62,501 nucleotides of DNA from a virus. Positions 1 through 62,501 of this stretch are shown piece after piece. Both the position numbers and the translations under genes were made by a program. The notes under the pieces are model-generated. The model ran no database searches, had not been told where the DNA came from, and saw nothing but the letters and a program-made list of their open reading frames with translations. The stretch is from the IMG/VR virus record IMGVR_UViG_3300027741_000064, positions 1 through 62,501 of that record, one strand, 5' to 3'. Position 1 is the first letter of the stretch, and each line of letters starts with the position of its first letter.

Positions 1-551
1 GTGAACATCTCGTCCATCTCTTCTTCGCCTTCTTCGCTGCCCTGCATTTCATCGCCATCCATGGACATCTCGTCGTCGCCCATGCCGTCCATGTGGTCTT
101 CAGCGCCTTCTGCGGCTTCTAGCTCTTCAAACTCAGCCTTGAGCTTGGCAAGAGCAGTTTCGAGGTCGCCCATGGTGCCTTCGATGTCGTCCATGACGTC
201 ATGTTCAGCGCCTTCTGCGTCAGACATAGCATCGCCGAGATCTTCTTCAGCGTCATCCATGTCCATCTCAGCATCACCCATGTCCATCTCAGCGTCTTCA
301 CCCATGATCTCTTCTGACTCAATCTCGTCATTTAGATCACTGATGTGGTCGCTGTGATGCATGACATCGTGGCGGAGATCCTTGCCTTCGTCACCGCCGA
401 GTGTTTCTTCATCCATCTCTTCTGCGCTGATCAGTTCTTCGTGGATCTGACGAGCTTTTTCGATAAAGACCTGATGTAGCAGATCCTTTGCCTTGCTCTC
501 ATCGCCTGCGACGAGATATTCAAGGACTTGTTCAAGTTTATTCCTAGCCAT
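1..551 (-). CDS. Acidic prohead core (scaffold) protein, 3' end beyond window
   Basis: Translated by hand from the ATG at 551; 183 codons are visible and the gene runs off the left edge. The first 40 residues form a probable amphipathic helix (start MARNKLEQVLEYLVAGDESK). The rest is extremely acidic, with repeated Asp/Glu/Met blocks (GDAEMDMDDAEEDLG) and a coiled-coil-like stretch. T4-type prohead core proteins (gp67/gp68) are small and charged and lie just after portal gene 20, which matches this position. An AGGAG sits 9 bases before the ATG. The role in capsid assembly is inferred from composition and gene order; no catalytic motif is expected. Confidence 0.6.
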   Translation of the reverse strand, partial: MARNKLEQVLEYLVAGDESKAKDLLHQVFIEKARQIHEELISAEEMDEETLGGDEGKDLRHDVMHHSDHISDLNDEIESEEIMGEDAEMDMGDAEMDMDDAEEDLGDAMSDAEGAEHDVMDDIEGTMGDLETALAKLKAEFEELEAAEGAEDHMDGMGDDEMSMDGDEMQGSEEGEEEMDEMF

Positions 552-592
552 TGCCTTTTACTCCTGTGGTAAGATGTGTAGCAGACTCGGCT

Positions 593-600
593 GTATTTAA
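593..600 (-). promoter_or_regulatory. Possible late promoter variant (ATTAAATA)
   Basis: On the minus strand ATTAAATA lies about 42 bases before the prohead core start. It differs from the CATAAATA/TATAAATA octamers elsewhere in the window, so this is a weak call. Confidence 0.3.
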
Positions 601-662
601 TGGCAACAGCCGAATCCTTTGAAATATAGGTAAAAAACCGTAGATACGATGAAACTTACCTA

Positions 663-1709
663 TCAGTAGACTTTTTGTATCCACACGCAACCGGGTAGAT
701 CTGAACCTGTGAGATTCTGTGTGACAACAGTACCACCACCACCTGGTAATGACACGCTCTGACCATTAGCTATATACCAACCAATTGGTATGGTGGCACC
801 AGTAGGCAGAGAAATGATGCCGTTAGTGGGCATTGGATTGTCAAGGAATGTGGTAGTTATGATGATGTTGCTGTTGCCGTGGAAGACGTTGCTACCACCA
901 ACTACACCGTTGATTATTATGTTAGAACCAAAGCTTAGGCTATTAGCTACACCATCCACTGGGCTGGGAACGTAACCAAGCGCAGTGTTGATGTCATTGG
1001 CGTTCAGCAGCTGACCGCTGGTCACGATACCATTGCTGCCAACTGTCACATTTTGATAGTAGCCCGCTGTGACCACGTGTGTTAGCGCCAGTGGCATCAC
1101 CACATTACCGCTGCCGTTGAAGCTCACGCTGGCATTGGCACTGCCTGTCACTGTGATGGTCATGTTGCTAGTAAATGCGTTAGCTGTGCTGGCTCTTCCA
1201 AAGAGGTGCAAACCGTTAGAATCGCTTGCTATTGTGATACCAGCAGCCAAACCCTGAGGAAATCTTGGCGCAAACGCATAATATCGGTCATCAACCAACA
1301 CGCTAGCTGGTAGCGCAGCTGGTTGCAGTGGTACTAAACTTGTAGCATAGATGATCTCGTTGTCTGCCAGTGTTAGAGCTACGCTAGTCCCAAGAATGCT
1401 GGTAGTAGCAGTACCTGCTGCGCCATCAAATGGCGGAGTGAGCACCTTCCACTGCACGCCGTTGTAATACTTGATAGCTGCTGCTACAGTATCATACCAA
1501 AGCTGTCCTATCAACGGGCTTATTGGCGCACTGTTGCTAGCAAAAGTCTGTAGCAGATCAACGAAGTTTTGGTTGATATAAAGTCCAAAGTTCACGGTGT
1601 TAGCACCAACTAGTGCCAAGCTGGTGCTGGTAGTGTTTATGGTACCGTCAAGCACCAAGATGTTGCCCTGCGACGTAGCCGTAGACTGATAAGGTATGTT
1701 ATAACTCAT
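663..1709 (-). CDS. Tail fibre / collar-like virion protein
   Basis: A 348-residue protein rich in Asn, Thr, Ser, Gly and Val, typical of beta-structured phage fibres. Residues 40-90 contain PISPLIGQLWYDT followed by a YYNGVQWKVL segment, a pattern common in T4-type fibre and head-decoration proteins. The C-terminus has a collar-like PTGATIPIGWYIANGQS segment, as in phage tail-collar domains. The start overlaps the stop of the upstream 71-residue gene (ATGA), so the two are translationally coupled. Attachment to the capsid or the tail cannot be decided from sequence. Confidence 0.6.
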   Translation of the reverse strand: MSYNIPYQSTATSQGNILVLDGTINTTSTSLALVGANTVNFGLYINQNFVDLLQTFASNSAPISPLIGQLWYDTVAAAIKYYNGVQWKVLTPPFDGAAGTATTSILGTSVALTLADNEIIYATSLVPLQPAALPASVLVDDRYYAFAPRFPQGLAAGITIASDSNGLHLFGRASTANAFTSNMTITVTGSANASVSFNGSGNVVMPLALTHVVTAGYYQNVTVGSNGIVTSGQLLNANDINTALGYVPSPVDGVANSLSFGSNIIINGVVGGSNVFHGNSNIIITTTFLDNPMPTNGIISLPTGATIPIGWYIANGQSVSLPGGGGTVVTQNLTGSDLPGCVWIQKVY

Positions 1710-1921
1710 AGACCTGGTGCGCCTTCTTCTGCCGGAGCGTATTGCATGGATAGATGATCAGCATGCACCAAATCTTCCAAAGCTTTAGCAGCACGCATCT
1801 TCTTGAGCTTGTTAAGCTGTATGAGCGTTAGTCTCACCCTCCTAGTGTCATGCAGCTTCGCCTGATTGAACTTGTCATCCTCAGGTGAGTAGTATGCGCC
1901 TTGGAATTCGTCAGCTCTCAT
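1706..1921 (-). CDS. Small conserved phage protein next to portal
   Basis: A 71-residue charged protein. Its centre is basic (DTRRVRLTLIQLNKLKKMR) and the C-terminal part is helix-forming. The combination of DTRR and a Leu-rich basic helix is seen in small unnamed proteins beside gp20 in T4-like phages, but I cannot assign a function. GAGGAC lies about 8 bases before the ATG, and a CATAAATA octamer lies 19 bases upstream, so it should be a late gene. It overlaps the fibre-like gene by 4 bases. Confidence 0.6.
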   Translation of the reverse strand: MRADEFQGAYYSPEDDKFNQAKLHDTRRVRLTLIQLNKLKKMRAAKALEDLVHADHLSMQYAPAEEGAPGL

Positions 1922-1939
1922 ATGCCTGTCCTCGCTGGA

Positions 1940-1947
1940 TATTTATG
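1940..1947 (-). promoter_or_regulatory. Late promoter (CATAAATA)
   Basis: One mismatch from the T4 late octamer TATAAATA on the minus strand. By T4 geometry, transcription would start near 1934, giving a 13-base leader with a GAGGAC ribosome site before the start at 1921. Confidence 0.65.
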
Positions 1948-1951
1948 GTTC

Positions 1952-3718
1952 TTAGGTACCACCAAGTATGCCGCCACCTGGTGGTGCCGCCGGTGGAGCT
2001 TCACCGCCTGCCGGTTCTTCACCTGGTGGAGGTGTTTCTTCTACTCCGAGATCTGGTCCGCTTGTAGGAGCAGGTGTCTCTGAATCAGGACGAAGTCCAA
2101 TAGCGTTCATGCCAGGTGGCTCGCTAGATGAGCTAGTACCCGTCTTGTCCTTGACGCGATCAGCATTCTCTTCGCGCCACATGACTTCGTTGCGAGATAT
2201 CTCTTCCTGCGTCCAACCAAGGTAGCGTTCGAGGGCAAATCGCTTGCTCACATACTTGGTGGCTTCTGTGCCCATGAGAGTGCTGAACAGATTGATCTGC
2301 TCACCATCCATCTGCATGCGACGATAGTCACTGAAGCTCTGGGCAGGGAAGAAGGTGATCTCAAAGAGGTTGCTCTGTATCTCTATGCCACGATGCTTGA
2401 GAAACAGCTTGAACTCTTTGTCAAGCACTGGGCTCATGAGGTTCTGTAAGCGACCGCAATACTTGCTGAAGCGATATTCCTGCACGTAAGCAGTGCCAAC
2501 CTTGCCATCGTTGTAGGTTGCAGTGCCATCATCTGGACCAGTTGGTAGATAGCTGCTAGGTATACCAAGACCGCGGATCATCTTGTTGTTGAAGTACTTG
2601 AGATCGTCGATCTGTCCAAGATTTTCACCAGCATTCAGCGTGTCAATGCGTGTCCCCTTGCCCTCGGCATTGGTAGCAAGGAAGAAATCTTCATTGATGC
2701 TGATGGGATTGTAGGCAGCATCTATAACGCTGACACCACCGCCCGTCCTGTTGGGAATTCGTCGCTGATATATCTCGTTCTTGATGCGTTCAACGTACTG
2801 CATGGCACGAGGACCACTCAGAGATCCCACGTCAATGTAGAAAACTCTGCGTTCTGGCGCACGCACGATGCGATAGATAAGGATGCAGTCTTCAAGCAGA
2901 TCTTTCTGCTTGTAAACCTTGTAGATGCTTTCTAATATGCTAGTTCCAAAAGGCCATTGGTTGTCCATGCCTTCGCTGAGGCTGAGATGCACCACGTGAG
3001 TGGCATCAACTGCTGTGTCATTGGGTTGATTGTTGAATCGGCTCTGGCGAGAACCAGCAGTGCTGGCCTGACCATAGTTTAGTGTACCAGCGCCGCTAGC
3101 AGGATTACCACTGCGCGGATATCCACCAGGGAAGCTGTATTGGTCGTGAACAAGCATGTTAGAACCAACCAACGTGGTGAGATTGAAATCTATCTCACGT
3201 ATCACGTACTGTTCAACGCTCTTGCCTTTGTCTTCATTGACGATGATCTTCTCAACTTTAGTAGGATCAATCCATATCAGCCGGAATGTTTCTGGATCCC
3301 TGATGTAGATCTGATCACCATATTTGATCACATTGCGAAACATGCGCCACAGGCGCTGGCGCCACTTGTTCAGAGCACACCACTGCTGCAACGTCTCTGT
3401 GAGCAATTTGATCTCAGTCTCGCTGAGCTTGCCTTTGTAGTTGAGCTGGAAAGGTTCATCATCCTTGTCAAAGCTCTGCGTGCTGAAATCGCTGATTGTG
3501 TCCAGAGCACGGCTGATCTCGCTGTCCAGATCCATTTGTTCGTACTGCACATAGCGCTCTATGCGATTTGGAGCACCACTGTAGACTTCAGGCAGATAGC
3601 TGTTGTATTTTGATGAGCTTCCTGGTTTAGCATCCCCATCGCTGTTCCACTGCTCCATGCGCTGCTGCATGCGCGCCTGAGTTGGTACAGCGGAGAAATA
3701 TTTCTTCCAAGATGCCAT
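1952..3718 (-). CDS. 20: Portal vertex protein gp20
   Basis: A 588-residue homologue of the T4 portal, which forms the dodecameric ring for DNA passage at the head-tail vertex and seeds head assembly. Typical features are the N-terminal NRIERYVQYEQMDLDSEISR segment, the RAPERRVFYIDVG strand and the GLGIPSSYLPTG region in the crown/stem part. It is slightly longer than T4 gp20 (524 residues). The extra length is mostly a Pro/Gly/Glu-rich C-terminal tail after residue 540. A TATAAATA octamer 25 bases upstream and AGAGG before the ATG support late expression. Confidence 0.93.
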   Translation of the reverse strand: MASWKKYFSAVPTQARMQQRMEQWNSDGDAKPGSSSKYNSYLPEVYSGAPNRIERYVQYEQMDLDSEISRALDTISDFSTQSFDKDDEPFQLNYKGKLSETEIKLLTETLQQWCALNKWRQRLWRMFRNVIKYGDQIYIRDPETFRLIWIDPTKVEKIIVNEDKGKSVEQYVIREIDFNLTTLVGSNMLVHDQYSFPGGYPRSGNPASGAGTLNYGQASTAGSRQSRFNNQPNDTAVDATHVVHLSLSEGMDNQWPFGTSILESIYKVYKQKDLLEDCILIYRIVRAPERRVFYIDVGSLSGPRAMQYVERIKNEIYQRRIPNRTGGGVSVIDAAYNPISINEDFFLATNAEGKGTRIDTLNAGENLGQIDDLKYFNNKMIRGLGIPSSYLPTGPDDGTATYNDGKVGTAYVQEYRFSKYCGRLQNLMSPVLDKEFKLFLKHRGIEIQSNLFEITFFPAQSFSDYRRMQMDGEQINLFSTLMGTEATKYVSKRFALERYLGWTQEEISRNEVMWREENADRVKDKTGTSSSSEPPGMNAIGLRPDSETPAPTSGPDLGVEETPPPGEEPAGGEAPPAAPPGGGILGGT

Positions 3719-3742
3719 GTGATGTATGCCTCTTTAATGGGA

Positions 3743-3750
3743 TATTTATA
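3743..3750 (-). promoter_or_regulatory. Late promoter (TATAAATA) of portal gene
   Basis: Exact T4 late octamer on the minus strand. The predicted transcription start is near 3737, giving a leader of about 19 bases containing AGAGG before the gp20 ATG at 3718. Confidence 0.8.
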
Positions 3751-3780
3751 GTGTGTTGGCTCCGGTACCACTAGGTCAAC

Positions 3781-6700
3781 TTAATAGACCACAGCAGCAA
3801 CCTTGCTGAATCCGTCGCTCATGACCCTAACCTGACGATCTTCAACTAGCAGCAGCGATTCGATGTTGTTATTGAGCTTGTTGAGCGCTGCCATCATCTC
3901 CTTGTGTCGCTGTTCAGGACTGTGTGGCCCGTTGCTAGTAGTACCAGTGCCGCCTGCTGTTGGATTGGTAGCCACTGGACCACCACCAGACAGACCTGGA
4001 GCGGCTGTGGCACCAAAGGTTGAGCTGATCACGTTTGGTATGGCTAGGGTAGCCTGCCTGTTAATGAGATCAGACAAGCTAAACAGATTGCTGAGGCTTT
4101 CGATAGATATGCTGTCAGCAAACGCATCAACTAGATAGCTGTAAGCGTCAGCAAAATAGTAGAGCCTGTCAGCTACTAGCGGTATGTTACCGGTTTCAGT
4201 CTCGAGATTTGCCAAGCGAGCCATTATCTCGTTGCTGCCTAGCAGCCAATTTCCCATTAGCACAAAAGCACCATCACGGAAGATGAGGTCTAACATTGCC
4301 AAAGTATCCAACGCTGGTTTGCTAAAAATCCCAGTATTGATCAGATCAAATGCTCTGGCATAAGCTTCGCCAAAACGTCCCATGACTTCAGATGCTGCGT
4401 TCAGAGGCTCGGCAAGCTCACCAAATAATGCTATTTGCTTCCTGATAGTATCGCTAGCTAACAACCTGTCACCCTTGAACAAAAGCTTGAGCTTGTCCAT
4501 AGTGTCAAACGCTGTTTGACTAATGGATGCATTGTTAAGCGCATAAATTACACGGGGATAGGCATCAGCAAACTTGCTCATAGCATCGCCTGCTGCCTTG
4601 AGAGGCTCTGCTATCTCACCAAAGCGCTTGAGCTTGGTTATGGGATCGTCTGAGAAGAAGCTGCTTATCCAACCAGTTAGGCTACCTAGGCTGTTAACCA
4701 CCTCTCCTGCACCCATAGCAGCTAGTCCAGCGCCAATCTTGATCATACCGTTTCCGGTCTGTTCTAGCTTGGTACCATCAATGTCAGTGAATGACTTGAG
4801 ACCTTCAGCCATCTTGGGCAAGGCTGCGCCCATGATCCACGTTGCACCAGCTATTCCTGCGCCTATCAACGTGATGCTACCACCAAGTATTGCTGCACCC
4901 AACAGAATATATGGATCTGCCATGGCTTTGAGACCGATACTTAAACCTTCAAGTATGGCGCCTAGTGCCACACCAAGGCCTTTGCCTATACCACCTACTA
5001 TAGCAGCTATTGCCTTGCCTAGACCTTCGCTGATGCTAGCGATGGCCTTGCCTAGCGTATCAGCCAGAGATACTAGTACGCTGCTTAGCTTGCCAAGCAC
5101 ATCAGCTAACAGGGAAGTCATGCCTCTGATAGCATCTCCCACTGCACCACCTATGCTCTTGATGCCATCAGCTAGGCTGGCACCCATGCTGGACATGGAT
5201 TTGGTAGCACCGCCTGCGGCATCTGCGGCAGCCCCAGCTACGTTGCCAAGACCTGGAACGTTAGCTAGAGGTTTCAATCCAGGCACGCTGAACAGATTCT
5301 TGACTAGGCCGGCACCGGATCTCAGCGTCTTGACCACTCCCCCCAGCAGTTTGTAAATTATGCCACCACTCAGTATGGCCGCAACAGTGCTGGTCACTAC
5401 TTCCTGCGTGGTCATCGGCGTGCTGTCTTGACTGTCGCCTCCAGCTTTATCTGGCGTGGCATTCATACCAAAGAGAAAGCCAAATGTGCTTTTGATATGG
5501 TCTCCCAACCAAGTGAACCATTTACCCACGGTCTCAGCTGGTTTGGTAACCAGATCATAGAGACCTTCAAAGGTAGTGGTGAGTATATCAGCTGTTTTTT
5601 CAATCACTTTGAAAAGAAACTCTATGGGTCCGGCAACCAGTGCCAGCACCTTGGCGGACATCAGGGTGAAACCATTGTTCAGAGTGTTGAGGCTTCTGCT
5701 TACTGCTTTCTGTGCGTCAGCTATGGCTTGTGCATCAGCAGGTGTGGGCTGCCCCTCTTTGATGGCTTTCTGAGCTTGTATGAAACTAGTAGCGTACTTC
5801 TGTAGGGTCTCAGCTGCTTCTTTCTGACCTATCAGTCGAAGCTCATTGGCTCTCTGCTGGAAGGTCTGGCTCATCATAGCCAGATCCTCGTTCTGTGCCT
5901 GTACGTTACCTGCCATGGTATCTGCTGACAGCTTCTGTATCTGTTCCAAACCTCCAGGGAACATGTTCATGGCTTTGAACACATCCGGCATGACCTTGCT
6001 GAGACCACCAAATCCCGTGGGACTGTTAAGCTGAGCAAACATGGTCTGTAGCTCAGCTGCTGTGTCAGAACCTACCACATTGAGCTGAGCTAATCCTTTG
6101 CGTGCCGCATCCTGCAGCTCTGGGGCAAGGCTGTTTATCAGCAGCTGAACGTCGGGTTTCTTCAGCTGCTGTTTTATTTCTGCATCAAGCTGTTCGCGTC
6201 TCTTGCCAGTGCTCTGGCTGAGCCTGTTGAGCTCCTGACCATATTCTATAGCACCTTTTTTAAGCTGATCGTCCGTGATTCGACCAAGCTGACCGGATGT
6301 ACGCATCTGATCTGCATAGCTGAGGAACAGTTCTTGCGACTCTTCCATGCTCATACCAAGGTTGCTGCCGTTATTGGTTAGCTTGGCAAATTCCTTGCCT
6401 AGCTGAGCAGTCTTGTTGATGCCCATGTAAGTGACCACTTGGCCATGTTTGGTCAGCACCTTGCTAAGCGTCTGCAGATCAAGTCCAGTATCATTGCTGG
6501 CATGTGCTAGCTGGCTGAGACCACCGCTGAACACCAAACCGTTGTCATAAAGGCTCATGACACTGTCTGCAAGCTGAGTGCCTCGCTTCCATATGATATC
6601 AAAAACCTCAGCTGCGAGCGTGACCCTGCCTAGCATTGCTGAGAGAGCTGTGTTACCCTTGCCAAGGTTCCAGCTAAAACTGTCTGCTGCGTTGGCTATG

Positions 6701-7041
6701 CCCCCAAACAGGCTGCGGCTGTCCATGCTGCTGAGGCTGTCAAAGGTCTTTGCCGTGAAACCCAGGGTCCTCTTGAGATCTTTGGTGCTAGCCGCTAGAT
6801 CGAGATCAGCACCAGTGTTCTTGTTGACAGCTTCTGTGTTCTTGTTGAGATCCTCGGCTACCTCGCCTAGATCCTTGATAATATCAGCGTATTCTTTGTC
6901 GTTCTTGGCGACGCTCTTGGCGACGCTCTTGGCAATGTTCCGCAATACGGCATTGCTGTTGTCGCTGCTGGCTAGCAGTGATCGCAGCGTAGCATCCTTG
7001 GCCCATTTGGGATAATACTCTTTATCGAGTTCGTCAGACAT
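3781..7041 (-). CDS. Probable tail tape measure protein
   Basis: A 1086-residue protein with the usual tape-measure layout. The N-terminal half is largely helical and charged. The middle third (about residues 560-760) is Gly/Ala-rich and hydrophobic, including a membrane-like run near 709-742. The C-terminal part is helical. Three related helical units occur at about 806-838, 870-902 and 955-978 (core pattern GE-AEPL-AA---M--F-(D/E)AY). T4 gp29 has 590 residues; at about 1.5 angstrom per residue, 1086 residues could span up to about 160 nm. Assignment rests on size and composition; another membrane-penetrating tail protein is the main alternative. Confidence 0.7.
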   Translation of the reverse strand: MSDELDKEYYPKWAKDATLRSLLASSDNSNAVLRNIAKSVAKSVAKNDKEYADIIKDLGEVAEDLNKNTEAVNKNTGADLDLAASTKDLKRTLGFTAKTFDSLSSMDSRSLFGGIANAADSFSWNLGKGNTALSAMLGRVTLAAEVFDIIWKRGTQLADSVMSLYDNGLVFSGGLSQLAHASNDTGLDLQTLSKVLTKHGQVVTYMGINKTAQLGKEFAKLTNNGSNLGMSMEESQELFLSYADQMRTSGQLGRITDDQLKKGAIEYGQELNRLSQSTGKRREQLDAEIKQQLKKPDVQLLINSLAPELQDAARKGLAQLNVVGSDTAAELQTMFAQLNSPTGFGGLSKVMPDVFKAMNMFPGGLEQIQKLSADTMAGNVQAQNEDLAMMSQTFQQRANELRLIGQKEAAETLQKYATSFIQAQKAIKEGQPTPADAQAIADAQKAVSRSLNTLNNGFTLMSAKVLALVAGPIEFLFKVIEKTADILTTTFEGLYDLVTKPAETVGKWFTWLGDHIKSTFGFLFGMNATPDKAGGDSQDSTPMTTQEVVTSTVAAILSGGIIYKLLGGVVKTLRSGAGLVKNLFSVPGLKPLANVPGLGNVAGAAADAAGGATKSMSSMGASLADGIKSIGGAVGDAIRGMTSLLADVLGKLSSVLVSLADTLGKAIASISEGLGKAIAAIVGGIGKGLGVALGAILEGLSIGLKAMADPYILLGAAILGGSITLIGAGIAGATWIMGAALPKMAEGLKSFTDIDGTKLEQTGNGMIKIGAGLAAMGAGEVVNSLGSLTGWISSFFSDDPITKLKRFGEIAEPLKAAGDAMSKFADAYPRVIYALNNASISQTAFDTMDKLKLLFKGDRLLASDTIRKQIALFGELAEPLNAASEVMGRFGEAYARAFDLINTGIFSKPALDTLAMLDLIFRDGAFVLMGNWLLGSNEIMARLANLETETGNIPLVADRLYYFADAYSYLVDAFADSISIESLSNLFSLSDLINRQATLAIPNVISSTFGATAAPGLSGGGPVATNPTAGGTGTTSNGPHSPEQRHKEMMAALNKLNNNIESLLLVEDRQVRVMSDGFSKVAAVVY

Positions 7042-7079
7042 GTCCTGCCAAAATCTTTCATAACCCTGCGATTGCGCAG

Positions 7080-7086
7080 TTAAATA
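7080..7086 (+). promoter_or_regulatory. Possible late promoter variant (TTAAATA) for gp26
   Basis: TTAAATA on the plus strand, 57 bases before the gp26 ATG. It is a degenerate match, and the hairpin at 7102-7119 would fall in the leader. Confidence 0.3.
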
Positions 7087-7101
7087 TCTGTGCTATCACA
7101 C

Positions 7102-7119
7102 GCCAGCACAGATGCTGGC
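7102..7119. other. Stem-loop in divergent intergenic region
   Basis: GCCAGCA, loop CAGA, TGCTGGC: a perfect 7-bp stem. It lies between the divergent tape measure and gp26 genes. On the minus strand it begins right after the predicted start of the transcript from the 7124-7131 octamer, so it would cap that mRNA. Confidence 0.6.
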
Positions 7120-7123
7120 AGGA

Positions 7124-7131
7124 TATTTATG
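7124..7131 (-). promoter_or_regulatory. Late promoter (CATAAATA) of tape measure gene
   Basis: Minus-strand CATAAATA with a predicted start near 7118. The leader to the ATG at 7041 would be about 77 bases, longer than at the other late genes, and would open with the 7102-7119 hairpin. Confidence 0.6.
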
Positions 7132-7142
7132 GAAAGAAAATC

Positions 7143-8006
7143 ATGGTCAACAATCCACTACAGAAGCATTTTAGGAGACCAGCACTCTGGATCAAGCTGC
7201 CCACGGGTGGACGCTGGTACCAAGATGGCAGCGTCAGCATCAATGGCGAAGGCCAGGTGCGCATCTTTGGTCTAACTGCCAAGGACGACATCATGCTCAA
7301 CACGCCAGACGCGCTGTTGAACGGCCATGCGCTGGAAACGGTCATACAGAGCTGCGTGCCAGATGTCAAGAACGTCAAGGGACTCATGCAGCCAGATCTA
7401 GATTCCATCTTCCTTGGTATAAAAGCAGCCACAAACAATGGTCAGTTTGAGATCGAACGCAAGTGCGAAGCCTGTGGTCACGAAAACAACTTCGCAGTAC
7501 AGTGCAACCATCTCATAGATCAGACCACGTTCGTGGAAGACAGTGACTGTGTGGTGATGATTGGCAGCGACATGCGAGTGCACATCAAACCATATAGCTA
7601 TGAGATGCGCACGATTCTCATACAGAAGCAGCTGGAAGAACAGCGGACTCTCACTGCTATTGAACAGGACAATCAGATAACCGATGACATGCAGCGTGCC
7701 GGAATATTAGCACAGAGCATAGAAAAACTCACAGAGCTTACTTTCAAGCTGGTAGCCAACAGCATAGTCAAGGTTGATATCATAGCAGCAGAACCTATCA
7801 CAGTGACAGATCAGCAGCACATCACAGAATGGCTGCTGAATACCGACAAGGTAACAGCAGATGCTGTGATCAATGCTGTCAATGAGCTCAATCGCGTTGG
7901 GCCACCAAAAGAAACACCGGCACAGTGCGAGCAATGCGGACACGGTTGGACCGAGAAGCTGAGCTTTGATCCCGCGCTTTTTTTCACGCGACTATCGCCA
8001 CCATGA
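7143..8006 (+). CDS. 26: Baseplate hub subunit gp26
   Basis: A 287-residue protein matching the T4-type hub assembly protein gp26. The N-terminus has the RRPALWIKLPTGGRWY opening followed by a PDALLNG segment. Two CxxC pairs are visible, CEACG near residue 110 and CEQCG near residue 264, suggesting a structural zinc site. The central part is helical. It overlaps the next gene by 4 bases (ATGA), the 26-51 order known from T4-type phages. The ribosome site is weak (GGAAAG). In T4 this group helps build the baseplate hub. Confidence 0.82.
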   Translation: MVNNPLQKHFRRPALWIKLPTGGRWYQDGSVSINGEGQVRIFGLTAKDDIMLNTPDALLNGHALETVIQSCVPDVKNVKGLMQPDLDSIFLGIKAATNNGQFEIERKCEACGHENNFAVQCNHLIDQTTFVEDSDCVVMIGSDMRVHIKPYSYEMRTILIQKQLEEQRTLTAIEQDNQITDDMQRAGILAQSIEKLTELTFKLVANSIVKVDIIAAEPITVTDQQHITEWLLNTDKVTADAVINAVNELNRVGPPKETPAQCEQCGHGWTEKLSFDPALFFTRLSPP

Positions 8007-8215
8007 ACCCTGACCTGATTGGTACCATGCTAGAAACCATGGTTAAAAATCAGGATCTCATAGAACAGGACGTGTCATCCTTGGTGTTCCACATGCAGGG
8101 TGGATTGGACTATGATGATGCTTGGCTGCTTACCACTGAGCAACGTCGCTTAATGGCCAAGATCATACAGAAACACTACGATGATCAGAACCCTAATAAG
8201 AAAAATCTATTGTGA
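8003..8215 (+). CDS. Small gp51-like baseplate hub assembly protein
   Basis: A 70-residue acidic helical protein coupled by ATGA overlap to gp26. The segments GGLDYDDAWLLTTEQRR and IIQKHY are of a type seen in small proteins after gp26 in T4-like phages, where T4 carries gene 51, a catalyst of hub assembly. The match rests on position, size and general pattern rather than a strong motif. A tail assembly chaperone is the main alternative. Confidence 0.55.
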   Translation: MNPDLIGTMLETMVKNQDLIEQDVSSLVFHMQGGLDYDDAWLLTTEQRRLMAKIIQKHYDDQNPNKKNLL

Positions 8216-8225
8216 TTGATCCTGT

Positions 8226-8268
8226 GATGAGCGTAGCTCATCAGTTAGCTGAGCTAAAGCTCATCTAA
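8226..8268 (+). terminator. Tandem stem-loops after gp26 operon, probable terminator
   Basis: The first hairpin is GATGAGC-GTA-GCTCATC (8226-8242). The second is an 11-bp stem with one mismatch (8245-8268), followed by the T-rich CGTTTTCTTT. The 5' arm GATGAGC can also pair with a second GCTCATC at 8259-8265, so two exclusive folds are possible. Confidence 0.6.
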
Positions 8269-8289
8269 CACGTTTTCTTTAATAATGCT

Positions 8290-8718
8290 TGATTAGTTAT
8301 TCTGGTCGATTAGCAGCCACATCACTCCCTTTGCCAGGGAGTGACCATGTGAAACATCATTCTGGTTCGAACGACACCACTGCCCTTTCATCCTTGCTTG
8401 TCAGCAGCTGGCGGAGTGCCTAATTCCAGCTTGCGGATGAGATCCTCTGAGGAGTCTATACCTCAACACTCGGTTATGGGAGTTTACCCACGCTACATGA
8501 TGGTCAAACGGCCAGACGCATCATGCATCACAGCTGGCCAGTCGCACGGCGGCTGTGATCCTTTTCCTGATTTCCTTGGCAGGGGCCTAGCAGATAGAAA
8601 TCCCCGTTCAGTGAGTGTGATAACCTTGCCGTTATCCTTTCACTGAGTGGTAACACCACCATTATGGAGCCAATATGGATTAGTAGGTTACAACTGTGAG
8701 GTAACCCTGGAGCCTATT
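8290..8718. other. Gene-free structured region, candidate ncRNA
   Basis: I see no convincing coding frame here. Perfect or near-perfect stem-loops are: TCACTCCCT-TTGCC-AGGGAGTGA (8322-8344, 9 bp); ATCACAGC with GCTGTGAT (8527-8559, 8 bp); a two-part stem TCAGTGA/GATAAC with GTTATC/TCACTGA (8608-8646, internal loop GTGT/CTT); GTGGT-AAC-ACCAC (8647-8659); and GGTTAC with GTAACC (8686-8706). TGGAGCC is repeated at 8665 and 8709. The region lies between convergent operons, so it may combine terminators with a structured RNA. Strand and function are unknown. Confidence 0.4.
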
Positions 8719-9075
8719 TCACTTGCTGTGCTTGATTGCTGAGTCTATGACTTCTGCTAGCTTATGGCGTTCTTTGTTTAACATCTCTGAGCCAACGACC
8801 TTCCACAGCTGTTCAAGCTGTGAATCGGACAATTTCTTGTGATTCTCTGAGCAATGAGTGTTGAATTCTTCTCTGATGCTAAATCCTGGCTTGGCCAAGG
8901 TTCCGTAGCTGATTGGAGCTGCGCGGCGCTGCCATGGGCTGGTCTTCTTGGCCGGCGTGGTAGCAGCAGTGGCAGCCTTGGCATCTTCTGGAAACCAGTG
9001 TTTCTCAGCTGGCGTGTTTTCGACCACCTGAGACTTGCTTTTCTGCCTCTGTTTGGCAACTTTCTTGGTGACCAT
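8719..9075 (-). CDS. Uncharacterised small basic protein
   Basis: A 118-residue protein. The first 55 residues are Lys/Ala/Thr-rich and probably disordered. The C-terminal part (from about residue 65) is helical, ending KERHKLAEVIDSAIKHSK. GGAGG lies 7 bases before the ATG. The start lies inside the 3' end of the nuclease gene (overlap 71 bases in another frame), and its own promoter candidate is at 9093-9120. I recognise no family. Confidence 0.6.
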   Translation of the reverse strand: MVTKKVAKQRQKSKSQVVENTPAEKHWFPEDAKAATAATTPAKKTSPWQRRAAPISYGTLAKPGFSIREEFNTHCSENHKKLSDSQLEQLWKVVGSEMLNKERHKLAEVIDSAIKHSK

Positions 9076-9622
9076 CTGATACCTCCGTTACTGTTATAGC
9101 ATTGTCATCTATGGTGTCAGCTGTCAAGTTCGATGACAGGAAATGGTCATCTGGTTGAGCCAGCCAATCATCCAGCAAATGCACGTAGAAGTCTTTGTAT
9201 TTGTTGTGATACTTACCAGGAATGGCCTGTTTGAGGAACACCATGATATCCACGTTATTGTACTTGATAACGAGGCTCATCAATCGCTTGCTGGCATCTG
9301 CATCTTGCTGTGCCTGGGCAAGCCATTGATCCCATTGAGCAACGCTGTGCTTGAGCACGCTCTGGAAGCTGGGTGGTGTCTTGTAGTGCTTGCATTCCAC
9401 GCTGTAGGTAAAGTTTCGAGGGCATATCAGGTCCCCGAAAATCGCATAGTCTAAGCTGTAGCTCTCAGTGCGGATCTTGTTGCTACCACCAAAGAAGCTG
9501 CCGCTGTCTGGATTGCGGCGGAAACCGTTAGCCATGCCCAGCGCCGCTTCGAATCTAGCAGACAGCGTGTTTGCTATCTTGCGTTCAAAGCTTGAGCCTT
9601 TTGCCTTGCCATTCACTGCCAT
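9005..9622 (-). CDS. PDDEXK-type nuclease (RecB/resolvase-like)
   Basis: A 205-residue protein with the layout of a restriction-like nuclease core: Glu in FERKIAN (residue 13), the RNPDSGSFFGG loop, Asp64 in DYAIFGD, then the E-x-K pair Glu76/Lys78 in SVECKHYK. These residues usually bind the catalytic metal. It overlaps the end of gp46 (TGATG), in the same operon as the gp46/gp47 recombination complex, which suggests a role in DNA repair, recombination or host DNA breakdown. The last 40 residues are Ser/Glu-rich and probably flexible. The exact substrate cannot be read from sequence. Confidence 0.7.
   Translation of the reverse strand: MAVNGKAKGSSFERKIANTLSARFEAALGMANGFRRNPDSGSFFGGSNKIRTESYSLDYAIFGDLICPRNFTYSVECKHYKTPPSFQSVLKHSVAQWDQWLAQAQQDADASKRLMSLVIKYNNVDIMVFLKQAIPGKYHNKYKDFYVHLLDDWLAQPDDHFLSSNLTADTIDDNAITVTEVSDGHQESCQTEAEKQVSGGRKHAS
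9093..9120 (-). promoter_or_regulatory. Host-type promoter (CTGACA-N16-TATAAC)
   Basis: Minus-strand -35 CTGACA (9115-9120), 16-base spacer ending TGC, -10 TATAAC (9093-9098). It lies within the nuclease gene and would serve the 118-residue gene at 8719-9075. The design matches the promoters at 56-61 kb. Confidence 0.5.
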
Positions 9623-11406
9623 CAGGTAATTATCTCATGTTCATAGCTGAAGGTAGTAAATCCACCTTCTTTGATCACGCTGAGCACGTTGCTAACACGG
9701 GTTATCAGTTCTTCTCTGTGCGATATCACGAACACGTTCTTGCCACGCTCGCGTTCCATGCGCTTGAGCACAGCAACCGAGCCTTCCAGACCAGCAGGAT
9801 CGAGGCCGCTATCTAACAGTTCGTCCACGAACAGCAGATTGATCGCTTGGTTCATGTTCTCAAAGATGTCACGGAAGCTCCAGCTCAATCCCAGTATCAA
9901 ACGAGTGCGTTCACCACGTGATAGATTGTCAAAGTCCAGATCCTGACCCAGCAAGCTGATCTCTGTGGTGAGATCATTGAGAAACTTGACGCTGTGAGGC
10001 AGTCCCAGCTTGTCCAGGTAGTCGTTTAACCTGCTGTTGAGATAGGCTAGGTTCTGATCAATGATGCGCTTGCGTATGAAGCTGTCCTTGTTGGTCAACA
10101 GCTTGAGCAGGAACTCTTGGTGTTCTCGAGCCTTGATCATGGTGTTCAGCTTGTCATAGCTGACTTCTTGTACCGTGCTCTGTAGGCTGTCTGCCTGATC
10201 TAGATAGGGATTCTCAGCCGCACGCTCCTTGACCAGATCCTTGTGCAGAGACTCCAGAGTGCTCTTATGGTTCACTGCTTCGGTCAGCGTGGGATAGAAA
10301 GTCTGAGGCGTGCCCATGGCAGCATACACAGGTTCAACCTCATCTATCTGAGACTGTAGATCGGCAATTTCCTGCTTCTCGGCATTGACCTGTTGATCCA
10401 GCGTGGCAATCTTGCCTTCTAGCTCGCCGATGATGTCTTCGTGCTTGTGGTCCTTGATCTGCTGTTCGCACATTGGGCATTGCTTGTGCACGCTGGCACG
10501 TTCAAACTGGTTTAACAGGCCGTTGAGCTGTGTTTCTAGCTGTCCAGCATGCCTGCTCTTGAGGCTTTGATCCTTGCGCAGCTGTGCCAGGGCCTTGCCT
10601 AGCTCTCTGTGAGTCTCGACCAACTTGTGTTTTTCAAGCTCTGTTTCAATGTCCAACAGCTCAAGCTGTTCTATGGCAGCTTCCAGAGTGGCCACTTCTT
10701 GCAGATGCTTGTTGTCCCAGTTGTTGATCTTGTTCTGCAGATCTTCGATGGCCTTGGCAATCTTCTCATTAGCAGTCTTCACGGTGCGTATGCGAAACTC
10801 TTCCTGATCAATCTCAGTCTTGGTGGCCTTGATCAGTTCCTTGAGATTCTCAGCCTTTTGGCTCAGCAGCGTGATGCCCAGCAGCTCTTCGATGATCTCG
10901 CGCTGTTTGGCAGCACCCATGGCCAAGAATGGCTCTGTGTAGGTGTTTAGTGCCACGATGTGCTTGAACAGCGTGTGGCTCATGCCTATGAGCTTGACGA
11001 TGTCTTTCTGGCTGTCACGCGCATCGCCCTGTGCTTCATCGGTGGCTTCTTCGCCAACCTTGCTCTCATCATCCACCATCCAGCGGAAGAACTGCGGCTT
11101 GCGACCGCGCTCAATGCGATGCGTGTGACCATTGAGCTCGAATTCGATGCTCACGGCCATGTTCTTGCCGTTGATCTTGTTGACGAGGTTGTCGCGCTTG
11201 ATGTTGGTCAGTGCTTCACCGTACAGCCCATAGCTGATGGCTTGGAGTATGGTGCTCTTGCCCACGCCGTTGCGCGAACCATTGCCGCCCAGATCCAGAT
11301 TGTCACCTAATACCAAGGTCAATCCGTTGCGATCCAAGTCCACTGCTTGCGTTACCGCACCAACAGACAAGAAGTTCTTGAGGCTCACGCTTTTCAGTTT
11401 CAACAT
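9622..11406 (-). CDS. 46: Recombination endonuclease subunit gp46 (Rad50/SbcC-like ATPase)
   Basis: A 594-residue SMC-type ATPase. Walker A is GSRNGVGKS (residues 43-51), followed by long coiled coils around a zinc hook Cys310-Pro-Met-Cys313. The ABC signature is LSRGERTRL, followed by Walker B/D-loop residues in LLFVDELLDSGLD. With gp47 it forms the Mre11-Rad50-like complex that resects DNA ends for recombination-dependent replication and processes host DNA. It lies 2 bases downstream of gp47 and overlaps the nuclease gene. The length is close to T4 gp46 (560 residues). Confidence 0.95.
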   Translation of the reverse strand: MLKLKSVSLKNFLSVGAVTQAVDLDRNGLTLVLGDNLDLGGNGSRNGVGKSTILQAISYGLYGEALTNIKRDNLVNKINGKNMAVSIEFELNGHTHRIERGRKPQFFRWMVDDESKVGEEATDEAQGDARDSQKDIVKLIGMSHTLFKHIVALNTYTEPFLAMGAAKQREIIEELLGITLLSQKAENLKELIKATKTEIDQEEFRIRTVKTANEKIAKAIEDLQNKINNWDNKHLQEVATLEAAIEQLELLDIETELEKHKLVETHRELGKALAQLRKDQSLKSRHAGQLETQLNGLLNQFERASVHKQCPMCEQQIKDHKHEDIIGELEGKIATLDQQVNAEKQEIADLQSQIDEVEPVYAAMGTPQTFYPTLTEAVNHKSTLESLHKDLVKERAAENPYLDQADSLQSTVQEVSYDKLNTMIKAREHQEFLLKLLTNKDSFIRKRIIDQNLAYLNSRLNDYLDKLGLPHSVKFLNDLTTEISLLGQDLDFDNLSRGERTRLILGLSWSFRDIFENMNQAINLLFVDELLDSGLDPAGLEGSVAVLKRMERERGKNVFVISHREELITRVSNVLSVIKEGGFTTFSYEHEIIT

Positions 11407-11408
11407 GC

Positions 11409-12428
11409 TTATATGCTCTGATAGATCTGGATCAACTGCTGCCGATCTATGGTATTGGATTCTATGCTCTGCAGATGGCTGATCACGATGGTGTCCACGC
11501 TCTCAAAGTTGATGTCACCATCTGGTATGGCACCTTGCGCATCTGCTTTGGCCACCTGTAGGTTCACTTCGCGAGCGTTGAGTTCGCGCTCAAACAGCTC
11601 CTTAAGGAAGTTGGCTTCTTCATAGGTGATGTCCAGATCCACTGCGATGCGAGCATAGGTCTTGGCATCAATGATAGATTCTGGATCTTCCAGCAGCGTG
11701 CTCAGAGGCGTTACGCGATATTTTGGAGCACCAGGCCAAGCACGGAACGTGGGATACTTGCCTGGTTCCCAGAGCATGATGCCTCGGTTGTCATCCCAGG
11801 CATCTGAGTAATCATGTGGGAAGCAGTTGCCAGTATACCAAACCTTGCCGCGGTTCTGTCGCTTGTGGAAATGGCCAGTGAACACCTGCGTTTGGTTAGC
11901 AAAATGCGTCTCGTTGAGCAGCCCGTGATCTGGCATCTCCACCATGGCATTCATCTTGAACTTTGGCAGTTCGAAATGTCCAAACATGTATGGCGCTTTG
12001 ATCTTTGGCACAGATTTCCAATCATCGCCTACCAACCATGGTATGAAGCTTACGCCATCAAACACCTGTTGTGTCTCGATCAAGCGGATGTTCGCAAATT
12101 CCTTGATGTAAGGGATGCTGTGGATCTCGTACTTGTCCCTGTAGAACAGATCATGGTTTCCTATGAGGAAGAACACATTATCAAAGTAATCGTTCAGCTT
12201 TTTGAGCCCGCTCACTGAGTAGTTGAGCGTGCTTACATTGATAGCACTGCGATTGTGATGCCAATCGCCGCCGAAGATGCAGTTCTTGCTGCCCCATTCT
12301 TCGGCCTGCTCGATCATCCATTCTATGAACTGCTCACAGCTGGAGTTGTGCTCGCGGCTGTTGTTTCGCAATCCATAGTGGATGTCGGTGAAGTACACTG
12401 TCTTTGAGAAGTCTATGTCTTTTGCCAT
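11409..12428 (-). CDS. 47: Recombination endonuclease subunit gp47 (Mre11/SbcD-like)
   Basis: A 339-residue metallophosphoesterase. The metal-binding motifs of the family appear in order: Asp15-x-His17 (TDIHYG), GGDWHH near residue 52, GNHD near residue 92 and a C-terminal GHFHKRQ. With gp46 it forms the nuclease complex for DNA end processing. It is the same size as T4 gp47 (339 residues). No strong ribosome site precedes the ATG; the gene follows gp55 by 33 bases in the same operon. Confidence 0.95.
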   Translation of the reverse strand: MAKDIDFSKTVYFTDIHYGLRNNSREHNSSCEQFIEWMIEQAEEWGSKNCIFGGDWHHNRSAINVSTLNYSVSGLKKLNDYFDNVFFLIGNHDLFYRDKYEIHSIPYIKEFANIRLIETQQVFDGVSFIPWLVGDDWKSVPKIKAPYMFGHFELPKFKMNAMVEMPDHGLLNETHFANQTQVFTGHFHKRQNRGKVWYTGNCFPHDYSDAWDDNRGIMLWEPGKYPTFRAWPGAPKYRVTPLSTLLEDPESIIDAKTYARIAVDLDITYEEANFLKELFERELNAREVNLQVAKADAQGAIPDGDINFESVDTIVISHLQSIESNTIDRQQLIQIYQSI

Positions 12429-12461
12429 GCACTTGTATGTTACGGCATCAGCTCATATTGA

Positions 12462-13319
12462 TCAAGTGCTCTCTTTGGCAGCAGAAGCAGCAGCATCTGC
12501 TGCGGCACGAGCCTGTTGGTTCTTCATGTCATGCTCGGTTTGGCGCGTGTAGCTTGGTGTGGCACCATGCATGATCAGGATGTCATCTCGGATGTTTTGG
12601 TTGCGTTTCTCTATGTTGAGTACGCGAGTGAAGCTGTTGGTGATGGCAGCAGTGTAATAGGCAAATGGATTGGGAGTCTCGGATCGGCTCTCGTCAAACT
12701 GCAGTCCGATCTGGCTGAGCTGTAGCAGAGCTTGGCTCTTCATCTCGTCTATATAAGTGTATCCTCTCCAATTGCCGCGATGTCCGTAGCGTTCAACCAG
12801 CTTCATGAACATCATGGCTAGCTTGTTGGTCATCTTACCATGAGTGATGTTGAAGTGTCCGTTTTCCAATCCACCCTGCCAGTGGCTCTTGCCCACGCAC
12901 ATGAATTCACCATCCCTGTATATGAAGTGCTGATATGGTGGAAAGTTGCACTTGATGTGGCGTTCTGCTTCAGTCTTGGCCTTGTGTAGCTTTTCCTCGT
13001 TGATCGGTATGTGATCAAATGTCATCAACCTAACCACGATGTCTTCAACTAACACGCTATTGGGATCCAGTATTATCACTGGATTCCTGGTACCGGCTGC
13101 TACAGCAGCTTTCTTGGCTACTACAGCCATCTGATCCAGTTTGGTCTTGCGTGCATCTTCCAAGCGTTCTGTGTTTATTTTAGCAAGGTCGTTGGTGATG
13201 ATGTCGTAGTTGGCATACTTGGTCTCTATGAATTCGCAATAGCTAGCTTTGCTGCGGTGTATCTCTTCCAACAGGTCCTTGTTAGTTAGATACTTGATCT
13301 TGGTCACTGCTATCGCCAT
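12462..13319 (-). CDS. 55: Late transcription sigma factor gp55
   Basis: A 285-residue homologue of the T4 late sigma factor, which directs host RNA polymerase to TATAAATA promoters with the sliding clamp. The conserved core is at residues 165-250: RYGHRGNWRGYTYIDEM, the GLQFDES segment and PNPFAYYTAAITNSFTR, which resemble sigma region 2. The protein is about 100 residues longer than T4 gp55 (185), with extra N-terminal sequence and an Ala-rich C-terminal tail. GAGG precedes the ATG. The leader carries a perfect palindrome (13343-13359). The late octamers elsewhere in this window fit its presence. Confidence 0.9.
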   Translation of the reverse strand: MAIAVTKIKYLTNKDLLEEIHRSKASYCEFIETKYANYDIITNDLAKINTERLEDARKTKLDQMAVVAKKAAVAAGTRNPVIILDPNSVLVEDIVVRLMTFDHIPINEEKLHKAKTEAERHIKCNFPPYQHFIYRDGEFMCVGKSHWQGGLENGHFNITHGKMTNKLAMMFMKLVERYGHRGNWRGYTYIDEMKSQALLQLSQIGLQFDESRSETPNPFAYYTAAITNSFTRVLNIEKRNQNIRDDILIMHGATPSYTRQTEHDMKNQQARAAADAAASAAKEST

Positions 13320-13342
13320 CTGCGGCTCACCTCGCTGTATTC

Positions 13343-13359
13343 TGCGTGACCGTCACGCA
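13343..13359. promoter_or_regulatory. Operator-like palindrome in gp55 leader
   Basis: TGCGTGAC-C-GTCACGCA: two perfect 8-base arms around one base, ending 24 bases upstream of the gp55 ATG. It could be a repressor operator or a compact RNA hairpin. I do not see a second copy in the window. Confidence 0.5.
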
Positions 13360-13430
13360 TAGCTGTAAAGTTGTCCAAAATCTACCAGTTAAGTCAATTT
13401 TGTCCATGAGATATTTGGTGGTTTTATCAC

Positions 13431-13438
13431 CATAAATA
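13431..13438 (+). promoter_or_regulatory. Late promoter (CATAAATA) of baseplate operon
   Basis: Plus-strand CATAAATA with a predicted start near 13444, giving a 20-base leader with GAGG 6 bases before the ATG at 13464. Confidence 0.75.
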
Positions 13439-13463
13439 CTAAGCCGGGAAACGTGAGGTATTT

Positions 13464-14273
13464 ATGGCCGAAAATGGAAATCCAACAAATGCCACTGCAG
13501 CCAGCGCCACTCCTGATTCGGATGCGCAAGGTCGCAGGGTGCGCTTGCGCCCCAAGCCGGCAGCTGTGGATCTGATCTATGGTACCTCTGGACTGCTACA
13601 GCCCCTGAGGACTACCAACGGTCTCACTTGGCCATATCAACCCACCATCACCTATGACAGCACAGTTGAGTACAGTTCTATAGACATGGTGCATGTGAAC
13701 CAAGAAATCCTGGGTTACACCAAGACTCCTGCGATAAAAATGACCGTAGCTGGCGCTTTTAGCGTGCAGAACCAACAGGAAGGCATCTATGCTTTGGCTA
13801 GCATACACTTCCTTCAGACTGTGACCAAGATGTACTTTGGTACTGGTAGCAATCTAGGCATACCCCCACCTGTGCTGCTGTTTGACGCATACGGGCAGTA
13901 CATGTTCAATGCTCTGCCAGTGTTAGTCACCAATTTCACAGTTGAACTGCCTAACGACGTGGATTATGTTCCGGTCAACCTAGCTAACATACAAACCTAT
14001 ACCCAGCTACAGACACAGACAAACACAGTAGGCTACAGTCAGACGCAGACAACCACCCAGCTGAGTTCATACCAGAATGCTGCTAGTGCTGCTTATGTGG
14101 CCAGCAACATGTTCACAAGCAGCCTACAGAGTCCTGCTGGTTATATATGGTTACCAAGCGTGTTCACGCTCACGGTAGGTATCACTGTTCAGAACACTGC
14201 CAAGCGTTTGCGTGCGTTTAATCTTGAAGACTTCCGCACCGGAGCGCTGATGAAGACAGGTGGTTGGATATGA
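13464..14273 (+). CDS. Baseplate tail tube cap/initiator (gp48/gp54 family)
   Basis: A 269-residue protein that opens the tail operon. After a disordered N-terminus (about 30 residues) comes the conserved block DLIYGTSGLLQPLR, WPYQPTITY and a SSIDMVHVNQ strand. Then follow ALASIHFLQTVTKMYFG and PPPVLLFDAYGQYMFN with PNDVDYVPV. This is the tube-fold pattern of T4 gp48 and gp54, which sit on the hub and start tube growth. I cannot separate gp48 from gp54 by eye; only one such gene is seen here. It is coupled to gp53 by an ATGA overlap. Confidence 0.75.
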   Translation: MAENGNPTNATAASATPDSDAQGRRVRLRPKPAAVDLIYGTSGLLQPLRTTNGLTWPYQPTITYDSTVEYSSIDMVHVNQEILGYTKTPAIKMTVAGAFSVQNQQEGIYALASIHFLQTVTKMYFGTGSNLGIPPPVLLFDAYGQYMFNALPVLVTNFTVELPNDVDYVPVNLANIQTYTQLQTQTNTVGYSQTQTTTQLSSYQNAASAAYVASNMFTSSLQSPAGYIWLPSVFTLTVGITVQNTAKRLRAFNLEDFRTGALMKTGGWI

Positions 14274-14578
14274 CCAAGGTTACCTATGACAAGAATAGCC
14301 CTTACTATCAGACTCAACAGATCACCAACTATGTGGGTTATCTTGACTATTGGAACGGACAATACATACTACCTCAGCCCACAGACAGCATCTACAAGAT
14401 ACCCTTCATCTACAATCACCGTCCTGATCTGCTGAGCTATGAGCTATACGGAACTAGCCAGCTATGGTGGGTGTTTGCGCTGAGGAATCCAAACCAGTTG
14501 ATCGATCCAGTTTGGGATTTCGCGAGCGGTCTCACCATATACATACCGGCTCAACAGACACTGCTTAAGGTTAGCTAA
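14270..14578 (+). CDS. 53: Baseplate wedge subunit gp53
   Basis: The start is taken at the ATG overlapping the previous stop (ATGA), giving 102 residues; a TTG 6 bases upstream is less likely. The diagnostic part is the middle: IPFIYNHRPDLLSYELYG, then SQLWWVFALRNPNQLIDP, then a short C-terminal strand SGLTIYIP. T4 gp53 (196 residues) has the same YG-x-x-QLYWVLL pattern. In T4 it joins wedges around the hub. The protein is about half the usual length, so it appears reduced to the core. Confidence 0.75.
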   Translation: MTKVTYDKNSPYYQTQQITNYVGYLDYWNGQYILPQPTDSIYKIPFIYNHRPDLLSYELYGTSQLWWVFALRNPNQLIDPVWDFASGLTIYIPAQQTLLKVS

Positions 14579-17190
14579 TGGCTTCTACATATTTCATAAA
14601 TGGTCGCGAAGTATCTGCGGAAGAATATCAAGCTTACAAGAAGCAACAGGCAGCTGAAGAGGCTGCGACAAAAACAAGATCTGACAGCGTATTCACTATT
14701 GGTAGGGCAGCAGACGCACCAGCTGCTAGCAATCCCACTCCCTTGGATCAGAACGCACAAGTTAACAGGCAAGCTGCAGCTCCGTTGGATACAAAGTTCA
14801 ATGATCCAAACAAGACCAACAGCAATAGCGTCAATCAGCTGGGACAAAGCCCCAATGCTGCACAGATCACGCCAGCTAACGGCAGCTTTGAATCAAGGAT
14901 CGCTACATATGGCCTAACCTTTAATCCCTACCCAAACGCTCTCAATGAGTATGCCAATTACACTTATCACATCAGATGGTTCATGACTACCGAAGCTGAA
15001 GCCTACAACAATGTTGATGGACAGAATCCCAACAGCAGCAGGCTGACCAAGACGGTGATAGCCGAGAGTGGGGTCACAGCTGGTCTAAACATAGTTGAAC
15101 TGAGGATCAAGGCCAGTTCTGGTGGCAACAAAGAAAAGCGCAACATGTGGTGCCTGCAGGAGCTGGACATGGTGCTCAGCGAACCTCTGAATCTCAGCCT
15201 CTTTGACAAGATCTACTATTCTGCGCAGGAGATAGGCGTGGTCAATCACGCTAGATGCCCTTATTTCATCGAGATCTGGTTCAACGGATACAACGAGGAT
15301 GGCACTATAGCAGCTCCAAACCTCTTCTATACCTTGTATAGAGTGGGATTCATAGATGTTGAAGCATCTACTAACACAGCTGGTACCACCTGGAACATCA
15401 AGTTCTATGGTGACAACAGCACAGGTGAGATGAATCAGCTGGCTATACCGCAGGCTGGCCTCAACATACCAGCTACCAATCTGGGAGAATTTTTTGATAA
15501 TCTTACCAGTAAGTTGAACACCCAGGTACCAGAGGTAAACAACGATGGCATCCGACGGGTGATCTACAAGATTGAATATCCCAACATCTGGAAGACATGG
15601 AACATGCGACCTGCCGACACTGACAAGCATGTCAATCGCGCAGGCAGCATGAACAAGGAGGATGGCGCACCCGGAACTGGTACTGTAGTCAAGATAACCA
15701 AGGGTCAAGCTATAGAAAGCATAGTGAACTATGCTGTGTACAGCTGCAAGGAAGCGCAGGATTGGATCACCGGTAATTCTGGAGCAGCTCAAGGCGGTGC
15801 CACCTTCAATGACCACGGTCTCATAGGCTATGTCAGCGTTTATGCCAAGACCAAGATCGTAGGCTTTGATCCTGTCACACGAGATTACATACGCGAGATT
15901 ACCTACACTCTGTGGCGCACAGAAAGCACCAAATCTTATACTGACATTCAAGCTGTGAACCAAGCCATGCAGCCCAGCACACAGCAGGCTAAGCTAGCCT
16001 ATCTGGTGCAGAACCAGCGATTAGTCAAGAAATATGACTATATCTACACTGGATTGAACACAGAAGTGATCAACTTTGACATAAAGATGAACCTAACCTG
16101 GATGTTCGTGCAGCCAAGCTGGAGCCAAGGCAACAGCTATGGCCAATACGCTCAACCAGCGTTGGTGAACCAAGACAGCCAAGACTTTCGCAAGCAGAAA
16201 GGAACCCTGCCGCAGGACAAGACACCTGGTAATGCTCAGCAGCTTAACCAAATCGACAGAGCGCTGGGTGGAGCTGGCACTCCGCAGGACATTGGCCAGC
16301 AATTGATCAATGCTCTACCTCCCGGAGCGCAGGCAGCCAAGGATTATGTAGCCAAGAACCTCGCTGATCCCAATACCAGAGTGATAAAGTTTGATGCCAG
16401 CAATGGACAGCTGGCAGTGACGGCTGCTCAAGAGAATGATCCGTTCCTACAGAAATATCTGGCTACGGTGAAGAATTATCAAACTCAGCGCCAGTCTCAG
16501 CTAGCCACGGCGTTTGTTGAAGATACCAAGCTTGACATAAACTCGGTGGTGTTCCCACCTCTGCCAATGGTAGCAGTGTTTGACAGCAAGCCAACCACGC
16601 AGAACGCACAGCAGAACACGGACCAACGCAAGACCCCTGCTAACACGGACAGCCAGAACTTTCCAAGTGGCACTGGATTCGTGGGAGCCGTGATGGGCAA
16701 CATATTCGACGTGCGCACAGAAGCTTTCAACTCCATAGAGATCACCATACGCGGTGATCCTTGGTGGTTGCCTGGCAGCAACATTGCGCTGAACAACATC
16801 GTAACAGGCCTGACCAACAACAACAGTGCGCAGGCATCTCAGCAGAACCAAAACAAGGCCAATTTCCTCGGTGGAGATAACTGCTTCCTGTTGGAGTTCA
16901 GGGTTGGCATGGTACTGGACGAAGCTACTGGTCTGGCAATAAGCACTGCTCAGGGTGGTGCAGATTTCTTCAACGGAATATATGTAGTTGATGAAGTTGA
17001 AAACATCCTTAGCCATGGCAAGTTCACTCAGATACTCAAGGCACACAAGGATGTGTTGGCACAGAATCCAATCAGCACACAGAATCTACAGAGCAATAAT
17101 GGTCCGGGAGGCAGCCAAACCAGCGTTGGGGCTGCAGCCCCTAGCGCTCCTCCCAGTAGCAGCGCTGGAAATCCCATGGGTCCTAGATAG
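14578..17190 (+). CDS. Probable baseplate hub protein (gp27 position)
   Basis: An 870-residue protein; its ATG overlaps the gp53 stop (TAATG). The first 110 residues are Gln/Ala/Asn-rich and flexible. From residue 115 a beta-rich domain follows (YHIRWFMTTE, EIWFNGYNED). A segment at about 480-515 (KKYDYIYTGLNTEVINFDIK) is typical of large myovirus hub-like structural proteins. The C-terminus has a second folded part and a Gly/Pro/Ser tail. It lies directly before the gp5-type protein, where T4-type phages keep hub gene 27, but at 870 residues it is more than twice T4 gp27 (391). Function is inferred from position. Confidence 0.55.
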   Translation: MASTYFINGREVSAEEYQAYKKQQAAEEAATKTRSDSVFTIGRAADAPAASNPTPLDQNAQVNRQAAAPLDTKFNDPNKTNSNSVNQLGQSPNAAQITPANGSFESRIATYGLTFNPYPNALNEYANYTYHIRWFMTTEAEAYNNVDGQNPNSSRLTKTVIAESGVTAGLNIVELRIKASSGGNKEKRNMWCLQELDMVLSEPLNLSLFDKIYYSAQEIGVVNHARCPYFIEIWFNGYNEDGTIAAPNLFYTLYRVGFIDVEASTNTAGTTWNIKFYGDNSTGEMNQLAIPQAGLNIPATNLGEFFDNLTSKLNTQVPEVNNDGIRRVIYKIEYPNIWKTWNMRPADTDKHVNRAGSMNKEDGAPGTGTVVKITKGQAIESIVNYAVYSCKEAQDWITGNSGAAQGGATFNDHGLIGYVSVYAKTKIVGFDPVTRDYIREITYTLWRTESTKSYTDIQAVNQAMQPSTQQAKLAYLVQNQRLVKKYDYIYTGLNTEVINFDIKMNLTWMFVQPSWSQGNSYGQYAQPALVNQDSQDFRKQKGTLPQDKTPGNAQQLNQIDRALGGAGTPQDIGQQLINALPPGAQAAKDYVAKNLADPNTRVIKFDASNGQLAVTAAQENDPFLQKYLATVKNYQTQRQSQLATAFVEDTKLDINSVVFPPLPMVAVFDSKPTTQNAQQNTDQRKTPANTDSQNFPSGTGFVGAVMGNIFDVRTEAFNSIEITIRGDPWWLPGSNIALNNIVTGLTNNNSAQASQQNQNKANFLGGDNCFLLEFRVGMVLDEATGLAISTAQGGADFFNGIYVVDEVENILSHGKFTQILKAHKDVLAQNPISTQNLQSNNGPGGSQTSVGAAAPSAPPSSSAGNPMGPR

Positions 17191-17192
17191 AC

Positions 17193-17200
17193 CATAAATT
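17193..17200 (+). promoter_or_regulatory. Late promoter variant (CATAAATT)
   Basis: One base off CATAAATA. The predicted start near 17206 gives a 15-base leader containing AGGGG before the ATG at 17221. Confidence 0.5.
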
Positions 17201-17220
17201 ACTGAGCAGGGGATCAAACC

Positions 17221-20154
17221 ATGGTATTATATCAGAGGACAACAGTAAGCCCAGATGCATATGATCTACAGGCTGACGGTCGCAGCATTCAGCTAGATGG
17301 TATCTATGTTGGATTTGTCAAAGCCGTAGACGACCAGCAGCGCATGGGTCGAGTGCAGGTATGGATCCCTGAGATCAGCGGCGATCCTTTGGATACCAGC
17401 CAATGGTTTACCTGCAGCTATGCTAGTCCATTTGCTGGCGCTACTAATATCGTCAATGTAACTCCTGGTCCTAGCTGGCGCAATACCCAGCGTAGCTATG
17501 GTTTCTGGTTCGTGCCGCCAGACCTAGAGAACGAAGTGCTGTGCTGCTTTATCAACGGTGACCCTGGACGAGGCATTTGGTTTGCCTGCCTCTATCAGCA
17601 GAACATGAACCACATGGTACCAGGTATACCTGGTGACAGCGCCAGTGACGGTTTACCTGTGGCTGAATACAACAAGCTCAAAGCCAACGTGGCAGTCAAC
17701 ACTGCTACTGCGCCTATCTATGCACCATTGGCTGACCAGCTCAAAGTACAGGGTCTTGACAGAGATGCTGCTCGTGGAGTTAGTGGTAGTGGCGCTAGGC
17801 GTGACGAACCAATCAACAGCGTGTTTGGCATACTGACTCCGGGTGGCAGCCAGTTCGTGATGGATGATAATCTCGATCAGCGCTTCATTAGGCTGCGAAC
17901 TCAGCAGGGTGCTCAGATACTGATCAATGATACCGAAGGCTTCATCTACATGATCAGCCGCGATGGCAACAGCTGGATGGAGCTAGGTGTCAACGGAGCC
18001 ATCAACATCTATGGTCAGCAGGACATCAGCATTCGTTCTCAGGGTACGCTCAATCTGCGAGCCGATCTGGACGTTAACATAGAAGCAGGGCGCAGCATAT
18101 TCGTCAAAGCCAGGGGCGAAGTCAGCAGTGTGGTCATCAACGGCGTAGGCCCTGTGAATCCAGACAGCGGCAAGGTAATCACAGCTACCACTAGTTCAAA
18201 TGCTCAGGTACCTGCCATACGAGTCCAGGACACACAGGCACAGATAGTTGCCCCTACCAGTGGCATCACAGGCGAATTCGTGCCAGGCATGGACATCACT
18301 GGCATTCCGTGGGCCAACCCAACCACTGATGCGGCACCGCCCATACCAACTCCCACAGGCAACGTGGCAGGCAGTGGCGCTCCTGTTGTCATAGTAGGTG
18401 ATCTAGTAGCTGGTGCGATTGGACCAGGAATCGCTTCCAACTATCCTGGTGCTTTAACCAACAGCAGCAACACAGCTACCACCGGAAACGTGTTAAACAC
18501 AGTGGTCAGCACATCGTCGGTGCAGAATCCAAACTACGCAGTGGTTAGCGTGGGAGGTTATGACTACAACGACGGACAGAACAATCCTGGTCAGACCACC
18601 GAGAACCTACGTGCCATACGCGAGAATATCAATGCTCTTCACTACATCTGGGTGCTGCCTGATGATCCAAATGCACATGCTACAGTATATGGTTTCGCGG
18701 TAGGTGCCGGAGATCAGACCCAGGTGATACCCCATGACAGCAGTGGTGCGATAGATACCAATGCGTTGGTCACCAATATTCTCAACAACATAGGACAGAT
18801 AGTCACACCAACTCCGCCACCAAACCAAACCAGCACTCAGACCACGCAGCCTCCAAAACAACCAAAGGTCACGCTGGGCGATGTCAGCAAGAACGAGGAT
18901 GGTAGCTTGACCTACCTCAACGTGACGTTCTCTCCTGGCAATCAAAGCACGCTGAGCAACGCGGCCGTGATAACAGGCACGCTGCAGAACGAAACGACCA
19001 ACGAGAGCGTGCAGACCACCAACAACAACAGCACGCAAGCTGGCATGATAATGATCAATGCTCACCGTGACATGCATCTCACTAGCGACAATGACATGTA
19101 TCTGCAGAGCGCAGGACAGTTTGCTCGCACCAGCCAGAAGAACATGTTTGACTATGCTTATGGCAGCTATGATCTAGCAGTTGGTGGCTATCTCACCATG
19201 CAGAGCAACGGTTTGCTGAGCATAGGCTCCACGAACAACATGGTCCTTGGTGCCAACCGCATAGATCTCAATGGGCCCGCTCCAGCAGCAGCCAAGACAG
19301 CCCCAGCTGCGCTGCAGCCCATAGACACTCAGATCAGGGATGCGTTTACCTTAGCGCCTGCTGATATAACCAACAAGCTGATCAATACCATAGTAAGCCA
19401 GCTGCCAACGCACGAACCATTCCAGGGCCACGCAGCTACTGCCCAGGGTTACAATGGACATGTGGAGACTGGCAGCAGCACAGATCCGTTCACTGGTGAT
19501 CCGTTAGCACCTGGTCAAGTTCTCAGCACCCAGTCTAAACCATTGGATCTCAAGGGTCAGCCCAATCCAACCAGCCCACCCGGCAACTACCAAGGCAAGG
19601 GTTACAGCAGCAACGGCGAACCTCAGTACAGCTTCAACGGTCCGGCCACAGACCAATCTGCTCCGGGCAGCCTGCGCATAAGCCAAGCAGGTGCTGAGTT
19701 CATAGCCAAGTTTGAAGGCAAGAGATCACAGGTTTATAAGGACAGCGCAGGCTTGCCTACCATCGGCATAGGGCATCTGCTGCTACCAGACGAGAAGGCT
19801 GGAAACTACGTGACCATCAACGGCCAGAAGAGGATGCTCAACAGCCCATTGAGCGACGCTGAGATATTCGCTCTGTTCAAGCAGGATCTTGCGCCAAGAG
19901 AGCAGAAAGTGGCCAAGAGCGTGACAGCCAAGCTGAGCCAGACGCAGTTTGACATGTTGGTCAGCTTTACCTACAACATCGGCAACTGCAACAGCATTGC
20001 TGCTATACTGAACTCTGGCAGCTATGACGTCACTCAGAAATGGATGAGCTATTGCCACGCTGGCGGTAGGGTCATAACCGGACTGCAGAACAGGCGCAGG
20101 GCTGAAGTTACCAATTTCTGCGGCGGCAACCCTATCAACAGTGGCGGAGCCTAA
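17221..20154 (+). CDS. 5: gp5-type hub/needle protein with C-terminal lysozyme
   Basis: A 977-residue protein. Residues about 25-140 form an OB-fold-like start (GRVQVWIPEISGD). Residues 225-310 and 600-690 hold repeated short strands (INIYGQQDISIRSQG), as in VgrG/gp5 beta-helix needles. Residues 820-977 are a T4/P22-type lysozyme with the full triad spacing Glu832, Asp841, Thr847 (E-8-D-5-T, as in T4 E11/D20/T26). T4 gp5 places lysozyme between the OB fold and the helix; here it is at the end. It should puncture the outer membrane and cut peptidoglycan during infection. Pro/Thr/Gln linkers separate the domains. Confidence 0.88.
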   Translation: MVLYQRTTVSPDAYDLQADGRSIQLDGIYVGFVKAVDDQQRMGRVQVWIPEISGDPLDTSQWFTCSYASPFAGATNIVNVTPGPSWRNTQRSYGFWFVPPDLENEVLCCFINGDPGRGIWFACLYQQNMNHMVPGIPGDSASDGLPVAEYNKLKANVAVNTATAPIYAPLADQLKVQGLDRDAARGVSGSGARRDEPINSVFGILTPGGSQFVMDDNLDQRFIRLRTQQGAQILINDTEGFIYMISRDGNSWMELGVNGAINIYGQQDISIRSQGTLNLRADLDVNIEAGRSIFVKARGEVSSVVINGVGPVNPDSGKVITATTSSNAQVPAIRVQDTQAQIVAPTSGITGEFVPGMDITGIPWANPTTDAAPPIPTPTGNVAGSGAPVVIVGDLVAGAIGPGIASNYPGALTNSSNTATTGNVLNTVVSTSSVQNPNYAVVSVGGYDYNDGQNNPGQTTENLRAIRENINALHYIWVLPDDPNAHATVYGFAVGAGDQTQVIPHDSSGAIDTNALVTNILNNIGQIVTPTPPPNQTSTQTTQPPKQPKVTLGDVSKNEDGSLTYLNVTFSPGNQSTLSNAAVITGTLQNETTNESVQTTNNNSTQAGMIMINAHRDMHLTSDNDMYLQSAGQFARTSQKNMFDYAYGSYDLAVGGYLTMQSNGLLSIGSTNNMVLGANRIDLNGPAPAAAKTAPAALQPIDTQIRDAFTLAPADITNKLINTIVSQLPTHEPFQGHAATAQGYNGHVETGSSTDPFTGDPLAPGQVLSTQSKPLDLKGQPNPTSPPGNYQGKGYSSNGEPQYSFNGPATDQSAPGSLRISQAGAEFIAKFEGKRSQVYKDSAGLPTIGIGHLLLPDEKAGNYVTINGQKRMLNSPLSDAEIFALFKQDLAPREQKVAKSVTAKLSQTQFDMLVSFTYNIGNCNSIAAILNSGSYDVTQKWMSYCHAGGRVITGLQNRRRAEVTNFCGGNPINSGGA

Positions 20155-20190
20155 CAGCTCACACCTCAGATCTTGGTGGTAAAAAGCTGG

Positions 20191-20198
20191 CTAAATAT
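20191..20198 (+). promoter_or_regulatory. Possible late promoter variant (CTAAATAT)
   Basis: CTAAATAT, 29 bases before the gp25 ATG. The same variant recurs at 35893-35900 at nearly the same distance from a start codon. Confidence 0.4.
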
Positions 20199-20226
20199 CC
20201 ACATAGACAGAGGTAAAGCTGCCATC

Positions 20227-20625
20227 ATGGCCATAATCGCGCCCAACAGATTGTTCTACGGATTCAGCACGCTGGATACCACAGCCAAGAACCAAAACTT
20301 CGCCGATGTTCCTCTGATCAAGAGAGATCTCTACAACCATTTTAACACCTTGGTTGGTGAGCGCGTGATGATGCCCAAGTATGGCTGCAGCATCTGGAAC
20401 CTTTTATTCGAACCATTTGAGGAATCAGTGGTACAACGTATAGTGGCCGAAGCCACGAGGATCGTGGAGACTGACAGCAGAGTGCAGCTGCAGAGCATCA
20501 TAGTCAAACCGTTTAACAACGGAGTGATCGTGCAGATGCAGCTATTCTATCTTCCCTATGGCGTCTCGGACTATTTCAACGTGACGTTTGACCAGAATGC
20601 AGTAAACCTGGATACAGTGAAATGA
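20227..20625 (+). CDS. 25: Baseplate wedge subunit gp25
   Basis: The start at 20227 (132 residues) is chosen because AGAGG lies upstream and the longer frame from 20173 would cross the leader. The family signature is clear: DLYNHFNTLVGERVMMPKYG followed by IWNLLFEPF, the lysozyme-like gp25 fold also found in type VI secretion (TssE). In T4 it links the wedge to the sheath and starts sheath assembly. The length equals T4 gp25 (132 residues). Confidence 0.92.
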   Translation: MAIIAPNRLFYGFSTLDTTAKNQNFADVPLIKRDLYNHFNTLVGERVMMPKYGCSIWNLLFEPFEESVVQRIVAEATRIVETDSRVQLQSIIVKPFNNGVIVQMQLFYLPYGVSDYFNVTFDQNAVNLDTVK

Positions 20626-20637
20626 TGAGAGGACCAT

Positions 20638-23600
20638 ATGGCAGTTAGTCAACAACAACGTCAGAAGCAGCTGTTTGCTGCCGAAGACTGGCAGGTCATC
20701 TATCAGGCCTTTACGCAGGTAAACTTCAACGCCTATGATTTTCCAACCATACGCAATGCCATGGTGGAATACATTCGCCTCAACTATCCAGAGGATTTCA
20801 ACGATTGGACTGAAAGCAGCGAGTTTGTTGCCATCATTGACCTGCTGGCCTATCTGGGGCAGAGCTTAGCGTTCAGGATGGATCTCAACACTCGCGAGAA
20901 CTTCTTGGACACGGCACAGCGCAGGAGCAGCATATTCCGCCTTGCACGCCAACTTAACTATCAGCCGCAGCGCAGCATACCCAGTGCTGGACTGCTCAAG
21001 ATCAACCAGATAGTCAGCAACCAAGACATCTACGATGCCAATGGTATTGATCTCAAGAACACGCCTATTAACTGGAATGATCCAAATAACCCAGATTGGC
21101 AGGAACAGTTCATACTGGTGTTGAACGCTGCGCTCAATAGCACCAACTACTTTGGTAATCCTGCTAAGAGCGGCACAGTTGGTACCATACCCACTGAGCT
21201 ATATGCGCTCAACAACACTGCTATACCCACCAGCGTGATAGGATTCACGTCTGTGGTTGGGGGCAATAGCATGAACTTTGAGCTAGCCAATCCAGACTTT
21301 AATGCAGCCAGCGGGGGTAATGCCACAGTGCTAGGTACCACTGGCTATTTCTTTGAACGTGATCCTAATCCAGTAAACAGCTGGTACATCATCTATCAGA
21401 ACGATGGCAACGGCTATGACAGCAACAACACAGGTTTCTTCTTGTTCTTCAAGCAGGGAACCATGGGCTATTCTGATTATCTACTAGAGCTTCCCATTGC
21501 TAACAGGGTCATAGATGTCAACATTGACGGGGTCAACCAAACAGACGTCTGGGTACAGAACATCAATACCGCAGGCCTAGTTACCACTCAATGGACAGCT
21601 GTTCCTAACGTCAACGGTTTCAACGTTATCTATAACAGCTTAGACAGCAACATACGCAATATCTACAGCGTTATCACGCGCGACAACAATGGTGCTGATC
21701 AGATCAGCCTGCGATTCGCAGATGGCAACTTTGGTAATGTGCCAGTTGGACTATTGCGAGTTTGGTACCGGGTAAGCAACGGTCTCCAGTATCAGATCCG
21801 TCCCACAGACATGACCAACCTAAAGTTCAACTTTAGCTACAACGACAACCTTTTCAACACCTACAGCGTGGCATTCAACACCAACCTGCAGTACACGGTA
21901 GCTAACAGCCAGACTACCCAGAGCAACCAGCAGATACAGCTGGCTGCTGAGCAGGTGTATTACACGCAAGATCGCATGGTCAACGGCGAGGACTACAATC
22001 TGTTCCCGCTACAGAGCAGCCAGGCGCTCAAGGTCAAGGCCATCAACAGGGTATACAGTGGACAGAGCCGTTACTTAGACATAAATGATCCAACAGGTAC
22101 CTACCAGAACATCAATGTGTTTGCCACGGATGGGATACTCTACGAAGAGACCGAGCTGAATCAGCAGGAAGTGACCATAACCGTTGGCACACCTAACCAA
22201 GTCTATGTGGTGGATAACATACAGCCTATGATAAATGGCAGCACGTTGTTCGAAGGCGACTCCATAGAGCTGCAGAACTTCTACTATGACAAGTTTGCCC
22301 GCTACACTGCGCCTGGTTTGTATTGGAATCTAACCACTGCCAACATTGGAAACAGCACCGGATCATTCCAGATAGGTGGTCAGGCACAGCGCCTAGGCCA
22401 AGATGCAGCCGCAGGCAGCGGTGAGCAATACATAGCATCTGGTAGTTTGGTCAAGTTGGTCAATGGTTCAAATGTTGGATCTTGGACCAGCGTTGTCAGT
22501 GTGATAGGTGATGGAACTGGGCTTAACAACTCTGGCGTGTTAGCTAACGGTCTTGGTGCGGTGACCTTGAGCAGCGTGCCAGATCAGTATAGCACTGTAA
22601 CCAGCATCTGCGCCCCATGGACTACCACGTTTACTTCAGCTGAGATATCAGCTATCACGGCAGCCATGAACGCTACACAGACCTTTGGCATAGGTTACAA
22701 TCAACAGACAGAAACTTGGTATGTGATAGATAACGACAATTTGGCCACAGGAACTGCCTTTAGCCAGACATACTCGCAGGATCAAACTGGTACCAATCGA
22801 GACAGCAGCTGGCTGATCAGGGTGCTCTATAATACCAACAGCTGGATAATACAGACCAGAGCGCAGCGATACGTGTTTGAAAGCGTAGATGAAGTGAGGT
22901 TCTTCTTCAGCAACAGCGGTAAGACCATTGACAGTGCCACGGGCCAGATTCTCTATGACAGCGTGACCGTGCTGGGTGTGAATCCAGCACCGCTGCCTCC
23001 GTCACCTCCGCCTCCTCTGGGCATAGACTATCGTTGGCAGATATATGGACAAGAGATCTATCCAGACGGGTATGCGGATCCTGCTAGCGTGCGAGTGACG
23101 TTTTGGAGCACTCAGGATCAGCCATTGCCAAACGATCCAGATCAGTTCGTGGCCATAGTAAAACCAACTGAAACTCCTCCGCAGAAATTCGTGTTCTGGG
23201 TGCGTTATACCAGCGCTGAAGGCTATCAATACTATCAACCGATTGACATACCGCAGACACGCATCTATAGCGTGCCCAGTGCTGTTCCTGTGCCTCCTGC
23301 TGGTAATTGGCACGAAGGTGAGCTTGCTTATATCATAAGCACCAGTGCCTTCCTGCAGTATGTGAACGGTGTTCTTATCACAGTGACTGGAGACTACAAG
23401 GTACGCCTAGGCCGTAACAACATCAGCTATCTGTGGAAGCACTATGCTACCTATCAGCAGCGCATCAATCCCGCTATAATGAACATCATTGACATATTCA
23501 TACTCACTACCACATATAACCAAGACCTGCGTAACTGGATAGCCACTGGCGGCAACTCGTACACTAAGCCACAGCCGCCTAGTGTTGAAACTCTCAACAG

Positions 23601-24042
23601 CACATTTGCTTACTTTGAACAGTTCAAGATGATGACTGATCAGATAGTTTGGCATCCTGTGACCTACAAGCTGCTATTTGGCGCACAGGCTCAGCCAGAA
23701 TATCAGGTGCTGTTCAAGGTAGTCAAGGTGCCAGGGACCAGCTATAGCGACAACGAAGTAAAGAGCTTGGTCAAGAGCCAGATAGACACGTATTTCAGCC
23801 TCAGCAACTGGGATTTTGGTCAGAGCTTCTTCTTCACCGAGATGGCCACCTTCATACAGATGAATCTGGCTACCATCGTGGCAACCATAGTAATGGTACC
23901 AACTAGCGGCTCTGCGAGATTTGGTGACTTGTTTGAGATAATTGCTGATCCTGATGAGATCTTCATCAGCTGTGCTACAGTTCAGAACATCGTTATAGTT
24001 GGTAGCCTCACAGAGGCACAGCTGGGGATAACCAATGGTTGA
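20638..24042 (+). CDS. 6: Baseplate wedge subunit gp6
   Basis: An 1134-residue protein, larger than T4 gp6 (660). The N-terminal region (residues 20-130) carries the family hallmark: YDFPTIRNAMVEYIRLNYPE, FNDWTESSEF, IDLLAYLGQSLAFRMDLNTR and the ENFLDTAQRRSSIFRLAR helix. The C-terminus has a J-type baseplate segment near residue 1035 (DNEVKSLVKSQIDTYF). gp6 dimers form the continuous ring of the baseplate inner part. The extra 470 residues in the middle (400-850) are Asn/Gln/Thr-rich and beta-like. GAGAGG lies before the ATG, and it overlaps the next gene by 8 bases. Confidence 0.92.
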   Translation: MAVSQQQRQKQLFAAEDWQVIYQAFTQVNFNAYDFPTIRNAMVEYIRLNYPEDFNDWTESSEFVAIIDLLAYLGQSLAFRMDLNTRENFLDTAQRRSSIFRLARQLNYQPQRSIPSAGLLKINQIVSNQDIYDANGIDLKNTPINWNDPNNPDWQEQFILVLNAALNSTNYFGNPAKSGTVGTIPTELYALNNTAIPTSVIGFTSVVGGNSMNFELANPDFNAASGGNATVLGTTGYFFERDPNPVNSWYIIYQNDGNGYDSNNTGFFLFFKQGTMGYSDYLLELPIANRVIDVNIDGVNQTDVWVQNINTAGLVTTQWTAVPNVNGFNVIYNSLDSNIRNIYSVITRDNNGADQISLRFADGNFGNVPVGLLRVWYRVSNGLQYQIRPTDMTNLKFNFSYNDNLFNTYSVAFNTNLQYTVANSQTTQSNQQIQLAAEQVYYTQDRMVNGEDYNLFPLQSSQALKVKAINRVYSGQSRYLDINDPTGTYQNINVFATDGILYEETELNQQEVTITVGTPNQVYVVDNIQPMINGSTLFEGDSIELQNFYYDKFARYTAPGLYWNLTTANIGNSTGSFQIGGQAQRLGQDAAAGSGEQYIASGSLVKLVNGSNVGSWTSVVSVIGDGTGLNNSGVLANGLGAVTLSSVPDQYSTVTSICAPWTTTFTSAEISAITAAMNATQTFGIGYNQQTETWYVIDNDNLATGTAFSQTYSQDQTGTNRDSSWLIRVLYNTNSWIIQTRAQRYVFESVDEVRFFFSNSGKTIDSATGQILYDSVTVLGVNPAPLPPSPPPPLGIDYRWQIYGQEIYPDGYADPASVRVTFWSTQDQPLPNDPDQFVAIVKPTETPPQKFVFWVRYTSAEGYQYYQPIDIPQTRIYSVPSAVPVPPAGNWHEGELAYIISTSAFLQYVNGVLITVTGDYKVRLGRNNISYLWKHYATYQQRINPAIMNIIDIFILTTTYNQDLRNWIATGGNSYTKPQPPSVETLNSTFAYFEQFKMMTDQIVWHPVTYKLLFGAQAQPEYQVLFKVVKVPGTSYSDNEVKSLVKSQIDTYFSLSNWDFGQSFFFTEMATFIQMNLATIVATIVMVPTSGSARFGDLFEIIADPDEIFISCATVQNIVIVGSLTEAQLGITNG

Positions 24043-27000
24043 GAAACGTCGTGTAATATCGCTGCTGCCAGCTGTAAACCAGACTGACACGCTGACCAAG
24101 TTTTTCTCAGCTACGGTTGATCATCTGTTTCAGCCAGAAAGCGTGGAATTCCTCAGCGGCTACATAGGCAGCAAGCCTCCATATTACAATGCGAAAACTG
24201 ATTTCTATGTGGGTGAACCTACCAAGAGCAGGCAGGATTATCAGCTACCTGTATCAGCTATCAGCGCCAACACCTATAGCGGCAAGGTCACTAACATCAT
24301 GTTCTATCATGATTTCGTGAATAGCCTGCTGTTTCAAGGAGCTGTGACAGCTAACCAGACCAGATTGTTTGAGCAGGTATACTACAGTTGGTCGCCACCA
24401 ATTGATCCTGACAAGCTGATCAATTTCACCAAATATTACTGGGTACCAGTTGGCCCTGCTCCGATCTTGTTGCTCAATCCAACAAACCTAAGACAGGATG
24501 CTGTGGGCAAACCTCACTACACCTATCAGGGTGCTTACCAACTTACGGGAACTAGCGAGATCAAGGTTGGTAGTTTGGTATTCTCGACTGGTTTGGTAGT
24601 CACTCCCACTTCAGACGCCACAGGAAGCATCAATGGCACCGCATACATAATCAACAATGTTGGTCGCAGTATACAGCTTCTAACCCTTGATGGATTTGTT
24701 GACCCAAACTGGGACACGCGAGGCTGGGATACTCAGGGCTGGGACGGTGATGCTAGCATCTATGTCAAGGACTACACCACCATTGGTCGTGGGCCAAATC
24801 CCAGCAACCAATGGAGCATCAATAATCGCTGGTTCCATGAAGACGTGTTGTTGGTCAGCGGTACCGGAACATTCCCACCCTATCAGACCAGAGCTGCGCG
24901 ACCAATCATCGAATTTGATTACGATCTACAGCTTTACAACAGCGGCAACAGAGGGCGTCCAAGCGTAACGCTGATTGCCAGTGACATCGCAGACGTGATG
25001 GGAACCATAGTTGGTCAGACCAGCTATACCATAAACGGTCTGGAACTCAGAGACGGATACACATTGCTGGTAACCGGTGATGCTGATCCATTGGTGAATA
25101 ACAGAGTATACCAAGTTGGTGGTTTATCTACGTTGGGCGTGATAACGCTCACGCAGGTTGGCGGAGCACCGGCTTATGGTGATGCTATATTGGTGAGATA
25201 TGGAACTGTTGCTGCCACACAGACCATAAGCTACACTGCCCCTGTTCAATATTGGTACGATGGCACCGCATGGAAGAGGGCACAGCAGCGTGTGCCTTCT
25301 GTTGCTCCTTTGTTCAATCTCTATGATCAGTATGGCAATGCTCTAGATGATCCTAGCGTCTATTCCAGCAGCACCTTTGCCGGTAACAGCATATTCACTT
25401 ATGCCTTGGACCAGTATGCTGTGATTGATACAGAGCTAGGAATTCAGATCAAGCTAGATCAATTTGGTGATTATGTTTTCAACAACACATTGGTCACTGA
25501 CACTTACACATATGTCAGCGATGGCAGCGTGGTAGCTATACCTGGTTTCGCCTACTATCGCAACAATGCTAGTGTTGCCCAATACAACAATGCTTGGTAC
25601 AGATCTCCAGTGCCTAGCAGGCAGTATATAGTCAATGATTTCACGGTTAATCTACCCACGGCTCAGTTCACCATAGACCAGGTTCCAGATCCGCATCCTG
25701 GTCCTCTGCCTAGCATTTATGTCTATCTGATCTACGGTGGTAGCAGCCACCTGTTGGTCAACGATGTAGATTACACAGTATCAGCCAACGTGGTTACCCT
25801 CACGGTGCCTGCGCTATCAGGACAGCGAGTGCTGGTACGAAGCTGGAATGGCACAGCCGCTCCAATAAACACTGTTGGTTACTATGAGCTACCTCTGAAT
25901 CTCACAGCTAACCCTGACAATGAACAGGTAGGCAACGTAGGCTATAGTCAATTTCTGCAGCAGTTTAGCAGCATCATAGGTAACCAGCCAGGTTTAATTG
26001 GAAATGCACTTGGCAACAACAATTGGCGCGATACCAGCAAGATCCGAGGACTTGGACTGAGCATACTGCAGCACAAAGCTCCTATGATCAAACCAATGAT
26101 ACTGAGCAGTGGTAATATCACTGTTGGTATCAATACCGTGATGAACCACACCGAGCCAATGCAGGCCATGCAGTACGCTCAGAACCAATATGTGAGATTC
26201 TACAATCGCTTCATTCAGAGCCTGTATACGCTGAGCGCCAATGGCTTCACTGCCAATCAACAGCCGAGCGAATGGGTTAGCGCTGCGCTGAGACAGATCA
26301 ATCTAGGCAAGACACCTGCTAGCCCATGGGCTAACAGTGGACCAGATGGTCCAAAGGCAGGTTACACCTATCTACGCAGCACAGCTCCTACCTGGGTGCC
26401 ACCAACTGGTACTAGATTAGGAATCACCAAGGCCTATATTCCTACTGTGTACATACAGGGCCTAGACCTATGGATACAGTGCCACGATGGTGCACGATTT
26501 GTGATGGCCAAGGACGGCCTGCCCCTGGGCAGCATCAGCTATGGTTTAACCAGCACCAGCGACCCACTGCTTCTCACTGATCCTGTAGCAGGCGCTTGGC
26601 TACAGTTTGAGCTTGACCTATTCAACAACATGCCTGATGCCTACAGCGATTCGCAGGCTATCATGGCTTTTGATATCACAGCCTATACACCAGGTAGATG
26701 GCGACAGGGCAACTATACCCGCAGCGAATTCCTGCAGGTCACTTATCCTATATTTGATCGCTGGGTGATAACCTATCAGGCAGATTATCGAGCTAACACC
26801 ACTTATGACGTCAACGATCCATTCACTTGGAACTACAGCAATCTGCGCGACAGCGACGGCGGGTTAGTCCCAGGCTACTGGCAGGGCATCTATCGTTGGT
26901 ACTATGACACCGATCGGCCTCATCTAGCACCCTGGGAAATGCTGGGATTCAGCCAGCAACCACCTTGGTGGACAGAAGAATACGGTCCAGCACCCTATAC

Positions 27001-30000
27001 GCGCGGCAACACCTACATGTGGAGCGACCTAGCTGCTGGTCGTATCAGGCAAGGACCACGTGCTGGCATATATCTGCCAGGAGTGCGTCCCGGACTGCTA
27101 TCCTGTATCCCGGTAGACGCACAGGGCAAGCTGCTGCCTCCCACAGAAGCTGGCTGCGTGGTTGGACTTCCCAGCGTTGCCCAGGCCGCGGCACCATGGG
27201 TATATGGTGATGGGTCGCCAGTTGAAAGCGTGTGGATCTACAGCAACGAATACACGTTTGTGACTGCTCAGTACAGCTATCTCATGAAGCCAGCTCAATT
27301 CATAGAATACAACTGGGACACGCTGCGACAGCAGACTGTTTTTGCTGACCAACCAACTGCCCAGACGATCTACATAGACACTGATAATCGCAGGCCCAAC
27401 AATCAGCTGTATGTGCATCGCGAGAATCCCAGTGCCATAGGCGGCAACCTCAACATTCCAAACGAAAGCACTCTAAGCTATTATGGTAGCGGAGGCGTCC
27501 AGCATTGGATCACTGAGTATATCGTTGGGCAGAATCTCAACGTCACTCAGTATTTTGGTAGCATAGTCAGAGGTACGGTAGCGCAACTGGCCCATCAAGC
27601 TGGTGGTTTCGTGACCAGCAACCTTTATCTCACAGTAGATAGCTTTGGTCAGATAGGCTATACCAGCCAGATCATACCAAGCGAAAATGTTAAGACCTAT
27701 CTCTACAAGAGCGCTAGCATCAGAGAGAGCTACTATTCTGGCGTGATCCTAACGCAGGTCAAGGATGGATGGCGTGTGGTTGGGTATGATGCTATAGATC
27801 AGTTCTTTACCATCATACCAAGCAACAAGTATGGATCCAAGACAACCATCGTGGTTGGCAATGACAGGGTCTATTGGTACAAGGTTGGCGTCACGGCAGC
27901 GCAGCAGATATCATATGGAACTGTGTTCAACACCAAACAAGAAGTTTTTGACTTCTTGATAAGCCTTCAGCGCTACCAAGAGTTCCAGGGTTTCATGTTT
28001 GATCAGTACAACAGCGATGGCAACACCACGCTGGATTGGCTGCAGGCAGGCAGAGAATTCTTGCTATGGAGCCAAGGCAACTGGGCAAATGGCAACTTCA
28101 TAGCACTGAGCCCTCTGGCTATACAAGTCAAATACGTGCAGCCTTTTGGCACGGTACAGTTCGTGAATGGTGTGGTGGGCGGCACGTACCCCGTGATAGA
28201 CAAGCTTGGTCAGAGGATAGATGGCCAAAATCTCGAGGTTTTGCGCTATGATGATACCATAACCATTACAGCCACGGGTATGCAGAACATATATGGCATG
28301 CGGCTGTTCGCAAATACATTGGAAAGTGTGCTGGTCTTAGACAATCGCACCAGCTTTGACGACACTGTATATGATCCTCTTTACAATCTCTATCAACCAA
28401 GGCTTCGGCTCTATGCCTACAGGACCAACGACTGGGACGGCAGGGTTGACGCACCAGGGTTCTTCTTGTACCAAGCTGGTGCTGATAACCAATGGACTTT
28501 GGTGACTAACTTTGAAAAGACTGCCAATGATTTCACCAAGTACTTCAACATTGACCAGCCAAAGAATCACGAGACCATAGATCCCGTGACCGGCAATGCT
28601 GTGATAGTGAGCACAGAGCTGGCTGCTGTGGATAACCAAGTGATATCGGATCTCAGCAAGCATCAGATAGGCTATCAGCACAGGCCATATCTGGCCAATC
28701 TGTTGCTGGAAGAAAGCACAGAATTCCAGTTCTATCAAGGTTTCATCAAGCAGAAAGGCACGCTGAAAGCCTTTGATGCCATCCTCAGAAACCAAGCCAT
28801 AGTTCCTCCGGGTAGCCACTACGATTACTACGAAGAATATGCCCTACGTACCAGCAGGTTTGGTAGCACAGCTATCAACACAGGCATAGATTTCATAGTG
28901 CCACAGAACCAGTACATCAATGACCCGCAACAGATACAGGTGTTTGGTCTTCAAAACAATGATCGCGAGTATAACGGCATAATCACTCTGATACCTCACG
29001 ATCCATTGATACTGGTACCGCCGATCAGCTACAGCAGCGAGAATGATCCACTGTTTCCGCTGCGCACTACTACTGTGCCGAATTACACCACCGACCTACC
29101 TACAGCTGGCTATGTGCTAATAGGAGAGACCACGTTTACGGCTGCCAATACTGCCGTGCTTAGCACGTTCTGGGAGACCCAGAACATCGCAGGTAATCCA
29201 ATAGTGAATGGCGACACTGTTTGGCAGTTCATAGACAATAAGCAGACTTGGAACGTTTGGAAATTCAGCACTGCCAATGTAAACATAGTAAACACCACTC
29301 CTAGCATAGTAACAGGCCAACCCACAGTTATCAACTGCAGCGGTAACGTTGGGCTCAAGACTGGCGATCTCGTGGTTCTTGATGGCATCAGCAACGTTAC
29401 TGCGCTACAGGGATCGTTCTATGTTGGTAATATCGTGGGCGACGGTCGCAGCTTCACGGTACCTGTGAACACCTTCACCGTCGGCGCAGGCGGTAACATC
29501 ACTGCTTATAAGAGCACTAGATTTTCAACCACGCAGCAGCGGAACCGATATCCACCGCTGAATGGTTGGCAACCAGGTGACATCAGCTATGTTGATGTGA
29601 CCGACTATGGTATCAACGGTTGGACGGTGTATCAGTATCTAAACAACAGTTGGATAGCAATACGTGCTGAAACCTATGACGTTGATGCTAGCCTCATGCT
29701 ACAGGCTAAACTGTACAGCGAGAGCCAGGGCACGGTATACACCTATCCAGAATACTATGATCCAGCCAAGGGATTCATACCAAGTGAAGCTCGAAAGAAT
29801 CTGGATCGCATCAGCATGTATGACCCGGCCAGCTATAACACTGGTAACGTGGACATCATTAATCTAGATCCAATGCGAGCCTGGGGTCCAGAACACATCG
29901 GTGAAACATGGTGGAATCTCAGCAGCGTTCGTTACTTAGATTATGAGATCAGCAGCAATGCCTATCGTTGGCAGAACTGGGGCAAGATAGCACCTGGAAC

Positions 30001-33000
30001 CAGCGTGGATGTTTATGAATGGGTACAGAGTCCTGTGTCTCCAGACATGTGGGCATCCTACGTGGCCAACCAGCAGGATTTCACGCAGTTTGGCATCAAC
30101 TATACTCCCACAGGCACGGTATACAACAGCAGCGATCCTGCCTATACGCAGGTCACTGCTTATAATGCCAACGGCGTGTCGCAGTCGCTGTATTATTTCT
30201 GGGTAGCTGGTGCTATAACCCTGCCGTTGCCTGCCGGACGTAGCGTGACCACCGTTCAGATCAGCAAGCTGTTGACCAATCCTAATGCCTATGGCCTACC
30301 TTGGTACGCAGCAATAGACGCACGTACCATCGTAGTCAGCGGCATTGGGCGTTATCTCAGCGGCACGGACACTGTGCTGAGCTTGCTCTACACGCATAAA
30401 ACGAACCAACAGATAGATTACAAGCAGTATGATCTAGTACGAGCCAAAGATCCAGACAGCATACCAGAAGACTTCTTCTGGCTCAAGCTCAAGGACAGCC
30501 TCACTGGCAAGGATGGTCAAGACGAGAACGTTCCTGATCCCTATCTCAGCGACATCATGCGTAACGGTACTTTGATAAGGCCGCGCCAGAGTTGGTTCAA
30601 ATACCGTGTCATTGCTGCTGAGACATATGTTGCCGAAGCAAATAAGCTGCTTGGTACCATACTGCTAGTGCCAGACATCAATCGCGGTAGTTGGGTCAAT
30701 TACTTCTATCGGGTACAACCGCCGCCCAGTTCTGACTATAACGTGGGCACCCTAAGCAGCATGTATGCCCTGGGAGGCACCATACCATCTGGTAGCACCA
30801 TAACAGTGCTGGCTGGTCCAGATACACAGAACCTATGGAAGCAGTACCAGTATCAGTTCAATGACGGCAAGTATCTCTATACCGAGTTGGCTGTTCAGGC
30901 CTATAATACGCCAAATTATTGGTATTATGTGGATTGGTATCTGCCAAACAGCGGAGTGACCAGCACAACGGTGGTCAATTATACCGTGCCAACTGATGCT
31001 GATCGCACAGCCTATCAAGGTGTCAACGGGCTATTGATCAAGGTGCTCAATCGAGGCGATGGTTATTGGGCAATCTACGAATGGATTGGCACTGCTGCCA
31101 CAGGCAGCTGGGTCACTGTGGGTTATCAGAATGGCACCATACAGATCAGTACCGGAGTCTATGATGGTAGCATCAACACCATGCTGTTTGGTACCACACC
31201 GTTTGACAGCACAGGATTTGACATATTCCCGCATGTGGAATTTGGCAACATCATAGATGGTCTGCGCTACGCCATATTCAATAACCCAAATCCCGCAGTT
31301 CCCGGTGAGAGCGTTTATCTAAACCAGCTGTTCTTTGCCATGATCGATTATGTTTTGGTTGAGCAAGGTTTTGTTGATTGGCTGTTCAAGACCAGCTTCA
31401 TCTATCTCAGAGGTTTCAACATACCTCTGACAACCAGCCAGTTGTATCAGCCTGATTATGGTGAGGCGCTGCTGAGCTATCTCAATGAAGTCAAGCCGTA
31501 CCATGCCAAGATCAGGCAGTTCGTGAACAGTCGCTCATGGACTGACAATGCGCTGATCAGCACCACTGACTTTGACAACCCAAGCAATGCTAGCGTGACT
31601 ACCAACATCGCTTACAGCAGTGCTGCATGGGAACAGAATTATCTTACCAATCCTGAGCTGATCAGGACCCTGAAGATAAAGATGCTGTTTGATAGAGTGT
31701 CGTCTGTGGCCAGAGGCTGGGACCGAACAAGTTGGTCAAGCTATGGCTGGGATGCTACCAGCGTGCCAAGCCAAGGCGCATTCCACAGGATACAAACATA
31801 TTACGCTCCAACTGCTGACATGATACGCAAGGATGATCCTGCGCTGATACCAGGAGCTGATTTCCGTGGCATCATAATGGATGCTCTTGGCTTTACCTTC
31901 GCACCAGGATGGCAGCTTACACCCTGGGACAGCCCAACTGGCTGGGATGCCGGCGAGGATGCGTTCACTGCCTATCACGATATATTGGTGCAGGGCGGTA
32001 TCGCACCAGAATACGACAAGTATTTTGGCACTGGTAACAGGAAGGTTTTCACCCTGAGCCGCATACCTCAGGATCCTGCACATGTGGTGGTATGGGCTGA
32101 CAGCATGCTGGCGCAATACGGGGTTGATTGGGTAATACCAAATAGCGTCAGTGGCCTCCAGCTAGTGTCAGCTGGACAGGATTACCAGATCGGAGATCAG
32201 CTGTATTTGGAATTCTCACCCGTGGTTGCTCCCACGAACATAACCGTGACAGGGATAGATGACCAAGGAGGCATAACCGCATGGACCATCAACAGCAGCG
32301 GTAGTTACGATATATTCACTGGCCAGGCCATACCGGTTGCCTATCAACCCTACAGCATGGGCGCAGGATCTGGTGCTAGCTTCTCAGCTGTATGGTCTGG
32401 TAATACCTTGGTGTTTTATACTGCGCCTAGCAGCAATGCTTCACCTAATGTATTTGTGCTCTACGTTGGCACTACCTTCCTACCAGCACCAACTGGTCCA
32501 TTGGACATTGTCAATGATGGCAACAACTTCATAGAGCCATATGTGCAGTCTGATCATCCCGAGGAACTATATACGACCAAGCTGCCATGGGGTATGAGGA
32601 TAGACACTTATCAACAGCCAGTTGGCGGATCACCTCTGATATACATGCGAATATATCAGTTGGATGGCAAGAGAGATCATTTCCCACTGGGCATCGCACC
32701 CATGGATCAATCTGCTGTGATAGCGCAGATCGATGGCAAGATGCTGACATACGGTCTTGAAAATGACTATGTGATCAACTGGACCACTAACACCATGGTG
32801 TTCTTGGAAGCGCCAACTGGTGTTAGCCTACAGATTTTGACCATTGGTGTTGGTGGTTCAGGAACAGGCATCGTCAGTCCCAAGGTGGTATCATATGGCA
32901 TCGGTTACCAGCCGGGTGATGTGGTATACCTTGCCGGCGGCGTTACGGTAAACAATGATGCTGCCAGCGTTCAGGTAACGGCTGTGCGTGCTGCTCACAT

Positions 33001-35140
33001 AACCATAGTATCTGGCGGTGCAGGTTATGTGCTGGGAGACGTCTTGGTGTTGCAGCCAGACAGCGACACCAGCGCTATATCATCGCTGGAGCTCACAGTG
33101 ACCAACGTGATAACTTCTACAGGTACCATAATATCGGCATCCATCACTCAGTCTGGTGCGTACAAGTATCTGCCAGCAGACACAGTGTTCCTCACCAATG
33201 GAAAAGGAACTGGAGCTGAGATCACAGTAGATTGGGGAGTGCGGAGCGTGATCGCTGCTTCTCAGGGTACCTATAGCCTCAAGCCAGATCAACCTATCGC
33301 ACAATCCACCAGCTCTGGTTATGGCCTTGGTGCCACATTTGATGTGCTTTGGAGCGCAGTCAAGTCTACCAACACATACACTGCCTCAGGTACACAAAAT
33401 CAATTTGTCATAGATGTTGCTCCCATCAACAACGATGCCAACCTTCTGTTGGTAACCAGCAATGGTCAGGTACTCAATGCCAGCAACAGTGACATCACAG
33501 TCAATGGCAAGATAGTGACCATCACACCAACACCCACGGCAGGATCTACGGTGAGCATAACCGTGTTCAGCACTGCAAACTACAGCGTGGTGAACGATCA
33601 AGAGATAGTGATACAATATCAAATCTACAGCTATGCGTTGAATGAACCACCAGCCAGCACCCTGCCACCCTATCTCAGCACCACCGTAGCCTACGATGGT
33701 TATTATCTGCGAGGTCCGCAGATGGATGTCTACAGTGCCAGTGGCTATAACAACAGCTTCCCGGTTAGCTTTGTGCCTCCTGATCCTGCCAATCTGTTGG
33801 TATACGTACAGGATTATCTACAGACCTACAATGTTGACTACGTGATCTCTGGCAACAATGTGCTGTTTAATAACATACCTATAGCCAACGAAGTGATAGC
33901 TATGGTGGTGGTTGATCCGCTCTACGGATACAATTACCTCATAGGGAACCAAAGGATAGATTTGGTTTATGACCCACCTGTGAGTTGGAACCAAGGCTAT
34001 TGGGACAACTATTTTGGATGGGATAGTGAGTATCAGAATCCCACTGCAGGCAGCATCGTCAAGGTAATCACCTACAGCGAAGATGTCAGTTATCAGTTCA
34101 GGACACAGACTGAGCATGGTCCTTGCTATCCAAATGTTCCGGGTAACACACCTGGTACCTATGTGCTGATAACTCCGCCATATGACGACAGCACTCTCAT
34201 GGTATGGCTCTATGATATCATGCAGACTCTGTTGTATGACTATTCCGTGATTACCGTAGATGCCATCCCAGGCTGGGGCATCACTCCGTGGCAGACCTAT
34301 GGTTGGCAAACAGAATACCGTGGTGACAAAGCTGTGGTGTTTGCTCCTGGCAAGGCTGTGCTGCCTGGTGATGCTATCAGCATGCAATACATGACCGCTC
34401 TGCCTGAACGTTTGCCAATAGCCTGGCGCACCATAACTACCGGTGATCAGACTACCAGCACAGTGATCAGCGATGCCAACAAGACCATATTGCTATCCAC
34501 TGTATACTCTTACAGCACCAGCATTGAAGTCTTGGATGCCAGCGTGCTTGACCAACCCACTGACACTCAGCCTGGAACCATCTGGATAGGAGATGAGAGG
34601 ATCAACTACTGGATGGTAGAACCTGCACCAGTTACGGCCGCATCAAACCGTGCGTTCTTGACACAGCTGATACGCGGCACCTATAACACTCCTAGTGGCA
34701 ATGTCTCAGTGGGATATGACACCATATTCTATGATGGCAACGGCACGCAGACTTATTTCCCCACAGCTAGTGGCACCCTACCTCCCGGAGGCAACGTGGC
34801 AGTGTTCGTGGGCAACCAGATACAGGTCGACTCTGCCATCAACTCCAATGTTGGTACATATATCATAGCAGAGAATCCTCAGGGCCAGCGCCCCGGTACC
34901 TATGTGGTCTTTGCTAAGCCACCTGCGGTAGGATGGAGGAACGTGCGACTGAGCAGTCCTCGATCAGAGGTACCTGTGACCAGCCAGATCAGCCATGTGC
35001 AGGGCAGCACGGTTTTAGCTGCTGGCGCCGCAGAGACCATACCTGGTGGTTATCAATGGATAGCTGCTCCTAACGGGCTGCAGTATGCCTCCTCAAGCCT
35101 AGCTAGATTCCTCTTAGAACACAGCGGAACACGCACATAA
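24035..35140 (+). CDS. Giant baseplate/tail structural protein (gp7 position)
   Basis: One open frame of 3701 residues directly after gp6, where T4 has wedge gene 7 (1032 residues). I see no frameshift. It is rich in Tyr, Asn, Thr, Gly and Trp and looks beta-structured. Recurring modules include: (a) Trp-Asp clusters at about residues 224, 2560-2580, 2630, 3320 and 3415 (GWDTQGWDGD type); (b) GxxYxxGDxLxL units at about 2713, 2955 and 2996; (c) fibre-type strands ending in DY-V at about 556, 2671, 3124, 3244 and 3376. The N-terminal 150 residues look globular. A gp7-like core enlarged with fibre modules is the best guess. Confidence 0.6.
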   Translation: MVEKRRVISLLPAVNQTDTLTKFFSATVDHLFQPESVEFLSGYIGSKPPYYNAKTDFYVGEPTKSRQDYQLPVSAISANTYSGKVTNIMFYHDFVNSLLFQGAVTANQTRLFEQVYYSWSPPIDPDKLINFTKYYWVPVGPAPILLLNPTNLRQDAVGKPHYTYQGAYQLTGTSEIKVGSLVFSTGLVVTPTSDATGSINGTAYIINNVGRSIQLLTLDGFVDPNWDTRGWDTQGWDGDASIYVKDYTTIGRGPNPSNQWSINNRWFHEDVLLVSGTGTFPPYQTRAARPIIEFDYDLQLYNSGNRGRPSVTLIASDIADVMGTIVGQTSYTINGLELRDGYTLLVTGDADPLVNNRVYQVGGLSTLGVITLTQVGGAPAYGDAILVRYGTVAATQTISYTAPVQYWYDGTAWKRAQQRVPSVAPLFNLYDQYGNALDDPSVYSSSTFAGNSIFTYALDQYAVIDTELGIQIKLDQFGDYVFNNTLVTDTYTYVSDGSVVAIPGFAYYRNNASVAQYNNAWYRSPVPSRQYIVNDFTVNLPTAQFTIDQVPDPHPGPLPSIYVYLIYGGSSHLLVNDVDYTVSANVVTLTVPALSGQRVLVRSWNGTAAPINTVGYYELPLNLTANPDNEQVGNVGYSQFLQQFSSIIGNQPGLIGNALGNNNWRDTSKIRGLGLSILQHKAPMIKPMILSSGNITVGINTVMNHTEPMQAMQYAQNQYVRFYNRFIQSLYTLSANGFTANQQPSEWVSAALRQINLGKTPASPWANSGPDGPKAGYTYLRSTAPTWVPPTGTRLGITKAYIPTVYIQGLDLWIQCHDGARFVMAKDGLPLGSISYGLTSTSDPLLLTDPVAGAWLQFELDLFNNMPDAYSDSQAIMAFDITAYTPGRWRQGNYTRSEFLQVTYPIFDRWVITYQADYRANTTYDVNDPFTWNYSNLRDSDGGLVPGYWQGIYRWYYDTDRPHLAPWEMLGFSQQPPWWTEEYGPAPYTRGNTYMWSDLAAGRIRQGPRAGIYLPGVRPGLLSCIPVDAQGKLLPPTEAGCVVGLPSVAQAAAPWVYGDGSPVESVWIYSNEYTFVTAQYSYLMKPAQFIEYNWDTLRQQTVFADQPTAQTIYIDTDNRRPNNQLYVHRENPSAIGGNLNIPNESTLSYYGSGGVQHWITEYIVGQNLNVTQYFGSIVRGTVAQLAHQAGGFVTSNLYLTVDSFGQIGYTSQIIPSENVKTYLYKSASIRESYYSGVILTQVKDGWRVVGYDAIDQFFTIIPSNKYGSKTTIVVGNDRVYWYKVGVTAAQQISYGTVFNTKQEVFDFLISLQRYQEFQGFMFDQYNSDGNTTLDWLQAGREFLLWSQGNWANGNFIALSPLAIQVKYVQPFGTVQFVNGVVGGTYPVIDKLGQRIDGQNLEVLRYDDTITITATGMQNIYGMRLFANTLESVLVLDNRTSFDDTVYDPLYNLYQPRLRLYAYRTNDWDGRVDAPGFFLYQAGADNQWTLVTNFEKTANDFTKYFNIDQPKNHETIDPVTGNAVIVSTELAAVDNQVISDLSKHQIGYQHRPYLANLLLEESTEFQFYQGFIKQKGTLKAFDAILRNQAIVPPGSHYDYYEEYALRTSRFGSTAINTGIDFIVPQNQYINDPQQIQVFGLQNNDREYNGIITLIPHDPLILVPPISYSSENDPLFPLRTTTVPNYTTDLPTAGYVLIGETTFTAANTAVLSTFWETQNIAGNPIVNGDTVWQFIDNKQTWNVWKFSTANVNIVNTTPSIVTGQPTVINCSGNVGLKTGDLVVLDGISNVTALQGSFYVGNIVGDGRSFTVPVNTFTVGAGGNITAYKSTRFSTTQQRNRYPPLNGWQPGDISYVDVTDYGINGWTVYQYLNNSWIAIRAETYDVDASLMLQAKLYSESQGTVYTYPEYYDPAKGFIPSEARKNLDRISMYDPASYNTGNVDIINLDPMRAWGPEHIGETWWNLSSVRYLDYEISSNAYRWQNWGKIAPGTSVDVYEWVQSPVSPDMWASYVANQQDFTQFGINYTPTGTVYNSSDPAYTQVTAYNANGVSQSLYYFWVAGAITLPLPAGRSVTTVQISKLLTNPNAYGLPWYAAIDARTIVVSGIGRYLSGTDTVLSLLYTHKTNQQIDYKQYDLVRAKDPDSIPEDFFWLKLKDSLTGKDGQDENVPDPYLSDIMRNGTLIRPRQSWFKYRVIAAETYVAEANKLLGTILLVPDINRGSWVNYFYRVQPPPSSDYNVGTLSSMYALGGTIPSGSTITVLAGPDTQNLWKQYQYQFNDGKYLYTELAVQAYNTPNYWYYVDWYLPNSGVTSTTVVNYTVPTDADRTAYQGVNGLLIKVLNRGDGYWAIYEWIGTAATGSWVTVGYQNGTIQISTGVYDGSINTMLFGTTPFDSTGFDIFPHVEFGNIIDGLRYAIFNNPNPAVPGESVYLNQLFFAMIDYVLVEQGFVDWLFKTSFIYLRGFNIPLTTSQLYQPDYGEALLSYLNEVKPYHAKIRQFVNSRSWTDNALISTTDFDNPSNASVTTNIAYSSAAWEQNYLTNPELIRTLKIKMLFDRVSSVARGWDRTSWSSYGWDATSVPSQGAFHRIQTYYAPTADMIRKDDPALIPGADFRGIIMDALGFTFAPGWQLTPWDSPTGWDAGEDAFTAYHDILVQGGIAPEYDKYFGTGNRKVFTLSRIPQDPAHVVVWADSMLAQYGVDWVIPNSVSGLQLVSAGQDYQIGDQLYLEFSPVVAPTNITVTGIDDQGGITAWTINSSGSYDIFTGQAIPVAYQPYSMGAGSGASFSAVWSGNTLVFYTAPSSNASPNVFVLYVGTTFLPAPTGPLDIVNDGNNFIEPYVQSDHPEELYTTKLPWGMRIDTYQQPVGGSPLIYMRIYQLDGKRDHFPLGIAPMDQSAVIAQIDGKMLTYGLENDYVINWTTNTMVFLEAPTGVSLQILTIGVGGSGTGIVSPKVVSYGIGYQPGDVVYLAGGVTVNNDAASVQVTAVRAAHITIVSGGAGYVLGDVLVLQPDSDTSAISSLELTVTNVITSTGTIISASITQSGAYKYLPADTVFLTNGKGTGAEITVDWGVRSVIAASQGTYSLKPDQPIAQSTSSGYGLGATFDVLWSAVKSTNTYTASGTQNQFVIDVAPINNDANLLLVTSNGQVLNASNSDITVNGKIVTITPTPTAGSTVSITVFSTANYSVVNDQEIVIQYQIYSYALNEPPASTLPPYLSTTVAYDGYYLRGPQMDVYSASGYNNSFPVSFVPPDPANLLVYVQDYLQTYNVDYVISGNNVLFNNIPIANEVIAMVVVDPLYGYNYLIGNQRIDLVYDPPVSWNQGYWDNYFGWDSEYQNPTAGSIVKVITYSEDVSYQFRTQTEHGPCYPNVPGNTPGTYVLITPPYDDSTLMVWLYDIMQTLLYDYSVITVDAIPGWGITPWQTYGWQTEYRGDKAVVFAPGKAVLPGDAISMQYMTALPERLPIAWRTITTGDQTTSTVISDANKTILLSTVYSYSTSIEVLDASVLDQPTDTQPGTIWIGDERINYWMVEPAPVTAASNRAFLTQLIRGTYNTPSGNVSVGYDTIFYDGNGTQTYFPTASGTLPPGGNVAVFVGNQIQVDSAINSNVGTYIIAENPQGQRPGTYVVFAKPPAVGWRNVRLSSPRSEVPVTSQISHVQGSTVLAAGAAETIPGGYQWIAAPNGLQYASSSLARFLLEHSGTRT

Positions 35141-35143
35141 ATA
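35136..35143 (+). promoter_or_regulatory. Late promoter (CATAAATA) inside end of giant gene
   Basis: CATAAATA overlaps the stop of the giant gene. By T4 geometry, transcription would begin at or next to the A of the ATG at 35149, so either the 44-residue frame is leaderless or it acts as the leader of the gene at 35287. Confidence 0.6.
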
Positions 35144-35148
35144 ACACC

Positions 35149-35283
35149 ATGACTGATGAAAACACACGCGATAAACAACAAGAAATCACACAGCCAGACG
35201 AGGATGGAACCGTGATGGTATATGGTTTCCTTCAGATTAAAGATGCCAAGACTGGTGAAGTCTTGATAAGCACGAGGTCGTAA
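35149..35283 (+). CDS. 44-residue protein, short relative of the next gene's N-terminus
   Basis: A short frame of 44 residues (begins MTDENTRDKQQEI). Its second half (GFLQIKDAKTGEVLISTRS) mirrors residues 13-31 of the following protein (GHIVIRDYVTGEVLVDKSN). This shared beta-hairpin pattern supports real coding and a common origin. There is no ribosome site. The gene begins at the predicted transcription start. It may be a small virion component or a leftover duplicate. Confidence 0.5.
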   Translation: MTDENTRDKQQEITQPDEDGTVMVYGFLQIKDAKTGEVLISTRS

Positions 35284-35286
35284 CGC

Positions 35287-35883
35287 ATGCCGATGATTGA
35301 CCGCAGCGATCAATGGATCCAAGGACACATAGTAATACGCGATTACGTGACCGGGGAAGTTTTAGTCGATAAGTCTAATGCTATCAACTACGAGAACTTT
35401 TCCATCAGTCTAGCACGCACGATCGCTAACAGGCCAGACAGCTGGATACAGGAAATGGTGTTTGGTAATGGCGCTGCTCAGGTCAGCGAGATAGGAACCA
35501 TAACCTACCTGCCACCTAACGTGTTGGGGCAGACCGCGGAATTGTATAATCAGACTTATTATCAAGTGGTTGACGATCAGAGCCCGTTGGATCTGAATCC
35601 CACACAGAACTACATCAGCACTGCGCACATAGACGGAACCTACTACACAGACGTGATAGTTACCTGCCTCTTGGATCTGGGTCAACCTGCTGGACAAGAA
35701 GCATTTGACACTGCTACAAACATCGGTGGCACCTATGTTTTCAATGAACTTGGCCTAAAAGCTTACAGCGCCAACGGTCCAAACACTGGACGATTGCTAA
35801 CACATGTGGTATTCAGTCCAGTGCAAAAGAGTTTGAATAGGCAGATCCAGATAGTATATACTATAAGGATACAGACGGTATGA
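35287..35883 (+). CDS. Conserved virion structural protein
   Basis: A 198-residue protein with GAGG 9 bases before the ATG. It opens with a small beta domain (IVIRDYVTGEVLVDKSNAI), then an amphipathic stretch (ISLARTIANRP) and a long beta-rich part with NELGLKAYS near residue 158. This NELGL plus TGEVL pattern is common in large-myovirus baseplate-periphery proteins of unnamed function. It lies 3 bases after the 44-residue relative and before fibre-like genes, so I infer a role at the baseplate edge or as a fibre attachment protein. Confidence 0.55.
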   Translation: MPMIDRSDQWIQGHIVIRDYVTGEVLVDKSNAINYENFSISLARTIANRPDSWIQEMVFGNGAAQVSEIGTITYLPPNVLGQTAELYNQTYYQVVDDQSPLDLNPTQNYISTAHIDGTYYTDVIVTCLLDLGQPAGQEAFDTATNIGGTYVFNELGLKAYSANGPNTGRLLTHVVFSPVQKSLNRQIQIVYTIRIQTV

Positions 35884-35892
35884 TCTACGGTG

Positions 35893-35900
35893 CTAAATAT
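35893..35900 (+). promoter_or_regulatory. Possible late promoter variant (CTAAATAT)
   Basis: Second CTAAATAT in the window. The predicted start near 35906 gives a 21-base leader with AGGTG before the ATG at 35927. Confidence 0.4.
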
Positions 35901-35926
35901 GCTTACAATCATGGCAGGTGAACGAA

Positions 35927-36694
35927 ATGTCAGAGAACATTTATCAATTTAATGGTACGCTGTTGGTCAGCGTGCCGGATGGTGCGCTGAACACAAGCGC
36001 TGCACCAATCGCATTCCCGGGTAGAGGATACACTAGCTATGGTGCGCCAGTGCTGCAGAATACCCTGTGGACCATGCAGAACTTTGCTGGCACGGTAGCT
36101 CCAACTCCGCTGCTCCAGGGCGTGGAATGGTACAACAGCAACACCAACGAGCTGCAGGTATACACTGGCAGCACATGGTCAGTGCTGTTCAAGGACAATC
36201 AAGATAACATGCCAGCTGCCAATAACTCATACGATCTCGGATCAAGCAGCAAGAAGTTTGCTGCTGTATACGCAACCACTTTCAACGGCACTGCCACGCA
36301 GGCACTGTATGCTGACGTGGCAGAGCGCTACGCAGCTGATGCTGTGTTGGAAGTAGGTGATGTTGTTAGGCTTGGAGGAGAAGCTGAGATAACCCTGACC
36401 ACAGTTGACTGTGATACCAACGTGTTTGGTGTCATATCAGACAAGCCAGCCTACAAGATGAACAGCGACGCTGGTACAGATAAGACACATCCATATGTGG
36501 CACTGCTGGGACGTACTCCCTGCAAGGTAGTAGGGCGCACAGCCAAAGGTGATCGCTTGGTAGCCAGCAGCATCCCAGGTGTGGCACGCGCAGCAGATGG
36601 TGGTGAGGATCCTCACAGCATCGTTGGACGTGCGCTAGCAGCCAAAGAAACCGAAGAAGTTGGTTTGGTAGAGATAGTAATAGGACGAAGCTGA
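35927..36694 (+). CDS. Tail fibre-like protein with YADVAERY C-terminal domain
   Basis: The start at 35927 has AGGTG 7 bases upstream; an in-frame GTG 9 bases earlier is less likely. The protein is 255 residues. The N-terminal half contains VEWYNSNTNELQVYTGS, a fibre-type strand also related to the 663-1709 protein. Residues 95-120 (YDLGSSSKKFAAVY) lead into a C-terminal domain with ALYADVAERYAADAVLEVGD, VFGVIS and GRTPCKVVGRTAKGDRLVAS. That domain type ends many phage fibre proteins. It is probably a receptor-binding or fibre-tip component. Confidence 0.65.
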   Translation: MSENIYQFNGTLLVSVPDGALNTSAAPIAFPGRGYTSYGAPVLQNTLWTMQNFAGTVAPTPLLQGVEWYNSNTNELQVYTGSTWSVLFKDNQDNMPAANNSYDLGSSSKKFAAVYATTFNGTATQALYADVAERYAADAVLEVGDVVRLGGEAEITLTTVDCDTNVFGVISDKPAYKMNSDAGTDKTHPYVALLGRTPCKVVGRTAKGDRLVASSIPGVARAADGGEDPHSIVGRALAAKETEEVGLVEIVIGRS

Positions 36695-36695
36695 T

Positions 36696-37646
36696 ATGAC
36701 CTATGTCGCTGGTGGACTGATACAAGCAGCTGATTTTGACGGCTTCTCTGGACCTTTACCGCCCTCACAGGCCTATACCAGCCCATCAGCAGCAGCTGAT
36801 CACATGGCAGCGCTGATTGGCGTAGGCTATGGCGACAGAGGTTATGGTCAGACCAGCACCACTCTGCCAGCTGTGACAGCGGGACAGATAATCTCGGCTG
36901 CGACATGGAATAATCTCTTGAACACCATGGGAACCAGCAACACTCATCAAGGCAGTGGCTTAACCCTGCAGCCAACCGTTGCTACAGGCGGTAGGATCAT
37001 CGCACAGGATGGTAACAATGGCACTGTTAGCATAAGCTCTCTGATCAACACTCTGGACAGCAACAGGCTCAATGCCAATGTAACCGAAATGACGGTCAGC
37101 AGCGTGCTGATCAGCAGCACTAGCACACCATGGGGCGGCGTGATAAATCACGTTTTCACGGTTAATTTTGGCACCGAGGATGCGGCTAGGTACTTCTTCA
37201 ACAGCGGCGGACAGATAAGGTTAAGTGGCGCAAACGTTGGCGGCACCACCCCGGATGCGGCTAGCTGGGCATCACTGCTGAGCCAGATGGGAACCATCAA
37301 GTTTGGAGCTACTACCACTACCTACACCGGGTCTGGTGGTACTGTGGCCAGCATAGGTTACTATGGAATGACTGGCAGCAACCAACAGCTGTTCATACAC
37401 TATGGATCTGGCACGCACTATGCTGGTAATTATTATGCCATACAGGCCTATCGCAGCAGCTACACGGGAGCCAATGGCGGCAATGGCAGCCTTTTAACCT
37501 TCACTGCTACCTTCAACAACACATCGGGCTATTATTATCATGGTAGCACGGTCAATGGTACTACCACTAGCTACGTAGACCAATACAAGGCCACTGGTGT
37601 GCTGAGCATCCAGAATCCAAACTTCACGACCACAACACCCCTCTGA
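36696..37646 (+). CDS. Gly/Ser/Thr-rich tail fibre or adhesin-like protein
   Basis: A 316-residue protein starting one base after the previous stop. The first 100 residues contain a small helical region (TAGQIISAATWNNLLNTMG). The rest is low-charge and rich in Gly, Ser, Thr, Asn and Tyr, with YYHGSTVNGTTTSYVDQY near the end, typical of beta-sandwich fibre or adhesin domains. I recognise no family. The position after two fibre-like genes suggests a surface-exposed virion protein. Confidence 0.5.
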   Translation: MTYVAGGLIQAADFDGFSGPLPPSQAYTSPSAAADHMAALIGVGYGDRGYGQTSTTLPAVTAGQIISAATWNNLLNTMGTSNTHQGSGLTLQPTVATGGRIIAQDGNNGTVSISSLINTLDSNRLNANVTEMTVSSVLISSTSTPWGGVINHVFTVNFGTEDAARYFFNSGGQIRLSGANVGGTTPDAASWASLLSQMGTIKFGATTTTYTGSGGTVASIGYYGMTGSNQQLFIHYGSGTHYAGNYYAIQAYRSSYTGANGGNGSLLTFTATFNNTSGYYYHGSTVNGTTTSYVDQYKATGVLSIQNPNFTTTTPL

Positions 37647-37650
37647 TATC

Positions 37651-37679
37651 TTGACACTGTGAGCATTTGCAGCCACAAT
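37651..37679 (+). promoter_or_regulatory. Possible host-type promoter before accessory operon
   Basis: TTGACA (37651-37656), 17-base spacer, CACAAT (37674-37679). The -35 is perfect and the -10 is weak. It would separate the accessory operon from the fibre genes. Confidence 0.35.
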
Positions 37680-37695
37680 CGCTAGATAAGCGATT
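37677..37695. other. Stem-loop before accessory operon
   Basis: AATCGCT-AGATA-AGCGATT: a perfect 7-bp stem directly before the GGAG ribosome site of the gene at 37706. It has no T-tract, so it looks more like a leader or processing hairpin than a terminator. Confidence 0.45.
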
Positions 37696-37705
37696 GGAGA
37701 TCAGC

Positions 37706-38062
37706 ATGGATGAAAGACTAGAGAAAGCCCTGGAATTCAGCAGGTATCGTATCAGCCTTTTCAATCGCAAAGAAGACCTCAAACTGAGGCTCAAGAACAT
37801 GCTGCTTCATGCCACAGACGGTGGTATCTTCACCATTGATCAACAGCTCATCACCTTCGTAGAGATGTTGGTCAGCAAGGGTAGGATGCAGGCTGTGCTG
37901 CTTGATGACAACGGTAATCCGATTGAAATCGCTGATCTAGCTCAGTTTGCTGACGACATAATTGGCAAGTATTTTGAATCGACCAATCTCTATTATGCGG
38001 AATATGCCAAGCTTCGCAGTGCCCGCACGGTAAAGAGCATATACGAGTTCGTTGATGACTGA
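37706..38062 (+). CDS. Conserved T4-type phage protein of unknown function
   Basis: The start at 37706 is chosen for the GGAG 7 bases upstream; the longer frame from a TTG lacks a site. The protein is 118 residues and mostly helical. The pattern LEKALEFSRYRISLFNRKEDLKLR, GGIFTIDQQLITFVEMLV and KYFESTNLYYAEYAKLRSAR occurs in unnamed proteins of T4-like marine phages. It starts an unbroken chain of overlapping genes, overlapping the next by 8 bases. Confidence 0.6.
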   Translation: MDERLEKALEFSRYRISLFNRKEDLKLRLKNMLLHATDGGIFTIDQQLITFVEMLVSKGRMQAVLLDDNGNPIEIADLAQFADDIIGKYFESTNLYYAEYAKLRSARTVKSIYEFVDD

Positions 38063-38963
38063 TTATCCCAGAGAATTTAGGCTGGATCGCGGTTTCGTGA
38101 TGTTTGCCTACAACAACTCCAACATAGACTACGCATCGCTGGCATTGGTAAATGCTCTGCTGATCAAGAAAAACCTCAAGACCAATGCCGTGGCCCTGAT
38201 AGCAGATCACAATGCTGTGTATCACCTGGAGTCGCTATACAACACTGAAGTCATCAGCAGGGCTTTTGATCGCATCATCATTGACGAGCCCACGGACATC
38301 AATGTTGGCAAGCGCAGGTTCCATGATACTAGGTACACAGCGTTTACCGACGGCTATCGCAACACCAATCGCGCCAGTGTCTATGATTTAAGCCCTTTTG
38401 AAGAGACCATGCTGATAGACAGTGACTATCTCATGCTTGACTCTAGCTTTGACATGGTCTGGGGCAGTGTCGAGGGCATGATGTGCAATAGGCACACCAG
38501 AGACTTGGACCACGGTGTAGACAAGTTTGGCTTTGACAATCGCTTCAACGATATGAGCATACCGCTCTATTGGGCTACAGCAGTCTATTTCCGCAAGACT
38601 GACAGGAGCAGGTTGATATTTGAGCTTATGAACTTCATCAAGGAGAACTATGCCTATTATCAGTATCTCTATAGGTTCAATCACAGCGGCTACTTCCGCA
38701 ATGACTATGCTCTGAGCATGGCACTGCACATGACCAACAATCTCATTGAGCATGACAACATATCAGCACTGCCAGTTGACCACATCATGTTCAGCATGGA
38801 AAACGATGAGATGCACGGTTTCAAGGATGGATGTTGCTTGATGACCAGTGAGCCCACGCAGGGTGATTTCCGTATCCATAACGTTGACTACAACGTGCAT
38901 GTGATGAACAAACGTGCTATACTGCGACTCAAGGATGACTTCATTGCCTACGCTCTCAGCTGA
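38055..38963 (+). CDS. Glycosyltransferase-like protein (GT-A fold)
   Basis: The ATG at 38055 overlaps the previous stop; the protein is 302 residues. After GFVMFAYNNSNIDYASLALVNAL comes a GT-A type layout. YDLSPFEETMLIDSDYLMLD (residues about 113-132) contains the D-x-D motif that holds the sugar-nucleotide metal in GT8-like enzymes. Conserved aromatic and Asp/Asn segments follow (FRNDYALSMALHM). The gene downstream is a paralogue with the same landmarks (TPYEETIKLDCDMLFF). The donor and acceptor are unknown. It could be a fold relative without transferase activity. Confidence 0.55.
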   Translation: MTDYPREFRLDRGFVMFAYNNSNIDYASLALVNALLIKKNLKTNAVALIADHNAVYHLESLYNTEVISRAFDRIIIDEPTDINVGKRRFHDTRYTAFTDGYRNTNRASVYDLSPFEETMLIDSDYLMLDSSFDMVWGSVEGMMCNRHTRDLDHGVDKFGFDNRFNDMSIPLYWATAVYFRKTDRSRLIFELMNFIKENYAYYQYLYRFNHSGYFRNDYALSMALHMTNNLIEHDNISALPVDHIMFSMENDEMHGFKDGCCLMTSEPTQGDFRIHNVDYNVHVMNKRAILRLKDDFIAYALS

Positions 38964-39825
38964 CATCAACCATAGACCTCGCGGTTTCTTTACCTTCGCG
39001 CAGAACAACGAACGCACGGATTATCTGCGCATGGCCTATGCACTAGCCCTGAGCCTCAAGGTGTCGCAGCAGAGTGTGCCCTATCTCACTGTTGGCATAA
39101 CGCCTGGCATGACAGTTCCAGATCAATATGCTTGGGCCTTTGACAATATCATAGAGATTCCTTGGGGAGACCATGCGGCAGACAGCAGCTGGAAGCTGGA
39201 GAACGAGTGGAAGTCCATATACATGACGCCCTATGAAGAGACTATCAAGCTGGACTGTGACATGCTGTTTTTCACAGATCTCGGTAGGATCTGGGATCAG
39301 CTGAGCCAAAGAGATTTCGTGATATGTAACCAAGTGTTGAACTACAAGTCAGACGTAATAACCAGCGACGTCTATCGCAAGGTATTCACAGACAACCAGC
39401 TACCAAATGTCTACACGGCATTCATGTATTTCAAGAAGACCACAGAGACACATGAGATATTTGACTTAGCTAAGTTCGTTTTCAGGAACTGGGAAACCAT
39501 GTTCCTGGAGACCATGAAACCAGAAAATCGGCCTAACTATGTCAGCACTGACGTGGTTTTTGCTCTGGTGCTCAAGCTGTTGGACCTGGACCAACACTGC
39601 TATACAGCACGAGCAATACCTACCTTCACGCACATGAAGAGCCAACTGCAGGGATGGGGCACAGGTATCACAGAAGACTGGACCAAGCACATGCCAGTGT
39701 TTTTCAATCCTAGATTGGAATGCAAGATAGGAAATCATCTGCAGTTCCATCCACTGCACTACCATATCAAGGGATTCGTAACCGACGAGATATTGGAATA
39801 TTATGAGCGAGCAGCAGGAAGATAA
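38935..39825 (+). CDS. Glycosyltransferase-like protein, paralogue of upstream gene
   Basis: The ATG at 38935 (296 residues) lies within the end of the previous gene; the ribosome site is poor. It shares the same order of motifs with the upstream protein: GFFTFAQNNERTDYLRMAYALALSLK, then MTPYEETIKLDCDMLFFTDL with a D-x-D, then TAFMYFKKT and STDVVFALVLKLL. Conservation suggests gene duplication of a GT8-like fold. The D-x-D is intact (DCD). It overlaps the next gene by 23 bases. Confidence 0.55.
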   Translation: MTSLPTLSADINHRPRGFFTFAQNNERTDYLRMAYALALSLKVSQQSVPYLTVGITPGMTVPDQYAWAFDNIIEIPWGDHAADSSWKLENEWKSIYMTPYEETIKLDCDMLFFTDLGRIWDQLSQRDFVICNQVLNYKSDVITSDVYRKVFTDNQLPNVYTAFMYFKKTTETHEIFDLAKFVFRNWETMFLETMKPENRPNYVSTDVVFALVLKLLDLDQHCYTARAIPTFTHMKSQLQGWGTGITEDWTKHMPVFFNPRLECKIGNHLQFHPLHYHIKGFVTDEILEYYERAAGR

Positions 39826-40360
39826 ACAGGCCTGGGTTTGGTATGACAGGGTTACCCTGCAGCTGAAGCATGTGAGCTTCAATCTGAATGGTCACCAAGG
39901 CAATGATCTGGAAAAGATGCCGATGCACTATGACAGCGCATTGGACATCGCCAACGGCAAGAGCAGGCTTTTTGAATACGAGCTGGTTGATGCGCAGGGA
40001 GAGCTAACTGTGCGTTACAAGAGGCACAAGATTCCTTTCAAGAAGTTCTGGCAACTGGTTGATCTCAATATAGAGAACAAGTTTGATGGATATTTCAACG
40101 ACGCTGAATCTGCTCGCAGTCCAGTGCAGATATCAGATCTTTCTCCTGCTGGCTTTACCGTTGGTGTGCGTGATATGGTACGCAACATAGTGTTCTATAT
40201 CACCATGAAGAACGATCCAAACTATCTCATCAAAAAGATCGATCTCTATCCACTTGCCGAGGATGCTGCTAGCACCACTGGTATCTTCGTGCCAGTTGAT
40301 CTTGATGAGCCGTATAGCATATATGTGAAGTATGACGAAGTGAGGTACGATGCTACATGA
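39803..40360 (+). CDS. Uncharacterised protein in glycosyltransferase cluster
   Basis: A 185-residue protein that begins WVWYDRVTLQLKHVSFN after a short charged start. It looks beta-rich with few helices. No catalytic motif is visible. It lies between the two GT8-like genes and the array of SYDEP-type proteins, overlapping both neighbours. It could be a virion protein or an accessory component of the cluster. Confidence 0.5.
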   Translation: MSEQQEDKQAWVWYDRVTLQLKHVSFNLNGHQGNDLEKMPMHYDSALDIANGKSRLFEYELVDAQGELTVRYKRHKIPFKKFWQLVDLNIENKFDGYFNDAESARSPVQISDLSPAGFTVGVRDMVRNIVFYITMKNDPNYLIKKIDLYPLAEDAASTTGIFVPVDLDEPYSIYVKYDEVRYDAT

Positions 40361-41255
40361 GATGAACGAATTCGACTTTGTGTTCCTAAGCTATGATGAA
40401 CCCAATGCCGAGATTCTCTATGCTGAGTTGGTGAACAAGGTACCGTGGGCCAAGCGAGTTCATGGTGTGCGCGGTTTTGACTCAGCACACAGGGCCTGTG
40501 CTGACATAGCTGATACTGATTTCTTCGTGACTGTGGACGGCGATAATCGCGTGCATGACAGCTTCCTCAACACCAAGATAGAGATAAACAATGGGCAAGA
40601 AGACCATGCATGGACATGGGCAGGTCGCAATCACGTTAATGGTTTGGTCTATGGCAATGGTGGACTGAAGCTGTGGAGCAAACAGTTTGTGCGCAGCATG
40701 AACAGCCACGAGAACAGCAACAGTGATGCTGGCAAGGTTGACTTCTGTTGGAACATGAGATACCACGAAGTGTTTGGCACACACAGCACCAGCATGATCA
40801 ATGCCAGCCCCTATCAGGCCTGGCGAGCTGGTTATCGCGAAGGCGTGAAGATGAGCCTAGAGACTGGACGCAAGGTTCCATATCAGGATTTTAGCAGGAA
40901 GATCTGGATCTATAATCTCCACAAGCTGCTGATCTGGTGCAGTGTTGGAGCTGACGTGGAGAACGGCATATGGAGCATGCTGGGTGCTAGGCAGGGCGCA
41001 CACGACTGCAATCTCACAGATGACGATCACACCAAGATCAGTGACTATGGTTGGTTTGAAGAGAAATGGCACAGCACCAAGGACTGTGATCCGCAAGCAC
41101 AGTGCCTCATGCTAGGGCAGCTGCTGAGGCAGAAACTTGGCATAGAGATAGCTGACTTAGATGCTGATCAAAGCAGATTCCACAAGCGCATATACATAAA
41201 TCCACCCAGGCCCATGGTCAGCTATGAGCAGATCAAACATCTATCGGCAGTCTGA
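40350..41255 (+). CDS. SYDEP-family glycosyltransferase-like protein
   Basis: A 301-residue member of a paralogous set in this window. Motifs in order: FLSYDEPNAE (residues 12-21), AKRVHGVRGFDSAHRACA, FVTVDGDN (a D-x-D, about 60-67), VYGNGGLKLWSK, YQAWRAGYREGVKM, then LGARQG. The start resembles GT2-type GT-A domains, with a D-x-D for metal and nucleotide binding. The donor sugar and acceptor are unknown. The start at 40350 has GAGG 4 bases upstream; the ATG at 40362 is the alternative. It overlaps the previous gene by 11 bases and the next by 1 (TGATG). Confidence 0.6.
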   Translation: MLHEMNEFDFVFLSYDEPNAEILYAELVNKVPWAKRVHGVRGFDSAHRACADIADTDFFVTVDGDNRVHDSFLNTKIEINNGQEDHAWTWAGRNHVNGLVYGNGGLKLWSKQFVRSMNSHENSNSDAGKVDFCWNMRYHEVFGTHSTSMINASPYQAWRAGYREGVKMSLETGRKVPYQDFSRKIWIYNLHKLLIWCSVGADVENGIWSMLGARQGAHDCNLTDDDHTKISDYGWFEEKWHSTKDCDPQAQCLMLGQLLRQKLGIEIADLDADQSRFHKRIYINPPRPMVSYEQIKHLSAV

Positions 41256-43102
41256 TGTTTGACATCTTTTTCGTGAGCCGACATCCCAGCGATCGTTCAC
41301 TTCACTCTGAGTTCTGCAGGCGTTTTCCGGCTGCTATGCTGCTGCGAGGTCAGGACAACGTCTGTGATGTGATCAACTCTGCGAGGACTCGCAGCCTAAC
41401 CAGCATGTATTGGTTGGTAACTGATGATGCGATTCTGCCAGATGAAATGGATCTAACTTGGAAACCAGAAACCTGGGACAGCCACTATCCGCACCATTGG
41501 CCAACAGCAGACCAACTTGACGAGTCTGGTAAAGAATTCTCTGGGGCCTATCTCATGCCAAGGTCTTATAGACCAACCGCTGAAGAGCTATCATCTGGCA
41601 TACTGCGCGAAGTCAAACATATGACAGGTCATCTGACAGTCAGACCCTATGACATTGTCTTAGCCAGCCGGCATAGCAAGAACTATCAGGCATTTGAGGA
41701 TTTTGCTCTGCGATATCCCAAAGCCAACTATCTGCCAGACCAGACCAGCATTGAATCAGCAGTGGCTGAAAGCAAGGAGATCTGCCGTACACGCATGTAT
41801 TGGTTGATCACCGATGATGTGTTCCTACCTGATGAGCTTGATCTCAGCTGGAGACCTCCGGTCTGGGATCGGATCTATACACATGTTTGGCCAACGCAGC
41901 CTACTTCGGATCCGCAATCATGCGGGTCGTCTGGTGTTTACCTCATTCCATGCAGCGTTGAACGAGATTTCCTCGATCAGTGCAAGCATGTACCAGCTCC
42001 GAGCTGTTCAGTGATACCCTATGATCGCATCATGAGCCTCAGCACCACATCTGATCCCTGTGACAAGGTAGTGCATAACAACGATCTTTTTGATGCATGC
42101 GTACAAGCCAAGGAGCTAGCTGTCACGGAGATGCATTGGCTGGCGCTGGGAGACATAAACATATTGCCAGATTTTGATCTCAGCTGGAGACCAGCAGAAT
42201 GGGACCGTGACTATGTTCACATATGGCCAACCATAGGTCTGGACGGTCAGATAACCTATGAACAGGAAGGTATCTATCTCATACCAGGTGATCACACGCC
42301 TCGAGCTTCTAGGTCTGGAAGCTATCTAGGTCGCAGCAAGACCATGGATCAGCCTGCTGCTATACAGCTGCCATTTGACATATTCTTCATCAGCTACGAC
42401 GAAAGCTATGCTGAAGAAAACTGGCAGGATCTGGTTGAGCGATATCCTAGGGCCAAGAGGGTCCATGGAATCAAGGGTATACACAACGCACATCGATGCT
42501 GCGCCGGTCAGTCGCGTACCAGCATGTTCTATACCGTTGATGCAGACACGGTGTGCAGTTCCGGCTGGGATTTCAGCTATCGTCCTCCAAGGCACGACAG
42601 GGATTATCTACATGTTTGGTACAGTGAGAATCCCGTGAATGGTCTCTGCTATGGCTGGGGCAGCATCAAGCTGTGGCCCAAGATGGCAGTGCTGGAGTTT
42701 GATCAAAACTGGTTGGATTTCACTACTACAGTGGGCAACATCAAGGTAATACCAGAGACCGTAGCCGAGACCAGATATAACAGGGATCAGCTCACTACTT
42801 GGCGCAGCGCCTTCCGTGAGAGCGTGAAGCTATGCCAGAACGTGGCCATGGGTGAAACTGGAGAAAGCCTGGATAGGCTGCTGGTATGGCTGAACGCTGA
42901 CAGTGCCGCAGACTGGTCTGATGACAGCAGGCAGGGTGCTGCCGATGGCCTGAGATTCTATCAGGAGTCGCAGGACTCGTCTGACACACCTCTGACACTG
43001 ATCAATGATTTTGATTGGCTCGCAGATAGATTCAATAATCGCATTAGAGACCTGGACGACTTTGATCGAGATGATCTGCTGGACCTGCTGGGAACGGATT
43101 GA
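41255..43102 (+). CDS. Four-module SYDEP/SRH repeat protein
   Basis: A 615-residue protein built from four related modules starting near residues 1, 131, 255 and 372. Each opens like FDIFFVSRHPSD or FDIFFISYDESY, followed by a metal/nucleotide-type aspartate stretch (YWLVTDDAILPDEMDL, YWLITDDVFLPDELDL, FYTVDADTV) and an aromatic W-P-T/W-Y-S end. Modules 1-3 are shorter and lack the full YGNGG and WRAGYREG parts. Module 4 matches the single-module paralogues and continues into their C-terminal region. The first modules may bind rather than transfer sugars. Confidence 0.55.
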   Translation: MFDIFFVSRHPSDRSLHSEFCRRFPAAMLLRGQDNVCDVINSARTRSLTSMYWLVTDDAILPDEMDLTWKPETWDSHYPHHWPTADQLDESGKEFSGAYLMPRSYRPTAEELSSGILREVKHMTGHLTVRPYDIVLASRHSKNYQAFEDFALRYPKANYLPDQTSIESAVAESKEICRTRMYWLITDDVFLPDELDLSWRPPVWDRIYTHVWPTQPTSDPQSCGSSGVYLIPCSVERDFLDQCKHVPAPSCSVIPYDRIMSLSTTSDPCDKVVHNNDLFDACVQAKELAVTEMHWLALGDINILPDFDLSWRPAEWDRDYVHIWPTIGLDGQITYEQEGIYLIPGDHTPRASRSGSYLGRSKTMDQPAAIQLPFDIFFISYDESYAEENWQDLVERYPRAKRVHGIKGIHNAHRCCAGQSRTSMFYTVDADTVCSSGWDFSYRPPRHDRDYLHVWYSENPVNGLCYGWGSIKLWPKMAVLEFDQNWLDFTTTVGNIKVIPETVAETRYNRDQLTTWRSAFRESVKLCQNVAMGETGESLDRLLVWLNADSAADWSDDSRQGAADGLRFYQESQDSSDTPLTLINDFDWLADRFNNRIRDLDDFDRDDLLDLLGTD

Positions 43103-43103
43103 G

Positions 43104-43793
43104 ATGTATGACATAGTTTTTATCAGCTACGAAGAATCAAATGCTGCTGCTAATTGGCAGCTGCTCAAGGACAGATTTCCTGCTGCCAAGAGGTTGCATG
43201 GCATCACAGGGCTTCATCAAGCACACATCACGGCTGCTAACATGGCCCAGACTGACATGTTTTATGTGGTAGATGGTGATGCTGTGATTGAACCCGACTT
43301 TGTTTTTGACCACGTGGTTCCGGAACATCAACTGGATCATGTGCATGTGTTCCGTGCTAGGAATCCAATCAATGACCTAGTCTACGGCTACGGTGCTGTA
43401 AAGCTACTGCCAGTGGCCGAGGTCAAGCGATTGGTGGAGAGAGACTTCAAACCGGACATGACCAGCAGCATCAATCGCAAGTACAAGATCATACATCAGC
43501 TATCAAATGTCACAGCGTTTAACACTGATCCCTACAACACTTGGCGCAGCGCTTTCAGAGAATGTGCCAAGCTGGCCAGCGGCGTCATAGATGGGCAGGT
43601 TAACATCGAGACAGAGCAGAGACTAGAGATTTGGTGCACCAAAGGCAGTGGCAGGGACTATGGCTATTGGTGTCTGCTTGGTGCGCAGGCCGGCAGGCAG
43701 TTTGGCCTGGACAGCCGAGGCACTGATCAGCTGATGAAGATCAACGATTGGACATGGCTTCGCCAGAGATACGAGGAGAGCGGACTGAAATGA
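43104..43793 (+). CDS. SYDEP-family glycosyltransferase-like protein
   Basis: A 229-residue single-module relative. FISYEESNAAANW, AKRLHGITGLHQAH and FYVVDGDAVIEPDF carry the same landmarks, with D-x-D (DGD). Later parts include YGYGAVKLLP, YNTWRSAFRECAKL and LLGAQAGR. It is shorter than the 300-residue members. The ATG lies two bases after the previous stop. The start was chosen over a longer frame that would run into the previous gene. Confidence 0.6.
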   Translation: MYDIVFISYEESNAAANWQLLKDRFPAAKRLHGITGLHQAHITAANMAQTDMFYVVDGDAVIEPDFVFDHVVPEHQLDHVHVFRARNPINDLVYGYGAVKLLPVAEVKRLVERDFKPDMTSSINRKYKIIHQLSNVTAFNTDPYNTWRSAFRECAKLASGVIDGQVNIETEQRLEIWCTKGSGRDYGYWCLLGAQAGRQFGLDSRGTDQLMKINDWTWLRQRYEESGLK

Positions 43794-44659
43794 GCGAGTA
43801 TTGGCCCAGAGATATAGATGCTTTCTACATCAGCTATGACGAACCAAACTGCGAAGACAACTGGGCCAGGGTGCTGGACATGCTACCTCAAGCCAAGCGC
43901 ACGCACGGAGTCAAGGGATTTGATGCTGCACACAAGGCCTGTGCCGAGGCCAGCCAGACAGAGAGATTCCTCACCATTGATGGTGATAACTGGCTGTTGG
44001 CTGACGGATTAGACACAAAGCTAGACGACACTGGAATGGAAGACGTGGTCTTCAGCTTCAAGAGCAGGAATGCGGTCAATGGTCTTGAATATGGTAACGG
44101 AGGTCTAAAATGCTGGCGCAGAGATGTGTTGCTGGCTAGCAACACACATGAGAGCAGCGACAACACAGACTTCTGCTGGGATCTGCGCTACTATCAAGTT
44201 GATGTGTTGAGCAGCATTGGCGTTAACAACGCCACGCCTTACCAGGCTTGGCGAGCCGGTTATCGCGAAGGCGTGAAGATGAGCTATGTGAATGGCAAAC
44301 CCATGTCTGATCCAATCGCCGATCGCAAGCTGATAGCTCACAGTAACCATAGCAAGCTGCAGATATGGATGACCTTGGGCAGGGACGTGACCAACGGAGC
44401 ATGGGCCATGCTGGGAGCAAGGCAAGGCTTCTGCGATCTCTATAGCGGTACCATAGGCAACACTGTGATCAATGACTATGATTGGTTCGCAGAGAAATGG
44501 AAGAAGATCCAACACCTCAACACAGATGCTGCGCTATCTCAGCATGCTCGCAGACTTCGAGACGAGTTTGATTTTTTCGTTCCGGAACTTGATCAACTGA
44601 CCAGCCAGTGGTTCAAGAAAACCTATGTGCATCCGCAGCGACGAGGTCTGATGCTATGA
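43790..44659 (+). CDS. SYDEP-family glycosyltransferase-like protein
   Basis: The 289-residue member closest to the 40350-41255 protein: YISYDEPNCEDNW, AKRTHGVKGFDAAHKACAEA, FLTIDGDNW, YGNGGLKCW, YQAWRAGYREGVKM, then MLGARQG. The two share almost all landmark residues, so a duplication within this phage lineage is likely. GAGGAG lies about 11 bases before the ATG, which overlaps the previous stop (ATGA). Confidence 0.6.
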   Translation: MSEYWPRDIDAFYISYDEPNCEDNWARVLDMLPQAKRTHGVKGFDAAHKACAEASQTERFLTIDGDNWLLADGLDTKLDDTGMEDVVFSFKSRNAVNGLEYGNGGLKCWRRDVLLASNTHESSDNTDFCWDLRYYQVDVLSSIGVNNATPYQAWRAGYREGVKMSYVNGKPMSDPIADRKLIAHSNHSKLQIWMTLGRDVTNGAWAMLGARQGFCDLYSGTIGNTVINDYDWFAEKWKKIQHLNTDAALSQHARRLRDEFDFFVPELDQLTSQWFKKTYVHPQRRGLML

Positions 44660-45417
44660 TCAAGTCTCCTCCTAGGAGATTGATACGATCGCTGCTGGGA
44701 CACCTAGACCAGGAGGGTCTGTCTCTGCCTCTGTTGCGGTTCATGCTAGGCAACTTTGACAGCTATGATGATCACTTGGTCATGCTCAAGCAGGTCATGG
44801 CAGTGTCGCAGCTGGATACTGAGCTGGTTGGCAAAGATGCATGGAGCGAAGGTCAGCTGCTGAGCAAGCATTGGCTGTGCGAACAGCTATCAAACCTGGA
44901 CAAGAACCTCGGAGAGATATGGATAGCCTGTGGATGGATAGGATCTCTGGCTTTGATGATCGACTGTTATAGACCACATCTGCGTTTCAAGAGCCTGCGC
45001 AGCTTTGATATTGACAGTCGCTGCGCTGATCTAGCTGACGCGCTTAACAAGCGCATGCTGCTGGATGATTGGCGTTTCAAGGCCAGCACTGCTGACGTGA
45101 ACGATCTCACCTACGATGACCACCTGTGGCTCACCAGCAGGTCACAGAATAGGACTGAGCGCATGGTTGGAACCGCAGACACCGTGATCAATACCAGCTG
45201 TGAACATCTAGCTGATTTTGACTTTTGGTTTGGTCGCATACCAACCGGAAAGCTCGTGGTGCTTCAATGTAGCAATCACGACAGCTATGCCGGACATGTC
45301 AATCACATGGACAGCATGACTGAGCTGGCCATGAGAGCTCGATGCCGCCGCATCATGTACAAGGGCACGCTGGACTGCGGGCCCTACCAGCGCCACATGT
45401 TGATAGGAGTGAAATGA
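44656..45417 (+). CDS. Methyltransferase-like protein
   Basis: A 253-residue protein whose ATG overlaps the previous stop (ATGA), with GAGG 9 bases upstream. The centre reads like a class I SAM fold: IWIACGWIGSLALMID (glycine region), then SLRSFDIDSRCADLADALNK (acidic end of strand 2), then TADVNDL and ADTVINTSCEHL where motif IV would be. The glycine motif is unusual (CGWIGS instead of GxGxG). The next gene has a paralogous domain with the same landmarks. Substrate is unknown; whether it is an active methyltransferase needs testing. Confidence 0.5.
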   Translation: MIKSPPRRLIRSLLGHLDQEGLSLPLLRFMLGNFDSYDDHLVMLKQVMAVSQLDTELVGKDAWSEGQLLSKHWLCEQLSNLDKNLGEIWIACGWIGSLALMIDCYRPHLRFKSLRSFDIDSRCADLADALNKRMLLDDWRFKASTADVNDLTYDDHLWLTSRSQNRTERMVGTADTVINTSCEHLADFDFWFGRIPTGKLVVLQCSNHDSYAGHVNHMDSMTELAMRARCRRIMYKGTLDCGPYQRHMLIGVK

Positions 45418-46694
45418 ACATGCGATTGAACGACAAGGAACTGCTGGTCAAGATCAAGAACGATAACCGTTTGCTTGAATTTAGGCATCTACTGACAGCT
45501 GAGGACCGAGCAACATTTGCAGACGTGTACAAGTGGTCGCCTGCTCTCATCGGCATATTAGCCAGTGACCATAGCTTCTTCGCACTGCTCAACAGGTTAA
45601 ATCCAAACGATCGCAAAGCGATTGGGTTAGTCTGCGTTTGGTCTCCAGAGTTGATAGGAATATTGGCCAGCGACCAGAGCGGAATCTTTGCGCTGCTGAA
45701 AAGGTTAGATCAGACCGATCGCAAAGCGGTTGGGTCAGTCTGTGCTTGGTCTCCGGAGTTGATAGGAATATTAGCCAGCGATTACAGCATCTTTGTGCTG
45801 CTTAACAAGCTAGATCAGACCGATCGCAGAGCTCTAGCGTCAGTCTGTGATTGGTCTTCCGCACTAATTGGTATCATGACCAAGAACGAACATGCACCGC
45901 TATCTTGGTTGAATAAGCTCAGCCGAAGCGAACTTGATGGTTGCCGAGATGTCTGGAACTGGCCCATTTATATTCTAGACAGGCTCTATGTTGAACCTCA
46001 GCACATCTTGCCCTTCTATTACATGTGGGACCTAGTTGCTGATCATGCCGAGTTCATCAAGAACTATTTCCAAATAAACGATAACCAACTATATGACAAA
46101 AACCACATGATAGATGCTTGGTCGCGAGGACAGGTCAACAGCAAGGCTTGGCTATGCGCCACGGCTGCTATACTTGGCATCAAACTTGGCAAAACCTGGG
46201 TACTCTGCGGATGGCTAGGAACGTTGAGCTATTTTATGTTGGTACGTAGGCAACAGCTGGGAATCACACACATACGTAGCTTTGACATAAACCCCGATTG
46301 CTGCCAACTAGCTGATATACTAAACAAGAATTTTGTCAAGGATGGGTGGAAGTTCAAAGCCACAACACTTGATGTCAACAGTCTGTCATATGACAATTTT
46401 TGTTATCAGACAGTGAAGCACGACGGTACCTTGATAAATGCTCTCGGATCAGCTGATACCATCATTAACACCAGCTGCGATCACATGGGAGAAGATAAGA
46501 CCTGGTGGGATCGCATACCAAATGGTAAGTTGGTAATACTACAGAACAATGATTGGCATGAGAATGACCAACACAACAATAGCGTGAAGGATTTAAGTGA
46601 GTTCAAGAGACATTATCCAATGAGCGAATTGCTTTATGAAGGGGAACTAGACTGTATATTGTATACGAGATTCATGCTCATAGGACGCAAATGA
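45414..46694 (+). CDS. Methyltransferase-like protein with N-terminal tandem repeats
   Basis: A 426-residue protein. The C-terminal half (residues about 215-426) is paralogous to the previous protein (VLCGWLGTLSYFML, IRSFDINPDCCQLADILNK, ADTIINTSCDHMG). The N-terminal part (residues 41-183) holds four tandem units of about 36 residues, each W-S-P-x-L-I-G-I-L-A-S-D followed by a Leu-rich helix and D-R-K/R-A. Units 2 and 3 are nearly identical at DNA level, so duplication was recent. Such repeats suggest a helical solenoid. The start follows GGAG and overlaps the previous stop. Confidence 0.55.
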   Translation: MNMRLNDKELLVKIKNDNRLLEFRHLLTAEDRATFADVYKWSPALIGILASDHSFFALLNRLNPNDRKAIGLVCVWSPELIGILASDQSGIFALLKRLDQTDRKAVGSVCAWSPELIGILASDYSIFVLLNKLDQTDRRALASVCDWSSALIGIMTKNEHAPLSWLNKLSRSELDGCRDVWNWPIYILDRLYVEPQHILPFYYMWDLVADHAEFIKNYFQINDNQLYDKNHMIDAWSRGQVNSKAWLCATAAILGIKLGKTWVLCGWLGTLSYFMLVRRQQLGITHIRSFDINPDCCQLADILNKNFVKDGWKFKATTLDVNSLSYDNFCYQTVKHDGTLINALGSADTIINTSCDHMGEDKTWWDRIPNGKLVILQNNDWHENDQHNNSVKDLSEFKRHYPMSELLYEGELDCILYTRFMLIGRK

Positions 46695-46936
46695 TCACAG
46701 ACCTAACTCTGCTATCAACAAGACAGCTGCAGACCGAAGCAGCTCGTGCCCTGTCAGCTGGTGATGGTTTTGGGAATCATGACTTGGTGAGATTCAACAA
46801 GGCAGCACATCATGACAGCCATGCTTGGTATCGCGCGGTGATAGAATGGTACGTGAGCGTTCACGGTGATCTGCCCAGCAGGGTTGGTCCAGGCATGACA
46901 GTGAAGCTGCTGGTGGAGGATGAACATGATCTATGA
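46691..46936 (+). CDS. Small protein before radical SAM enzyme
   Basis: An 81-residue protein coupled by ATGA to the upstream gene and overlapping the radical SAM gene by 11 bases. It has a helical N-terminal half (RQLQTEAARALSAGD) and an aromatic patch (HDSHAWYRAVIEWYVSVHG). Its position before a SPASM radical SAM enzyme makes a substrate role possible, but it lacks the Cys- or Gly-rich core expected of known modified peptides. It resembles no family I know. Confidence 0.5.
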   Translation: MITDLTLLSTRQLQTEAARALSAGDGFGNHDLVRFNKAAHHDSHAWYRAVIEWYVSVHGDLPSRVGPGMTVKLLVEDEHDL

Positions 46937-48026
46937 TTACTCTGAGATTACTAGCGTGCACCTCGAACTTACCAGCAAGTGCAATGCCAGCTGTCCCATG
47001 TGCGCACGCAACAAGTTTGGCGGGCCAGAGAATGAGTTCCTGCCTCAAGCAGAACTGAGCCTGACTGATATACAGCGCATCATGCCCGAGGCATTCGTGA
47101 GGCAGCTGAGCAGGCTCTACATGTGCGGCAACTATGGAGATCCCATCGTGGCCAATGACATGCTGGAAGTCTATCAGTGGCTGCGCAAGGTCAATCCCAG
47201 CATCAAGCTGGGACTGCACACCAATGGTGGTGCCAGGACTCCCACATGGTGGAGCAATCTGGGCATTGTGCTCAGTGCCAAGGGCGATTACGTGAAGTTT
47301 GGCATAGATGGCTTGGAGGATACCAACCACATCTATAGGCGCGGTACCAACTGGTCCAAGATCATGGACAATGCCAAGGCCTTCATAGCTGCAGGCGGTA
47401 TTGCCCAGTGGGAATACATCGTGTTCAAGCACAACGAACATCAGGTGGATGAAGCCCGTGCGCTGAGCGAGCAGCTGGGCTTCGCACAGTTCCGCACCAA
47501 GAAGACAGGTCGCTTCTTCAGCAACACTAGGTTACAAGGCAAGGACAGCCAAGAGGTATGGAACCGCAATGGCATGGTGGAGTATCTCTTGGAGAAACCA
47601 ACCAACGAGCTCTATCACAATGACAGCTTGATCAAGGAACAGAGCCTGGTGGACCGCTTTGGCAGCATGCAGGCCTACGTGGATCAAACCTGCGTGAAGT
47701 GCAAGGTTGGCGAGGAAAAGAGCCTGTACATCTCAGCAGAAGGTCTGGCATTTCCTTGCTGTTGGACGGCTAACCAGCTGTATGTTTGGTATTGGCCCCA
47801 CAAGCAGAGCGAGATGTGGACGCTGCTGGATCATGACACTCACAACGTGAACGCCCTGGAAAACACACTAGAATCTATAATAAATGGTCCATATTTCAAT
47901 AAGATAGCTGATAGCTGGTCAAAACCCAGCATCAGTGATGGCAAGCTGAGAGTATGTGCCAAAACCTGCGGAACTGGGTTCGATCAGTTCGCTAGCCAAT
48001 TCACGGAAGCTGTAAATAGATCATGA
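46926..48026 (+). CDS. Radical SAM/SPASM domain protein
   Basis: The start at 46926 (366 residues) is preferred because GGAGG lies 6 bases upstream; the ATG at 46920 abuts that site. The radical SAM cluster motif is C19-x3-C23-x2-C26 (CNASCPMC). MCGNYGDP (about residue 66) and the GIDGL segment fit the TIM-barrel core. The C-terminus has a SPASM-like set of cysteines (CVKCKVGEE, FPCCW, CAKTCGTG) for auxiliary clusters. Enzymes of this kind modify peptides or proteins or carbohydrate-like substrates. The substrate is unknown. It overlaps the next radical SAM gene by 4 bases. Confidence 0.8.
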   Translation: MIYDYSEITSVHLELTSKCNASCPMCARNKFGGPENEFLPQAELSLTDIQRIMPEAFVRQLSRLYMCGNYGDPIVANDMLEVYQWLRKVNPSIKLGLHTNGGARTPTWWSNLGIVLSAKGDYVKFGIDGLEDTNHIYRRGTNWSKIMDNAKAFIAAGGIAQWEYIVFKHNEHQVDEARALSEQLGFAQFRTKKTGRFFSNTRLQGKDSQEVWNRNGMVEYLLEKPTNELYHNDSLIKEQSLVDRFGSMQAYVDQTCVKCKVGEEKSLYISAEGLAFPCCWTANQLYVWYWPHKQSEMWTLLDHDTHNVNALENTLESIINGPYFNKIADSWSKPSISDGKLRVCAKTCGTGFDQFASQFTEAVNRS

Positions 48027-49417
48027 CCAACCAATTACCAAGTGACACTTTCTGCGCTCTACCCTGGGTGCATCTCAGCAGCCGACCAGATGGAACCATG
48101 CGCGTCTGCTGCACAGCCAACGCCAGCAGCGTGCAGGATCCAGACAGCACCAAGAAGCTGAGCGGTGGACAGATAGGCGTGCTGCGCACTGCTGATGGCA
48201 CTCCTGCTAACCTCAACAACACCACGCTGATGGACGCATGGAACAATGATTACATGCGCAACGTGCGCAAGATGATGCTCAGGGGCGAACAGCCTCCCAG
48301 CTGTGTGAAATGCTACAAGGAAGAATCTTCTGGTGTGCAGAGCAAGCGCAACTGGGAGACTCGCTACTGGGTTGAGCAGCTGGGATTGGATGACATCATA
48401 GGTGATACCACCGAGGATGGCGAAGTCAGCCCGAGAATACGCTATCTTGATCTGCGCCTGGGCAGCAAGTGCCAGCTGGCCTGCGTGATGTGTAGCCCGC
48501 ATGACAGCAGCGGTTGGATCAAGGAATGGACAGAAATCTATCCACAGATAACCAATGACCGACTCAAGCAGAGCTGGGGCTGGGCTGACAAAGGCAAGCA
48601 GCACGGCGCTAGCTACAACTGGCATCTCAACAATCCTGTTTTCTGGGATCAGCTCTACGATCAGATACCTCACATGAAGCAGCTGTATTTCGCAGGCGGT
48701 GAGAGCACCATCATCGAAGAACACTACACGCTGCTGGAGGAGGTCATACGCCGCGGCTATGCCCCGCAGATAGAGCTTAGGTACAACAGCAATGCAGTTG
48801 AGCTGCCACAGCGTCTGTTCGACTGCTGGAGCCAGTTCCGAGAAGTCAAGTTCCACTTCAGCGTGGACTGCATAGGTGCCAAGAATGAATATATTCGCTA
48901 TCCCAGCAACTGGGATAACATGGTCACTCACATGCATCTGTTGGATCAGACTCCCAACATCATAGTGACCACTGCTGTCACGGTAATGGCACTCAACATC
49001 TATTACCTGCCAGACGTGATCAAGTGGAAGCTCACGCAAGGGTTCGTGAAGTTCAACGAATGGCCCAGCGGCGGTGGCATGATCAACTGGCATCTAGCCT
49101 ATTGGCCTCCTCAGCTCAACGTCAAGGTGCTGCCCAAGTGGGCCAAACAGATGGTGCGAGCCAAGTTTGAAGAGCTGTTCGTTTGGTTGGAAGATAATTG
49201 GCAGCTGTGCACCGGACTGCCAGAAGGCATGGACAAACACACCGTGCTGAACACTGGATACGGTATAAAGAGATTACGCAGCCTATTGGATTTCATGGAC
49301 AAGGAAGATTGGAGCGAGCGCATGCCTGAGCTCAGGGAATGGATACGAGTCCTTGACAAGACACGCGGATTGGATTTCAAAGCCACTTTCCCTGAGATGA
49401 GTGGGCTCTTAGATTGA
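48023..49417 (+). CDS. Twitch-type radical SAM protein
   Basis: A 464-residue second radical SAM enzyme, coupled to the first by ATGA. It starts with FCALPWVHLSSRPDG and a CC pair (Cys29-30), as in twitch/SPASM-type proteins where an auxiliary cluster domain sits at the N-terminus. The main motif C150-x3-C154-x2-C157 (CQLACVMC) is followed by FAGGESTI and a FSVDCIG segment. Such proteins occur in T4-like phages with unknown targets. The pairing and gene order suggest a two-step modification together with the upstream transferases. Confidence 0.78.
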   Translation: MTNQLPSDTFCALPWVHLSSRPDGTMRVCCTANASSVQDPDSTKKLSGGQIGVLRTADGTPANLNNTTLMDAWNNDYMRNVRKMMLRGEQPPSCVKCYKEESSGVQSKRNWETRYWVEQLGLDDIIGDTTEDGEVSPRIRYLDLRLGSKCQLACVMCSPHDSSGWIKEWTEIYPQITNDRLKQSWGWADKGKQHGASYNWHLNNPVFWDQLYDQIPHMKQLYFAGGESTIIEEHYTLLEEVIRRGYAPQIELRYNSNAVELPQRLFDCWSQFREVKFHFSVDCIGAKNEYIRYPSNWDNMVTHMHLLDQTPNIIVTTAVTVMALNIYYLPDVIKWKLTQGFVKFNEWPSGGGMINWHLAYWPPQLNVKVLPKWAKQMVRAKFEELFVWLEDNWQLCTGLPEGMDKHTVLNTGYGIKRLRSLLDFMDKEDWSERMPELREWIRVLDKTRGLDFKATFPEMSGLLD

Positions 49418-49451
49418 GGTAAACGATCATGCAATTTGGACTGCCTGGAAC

Positions 49452-49459
49452 CATAAATA
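49452..49459 (+). promoter_or_regulatory. Late promoter (CATAAATA)
   Basis: Predicted start near 49465, giving a leader of about 24 bases to the ATG at 49489. This decides the start of the next gene: an upstream in-frame ATG at 49429 lies before the promoter. Confidence 0.6.
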
Positions 49460-49488
49460 GTAGCGTAAGTTCACATGGGATCACTGTA

Positions 49489-49857
49489 ATGGCAAGTTCC
49501 CCCAAGAAGCCAGTTGATAAAGCCGCTGATGCGGTCTGGGAAGACATATTCAACAATCTTACCATTGAGAACGAACCTCCCACTAGATACATCAAGAGCG
49601 TGATCATACAGACCAAAGACGGGTCAGTGCTCAAGGTAAGTGGTCGAAGCTTTGCTGAGATCATAGAGCAAGAACGCCATCTCTCTCCTGGACAGAGCGA
49701 GATATACAGCTGCAGGATGACCATCAATTTTCCCAAGCTGCGTGCGGATGTGGAAACATGGTGCGGTGATCTGTTTACCGAGTTAAACACATCTGACAGC
49801 TACAAGGTGACGGTTAAATCCAAGCGCAAAGCTGCCAAGAAGACAAAGCATGATTGA
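49489..49857 (+). CDS. Uncharacterised T4-type phage protein
   Basis: 122 residues from the ATG after the late octamer; a start at 49429 (142 residues, with GAGG upstream) remains possible for read-through mRNA. The core reads VIIQTKDGSVLKVSGRSFAE followed by EIYSCRMTINFPKLRADVE, with a Lys-rich C-terminus (KSKRKAAKKTKHD). Similar small proteins are found in T4-like marine phages, without known function. Confidence 0.6.
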   Translation: MASSPKKPVDKAADAVWEDIFNNLTIENEPPTRYIKSVIIQTKDGSVLKVSGRSFAEIIEQERHLSPGQSEIYSCRMTINFPKLRADVETWCGDLFTELNTSDSYKVTVKSKRKAAKKTKHD

Positions 49858-49882
49858 CTAGTTTCTACGGATTAGTCATACT
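49854..49882 (+). promoter_or_regulatory. Possible promoter of thyX (TTGACT-N17-CATACT)
   Basis: TTGACT (49854-49859), 17-base spacer, CATACT (49877-49882). Transcription would begin almost at the thyX ATG (49888), and no ribosome site precedes that ATG. Confidence 0.35.
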
Positions 49883-49887
49883 ATATC

Positions 49888-50538
49888 ATGACAGTCAAGC
49901 TCATAGCCATATCACAACCGACCATTGACGAATGCACCACAGCTGAAGAGCTGGTGGCATACTGTGCCAGGGTCTCAAACCCAGCCAACCAAGACAACCA
50001 TGGTACCAGCGCCAAGCTGATACGATACCTCATAAAAAACGCACATTGGTCTCCCTTGGAGATGGTACACATGACCATGGAGATCAACACCACACGTGAC
50101 ATAGCAAGGCAGATACTGCGACATCGCAGCTTCAGCTTCCAGGAGTTCAGCCAGCGCTATGCCGACCCTACCAAGAGCCTGGGTTTCGTAACCAGAGAAG
50201 CACGCCTGCAGGATGCCAAGAACCGGCAAAACAGCATCGAAGTTGACGATGCTGAACTGGCTGATCTGTGGACTGGCATGCAGGAGTTAGCCATAGAAAA
50301 TGCGCAGAGGCAGTATACCAAAGCAATCAACATGGGTATTGCCAAGGAACAGGCCCGTGCGCTGCTGCCAGAAGGTCTAACAGAGAGCCGTATCTATATG
50401 GCAGGCAGCCTCCGCAGCTGGGTACACTACTGTGATCTGCGCCGTGCTAACGGTACCCAGAAAGAACATCGCGAGATAGCAGAAGCCTGCTGGAGCATCG
50501 TGGTTGATCAATTCCCCATGCTAGGACAAGGAGATTGA
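49888..50538 (+). CDS. thyX: Flavin-dependent thymidylate synthase ThyX
   Basis: A 216-residue enzyme that makes dTMP from dUMP using FAD and methylenetetrahydrofolate; this supports phage DNA synthesis. The signature RHRxxSxxxxSxRY is present as residues 78-91 (RHRSFSFQEFSQRY), with Ser88 at the conserved position. The length matches ThyX. Many large phages carry thyX instead of the T4 thymidylate synthase td. It starts without a visible ribosome site, two genes before a nucleotidyltransferase. Confidence 0.95.
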   Translation: MTVKLIAISQPTIDECTTAEELVAYCARVSNPANQDNHGTSAKLIRYLIKNAHWSPLEMVHMTMEINTTRDIARQILRHRSFSFQEFSQRYADPTKSLGFVTREARLQDAKNRQNSIEVDDAELADLWTGMQELAIENAQRQYTKAINMGIAKEQARALLPEGLTESRIYMAGSLRSWVHYCDLRRANGTQKEHREIAEACWSIVVDQFPMLGQGD

Positions 50539-50539
50539 C

Positions 50540-51013
50540 ATGAAGATATTGATAATGGGTTTGCCTGGTAGCGGTAAGACAACCTTGGCCAGGGCTCTGG
50601 CACCGAGGCTAAAGGCCGTGCATTGGAACGCAGATGCCGTGCGAGGCAACCTCAATGCTCATCTGGGTTTCAGTGAGGATGATCGCATCGAACAAGCACG
50701 CAGGATGGGATGGTTATGCGATCAGGTAACCGCAGCTGGACAGGTAGCTGTGGCAGACTTCGTGTGTCCTACACCAGCTACTCGAGCAGCTTTTGGCAGA
50801 GCCGACTGCACCATCTGGCTTGACACCATCAAAGAAGGCCGCTTTGCTGACACAAACAAGTTATTCGTAGCACCCGAGGTGACCGGGGGCGACTATCGCG
50901 TGGACACTCAGGACTGCGAGTTCTGGAGCAAGATGATATTTGAAGATCTGGATTATCGACTGCGCCCAAGCTGGGGCAAGGCTTTCATGCTGGGACTGAG
51001 AAACACGCTATGA
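50540..51013 (+). CDS. CysC-like P-loop kinase
   Basis: A 157-residue protein with Walker A GLPGSGKT at residues 7-14. The layout resembles adenylylsulfate kinase (CysC): HWNADAVRGNLNAHLGFSEDDR, then ADFVCPTPATRAAF. The family phosphorylates APS to PAPS, but relatives phosphorylate other nucleotide-linked groups. The canonical CysC lid is shortened. It starts one base after the thyX stop and overlaps the next gene by 4 bases. The substrate cannot be decided. Confidence 0.65.
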   Translation: MKILIMGLPGSGKTTLARALAPRLKAVHWNADAVRGNLNAHLGFSEDDRIEQARRMGWLCDQVTAAGQVAVADFVCPTPATRAAFGRADCTIWLDTIKEGRFADTNKLFVAPEVTGGDYRVDTQDCEFWSKMIFEDLDYRLRPSWGKAFMLGLRNTL

Positions 51014-51429
51014 AGATTGGACTTAGCTTCAGCCGTTGCCTGCGAGATATAGTGGATGGTAAGGTCAACATGGATGATGTGCTGGTAATAATCGCGCGCA
51101 CAGATTTTGATCCAACCAACGACGAAGAGTGGAACAACATCTGGAACGGATACTATCATGGAACCGGACTGTCACATCCAGAATGGCAGGATTATCCGCA
51201 TGATGCTGAGGCACTGTTTAGGAACGTAGCCACGCAGCTTTGGCAGGATGGCAAGCTGCACCAACCTCGACGGTTCGGAGCTCGAGTGCTGCGCAGACCT
51301 GAGATATGGCTTGAAACTGTGCTGCTGGATGATGATCTGGATAACAAGCCCTTGGCCAAAGAGGCCTGGGAGGGATTCAAGATGGCAGCAGCTCTCACAG
51401 GCTGCAAAATTGACAGGGAATATCACTGA
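51010..51429 (+). CDS. Uncharacterised protein between kinase and nucleotidyltransferase
   Basis: A 139-residue protein coupled at both ends by overlaps. It has aromatic clusters (EEWNNIWNGYYHGTGLSHPEW) and a helical C-terminal half. No motif is recognised. The position between a CysC-like kinase and an HxGH nucleotidyltransferase suggests work in the same pathway, but nothing in the sequence shows a reaction. Confidence 0.55.
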   Translation: MKIGLSFSRCLRDIVDGKVNMDDVLVIIARTDFDPTNDEEWNNIWNGYYHGTGLSHPEWQDYPHDAEALFRNVATQLWQDGKLHQPRRFGARVLRRPEIWLETVLLDDDLDNKPLAKEAWEGFKMAAALTGCKIDREYH

Positions 51430-51818
51430 TGACCAAGAAATGGGAAAACAACAAGCCAACTGTGCAGATGTTGGGCCGCTGGCAGCCATGGCACGATGGA
51501 CACTTCGCTCTGTTCGAACGAGCAGTGGCCAAGACCGGACAGGTTGCTATCATGGTCAGAGACACAGGTGGTACAGACGAGAAGAATCCATTCTACTACG
51601 ATGTTGTGCGCGATCGCATCATATCTGAGCTGGGCAAGAAGGGCTACATGCATGGCAGTGACTATGTTGTCATGCTGATGCCAAACATCGTAAATATCAC
51701 ATACGGGCGCGATGTGGGTTACAAGATTGAGCAGGAAGTGTTTGACGAAGAAATACATGCCATATCTGCCACAAAGATTCGTGAAGAGATGAAACTCAAA
51801 GGAACAGACAATGAATAA
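51429..51818 (+). CDS. HxGH nucleotidyltransferase
   Basis: A 129-residue protein with GRWQPWHDGH at residues 16-25 (HxGH nucleotide-binding motif His22/His25) and ISATKIREEM near residue 112 (ISSTxxR-type). The GRxQPxHxGH form recalls NMN-type adenylyltransferases; the length and the second motif recall TagD-type cytidylyltransferases. It transfers a nucleotide to a phosphate-bearing substrate, which is unknown. It starts on the last base of the upstream gene's stop and overlaps the YHYH gene by 8 bases. Confidence 0.7.
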   Translation: MTKKWENNKPTVQMLGRWQPWHDGHFALFERAVAKTGQVAIMVRDTGGTDEKNPFYYDVVRDRIISELGKKGYMHGSDYVVMLMPNIVNITYGRDVGYKIEQEVFDEEIHAISATKIREEMKLKGTDNE

Positions 51819-52827
51819 GATTGGAACCATAGCAGCACTGCTGGCAGTGATGTTTGTAGGCTCAGCTCATGCTGAGGAAGTGACTACATTGAAGAACAGT
51901 GCTGCGGATTTGAATCCCTACGTGGCACAGCGAGACGGCATCTTTCTTGGACTGCTGTTTGAAGCTGTGATGGGTGGTCCTCAGACCAAGCTCAAGACCA
52001 GCACAGAATCCTGGATGGATTCCAGCAACAACACCATAGTGCTCAGCAAAGTACCCTATGTCAGCGGCACGGTATATGCCAAGGACATTGATGCTGCTGG
52101 CAGCGTGTTCTCAGTCACCAAAGATGCGCACTATCGCTATTTCAAAGGCAACGGTCTCCCCAGCACTCCCATGGGCAAGTTCCCAGTTGAACAGGGCACA
52201 GCTGCCTATAGCTATTATTCTGCTGCACCCGCTGGACACGATCCTAGGACTGGCATACCAGGATCGGATTACAGCAGCGCTGCTGCTATCGGTGTGAGCC
52301 CATACAATCTTGACGTGATGGTACCACTGCATCCGCGATACAGCAAGATTCCAAATCCCATTGATTCACTGGTTACCGGAGTGGCGCTAACTGGCACTGT
52401 ATGGCATGTTGAGGTAGCCAATGCCAGCAGCACAGATTGGTACAACCCACTGTCAATCCTGCCATTGGATGACTGCTTTGGACATCCCTACAGCCAGCAG
52501 TATCATCTGCACAGCTATTCATGGAAGTGTTTCCCTAATCAGGGTACCACAGGCCCCAGCCCGCTGGTTGGTTACGCTCTGGATGGATTTGGCATCTATG
52601 GCCCACGCGGCGAAGATGGCAAGATGATAACCAATGCACAGCTTGATGAATGCCATGGCATGATCAGCAAGGTAATGTGGGAAGGCAAGCTTACCAAGAT
52701 CTATCATTACGTGCTGAACAACGAATATCCCTACAGCATTGGCTGCTTCAGGGGCGTGGTCAATACCAGCTTGGCTCTGCTGAAGACTACCAAGCATTCG
52801 CATGGTATGTTAAAGAGCATGCACTGA
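51811..52827 (+). CDS. Secreted YHYH-domain protein
   Basis: A 338-residue protein with an N-terminal signal peptide (hydrophobic residues 5-20, SAHAEE cleavage region). The mature part matches the YHYH family: DDCFGHPYSQQYHLHSYSWK near residue 220, LDGFGIYGPRGEDG, DECHG and YHYVLNNEYPYSIGCF near 300. Conserved His and Cys residues suggest a metal-binding or redox site; the function of the family is unknown. It would act in the host periplasm. It ends the operon and is followed by a rho-independent terminator. It is an unusual cargo for a phage and may come from a marine bacterium. Confidence 0.75.
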   Translation: MNKIGTIAALLAVMFVGSAHAEEVTTLKNSAADLNPYVAQRDGIFLGLLFEAVMGGPQTKLKTSTESWMDSSNNTIVLSKVPYVSGTVYAKDIDAAGSVFSVTKDAHYRYFKGNGLPSTPMGKFPVEQGTAAYSYYSAAPAGHDPRTGIPGSDYSSAAAIGVSPYNLDVMVPLHPRYSKIPNPIDSLVTGVALTGTVWHVEVANASSTDWYNPLSILPLDDCFGHPYSQQYHLHSYSWKCFPNQGTTGPSPLVGYALDGFGIYGPRGEDGKMITNAQLDECHGMISKVMWEGKLTKIYHYVLNNEYPYSIGCFRGVVNTSLALLKTTKHSHGMLKSMH

Positions 52828-52850
52828 CGGTTACGAGAATACCGATAATG

Positions 52851-52880
52851 AAAAAGGACGGATTGCTCCGTCCTTTTTTT
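52851..52880. terminator. Rho-independent terminator after YHYH gene
   Basis: GGACGGA-TTGC-TCCGTCC (stem 7 bp) with seven Ts on the plus side and five As on the other. It also serves convergent minus-strand transcription. Confidence 0.9.
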
Positions 52881-52901
52881 GTATCTAATTATCAGTTTAA
52901 T

Positions 52902-53612
52902 TCACTTCTTGGCAGCAGTCTTCTTGGCTGCTGGTTTCTTGGCAGCGGCCTTGGGTGCTGCTATCTTGGCAGTCGGAGCTGCTGCTTCTTCCAACCACGA
53001 ACCACCATTGGCCTTGGCTTTGTGGCCAGGGTTTAGCGTGGGATCGATAGCATAGGCCTGTGCGCGGCGTGCTGTAGCATCAGCTTCAAGCATCTCTGCC
53101 ATGCGGATCAAGTCTCGTGCTTCCTGTGCTCGGCCATCAGCAGTGGTGCCTTCCAAGTTGCTCTGATGCACGTTGAATTTGCCCATCTCTGCTAGCACTG
53201 CTGCGCGAGTGGCTGGATCCAGATCATTGAGGTCTGGCGGAGTAGCGTCGTCAACAGTTTTCATGGCAGCCAGGATCTGGCGCAGAGGAAACTTCATGCC
53301 GCGAGCCGGTGTCATGTGTACGAGATCAACAGGAACCTTGTCCAAGCGCTGGGCAGCATGCAGCTTCTGGAGCATGGTAGCGCCAGTGCCATCCGGAGCA
53401 GGGCGGCGGCCCAGTAGTTCGCCTAGGTCCTTGCTCTGTTGACCTTCCACGCTTTCTACTATCTTGCGGAGTGCTTCGTTGTACTGATCAGGCAGCGCAT
53501 CTGTGTCTATGACCAGTGCATGTTCATCATCGCCTGGCAGGCTCATGAATACCACTACTACCTGCTTGCCAGTGTTCTCCAACTGGCCTATGTGCTTCAT
53601 CATATCAGCCAT
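52902..53612 (-). CDS. Conserved T4-type phage protein with histone H1-like tail
   Basis: Start at 53612 (236 residues): CAGGT lies 7 bases upstream, while the ATG at 53618 abuts it. The N-terminal domain (QVVVVFMSLPGDDEHALVID, SDxLPD-like segment, KDLGELLGRRPAPDGTGATM) is a pattern seen in unnamed proteins of T4-like phages. The C-terminal 25 residues are a Lys/Ala/Pro-rich tail (APKAAAKKPAAKKTAAKK), which resembles histone H1 tails and could bind nucleic acid. It overlaps the upstream small gene by 8 bases. Confidence 0.65.
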   Translation of the reverse strand: MADMMKHIGQLENTGKQVVVVFMSLPGDDEHALVIDTDALPDQYNEALRKIVESVEGQQSKDLGELLGRRPAPDGTGATMLQKLHAAQRLDKVPVDLVHMTPARGMKFPLRQILAAMKTVDDATPPDLNDLDPATRAAVLAEMGKFNVHQSNLEGTTADGRAQEARDLIRMAEMLEADATARRAQAYAIDPTLNPGHKAKANGGSWLEEAAAPTAKIAAPKAAAKKPAAKKTAAKK

Positions 53613-53826
53613 TGGCATTACCTGCTGGTTGATCGCCGCTGGTCTGTTGTGCTGCGGCTGCGTCTACGAATTTCTTGAACTTGTTGTATAGCTGGCCAAC
53701 TGGCTCAAGCTCTGCACCACGGAACGCACCGCGGCTGCTAGCGAGATCCAGCACAGTCAGGATGTTCTGTAGATCTGCAAGATTGATTGTACTATCTTGC
53801 TGTGGTTGTGTAACTTGATCGTTCAC
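53605..53826 (-). CDS. Small T4-type phage protein with GTG start
   Basis: A 73-residue protein starting with GTG, with GAGGAGG 7 bases upstream. The core NLADLQNILTVLDLASSRGAF followed by GQLYNKFKKFVDA is a helical pair found in small unnamed proteins of T4-like phages. It overlaps the H1-like gene and shares its host-type promoter (53857-53884). Confidence 0.6.
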   Translation of the reverse strand: MNDQVTQPQQDSTINLADLQNILTVLDLASSRGAFRGAELEPVGQLYNKFKKFVDAAAAQQTSGDQPAGNANG

Positions 53827-53856
53827 GGTTTTCCCTCCTCATGGACATGGTAACAT

Positions 53857-53884
53857 ATATTAACCATGGCGACTGGGAGATCAA
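53857..53884 (-). promoter_or_regulatory. Host-type promoter (TTGATC-N16-TAATAT)
   Basis: Minus strand: -35 TTGATC (53879-53884), 16-base spacer, -10 TAATAT (53857-53862). It lies about 30 bases before the GTG at 53826. Confidence 0.5.
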
Positions 53885-53895
53885 ATATCTTTTTG

Positions 53896-54072
53896 CTAGG
53901 TTATGGCATTCCAGATGCGCAGCACGGTGATGCTCATGGTACCAAAGCTGGTTATGAAGGCTCCCGTGCTGAACGCAAGATCGTTGTGCAGAGTCTCGCA
54001 TGACAGTCCTACCAACCCTGCTGCTACGAAAGCGGCAAACAGCAATACTGCGATGCAGATAGTCTTGATCAT
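53896..54072 (-). CDS. Small membrane protein
   Basis: A 58-residue frame (begins MIKTICIAVLLFAAFVAAG). It has one clear hydrophobic helix (residues 4-24) that could also be a signal peptide, and a second less hydrophobic stretch near 40-55. CCGGAG lies 11 bases upstream and a TATAAATA octamer lies 31 bases before the ATG. A role in lysis or in the cell envelope is possible, but no motif shows it. Confidence 0.6.
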   Translation of the reverse strand: MIKTICIAVLLFAAFVAAGLVGLSCETLHNDLAFSTGAFITSFGTMSITVLRIWNAIT

Positions 54073-54102
54073 GCTGCTACGACTCCGGTTAGATACCAGA
54101 AC

Positions 54103-54110
54103 TATTTATA
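54103..54110 (-). promoter_or_regulatory. Late promoter (TATAAATA) of small membrane protein
   Basis: Exact late octamer on the minus strand. The predicted start near 54097 gives a 25-base leader with CCGGAG before the ATG at 54072. It suggests the small membrane protein is made late. Confidence 0.7.
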
Positions 54111-54123
54111 GTAGCATGCCTGA

Positions 54124-54324
54124 TCAGCGTTTCTGCAGGGCCTTGATAGCATCTAGAACCACCATGCGATCCTTGGCCTGCATATCAAAGAAGGTCTTGG
54201 GCATCTTGGGTGTACCAAGCTGTGTAAGCATCTGCCCTATGCGAGCCCATTCGCAGCACTGTTTGTCATCCTTGAGATCGCCGCTGCGTGACATCATCTC
54301 ACGTCCAAGTTCCATGGCATCCAT
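54124..54324 (-). CDS. Uncharacterised small protein
   Basis: A 66-residue helical protein with a CC pair (CCEWARIGQMLTQLG) and an AGGA ribosome site 6 bases upstream. No family is recognised. It belongs to a run of short minus-strand genes downstream of the VWA gene. Confidence 0.55.
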   Translation of the reverse strand: MDAMELGREMMSRSGDLKDDKQCCEWARIGQMLTQLGTPKMPKTFFDMQAKDRMVVLDAIKALQKR

Positions 54325-54333
54325 CTGTGTGTC

Positions 54334-54585
54334 CTATTGTTCGTGTCTCAGGTGAAAGTCTATAGCATCTTCTCTGTTGTTGAATTTTATCTCTACCATG
54401 TTAGTGCGGTATTCATCCAACAGTATCTTGCGATCTATCTTGGCAGTGGGCCAATCTATCATCAGCTGCTGTTCCAGCAAGCTGACGTTGAAGTCAAAGC
54501 TGGCAGGATTCAGTTCAGCTACTATGAGATTTCCCAACAGCTGAGTGCGACGTATCAGTCTTTGCCTATGAACTTCTTGGCCCAT
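54334..54585 (-). CDS. Uncharacterised small protein
   Basis: An 83-residue protein. Its N-terminal part is basic (HRQRLIRRTQLLGN), followed by beta/alpha segments (NMVEIKFNNREDAIDFHLRH). The start overlaps the end of the 92-residue gene by 31 bases; the ribosome site is distant, so the start is less certain. Confidence 0.5.
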   Translation of the reverse strand: MGQEVHRQRLIRRTQLLGNLIVAELNPASFDFNVSLLEQQLMIDWPTAKIDRKILLDEYRTNMVEIKFNNREDAIDFHLRHEQ

Positions 54586-54833
54586 GTGTCAGCCCATTCC
54601 TCCAAGTGCTCTTCTAGATAGGCCACACCCTGCGCACTGTGCAGGCTAGCTGTCTTTTCTATGCTGTTGGTCACCACCACAGGCAGCTTGTCTTCGATCA
54701 TGTCGATGATCTTCTGTCGCTCCTGCGGGGGCATGTCCCTGGTCCACATAGCCAATCGTTCGGCTACCATGGCACACAGCTGGGCACTAAGCTGAGCCAG
54801 CTGTGGTCGAAATTCTCCTGGTGTACCTTCCAT
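54555..54833 (-). CDS. Uncharacterised small helical protein
   Basis: A 92-residue, largely helical protein (QLAQLSAQLCAMVAERLAMW, then VAYLEEHLEEWADTWAKKF). Its ATG overlaps the stop of the DUF465-like gene (TAATG), so both are coupled. No known motif. Confidence 0.55.
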   Translation of the reverse strand: MEGTPGEFRPQLAQLSAQLCAMVAERLAMWTRDMPPQERQKIIDMIEDKLPVVVTNSIEKTASLHSAQGVAYLEEHLEEWADTWAKKFIGKD

Positions 54834-55024
54834 TACTCGCTTGCCTTCTTGTGCTGATTATCTGCACTAAGTTTAGCGATCTCATCCTTGAGAGCCAACT
54901 TCTTCTTTTTGAGTTGGTGTATAGCATCGTCGTCGTATCGACCTGTGCGTTCCCTGCGATCAATCTCATGGTCCAAGGCTTGATGTTCTGTTACCAAACG
55001 ATTGATGTGATTCTCTAGGCTCAT
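54833..55024 (-). CDS. DUF465 (YdcH-like) protein
   Basis: A 63-residue protein matching the YdcH/DUF465 pattern: HINRLVTEHQALDHEIDRRE followed by the basic core LKKKKLALKDEIAKL. The family is found in proteobacteria and forms a short coiled-coil hairpin of unknown function. Presence in a phage suggests acquisition from a proteobacterial host. It lies 27 bases after the VWA gene. Confidence 0.7.
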   Translation of the reverse strand: MSLENHINRLVTEHQALDHEIDRRERTGRYDDDAIHQLKKKKLALKDEIAKLSADNQHKKASE

Positions 55025-55041
55025 GCTGTGCTCCTGTTGGT

Positions 55042-55065
55042 GACAGGCTGCTCAAGCAGCCTGTC
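55042..55065 (-). terminator. Hairpin enclosing the VWA stop codon
   Basis: GACAGGCTGC-loop-GCAGCCTGTC, a perfect 10-bp stem. On the mRNA the four-base loop is TTGA, so the UGA stop lies in the loop. No T-tract follows, so attenuation or stabilisation is as likely as termination. Confidence 0.5.
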
Positions 55066-56326
55066 CGATCTCTTCCACACCCGTGTCGTGATCATAGTAG
55101 GCATACTGACCAAACGGTGGCTTCACGCGAGTCTTGTGACCCTCTGTGATGATCCACAGCGTGTCGCAGTAGCTCTCTGGGCCCCAAGTACCAAACGGAT
55201 AACCGTCTGTGAACACCACTGCTTTCTTGGGCTCGATCTGCTCACTCATCCAATAGTTCCAGAACGCCATGAAATCTGTACCGCCGCCACCCTTGCATTC
55301 ATAGTTCAGCAGGTCGTCTGCGCTGTCCTTGGTGAACTTCTGGAAGTTATAGACCTGTGTGTCAAAGCAAAGGATGCTGATGGTGAAGTCATTGTACATG
55401 CTCATGATGCCATAGACTTCACTGAGAAAGTCCTTGGCCATGCTGTCGCTGATGGAACCACTCATGTCGATAGCAATGGCAATGTCAATGGTATCGTCCT
55501 TGTCCAGTGTTGGCAGGAAGATGCCACCATACATGTGCTTGCGATTGGGGCGCATCCAGGTAAAGTCATCAGTGATGCAGCTCTGGATGTTCTGCTGCAG
55601 GAGATCGCGCCAGTTGATCTTTGGCTCTACCAGATCATCAATGATGCGCTGTAGGCTAGCTGGCATCTTGCCAGCACTAGCCTGCGCTGCCTGCAGCACC
55701 TTGTTCTTCATCTCTTCGCGGATCTTCTTGAGATCTTCTTCGCTGACCTTGATTGGATTGCCATCCTTGTCCACGGCCTGTCGACCCTTGCCATTGCTGC
55801 CGTTGCTGTCACCGCCAAGCTCCAGATGCACGTCCATGGTCAGCTGCTTCTTGACCTTGCGCTTTTCGAGATCATCATAGACTGCCTCAGAAGTCCAACC
55901 CAGATACTTCTCATCATACAAGCCCACACGCTGGTTGGTCTCGCCCTTGTCGTCAACCTCGGTGACCTTCTTGGTAGGCATCTTGCCGATCTTATCTGAG
56001 GTAAGCATGCCGTTGATCACATAGTCGTTGGCCATGTTCCACCAGCTGGGGTCGCGGTGCGTGCGGCGACCAAAATGGTCCAGAGCCACGTGCAGCACCT
56101 CGTGGCACAGCACGAACTTGATCTCGTCGATGTCAAGGTCCTTGAAGAAGTCTCGATTGTAATAGATGTTGCGGCCGTCCACGGCTGCAGTGCTGCACCA
56201 ACCTGCGTCAGTGGCATCTACCAAAGGCAGCTGCATGGTCAGCGTGCCAAAGAACGGCGTCTTGAACAGCAGTTCCAGTCGCGCTTGGCTGATCTTCTTG
56301 GTGATTGGATCTCGTTGAATTGACAT
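55052..56326 (-). CDS. VWA domain protein with metallopeptidase-like HEVLH motif
   Basis: Start at 56326 (424 residues) with GGAGG 6 bases upstream; a longer frame lacks a site. Residues 70-90 contain His75-Glu-x-x-His79 (HEVLHVALDHFG), a zinc-peptidase-like motif typical of the DUF2201-type family. A VWA-like fold follows: IAIAIDMSGSIS holds MIDAS residues D287-x-S289-x-S291, and FTDGYP near 385 completes it. Residues 175-215 form a charged, flexible link. It is downstream of a MoxR ATPase, the classic partner of such VWA proteins, in separate transcripts. Target unknown. Confidence 0.8.
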   Translation of the reverse strand: MSIQRDPITKKISQARLELLFKTPFFGTLTMQLPLVDATDAGWCSTAAVDGRNIYYNRDFFKDLDIDEIKFVLCHEVLHVALDHFGRRTHRDPSWWNMANDYVINGMLTSDKIGKMPTKKVTEVDDKGETNQRVGLYDEKYLGWTSEAVYDDLEKRKVKKQLTMDVHLELGGDSNGSNGKGRQAVDKDGNPIKVSEEDLKKIREEMKNKVLQAAQASAGKMPASLQRIIDDLVEPKINWRDLLQQNIQSCITDDFTWMRPNRKHMYGGIFLPTLDKDDTIDIAIAIDMSGSISDSMAKDFLSEVYGIMSMYNDFTISILCFDTQVYNFQKFTKDSADDLLNYECKGGGGTDFMAFWNYWMSEQIEPKKAVVFTDGYPFGTWGPESYCDTLWIITEGHKTRVKPPFGQYAYYDHDTGVEEIGQAA

Positions 56327-56345
56327 TGTGTACCTCCAATGAACC

Positions 56346-56373
56346 ATGATAGCACATATTACCAGGGCGTCAA
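56346..56373 (-). promoter_or_regulatory. Host-type promoter (TTGACG-N16-TATCAT) of VWA gene
   Basis: Minus strand: -35 TTGACG (56368-56373), spacer ending TGC, -10 TATCAT (56346-56351). The -35 lies in the 3' arm of the hairpin at 56363-56392. Confidence 0.55.
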
Positions 56374-56392
56374 CCACTAAGCTGACGCCCTG
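56363..56392 (-). terminator. Stem-loop after MoxR gene
   Basis: CAGGGCGTCA with TGACGCCCTG, a perfect 10-bp stem with a 10-base loop, just after the MoxR stop. No T-tract follows. It overlaps the -35 of the VWA promoter. Confidence 0.55.
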
Positions 56393-56400
56393 TGAGTTAT

Positions 56401-57594
56401 TTAGATGCTAGGGATGAGATCGCTGTAACGCTTGCAGAACTCTACCCAGTTCTTCAGCTTTGGCGCCTGCAGAGGCAGCTTGTAGGTACCCATGATGGTC
56501 TTGGCACCCATCACAGCCAGCTCGTCTTCAAAGTTGTCCATGATGAAGCGGAAGAACGTGTCTACCTTGGCTTGGAAGGCGTCATTCTTCTTGTTGTCTT
56601 CCTTGACACCTTTGCTGGCATCAGTGAGCTCGTAGCACAGCGCAGTGGTCAACGCATACATCACGTCGATCTGCTTGGTGTTGAGCTTGGTGACCTTGCC
56701 TTCCAAGATGTCCTTGGCATTGGGCAAGTTAGCAGCCTGCTTGCGATAGGTCATGAACTTGATTCCGGGACCTTCGCCCACTGTGCCCTTGATGAGATCA
56801 CCCAGAGACTCGTCTGTCAAGCGCACGTCTACCATGTCGCCGTCCTTGTTAGGCTCCTGCAGCAGCTCGCTAGCAAAGAACCATGAACGAGGCGTGGCGA
56901 ACGCATAGCTGTCCGCGCTGGGTTGGAAGTTCATCAAGTCGTTGGGCTGGAAGCTGAGATAACCAACCACGTCCTTGTGCACGCGGTTCAGCAGAGCCCA
57001 TTCTTTCCAGTCGTCAATGCTGACATCCAAAGTTACGTGCGTGAAGCGGTTAGCCAGAGGCATGGGCATGTTGTAGGCCACGCCCTTGTCCTTGACACGG
57101 TTGCCTGCGGCAACGATCACCACATCCTTGGGCAGCTCGTAGGTACCAATCTTGCGATTGAGGATCACCTGATAGGTAGCTGCCTGCACGCTGGGAGGCG
57201 CTGCGCTCATCTCGTCAAAGAACACCAATGCGCGGCTGTTGGGGTCTGTGGGCAAATCGCTGGGATTGCTCCACTTAAAGACCTTCTCTGTCAGCGGCAC
57301 GTTGGCTTCGTCGCGCACCAAGTTTCCTTGTGCGTCGTATACCTTGACCTCAGCGAGATAAGGGATACCGCGCACGTCTGTGGGCTCCATCAGAGGCAGT
57401 CGGATGTCGATAAGTGGGCGATTCTGTTCGCGTGCTACCTCAGCAACGATATCAGATTTGCCAATGCCCGGTGGACCCCAAACGAAGATAGGACGCTTGC
57501 GGTTGATGCTGTGGGTCAGCGCAGTCTTGAGGCGTGATGGGGAAATGCCAGTGTTTTCCAGCATGCGAGTCTTGGTAGCAGAAGCGTTAGCCAT
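56401..57594 (-). CDS. MoxR-type AAA+ ATPase
   Basis: Start at 57594 (397 residues) with GGAG upstream. Walker A is GPPGIGKS (residues 40-47), LVFFDEMSAAPP gives Walker B near 143-154, VVIVAAGN is sensor 1, and ATPRSWFFASELL carries sensor 2 residues. MoxR proteins work with VWA-domain partners as chaperones or activators of metalloenzyme complexes and other assemblies. The VWA/HEVLH protein lies directly downstream. The phage may use the pair to remodel a host or virion complex; which one is unknown. Confidence 0.85.
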   Translation of the reverse strand: MANASATKTRMLENTGISPSRLKTALTHSINRKRPIFVWGPPGIGKSDIVAEVAREQNRPLIDIRLPLMEPTDVRGIPYLAEVKVYDAQGNLVRDEANVPLTEKVFKWSNPSDLPTDPNSRALVFFDEMSAAPPSVQAATYQVILNRKIGTYELPKDVVIVAAGNRVKDKGVAYNMPMPLANRFTHVTLDVSIDDWKEWALLNRVHKDVVGYLSFQPNDLMNFQPSADSYAFATPRSWFFASELLQEPNKDGDMVDVRLTDESLGDLIKGTVGEGPGIKFMTYRKQAANLPNAKDILEGKVTKLNTKQIDVMYALTTALCYELTDASKGVKEDNKKNDAFQAKVDTFFRFIMDNFEDELAVMGAKTIMGTYKLPLQAPKLKNWVEFCKRYSDLIPSI

Positions 57595-57622
57595 TGTATG
57601 TGGTCTCCGTTGTTGTGATCTT

Positions 57623-57650
57623 ACACTAGCATGTTTTGTATACCTGTCAA
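57623..57650 (-). promoter_or_regulatory. Host-type promoter (TTGACA-N16-TAGTGT) of MoxR gene
   Basis: Minus strand: -35 TTGACA (57645-57650), spacer ending TGC (extended -10), -10 TAGTGT (57623-57628). The leader to the ATG at 57594 holds GGAG. Confidence 0.6.
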
Positions 57651-57659
57651 CCAGAAAAA

Positions 57660-57935
57660 TCAAGAGCTCCAGTAGCTCTCGCTTCTGGGACTGGCATGAT
57701 AGGGAGTGTCGTAACGTTCGTGGAATTCCCTGCCAGTGATGATGTTCTTGCGCATCACCATGGTCTCATGTATCTCAAAGCTGAAGCCCTGGGCCGAGGG
57801 ATAGAGATGCAGCAGCTCGCGCACTTCGCGCGTCATTGCCGCGAGATCGGGCCTATCGTAGTCATACTTGCCGCAGAGCCGCTTTCCGCTCTTTTGGCGC
57901 TTGTCGACCTTCCAGATTTCCATGGTGTAAAGCAT
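57660..57935 (-). CDS. Uncharacterised small protein
   Basis: A 91-residue basic protein (EIWKVDKRQKSGKRLCGKYDYD start) with a helical middle (MTREVRELLHLYP). GGAG lies 7 bases before the ATG at 57935; an internal ATG four codons later is the alternative. It has its own host-type promoter. No family recognised. Confidence 0.55.
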   Translation of the reverse strand: MLYTMEIWKVDKRQKSGKRLCGKYDYDRPDLAAMTREVRELLHLYPSAQGFSFEIHETMVMRKNIITGREFHERYDTPYHASPRSESYWSS

Positions 57936-57960
57936 ATGCCTGCTCCCTGTTATCTATGCT

Positions 57961-57988
57961 ACATTAGCATGTATCTAGGGACTGTCAA
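57961..57988 (-). promoter_or_regulatory. Host-type promoter (TTGACA-N16-TAATGT)
   Basis: Minus strand: -35 TTGACA (57983-57988), spacer ending TGC, -10 TAATGT (57961-57966). It lies at the end of the upstream gene and serves the 91-residue gene at 57660-57935. Confidence 0.6.
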
Positions 57989-58310
57989 CCGGTATTTTTG
58001 CCTTTGATTTCAAGTAGCTAAGCGTCATGCTGACAGCAAAAATAGCTTGAAAATAACGTTTTCCTGTGGCCATTGCCCAGCATTCTCTGGTGTATCTGTC
58101 CGCAGTTTCTGCTAGTATCTCGTCCAATTTAGCAGCCCAATATTCGCGGACTGCACAGCCTGTGGCAATGTCATCTGCTGTGATCTTGCTGAGATCGCGC
58201 TGTTCTATCACGCGCCCAAGCACGTCGCCGTAGAGCTCATCAGAGTGAGGAACATCTATGGTAGTCCTATACAGATGAGCTGCCCAACCCCAGTCACGAT
58301 CACTGCTCAA
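57975..58310 (-). CDS. Uncharacterised protein, TTG start
   Basis: No ATG is available upstream of residue 80. A TTG at 58310 has ACGAGG 6 bases before it and overlaps the upstream stop by 11 bases, giving 111 residues. A longer frame from a TTG at 58385 would overlap the upstream gene by 86 bases. The protein has helical segments (REYWAAKLDEILAETADRYTR). No known motif. The start needs confirmation. Confidence 0.5.
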   Translation of the reverse strand: MSSDRDWGWAAHLYRTTIDVPHSDELYGDVLGRVIEQRDLSKITADDIATGCAVREYWAAKLDEILAETADRYTRECWAMATGKRYFQAIFAVSMTLSYLKSKAKIPVDSP

Positions 58311-58491
58311 CTGGAACCTCGTGATCCATCCACTGTGCGCAGAAGGCTTCGGTATAGATTGGCTTCTCAGCTGGGCCAAATCCAAACCTTGACCTAAAGC
58401 TGTCTCGGAATGCTGACCAGAGATCTGGATTGACCACGTAGCAGGGATTGTCGCTTGGTAACGCAGGGCTCTGTGTGTGTTTCCATTTCAT
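58300..58491 (-). CDS. Uncharacterised small protein, possibly leaderless
   Basis: 63 residues from the ATG at 58491 (begins MKWKHTQSPALP), or 65 from a GTG at 58497. It is aromatic and Pro-rich (LWSAFRDSFRSRFGFGPAEK). The predicted transcription start lies at the ATG itself, with no room for a ribosome site. No family recognised. Confidence 0.5.
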   Translation of the reverse strand: MKWKHTQSPALPSDNPCYVVNPDLWSAFRDSFRSRFGFGPAEKPIYTEAFCAQWMDHEVPVEQ

Positions 58492-58497
58492 AGTCAC

Positions 58498-58525
58498 ACA
58501 ATAACAGATTATCTGAGACTGTCAA
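58498..58525 (-). promoter_or_regulatory. Host-type promoter (TTGACA-N16-TATTGT)
   Basis: Minus strand: -35 TTGACA (58520-58525), spacer ending TGT, -10 TATTGT (58498-58503). The start would be about 58491, the first base of the ATG. Confidence 0.6.
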
Positions 58526-58941
58526 GCGTGTTTTTTGAAGTTCACGAACTGTTGTGCGCTGCCATCCACCATCTGTAGCTCAAAGTGTAACATTGGCTCA
58601 AACACTATCAGGCTCTTGCCTCGCACCGCCCATGGTCCTCGCAGAGCATCTTCTAAGCCCAGCAGCACTCGTCCTGTCATGATGTTGTTGTCGTCGCTGT
58701 TGGCCACGTAGCTGTTGTATCTCTCTCCAAGCAGCTTGAGACCAGCTGACGTGAGCCGCCATCCTTGATTAACAAACAGTGCTTTTCGCAGCCTGGCTAT
58801 AGCATGGTCAGTCAAGGGATCTTCCGGATCGATGAGCCTGGCTTGATAGCAGATATCGATGCCGTGTTTGGTCAACCAAACATAGGGACCCTGAGGTCCG
58901 AGATCGCGGAGATCACCATGGGGCCAATCTGTCTTTTCCAC
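58522..58941 (-). CDS. Uncharacterised protein, GTG start
   Basis: A 139-residue protein from GTG at 58941. The N-terminal part contains GPYVWLTKHGIDICYQ, followed by helices (HAIARLRKALFVNQGW). No motif is recognised. The GTG touches the arm of a 7-bp hairpin (58941-58956), and no ribosome site is visible, so the start is uncertain. Confidence 0.5.
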   Translation of the reverse strand: MEKTDWPHGDLRDLGPQGPYVWLTKHGIDICYQARLIDPEDPLTDHAIARLRKALFVNQGWRLTSAGLKLLGERYNSYVANSDDNNIMTGRVLLGLEDALRGPWAVRGKSLIVFEPMLHFELQMVDGSAQQFVNFKKHA

Positions 58942-58956
58942 CCATTATTTAATGGG
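58941..58956. other. Hairpin at gene start (CCCATTA-TT-TAATGGG)
   Basis: A perfect 7-bp inverted repeat between two genes, touching the GTG start of the 139-residue gene. The minus strand also reads ATTAAATA here, close to the late octamer, so it may be a promoter or a translation-blocking hairpin. Confidence 0.45.
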
Positions 58957-58957
58957 A

Positions 58958-59179
58958 TTAGAACCTGCCGCCGTCCTGTTTTACCTCAGCAGTGAGGATC
59001 TGCTGCTGTAGATCGATGATCTTTTGGTTCATCTCGTTCTCACGCGACAGCATCACAGCAATGCTTGCGCTGAGGAGATCAGCTTCGTGCATGGTCAACC
59101 GGATCTCTCTGCTGTTGCTGATCTTGGCTACTCTGTGCTTTTCAAGGAAAGATCTAACTTGGTTCTTTTCGTCCGTCAT
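58958..59179 (-). CDS. Small coiled-coil protein
   Basis: A 73-residue helical protein (RLTMHEADLLSASIAVML, then MNQKIIDLQQQILTAEV) with heptad-like Leu/Ile spacing. Similar short proteins occur in T4-like phages without known role. It overlaps the stop of the 159-residue gene (ATGA). Confidence 0.55.
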   Translation of the reverse strand: MTDEKNQVRSFLEKHRVAKISNSREIRLTMHEADLLSASIAVMLSRENEMNQKIIDLQQQILTAEVKQDGGRF

Positions 59180-59655
59180 GCTTTGCTGATCCTTTTCTTT
59201 TGGCTCATGGCATTCTGCATCTCCAGCTTGGTGCGGAACGGGCCTATGAACTCATTCTCTTCCAAGGTCTGTGTGCGCGGGCAGTAGCTGCCAGTCCAGC
59301 CATGTTCAAAATCCAACGCATAGTATCCCGCAGCGAATCTGGCCTTGCCCTTGGCGGTCTTAGCATAGGTAACTATAGCACCTTCTTCCACATCAAACAC
59401 TGCCTTGTGCTTGATTGGATAGCCGTTGATCTGGCCAATCTCATCGTCCTTGTCGTCATCAGTTTCACGTGCTTCTATCTGCAGGTTACCACCTAGAAAA
59501 GCAGTTAGCTCGTCGGCGTCTGCGAACAGCTTGCGATCAAACGGACCAATGACCTTGAAGCCTTCCACAGTTACAGTGACCAACCCAGCATTGCTGCCAT
59601 CCTTTTCAAGGATGTAGCTGGCTTCCGTGATTTCCTTTAGCTTGTAGCTGCTCAT
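59176..59655 (-). CDS. Uncharacterised T4-type phage protein
   Basis: A 159-residue protein. It is beta-rich with an acidic middle (EARETDDDKDDEIGQINGYPI). Aromatic segments follow (FAAGYYALDFEHGWTGSYCPR), then the basic C-terminus SQKKRISKA. It overlaps the stop of RNase H and the start of the next gene by 4 bases each, so it is in the RNase H operon. No function is recognised. Confidence 0.55.
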   Translation of the reverse strand: MSSYKLKEITEASYILEKDGSNAGLVTVTVEGFKVIGPFDRKLFADADELTAFLGGNLQIEARETDDDKDDEIGQINGYPIKHKAVFDVEEGAIVTYAKTAKGKARFAAGYYALDFEHGWTGSYCPRTQTLEENEFIGPFRTKLEMQNAMSQKKRISKA

Positions 59656-60641
59656 GCTGTTTCCATCCTCAGTTGCCCATCGTATTGTGCACTGAAACAG
59701 GGTGCGAAGTCATTCACGTTCTTTTCGATCCTGACCAAGCCGTTGATGTTGCAGTAGCGCATGAGGGCCAGTCCGATCTGCTTCTTGACTGATTGGTTGA
59801 CTTCGTCGATGATCAGCCTGTCAAACTTGTCTATGAGATCCAACGGCTGTTGAGTTAGGTCGATCAACATGCGATTTCTCTCGTAGTCGTCCCGCACTCT
59901 GTGTTCTACATTCTCGTGATCTAACCACTTGCTAAGCATGAGGTTATTCCACGCATATCCGCGATTATGTCGGTCTTCGTAGGCAGCTTCTAGCTTGGTC
60001 TTGCGCACACCTGGGAACGCACTCATCACGTTGTCGCTGTCATCTCCGCGCATGCACTTTTCAAACAGTATCCATTCTGGATTTGGCACAGGCATTGGCT
60101 TGCCTTGCTTGTTGATTGCCAGCTTGCCATCTTGATCATAGATGCCTGTGTGAGTGTATAGCAGGCTAGCTATGCCATTGTATAGTATGACATTTTCTGC
60201 GATCAGCTGCTGGAAATCACTGTCGCTGCTGATGATCACGTGCTTGTCATCTGGATGCAGCTGTATCCAGCGTGCGATCATGTCGTCTGCTTCAGCGTTT
60301 GGATGGCGCAGCACCGTGCAGTTGGTCTTGTTCTTGATGAATTCCACGAATCCATCCATGCTTTCGAAAAACAGCTGGTCTTCTTCGATTTCTCGTTCTG
60401 TGCGTTTGGCAGCTGCTACCTTGCGGTTTGCCTTGTATGGCGTATACACATCCTTGCGCCAGCTTCGTCCTTCCAAGCAGAAAACGGTATGGCTGCCACT
60501 GAATTCTGTCCATACCTTCTTGATGCTGTTGAATATTATGTGCTGCGCCATGCCCAACTGAAGTTCAGTGCTAGGAGCTCTCACACCATGGCGCACTCTC
60601 ATGAATAGGTTCTGAGTATCAATTATTAGATAAGTTGCCAT
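59652..60641 (-). CDS. rnh: RNase H / 5'-3' exonuclease (T4 Rnh-like)
   Basis: Start at 60641 (329 residues) with GGAGG 6 bases upstream. It belongs to the FEN-1/T4 RNase H group that removes RNA primers from lagging-strand fragments. Acidic metal residues appear in order: Asp in LIIDTQNLF, the RKDVYTPYKANRK arch segment, EADDMIARW, ISSDSDFQQL and the RGDDSDNV motif. T4 Rnh has 305 residues. It is transcribed from a strong host-type promoter, so it is probably early. Confidence 0.88.
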   Translation of the reverse strand: MATYLIIDTQNLFMRVRHGVRAPSTELQLGMAQHIIFNSIKKVWTEFSGSHTVFCLEGRSWRKDVYTPYKANRKVAAAKRTEREIEEDQLFFESMDGFVEFIKNKTNCTVLRHPNAEADDMIARWIQLHPDDKHVIISSDSDFQQLIAENVILYNGIASLLYTHTGIYDQDGKLAINKQGKPMPVPNPEWILFEKCMRGDDSDNVMSAFPGVRKTKLEAAYEDRHNRGYAWNNLMLSKWLDHENVEHRVRDDYERNRMLIDLTQQPLDLIDKFDRLIIDEVNQSVKKQIGLALMRYCNINGLVRIEKNVNDFAPCFSAQYDGQLRMETA

Positions 60642-60657
60642 GCTCGCCTCCATCCTG

Positions 60658-60685
60658 AGTATAGCACAGCTGCGATCTATGTCAA
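60658..60685 (-). promoter_or_regulatory. Host-type promoter (TTGACA-N16-TATACT) of rnh
   Basis: Minus strand: -35 TTGACA (60680-60685), spacer ending TGC, -10 TATACT (60658-60663). This is the best host-type promoter in the window, followed by GGAGG and the ATG at 60641. Confidence 0.75.
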
Positions 60686-60688
60686 CTG

Positions 60689-61270
60689 TTAGTTCTTGCG
60701 CCAGTACCAACCATCGTTGGCAACCATGCGCACCTGCTTGCTGGGTATACCCTGGGCTTTGGCCCAGCTGGTAACTGCGAAATTAACTGAAAACAGGTTA
60801 GCATCATGTCCAGCGACCAATCCGCCTGGGCGCACTTTTGGTACCCAGCTGTCCAAATCGGTTAGAACCTGCTTCATGCTGTGACCACCATCTATGAACA
60901 CGAAATCATATGCTTGGTCTTCCAGCAGTGCTGCGGCTTTTTGGCTGTCTTCGCGTATGAAGTTGAACCTGTCGCCCATCAGAGGTAGGTTGGCCTGCAG
61001 TATGGCATAGTTGGCTTCTGCTTCCATCCTGCTCACTGGTTTGTCCCAGTCGTGATAGGGTGCGTAATGATCAATGCCTGTCAGCATGGCTATGTTTGGA
61101 CATTCGTTGAGCATGAACCAGCTGTTGATACCAAGACCCACACCTATCTCGATGCCTATAGCAGGATAGGGCATGCTCTTTAGCTCGTCCAGGATGCCTC
61201 TGCTGGCCTGCTGCCTATAGATGCGAGGCCAATCCGGGCTGTCAAACAGTGTTGTAAGTGTCTGGTTCAC
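60689..61270 (-). CDS. Class I SAM-dependent methyltransferase
   Basis: A 193-residue protein beginning at GTG (61270). Motif I is EIGVGLGINSWFM (near residue 40), followed by the acidic TGIDHYAPY after strand 2, and FVFIDGGHSMKQVLTDLDSW, typical of the Methyltransf_24 family. The substrate is unknown; relatives methylate sugars or small molecules. The GTG lies 5 bases from a CATAAATA octamer, so the mRNA may start at the codon. Confidence 0.75.
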   Translation of the reverse strand: MNQTLTTLFDSPDWPRIYRQQASRGILDELKSMPYPAIGIEIGVGLGINSWFMLNECPNIAMLTGIDHYAPYHDWDKPVSRMEAEANYAILQANLPLMGDRFNFIREDSQKAAALLEDQAYDFVFIDGGHSMKQVLTDLDSWVPKVRPGGLVAGHDANLFSVNFAVTSWAKAQGIPSKQVRMVANDGWYWRKN

Positions 61271-61274
61271 CCTG

Positions 61275-61282
61275 TATTTATG
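61275..61282 (-). promoter_or_regulatory. Late promoter (CATAAATA) next to methyltransferase start
   Basis: Minus strand CATAAATA; T4 geometry places the transcription start at about 61269, within the GTG start codon at 61270. Confidence 0.55.
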
Positions 61283-61285
61283 GTA

Positions 61286-61879
61286 TTAGCTATGCTCGGT
61301 CTTACCATCCTCTCGCCGAATGCGACGAACATTGCTGACAAACTCTGGATCAGTGGGGGCCATCTCTGCTAGTATGCTGTTACAGACATCGTTTAGCCAG
61401 CGGTTGATCACGTCCTCGTCGCTGCCCTGATAGTTATTAGCTCGCAGAGACTGCACGAATGCATCGTTGTAATCTAGCTCAAAGAAGGTCTTGCTGGGAT
61501 CAACCGGGTCCCAGCTGATCTTGGGCATGGCCATGTAGGGTTCGTTCTTGATGTCTGCGGCCTTGCGTTCGTGTTCTGGTGCGCTTATGCGATTGTGCTT
61601 GAGTTCCACATCCAGCTTGGCCAGTGCCAACGCAGTCTCGTCAGAGTTGTCTAGTTCTGCCAATCTGCTATCGCGATCATAGGCGCTGATCTTGCCGTAA
61701 GCCAGATCGATGTCCAACACGCTCTTGGTAAAGGCCGGGCTATCTAGCCCGTGGCCGATCCGGGCCTTGGCAATGTCTAGATCATAGCCTGTGAGATAGT
61801 ATTCAGCTTCTGCCAGTTCTCGGCTCTTGCCTTTTAGTCCCCAGGCAGCTGGTAACCAACCAAACGGTATCTTGCTCAT
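61286..61879 (-). CDS. Uncharacterised helical repeat protein
   Basis: Start at 61879 (197 residues; begins MSKIPFGWLPAAWGLKGK). Three related helical units are visible at about 20-45, 52-75 and 82-110 (L-LD--YGKIS--D-----A-L type). They resemble short SHOCT-like hairpins. The C-terminal part includes WDPVDPSKTFFELDYNDAF. Similar unnamed proteins occur in T4-type phages. It begins 3 bases after the QueE stop. Confidence 0.5.
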   Translation of the reverse strand: MSKIPFGWLPAAWGLKGKSRELAEAEYYLTGYDLDIAKARIGHGLDSPAFTKSVLDIDLAYGKISAYDRDSRLAELDNSDETALALAKLDVELKHNRISAPEHERKAADIKNEPYMAMPKISWDPVDPSKTFFELDYNDAFVQSLRANNYQGSDEDVINRWLNDVCNSILAEMAPTDPEFVSNVRRIRREDGKTEHS

Positions 61880-61881
61880 GC

Positions 61882-62501
61882 TTATCTTCCTATCACGTTG
61901 CTGAAGATCCAGCAGTGTATGCGAGCTGCTACGTTGTAGCCGCGCTTGAGCGCTTCTTCCGTGACCCACATCTGCACGTCTTCCTGTTCTTCTCGAGTAG
62001 CCCCCACAGGCATGACCCACACTGGCCAGTTCACGTCTGCTGCGCGGAAAGCATCAACTGCTCGCTCTAGTTCATCCCAGGTCAGTGGATTCTTGTCAAG
62101 CACGAACTTCAGCTGTCCGTGATTGCTGATCAGCCTGTATTCGCGCACGATCTCTGGCTTGATAGCATCTGTCCAGCTCTCGCCTGAAGTGCCCAGCTTG
62201 GGGCTCACGCTCCAGAACAGCTCGCCATTGTACATGCCGCGATTGTTAAAGAACTCATCAAAGTTCTTGCGCACAGCCTGCGTGCCGTTGGTCTCTATGG
62301 TGATGTGGCGAGGCATGTCCATCTGCATGCGAAGCGTCTGCATGATGTCCACGATGCCTGTCTGGCTCATCATGGGTTCGCCGCCGGTGAATGCTAGATG
62401 CACGTCCTGTCCGCTGCGAGGATGCACAAATGATCCTCCCTGCAGCCTGCTGCGAAAATCTGCGCAGATCTCTTCTGCTGTGCTCTGATGTGCCAGATGG
62501 C
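61882..62501 (-). CDS. queE: 7-carboxy-7-deazaguanine synthase QueE, 5' end beyond window
   Basis: The visible part is about 206 residues and lacks the N-terminal radical SAM cysteines, which lie outside the window. LAFTGGEPMMSQTG is the SAM-binding GGEP motif, THITIETNGTQ-like residues follow, and LFWSVSPKLGTSGESW is the QueE-type signature. QueE makes the deazaguanine precursor used for queuosine and, in many phages, for 7-deazaguanine in DNA. Partner genes (QueC, QueD, FolE, DNA transferase) would lie to the right, outside this window. Confidence 0.88.
   Translation of the reverse strand, partial: HLAHQSTAEEICADFRSRLQGGSFVHPRSGQDVHLAFTGGEPMMSQTGIVDIMQTLRMQMDMPRHITIETNGTQAVRKNFDEFFNNRGMYNGELFWSVSPKLGTSGESWTDAIKPEIVREYRLISNHGQLKFVLDKNPLTWDELERAVDAFRAADVNWPVWVMPVGATREEQEDVQMWVTEEALKRGYNVAARIHCWIFSNVIGR

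Follow-up and report, generated by a model that had tools for sequence, protein, structure and literature searches.

An ordered glycosyltransferase-like gene core and its radical SAM cassette next to tail-adhesin-like genes of an uncultured huge phage

A run of 13 genes in a viral DNA stretch of 62,501 nucleotides (the window; IMG/VR record IMGVR_UViG_3300027741_000064) begins with a core of conserved order, consisting of g1, two GT8-like genes, g4 and one gene of the SYDEP family, and continues with a variable cassette of extra SYDEP, methyltransferase-like and radical SAM genes. The source of the window is a huge phage of the T4 type, and a 216-kb contig shares g3, g9, and g12 with it at 100% identity. 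In the reading that we prefer, and to which we give an even chance, the operon acts in the cytosol of the infected cell, where it builds a protein-bound glycan and trims it, with tail adhesins as putative acceptors.

Organization of the Gene Run

All 13 genes lie on the + strand between 37706 and 49417 (Table 1). The first-pass annotation had counted twelve, although its own tally (1+2+1+4+2+1+2) gives 13. Its description of genes that overlap or touch without a break is correct: each of the 12 junctions is an overlap or a gap of at most 1 base (in order -8, -29, -23, +1, -1, +1, -4, -4, -4, -4, -11, and -4 bases, lengths that depend on start codons picked among the listed candidates). The end that it had placed at 49417 is no natural boundary, because the run goes on with another six co-directional genes at spacings of 30 bases or less, and the operon probably extends as far as 52827. 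One of these genes is presumably ThyX-like, as judged by a sequence motif, and the YHYH-domain protein is a possible second virion or receptor-binding protein. The promoter match before g1 is rated weak because 23 such sites were seen against 20.4 expected, and so is the hairpin 3' of the run, as a count over both strands of the region gave 21 terminator-like hairpins where 12.8 would be expected.

Table 1. Features of the gene run and its surroundings (window coordinates).
Feature	Position	Strand	Evidence or remark
u1, tail gene 3' of giant structural protein	35287..35883	+	phrog_11259, E 6e-68
u2, tail-fibre-like, possible acceptor	35918..36694	+	phrog_19602 tail fiber protein, E 1.5e-11
u3, adhesin-like, possible acceptor	36696..37646	+	charge-poor, Ser/Thr/Gly/Asn-rich
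sigma-70-like promoter match 5' of g1	37651..37679	+	TTGACA-17-CACAAT, 10/12
g1, conserved core protein	37706..38062	+	118 aa; family A5; PHROG matches marginal
g2, GT8-like glycosyltransferase paralogue	38055..38963	+	22% identity to g3, E 1e-11; profile A3
g3, GT8-like glycosyltransferase	38935..39825	+	profile A3
g4, predicted all-beta core protein	39803..40360	+	model pLDDT 80.6, pTM 0.55
g5, core SYDEP protein	40362..41255	+	predicted GT-A fold, DxD; AlphaFold2 pLDDT 90.1, pTM 0.87
g6, SYDEP array	41255..43102	+	three short units and one full domain
g6 short unit 1	41255..41524	+	VTDDA at DxD place
g6 short unit 2	41648..41953	+	ITDDV at DxD place
g6 short unit 3	42080..42298	+	ALGDI at DxD place
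g6 full SYDEP domain	42374..43045	+	E 2.5e-86
g7, SYDEP protein	43104..43793	+	E 9.5e-96
g8, SYDEP protein	43790..44659	+	E 7.8e-78
g9, methyltransferase-like	44656..45417	+	40% identical to g10
g10, methyltransferase-like	45414..46694	+	N-terminal repeat region
g11, between methyltransferase-like genes and radical SAM pair	46691..46936	+	81 aa
g12, radical SAM enzyme	46926..48026	+	PF04055 35.5 bits (cut-off 29.5); CNASCPMC
g13, N-twitch radical SAM enzyme	48023..49417	+	NF033640 411 bits (cut-off 170)
d1	49429..49857	+	also 3' of cassette in related loci
ThyX-like gene (presumed)	49888..50538	+	
P-loop kinase, APS-kinase-like	50540..51013	+	PF01583 55.1 bits (cut-off 21.1)
d3	51010..51429	+	
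cytidylyltransferase-like protein	51429..51818	+	PF01467 19.8 bits, slightly below cut-off 21
YHYH-domain protein	51811..52827	+	PF14240 53.2 bits (cut-off 25)
terminator-like hairpin 3' of run	52913..52933	+	

The Conserved Core

The strict order g1-g2-g3-g4-SYDEP (g5) was found in 73/73 g1-anchored and 49/54 g3-anchored loci with room for it, counted over the viral loci that ranked best-scoring among those returned by the scans, the two sets being partly the same contigs with 48 distinct anchors each. This conservation goes beyond chance and supports a single functional unit, as the earlier proposal of one pathway had implied. The first-pass annotation had named scattered genes or unrelated folds as findings that would speak against a pathway. 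The genes are not scattered, and this check, with folds predicted for g5 and g4, left the pathway idea unrefuted. The g4 model had no match below E 0.05 in a Foldseek search of the PDB.

The profile that contains g2 and g3, A3, hits glycogenin at E 1e-7, but only with its N-terminal ~100 positions (4-106). At the sequence level, g2 and g3 are distant glycogenin-type proteins, in keeping with the GT8-like label that they had been given. In the DxD motif of this family (58 sequences), D109 is invariant and D107 is at least 90% conserved. The Pfam GT8 model is matched by 0/58 members at E 0.01 and Mannosyl_trans3 by 2/58.

The SYDEP Family

The model of g5 indicates that SYDEP is a GT-A-fold family, and the earlier wording "transferase-like" finds support in this fold (pLDDT 90) together with the DxD motif. 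DxD forms the metal and nucleotide-sugar site in GT-A enzymes. It is intact in g5-g8 and kept in 414 of the 415 distinct full-length SYDEP domains, and D59 and D61 are invariant among 67 SYDEP sequences. None of 111 short units fused to full SYDEP domains in arrays such as g6 has it, and the DxD-less units of g6 would probably bind the acceptor or glycan, not catalyse.

The first-listed PDB match to the g5 model in Foldseek is a PBCV-1 glycosyltransferase (2p6w, E 9.6e-5), described as involved in capsid glycosylation, and ranks 2 and 4 are thymidylyltransferases. With VIA, the top Z of 10.9 belongs to B4GALNT1, and MobA and IspD are close to Z 10. Since GT-A and nucleotidyltransferase folds tie at a Z of about 10, the fold of g5 by itself is no proof of glycosyl transfer. 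No Pfam family is matched by g5; among the 67 SYDEP members, Glycos_transf_2 is matched by 6 (best E 0.0061), Glyphos_transf by 2 (9.3e-5), Glyco_tranf_2_3 by 1 (0.002), and DUF6492 by 1 (0.0036), and SYDEP does not qualify as a member of a named Pfam glycosyltransferase family. It has no name in Pfam or PHROGs, and its profile found no match among PDB sequences.

The Variable Cassette

g9 and g10 are paralogues, and a glycine-rich CGW-x-G pattern and SFDID were seen by eye in g9. One of the 19 members of their family matches Pfam Methyltransf_25 (E 7e-4), and a sequence search of the PDB gave no match. The pair described earlier as methyltransferase-like therefore stands as a pair, with its methyltransferase nature weakly supported. 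The two radical SAM enzymes are confirmed by scores above the cut-offs of PF04055 (g12) and NF033640 (g13). Against the SPASM model PF13186 (cut-off 21.5), g12 reaches 18.5 bits and g13 25.8 bits, and the radical SAM cysteine motif (CxxxCxxC) reads CNASCPMC in g12 and, at residue 150, CQLACVMC in g13. The name of NF033640, N_Twi_rSAM, implies no function, and we know of none. The g11 HMM finds its target in 5/80 SYDEP-anchored and 15/15 g12-anchored loci.

Occurrence in Phages and Cells

Searches of 50,697 phage records by tblastn returned nothing for five operon-family proteins, including two SYDEP queries, and 3 matches for g13. The SYDEP, g2/g3, g1, and methyltransferase profiles had no match in any of the seven cultured phage records tried (Phosso, HTVC008M, P-SSM2, S-PM2, Atu_ph07, RaK2, and K566), contrary, for these families, to the earlier statement on single relatives in T4-like phages. 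Radical SAM genes are present in Phosso, Atu_ph07, and K566. Among cells, SYDEP lies by eye amid glycosyltransferases in Photorhabdus and two genes past a glycosyltransferase in Ruegeria, and Bdellovibrionota loci resembling surface-glycan loci carry the same SYDEP-methyltransferase and g12-g13-type pairs. Judging by these cellular relatives, the acceptor would be a surface polysaccharide and not a protein.

Linkage to Tail Genes

A protein of 3701 aa encoded in the window has its match in phrog_10938 (virion structural protein), and u1 is similar by eye to the gene at the same place in Phosso. Two unnamed PHROGs outscore phrog_19602 for u2. The u3 protein (S 10%, T 15%, G 14%, N 7%) matches no Pfam family and, marginally, one unnamed PHROG. 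The ORF immediately 5' of g1 gives a match to u2 or u3 of the window at 88 of 119 distinct g1 loci. A tail gene was recognised in the 10 kb upstream at 110 of these loci, and none at the other 9. The median STGN content of the ORF 5' of g1 is 0.415 against a background of 0.244, and that of KRDE 0.10 against 0.235, with only 25/119 of these ORFs above the 95th percentile of background STGN. Of the three targets that the first-pass annotation had named (a virion protein, a surface glycan, or a small molecule), this linkage favours a virion protein.

Possible Acceptors and Alternative Readings

In the proposed mechanism, the core glycosyltransferases would use host nucleotide sugars to start and extend a first sugar chain at Ser/Thr/Asn residues of the tail fibre or adhesin encoded next to them, before virion assembly. 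The putative acceptors are u2/u3 and perhaps the downstream YHYH protein. The cassette would lengthen, methylate, and radically edit the glycan (or peptide) and would thereby define the chemistry at the surface of the host-binding tip. It counts against this reading that it does not account for the conserved core genes g1 and g4. More broadly, we tentatively suggest that uncultured huge phages possess a stable tail-adhesin glycosylation machine, in which a fixed core (g1, the two GT8-like genes, g4, and one SYDEP gene of an unnamed GT-A family) is combined with a swappable cassette that holds more SYDEP genes along with methyltransferases, radical SAM enzymes, and arrays of GT-A half-domains lacking the DxD. 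The cassette would be shared with Bdellovibrionota surface-glycan-like loci and would give the receptor-binding tip a changeable chemical coat.

The strongest competitor of tail adhesins as the acceptor is a glycan of the host surface. The operon would then act during infection on a polysaccharide of the host (O-chain, LPS core, or capsule) and remodel it, blocking superinfection or hiding the cell, which we consider rather unlikely. Glycosyltransferase-rich clusters are read in this way in the relevant portions of reports on pelagimyophages (PMC7029224) and cyanophages (PMC7824862), and the relatives of SYDEP, the methyltransferase-like genes, and the radical SAM pair in cellular surface-glycan-like loci agree with it. 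On the other hand, the gene order is tied to tail-adhesin-like genes, and superinfection exclusion would be oddly placed amid structural genes. The highest 19-residue hydropathy across the 13 proteins is 1.47, with an obvious membrane segment in none, so that, judged by hydropathy alone, the run lacks a flippase or lipid-linked membrane transferase; LPS-core transferases may be soluble, however, and this absence is thus compatible with a host-glycan target.

The ThyX-like gene 3' of the run and the fact that phage glycosyltransferases often target DNA would fit an operon that protects the phage genome through a hypermodified base or through glycosylation of the DNA. We hold this to be very improbable, since the thyX relative sits on the opposite strand in many related loci, the linkage is to tail genes instead, and none of the 13 genes was recognised as DNA-modifying in a general annotation. 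It is also improbable that the radical SAM and methyltransferase genes serve a RiPP-like maturation, in which a tail or small protein is modified on its peptide chain while the glycosyltransferases act separately. Several radical SAM genes follow the tail genes of Phosso, which lacks SYDEP, and Atu_ph07 has two annotated radical SAM genes in the stretch examined, so radical SAM genes by tail genes can occur without these glycosyltransferases. In the window lineage, however, the cassette is physically merged with the glycosyltransferases, and the same g12-g13-type pair occurs in glycan-like loci in two Bdellovibrionota cases.

If the adhesins are glycosylated, some phage receptor-binding proteins are glycoproteins whose chemistry is unreadable from protein sequence, which would bear on host-range prediction and on how defences recognise phages. 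The operon supplies specific genes for testing this.

Comparison with Known Systems

The PBCV-1 capsid glycosyltransferase (2p6w, 2p72) is likewise a viral GT-A enzyme and, as described above, heads the matches to g5. It differs in being only 12-14% identical to SYDEP in structural alignments and in coming from an algal virus, with capsid, not tail, as acceptor. Virion glycosylation of mycobacteriophages was reportedly described by Freeman et al. in 2023, and we know of no radical SAM/methyltransferase cassette in that system. A Che8 glycosyltransferase stands at rank 22 of the BFVD matches, a weak structural match (E 6.7e-4, TM 0.34). Glycans on mycobacteriophage capsid and tail-tube subunits are mentioned in a passage of a paper citing that work (PMC12619734).

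Cyanophages and jumbo phages have glycosyltransferase clusters that resemble the window run in combining paralogous glycosyltransferases with HIGH-type nucleotidyltransferases, and the corresponding sections interpret them as modifying capsule or O-antigen (PMC7824862); the terms "radical SAM" and "SPASM" are absent from the main text of that paper. Among cultured jumbo phages, Phosso and Atu_ph07 share related baseplate wedge, giant structural protein, and tail genes, followed by radical SAM genes, yet the profiles show no SYDEP, GT8-like, g1, or methyltransferase relatives in them, a point against the adhesin reading.

Judged from the pertinent passages of PMC7029224, the closest known system is the host recognition cluster (HRC) of pelagimyophages, a variable island by the tail-fibre genes of these T4-like aquatic phages, located between VrlC and gp14. 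GT8 is its most represented glycosyltransferase family, two close genomes differ there by radical SAM cassettes, and its glycosyltransferases are interpreted as modifiers of the host O-chain (PMC7029224). The window run is also a variable island adjoining tail-fibre genes, with glycosyltransferases and radical SAM cassettes. In contrast to the HRC, the window lineage keeps a five-gene core, its baseplate relatives are best, among the matches listed, in jumbo phages, and HTVC008M, the sole pelagimyophage tried, is without matches to the SYDEP, g2/g3, g1, and methyltransferase profiles. Glycosyltransferase and radical SAM genes by phage tail fibres were previously noted, in the same passages, as parts of variable islands and modifiers of host LPS (PMC7029224); here, a strictly ordered five-gene core is centred on a GT-A family unnamed in Pfam and PHROGs.

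Gene run and its surroundings

The thirteen genes g1 to g13 run in one direction, and their junctions measure from -29 to +1 bases. A T4-type tail module, including the tail or adhesin-like genes u1 to u3, lies 5' of g1, and u2 matches tail-fibre proteins. On the 3' side of g13, genes in the same direction continue to position 52827: d1, a gene that we take to be ThyX-like from a sequence motif, an APS-kinase-like gene, d3, a cytidylyltransferase-like gene and a gene for a YHYH-domain protein. The run g1-g13 thus stands between adhesin-like genes and the YHYH protein. The APS-kinase-like and cytidylyltransferase-like genes, within the same run, might provide activated precursors. The T4 late promoter TATAAATA has two sites in the whole window, neither of them close to the run.

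Features of the window and of related phages
Feature	Stretch	Positions	Context
Lysozyme-containing hub protein	window	17221-20154	5' of the run, T4-type tail module
gp6	window	20638-24042	5' of the run, T4-type tail module
Virion structural protein, 3701 residues	window	24035-35140	directly after gp6; longest ORF among those listed for the window
g1-g13	window	37706-49417	
g6 array	window	41255-42322	short SYDEP units, fused to one full domain
g10, N-terminal repeats	window	45414-46000	ahead of the methyltransferase-like domain
APS-kinase-like and cytidylyltransferase-like genes	window	50540-51818	
Radical SAM genes, Sinorhizobium phage Phosso	L164	19871-32396	after tail genes
Radical SAM genes, Agrobacterium phage Atu_ph07	L168	1-3070	after tail genes
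Radical SAM trio, Vibrio phage K566	L170	11549-15951	two adjacent, third one gene away

Conservation of gene order in viral contigs

An alignment scan of viral contigs with SYDEP, the GT-A-fold family of g5-g8, gave at least 586 relatives among 600 stretches. In the best 80 loci, window excluded, our own HMMs, built on SYDEP-anchored loci of which many end early, matched the g2/g3 family in 77, g4 in 78, g1 in 66, the methyltransferase-like (MT) family of g9 and g10 in 23 and g11 in 5; two cross-hitting radical SAM models matched in 29 and 30. To avoid SYDEP-based selection, g1, g3 and g12 were also used as anchors. The g1- and g3-anchored sets are the best-scoring loci returned by the scans, with weaker relatives outside the counts, and they overlap in contigs with each other and with the SYDEP scan. 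The core genes g1, g2, g3, g4 and SYDEP stand in strict order in all 73 g1-anchored loci with at least 3.5 kb downstream (79 loci, from which 6 without room were removed). The complete order was found in 49 of the 54 g3-anchored loci with room (64 loci, 10 removed) and the order minus a g4 match in four; in L298, one of the 54, g1 is placed after g3. Each set holds 48 distinct loci by anchor DNA, and L049 and L008 were left out of both order counts.

Counting as a core any g3-type gene with SYDEP inside 1.5 kb, and judging distinctness by the DNA of the SYDEP ORF, 163 distinct cores were obtained across the viral sets. Among the 66 with 6 kb downstream, the core is followed by a further SYDEP gene in 47, an array (short SYDEP units plus one full domain) in 29, a radical SAM gene in 42 and an MT gene in 20; two have none of these. 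A cassette like that of the window (SYDEP, array, SYDEP, SYDEP, MT, g11, g12, g13) is also present in L265, L273, L276, L277, L330 and L335, among others. The g12-anchored loci, some truncated by the contig end, contain g11 and MT in 15 of 15, SYDEP in 14 and a g13-type gene in 12. On the upstream side, 110 of the 119 distinct g1 genes have a tail gene no more than 10 kb away; for the 87 with 6 kb or more of upstream sequence the count is 82. The first ORF upstream matches u2 or u3 of the window in 88 of 119 distinct g1 loci. For these counts, loci with less than 1.5 kb upstream were excluded, and the background for ORF composition was all six-frame ORFs of at least 300 aa in L005-L084, spurious ones included.

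Proteins encoded by the run

The proteins g5, g7 and g8 and the C-terminal domain of g6 share 41 invariant columns in their alignment. The AlphaFold2 model of g5 (pLDDT 90.1, pTM 0.87) has a GT-A fold. In a Foldseek search of the PDB the top-listed entry was the capsid glycosyltransferase of PBCV-1 (E 9.6e-5), and thymidylyltransferases came just behind; VIA gave B4GALNT1 (Z 10.9, 3.1 A across 139 residues), equalled by MobA and IspD-type nucleotidyltransferases (Z near 10). The top two matches in a viral structure library are uncultured-phage proteins (TM 0.66 of query). By sequence, the SYDEP profile matched no PDB chain.

The DxD motif is intact in 414 of 415 distinct full-length SYDEP domains. 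None of the 111 short units encoded in one ORF together with a full domain keeps it (one is gapped there): the GT-A half-domains in arrays like g6 no longer have the metal site. Such units are possibly non-catalytic binding modules. Among all short units, a set that includes pieces truncated by contig or frame ends, DxD is present in 12 of 134. Arrays were also seen in L265, L267 and L326. A quick midpoint-rooted tree, with many weak branches, has two branches, each with viral and cellular members. In it, each of g5, g6, g7 and g8 clusters with the genes that hold its position in other phages; on this tree, weakly supported on many branches, the idea of a recent tandem duplication of the four genes was set aside in favour of an older split.

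Of the remaining products, g2 and g3 are paralogues whose joint profile matches glycogenin (E 1e-7). The paralogues g9 and g10 are weakly suggested by sequence to be methyltransferases; the N-terminal part of g10 has ~35-residue repeats (ELIGILASD-type, by eye). The radical SAM motif is present, g12 scoring above the radical SAM cut-off and below that for SPASM, and g13 is clearly an N-twitch radical SAM protein. Both g1 and g4 are conserved proteins. For g4, a weak PDB sequence match to chloramphenicol acetyltransferase (E 0.069) was found, and its model has poor structural matches, to a fibronectin-type beta-sandwich. A match of g1 to the 'DNA methyltransferase' family phrog_1530 (E 0.0038, one of 39 members) and the Pfam matches PAP_central, INTS5_N and Htt_N-HEAT_1 were set aside as chance. 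Hydropathy windows suggested no membrane helix in the 13 proteins (maximum 1.47).

Virus of origin

The window is itself a virus record of 62.5 kb, and a near-identity DNA search of phage records with it gave no matches. A 216,498-base contig carries g3, g9 and g12, each 100% identical to those of the window, with the SYDEP domains spaced as in the window, and the largest contig with a g3 relative has 607,744 bases. The gp6 of the window, used as a positive control in tblastn, matched 276 of 50,697 phage records. Among the best 30 of the 276, Phosso and Atu_ph07 (~40% identity) come first, followed by RaK2/GAP32-type phages, and the records are nearly all of 337-490 kb (two are shorter); cyanophages are the numerical majority of the 276 and rank lower. 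From these contigs and gp6 matches, the window is from a huge phage of T4-type build.

Proposed role of the run

We favour a role in which the products of g1-g13 glycosylate tail adhesins directly in the cytosol, because the glycosyltransferases are soluble and no lipid-carrier step was seen, because the run has a constant position, behind adhesin-like genes, and because the neighbouring protein is Ser/Thr/Gly/Asn-rich and charge-poor. Soluble glycosyltransferases would act on the adhesins without a lipid carrier, and methyl and radical tailoring would follow. The GT-A fold with its intact DxD, the radical SAM motif and the fixed gene linkage are observed, and we infer the acceptor, the sugar and this order of reactions. 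Of two sugar-nucleotide families searched in seven records, PF00483 was found in one and PF16363 in four. The 216-kb contig and the window have neither, though contigs may be fragments, and the host therefore probably supplies the sugar nucleotides.

The main rival, modification of a host surface glycan, seems to us the less likely of the two; it is the published reading of comparable clusters in two papers (PMC7029224, PMC7824862). Cellular relatives bear on the acceptor. A genome scan with SYDEP gave 101 relatives among 126 stretches, and 78 loci were retained; several with the phage core itself (e.g., L085-L087, L089-L093) resemble phage contigs that were assigned to bacterial bins. In two Bdellovibrionota loci (L105, L106), SYDEP adjoins MT and a g12-g13-type pair, and a u1-u3-type gene is absent from the stretch examined. 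Their neighbours, judged by eye, include family-2 glycosyltransferases and, in L106, UDP-galactopyranose-mutase-like and membrane glycosyltransferase-like proteins, and both look like surface-glycan loci. By eye, SYDEP also lies amid glycosyltransferases in Photorhabdus (L114), with an ABC-transporter-like protein near, and two genes behind a glycosyltransferase in Ruegeria (L102). These neighbourhoods support a glycan role and not a protein acceptor. Contractile injection systems were considered as the setting of the Photorhabdus and Streptomyces relatives; this idea was abandoned because, in the single Photorhabdus locus read, the genes around SYDEP resemble glycosyltransferases. Lone SYDEP genes are common in Actinomycetota (L121-L162, many of Streptomyces and Nocardia), the other operon families being absent from the stretches examined.

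Comparison with known systems

In tblastn against the collection of 50,697 phage records, g5, g9, g3, one g1 and the g7-type SYDEP of L028 gave no matches. With g13, three records matched at 21-28% identity, two of them spanning 93% of g13; Vibrio phage K566 (255 kb), which has a radical SAM trio, is one of the three. Profiles of SYDEP, g2/g3, g1 and MT had no matches in seven cultured phages, and a putative g1-like protein of cyanophages was not confirmed by profile search of P-SSM2, S-PM2 and HTVC008M.

Our full-text literature search, with most subscription papers beyond its reach, found no description of the five-gene core or the SYDEP family. Moraphages, another huge-phage lineage, are reported to have four glycosyltransferase groups in their core, in a paper that also cites virion glycosylation (PMC12619734). 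The nearest published system to the run that the search gave is the host recognition cluster of pelagimyophages. Among cultured relatives, Phosso has several radical SAM genes after its tail genes, where the run lies in the window, and Atu_ph07 two annotated ones in the stretch examined, both without the glycosyltransferase core.
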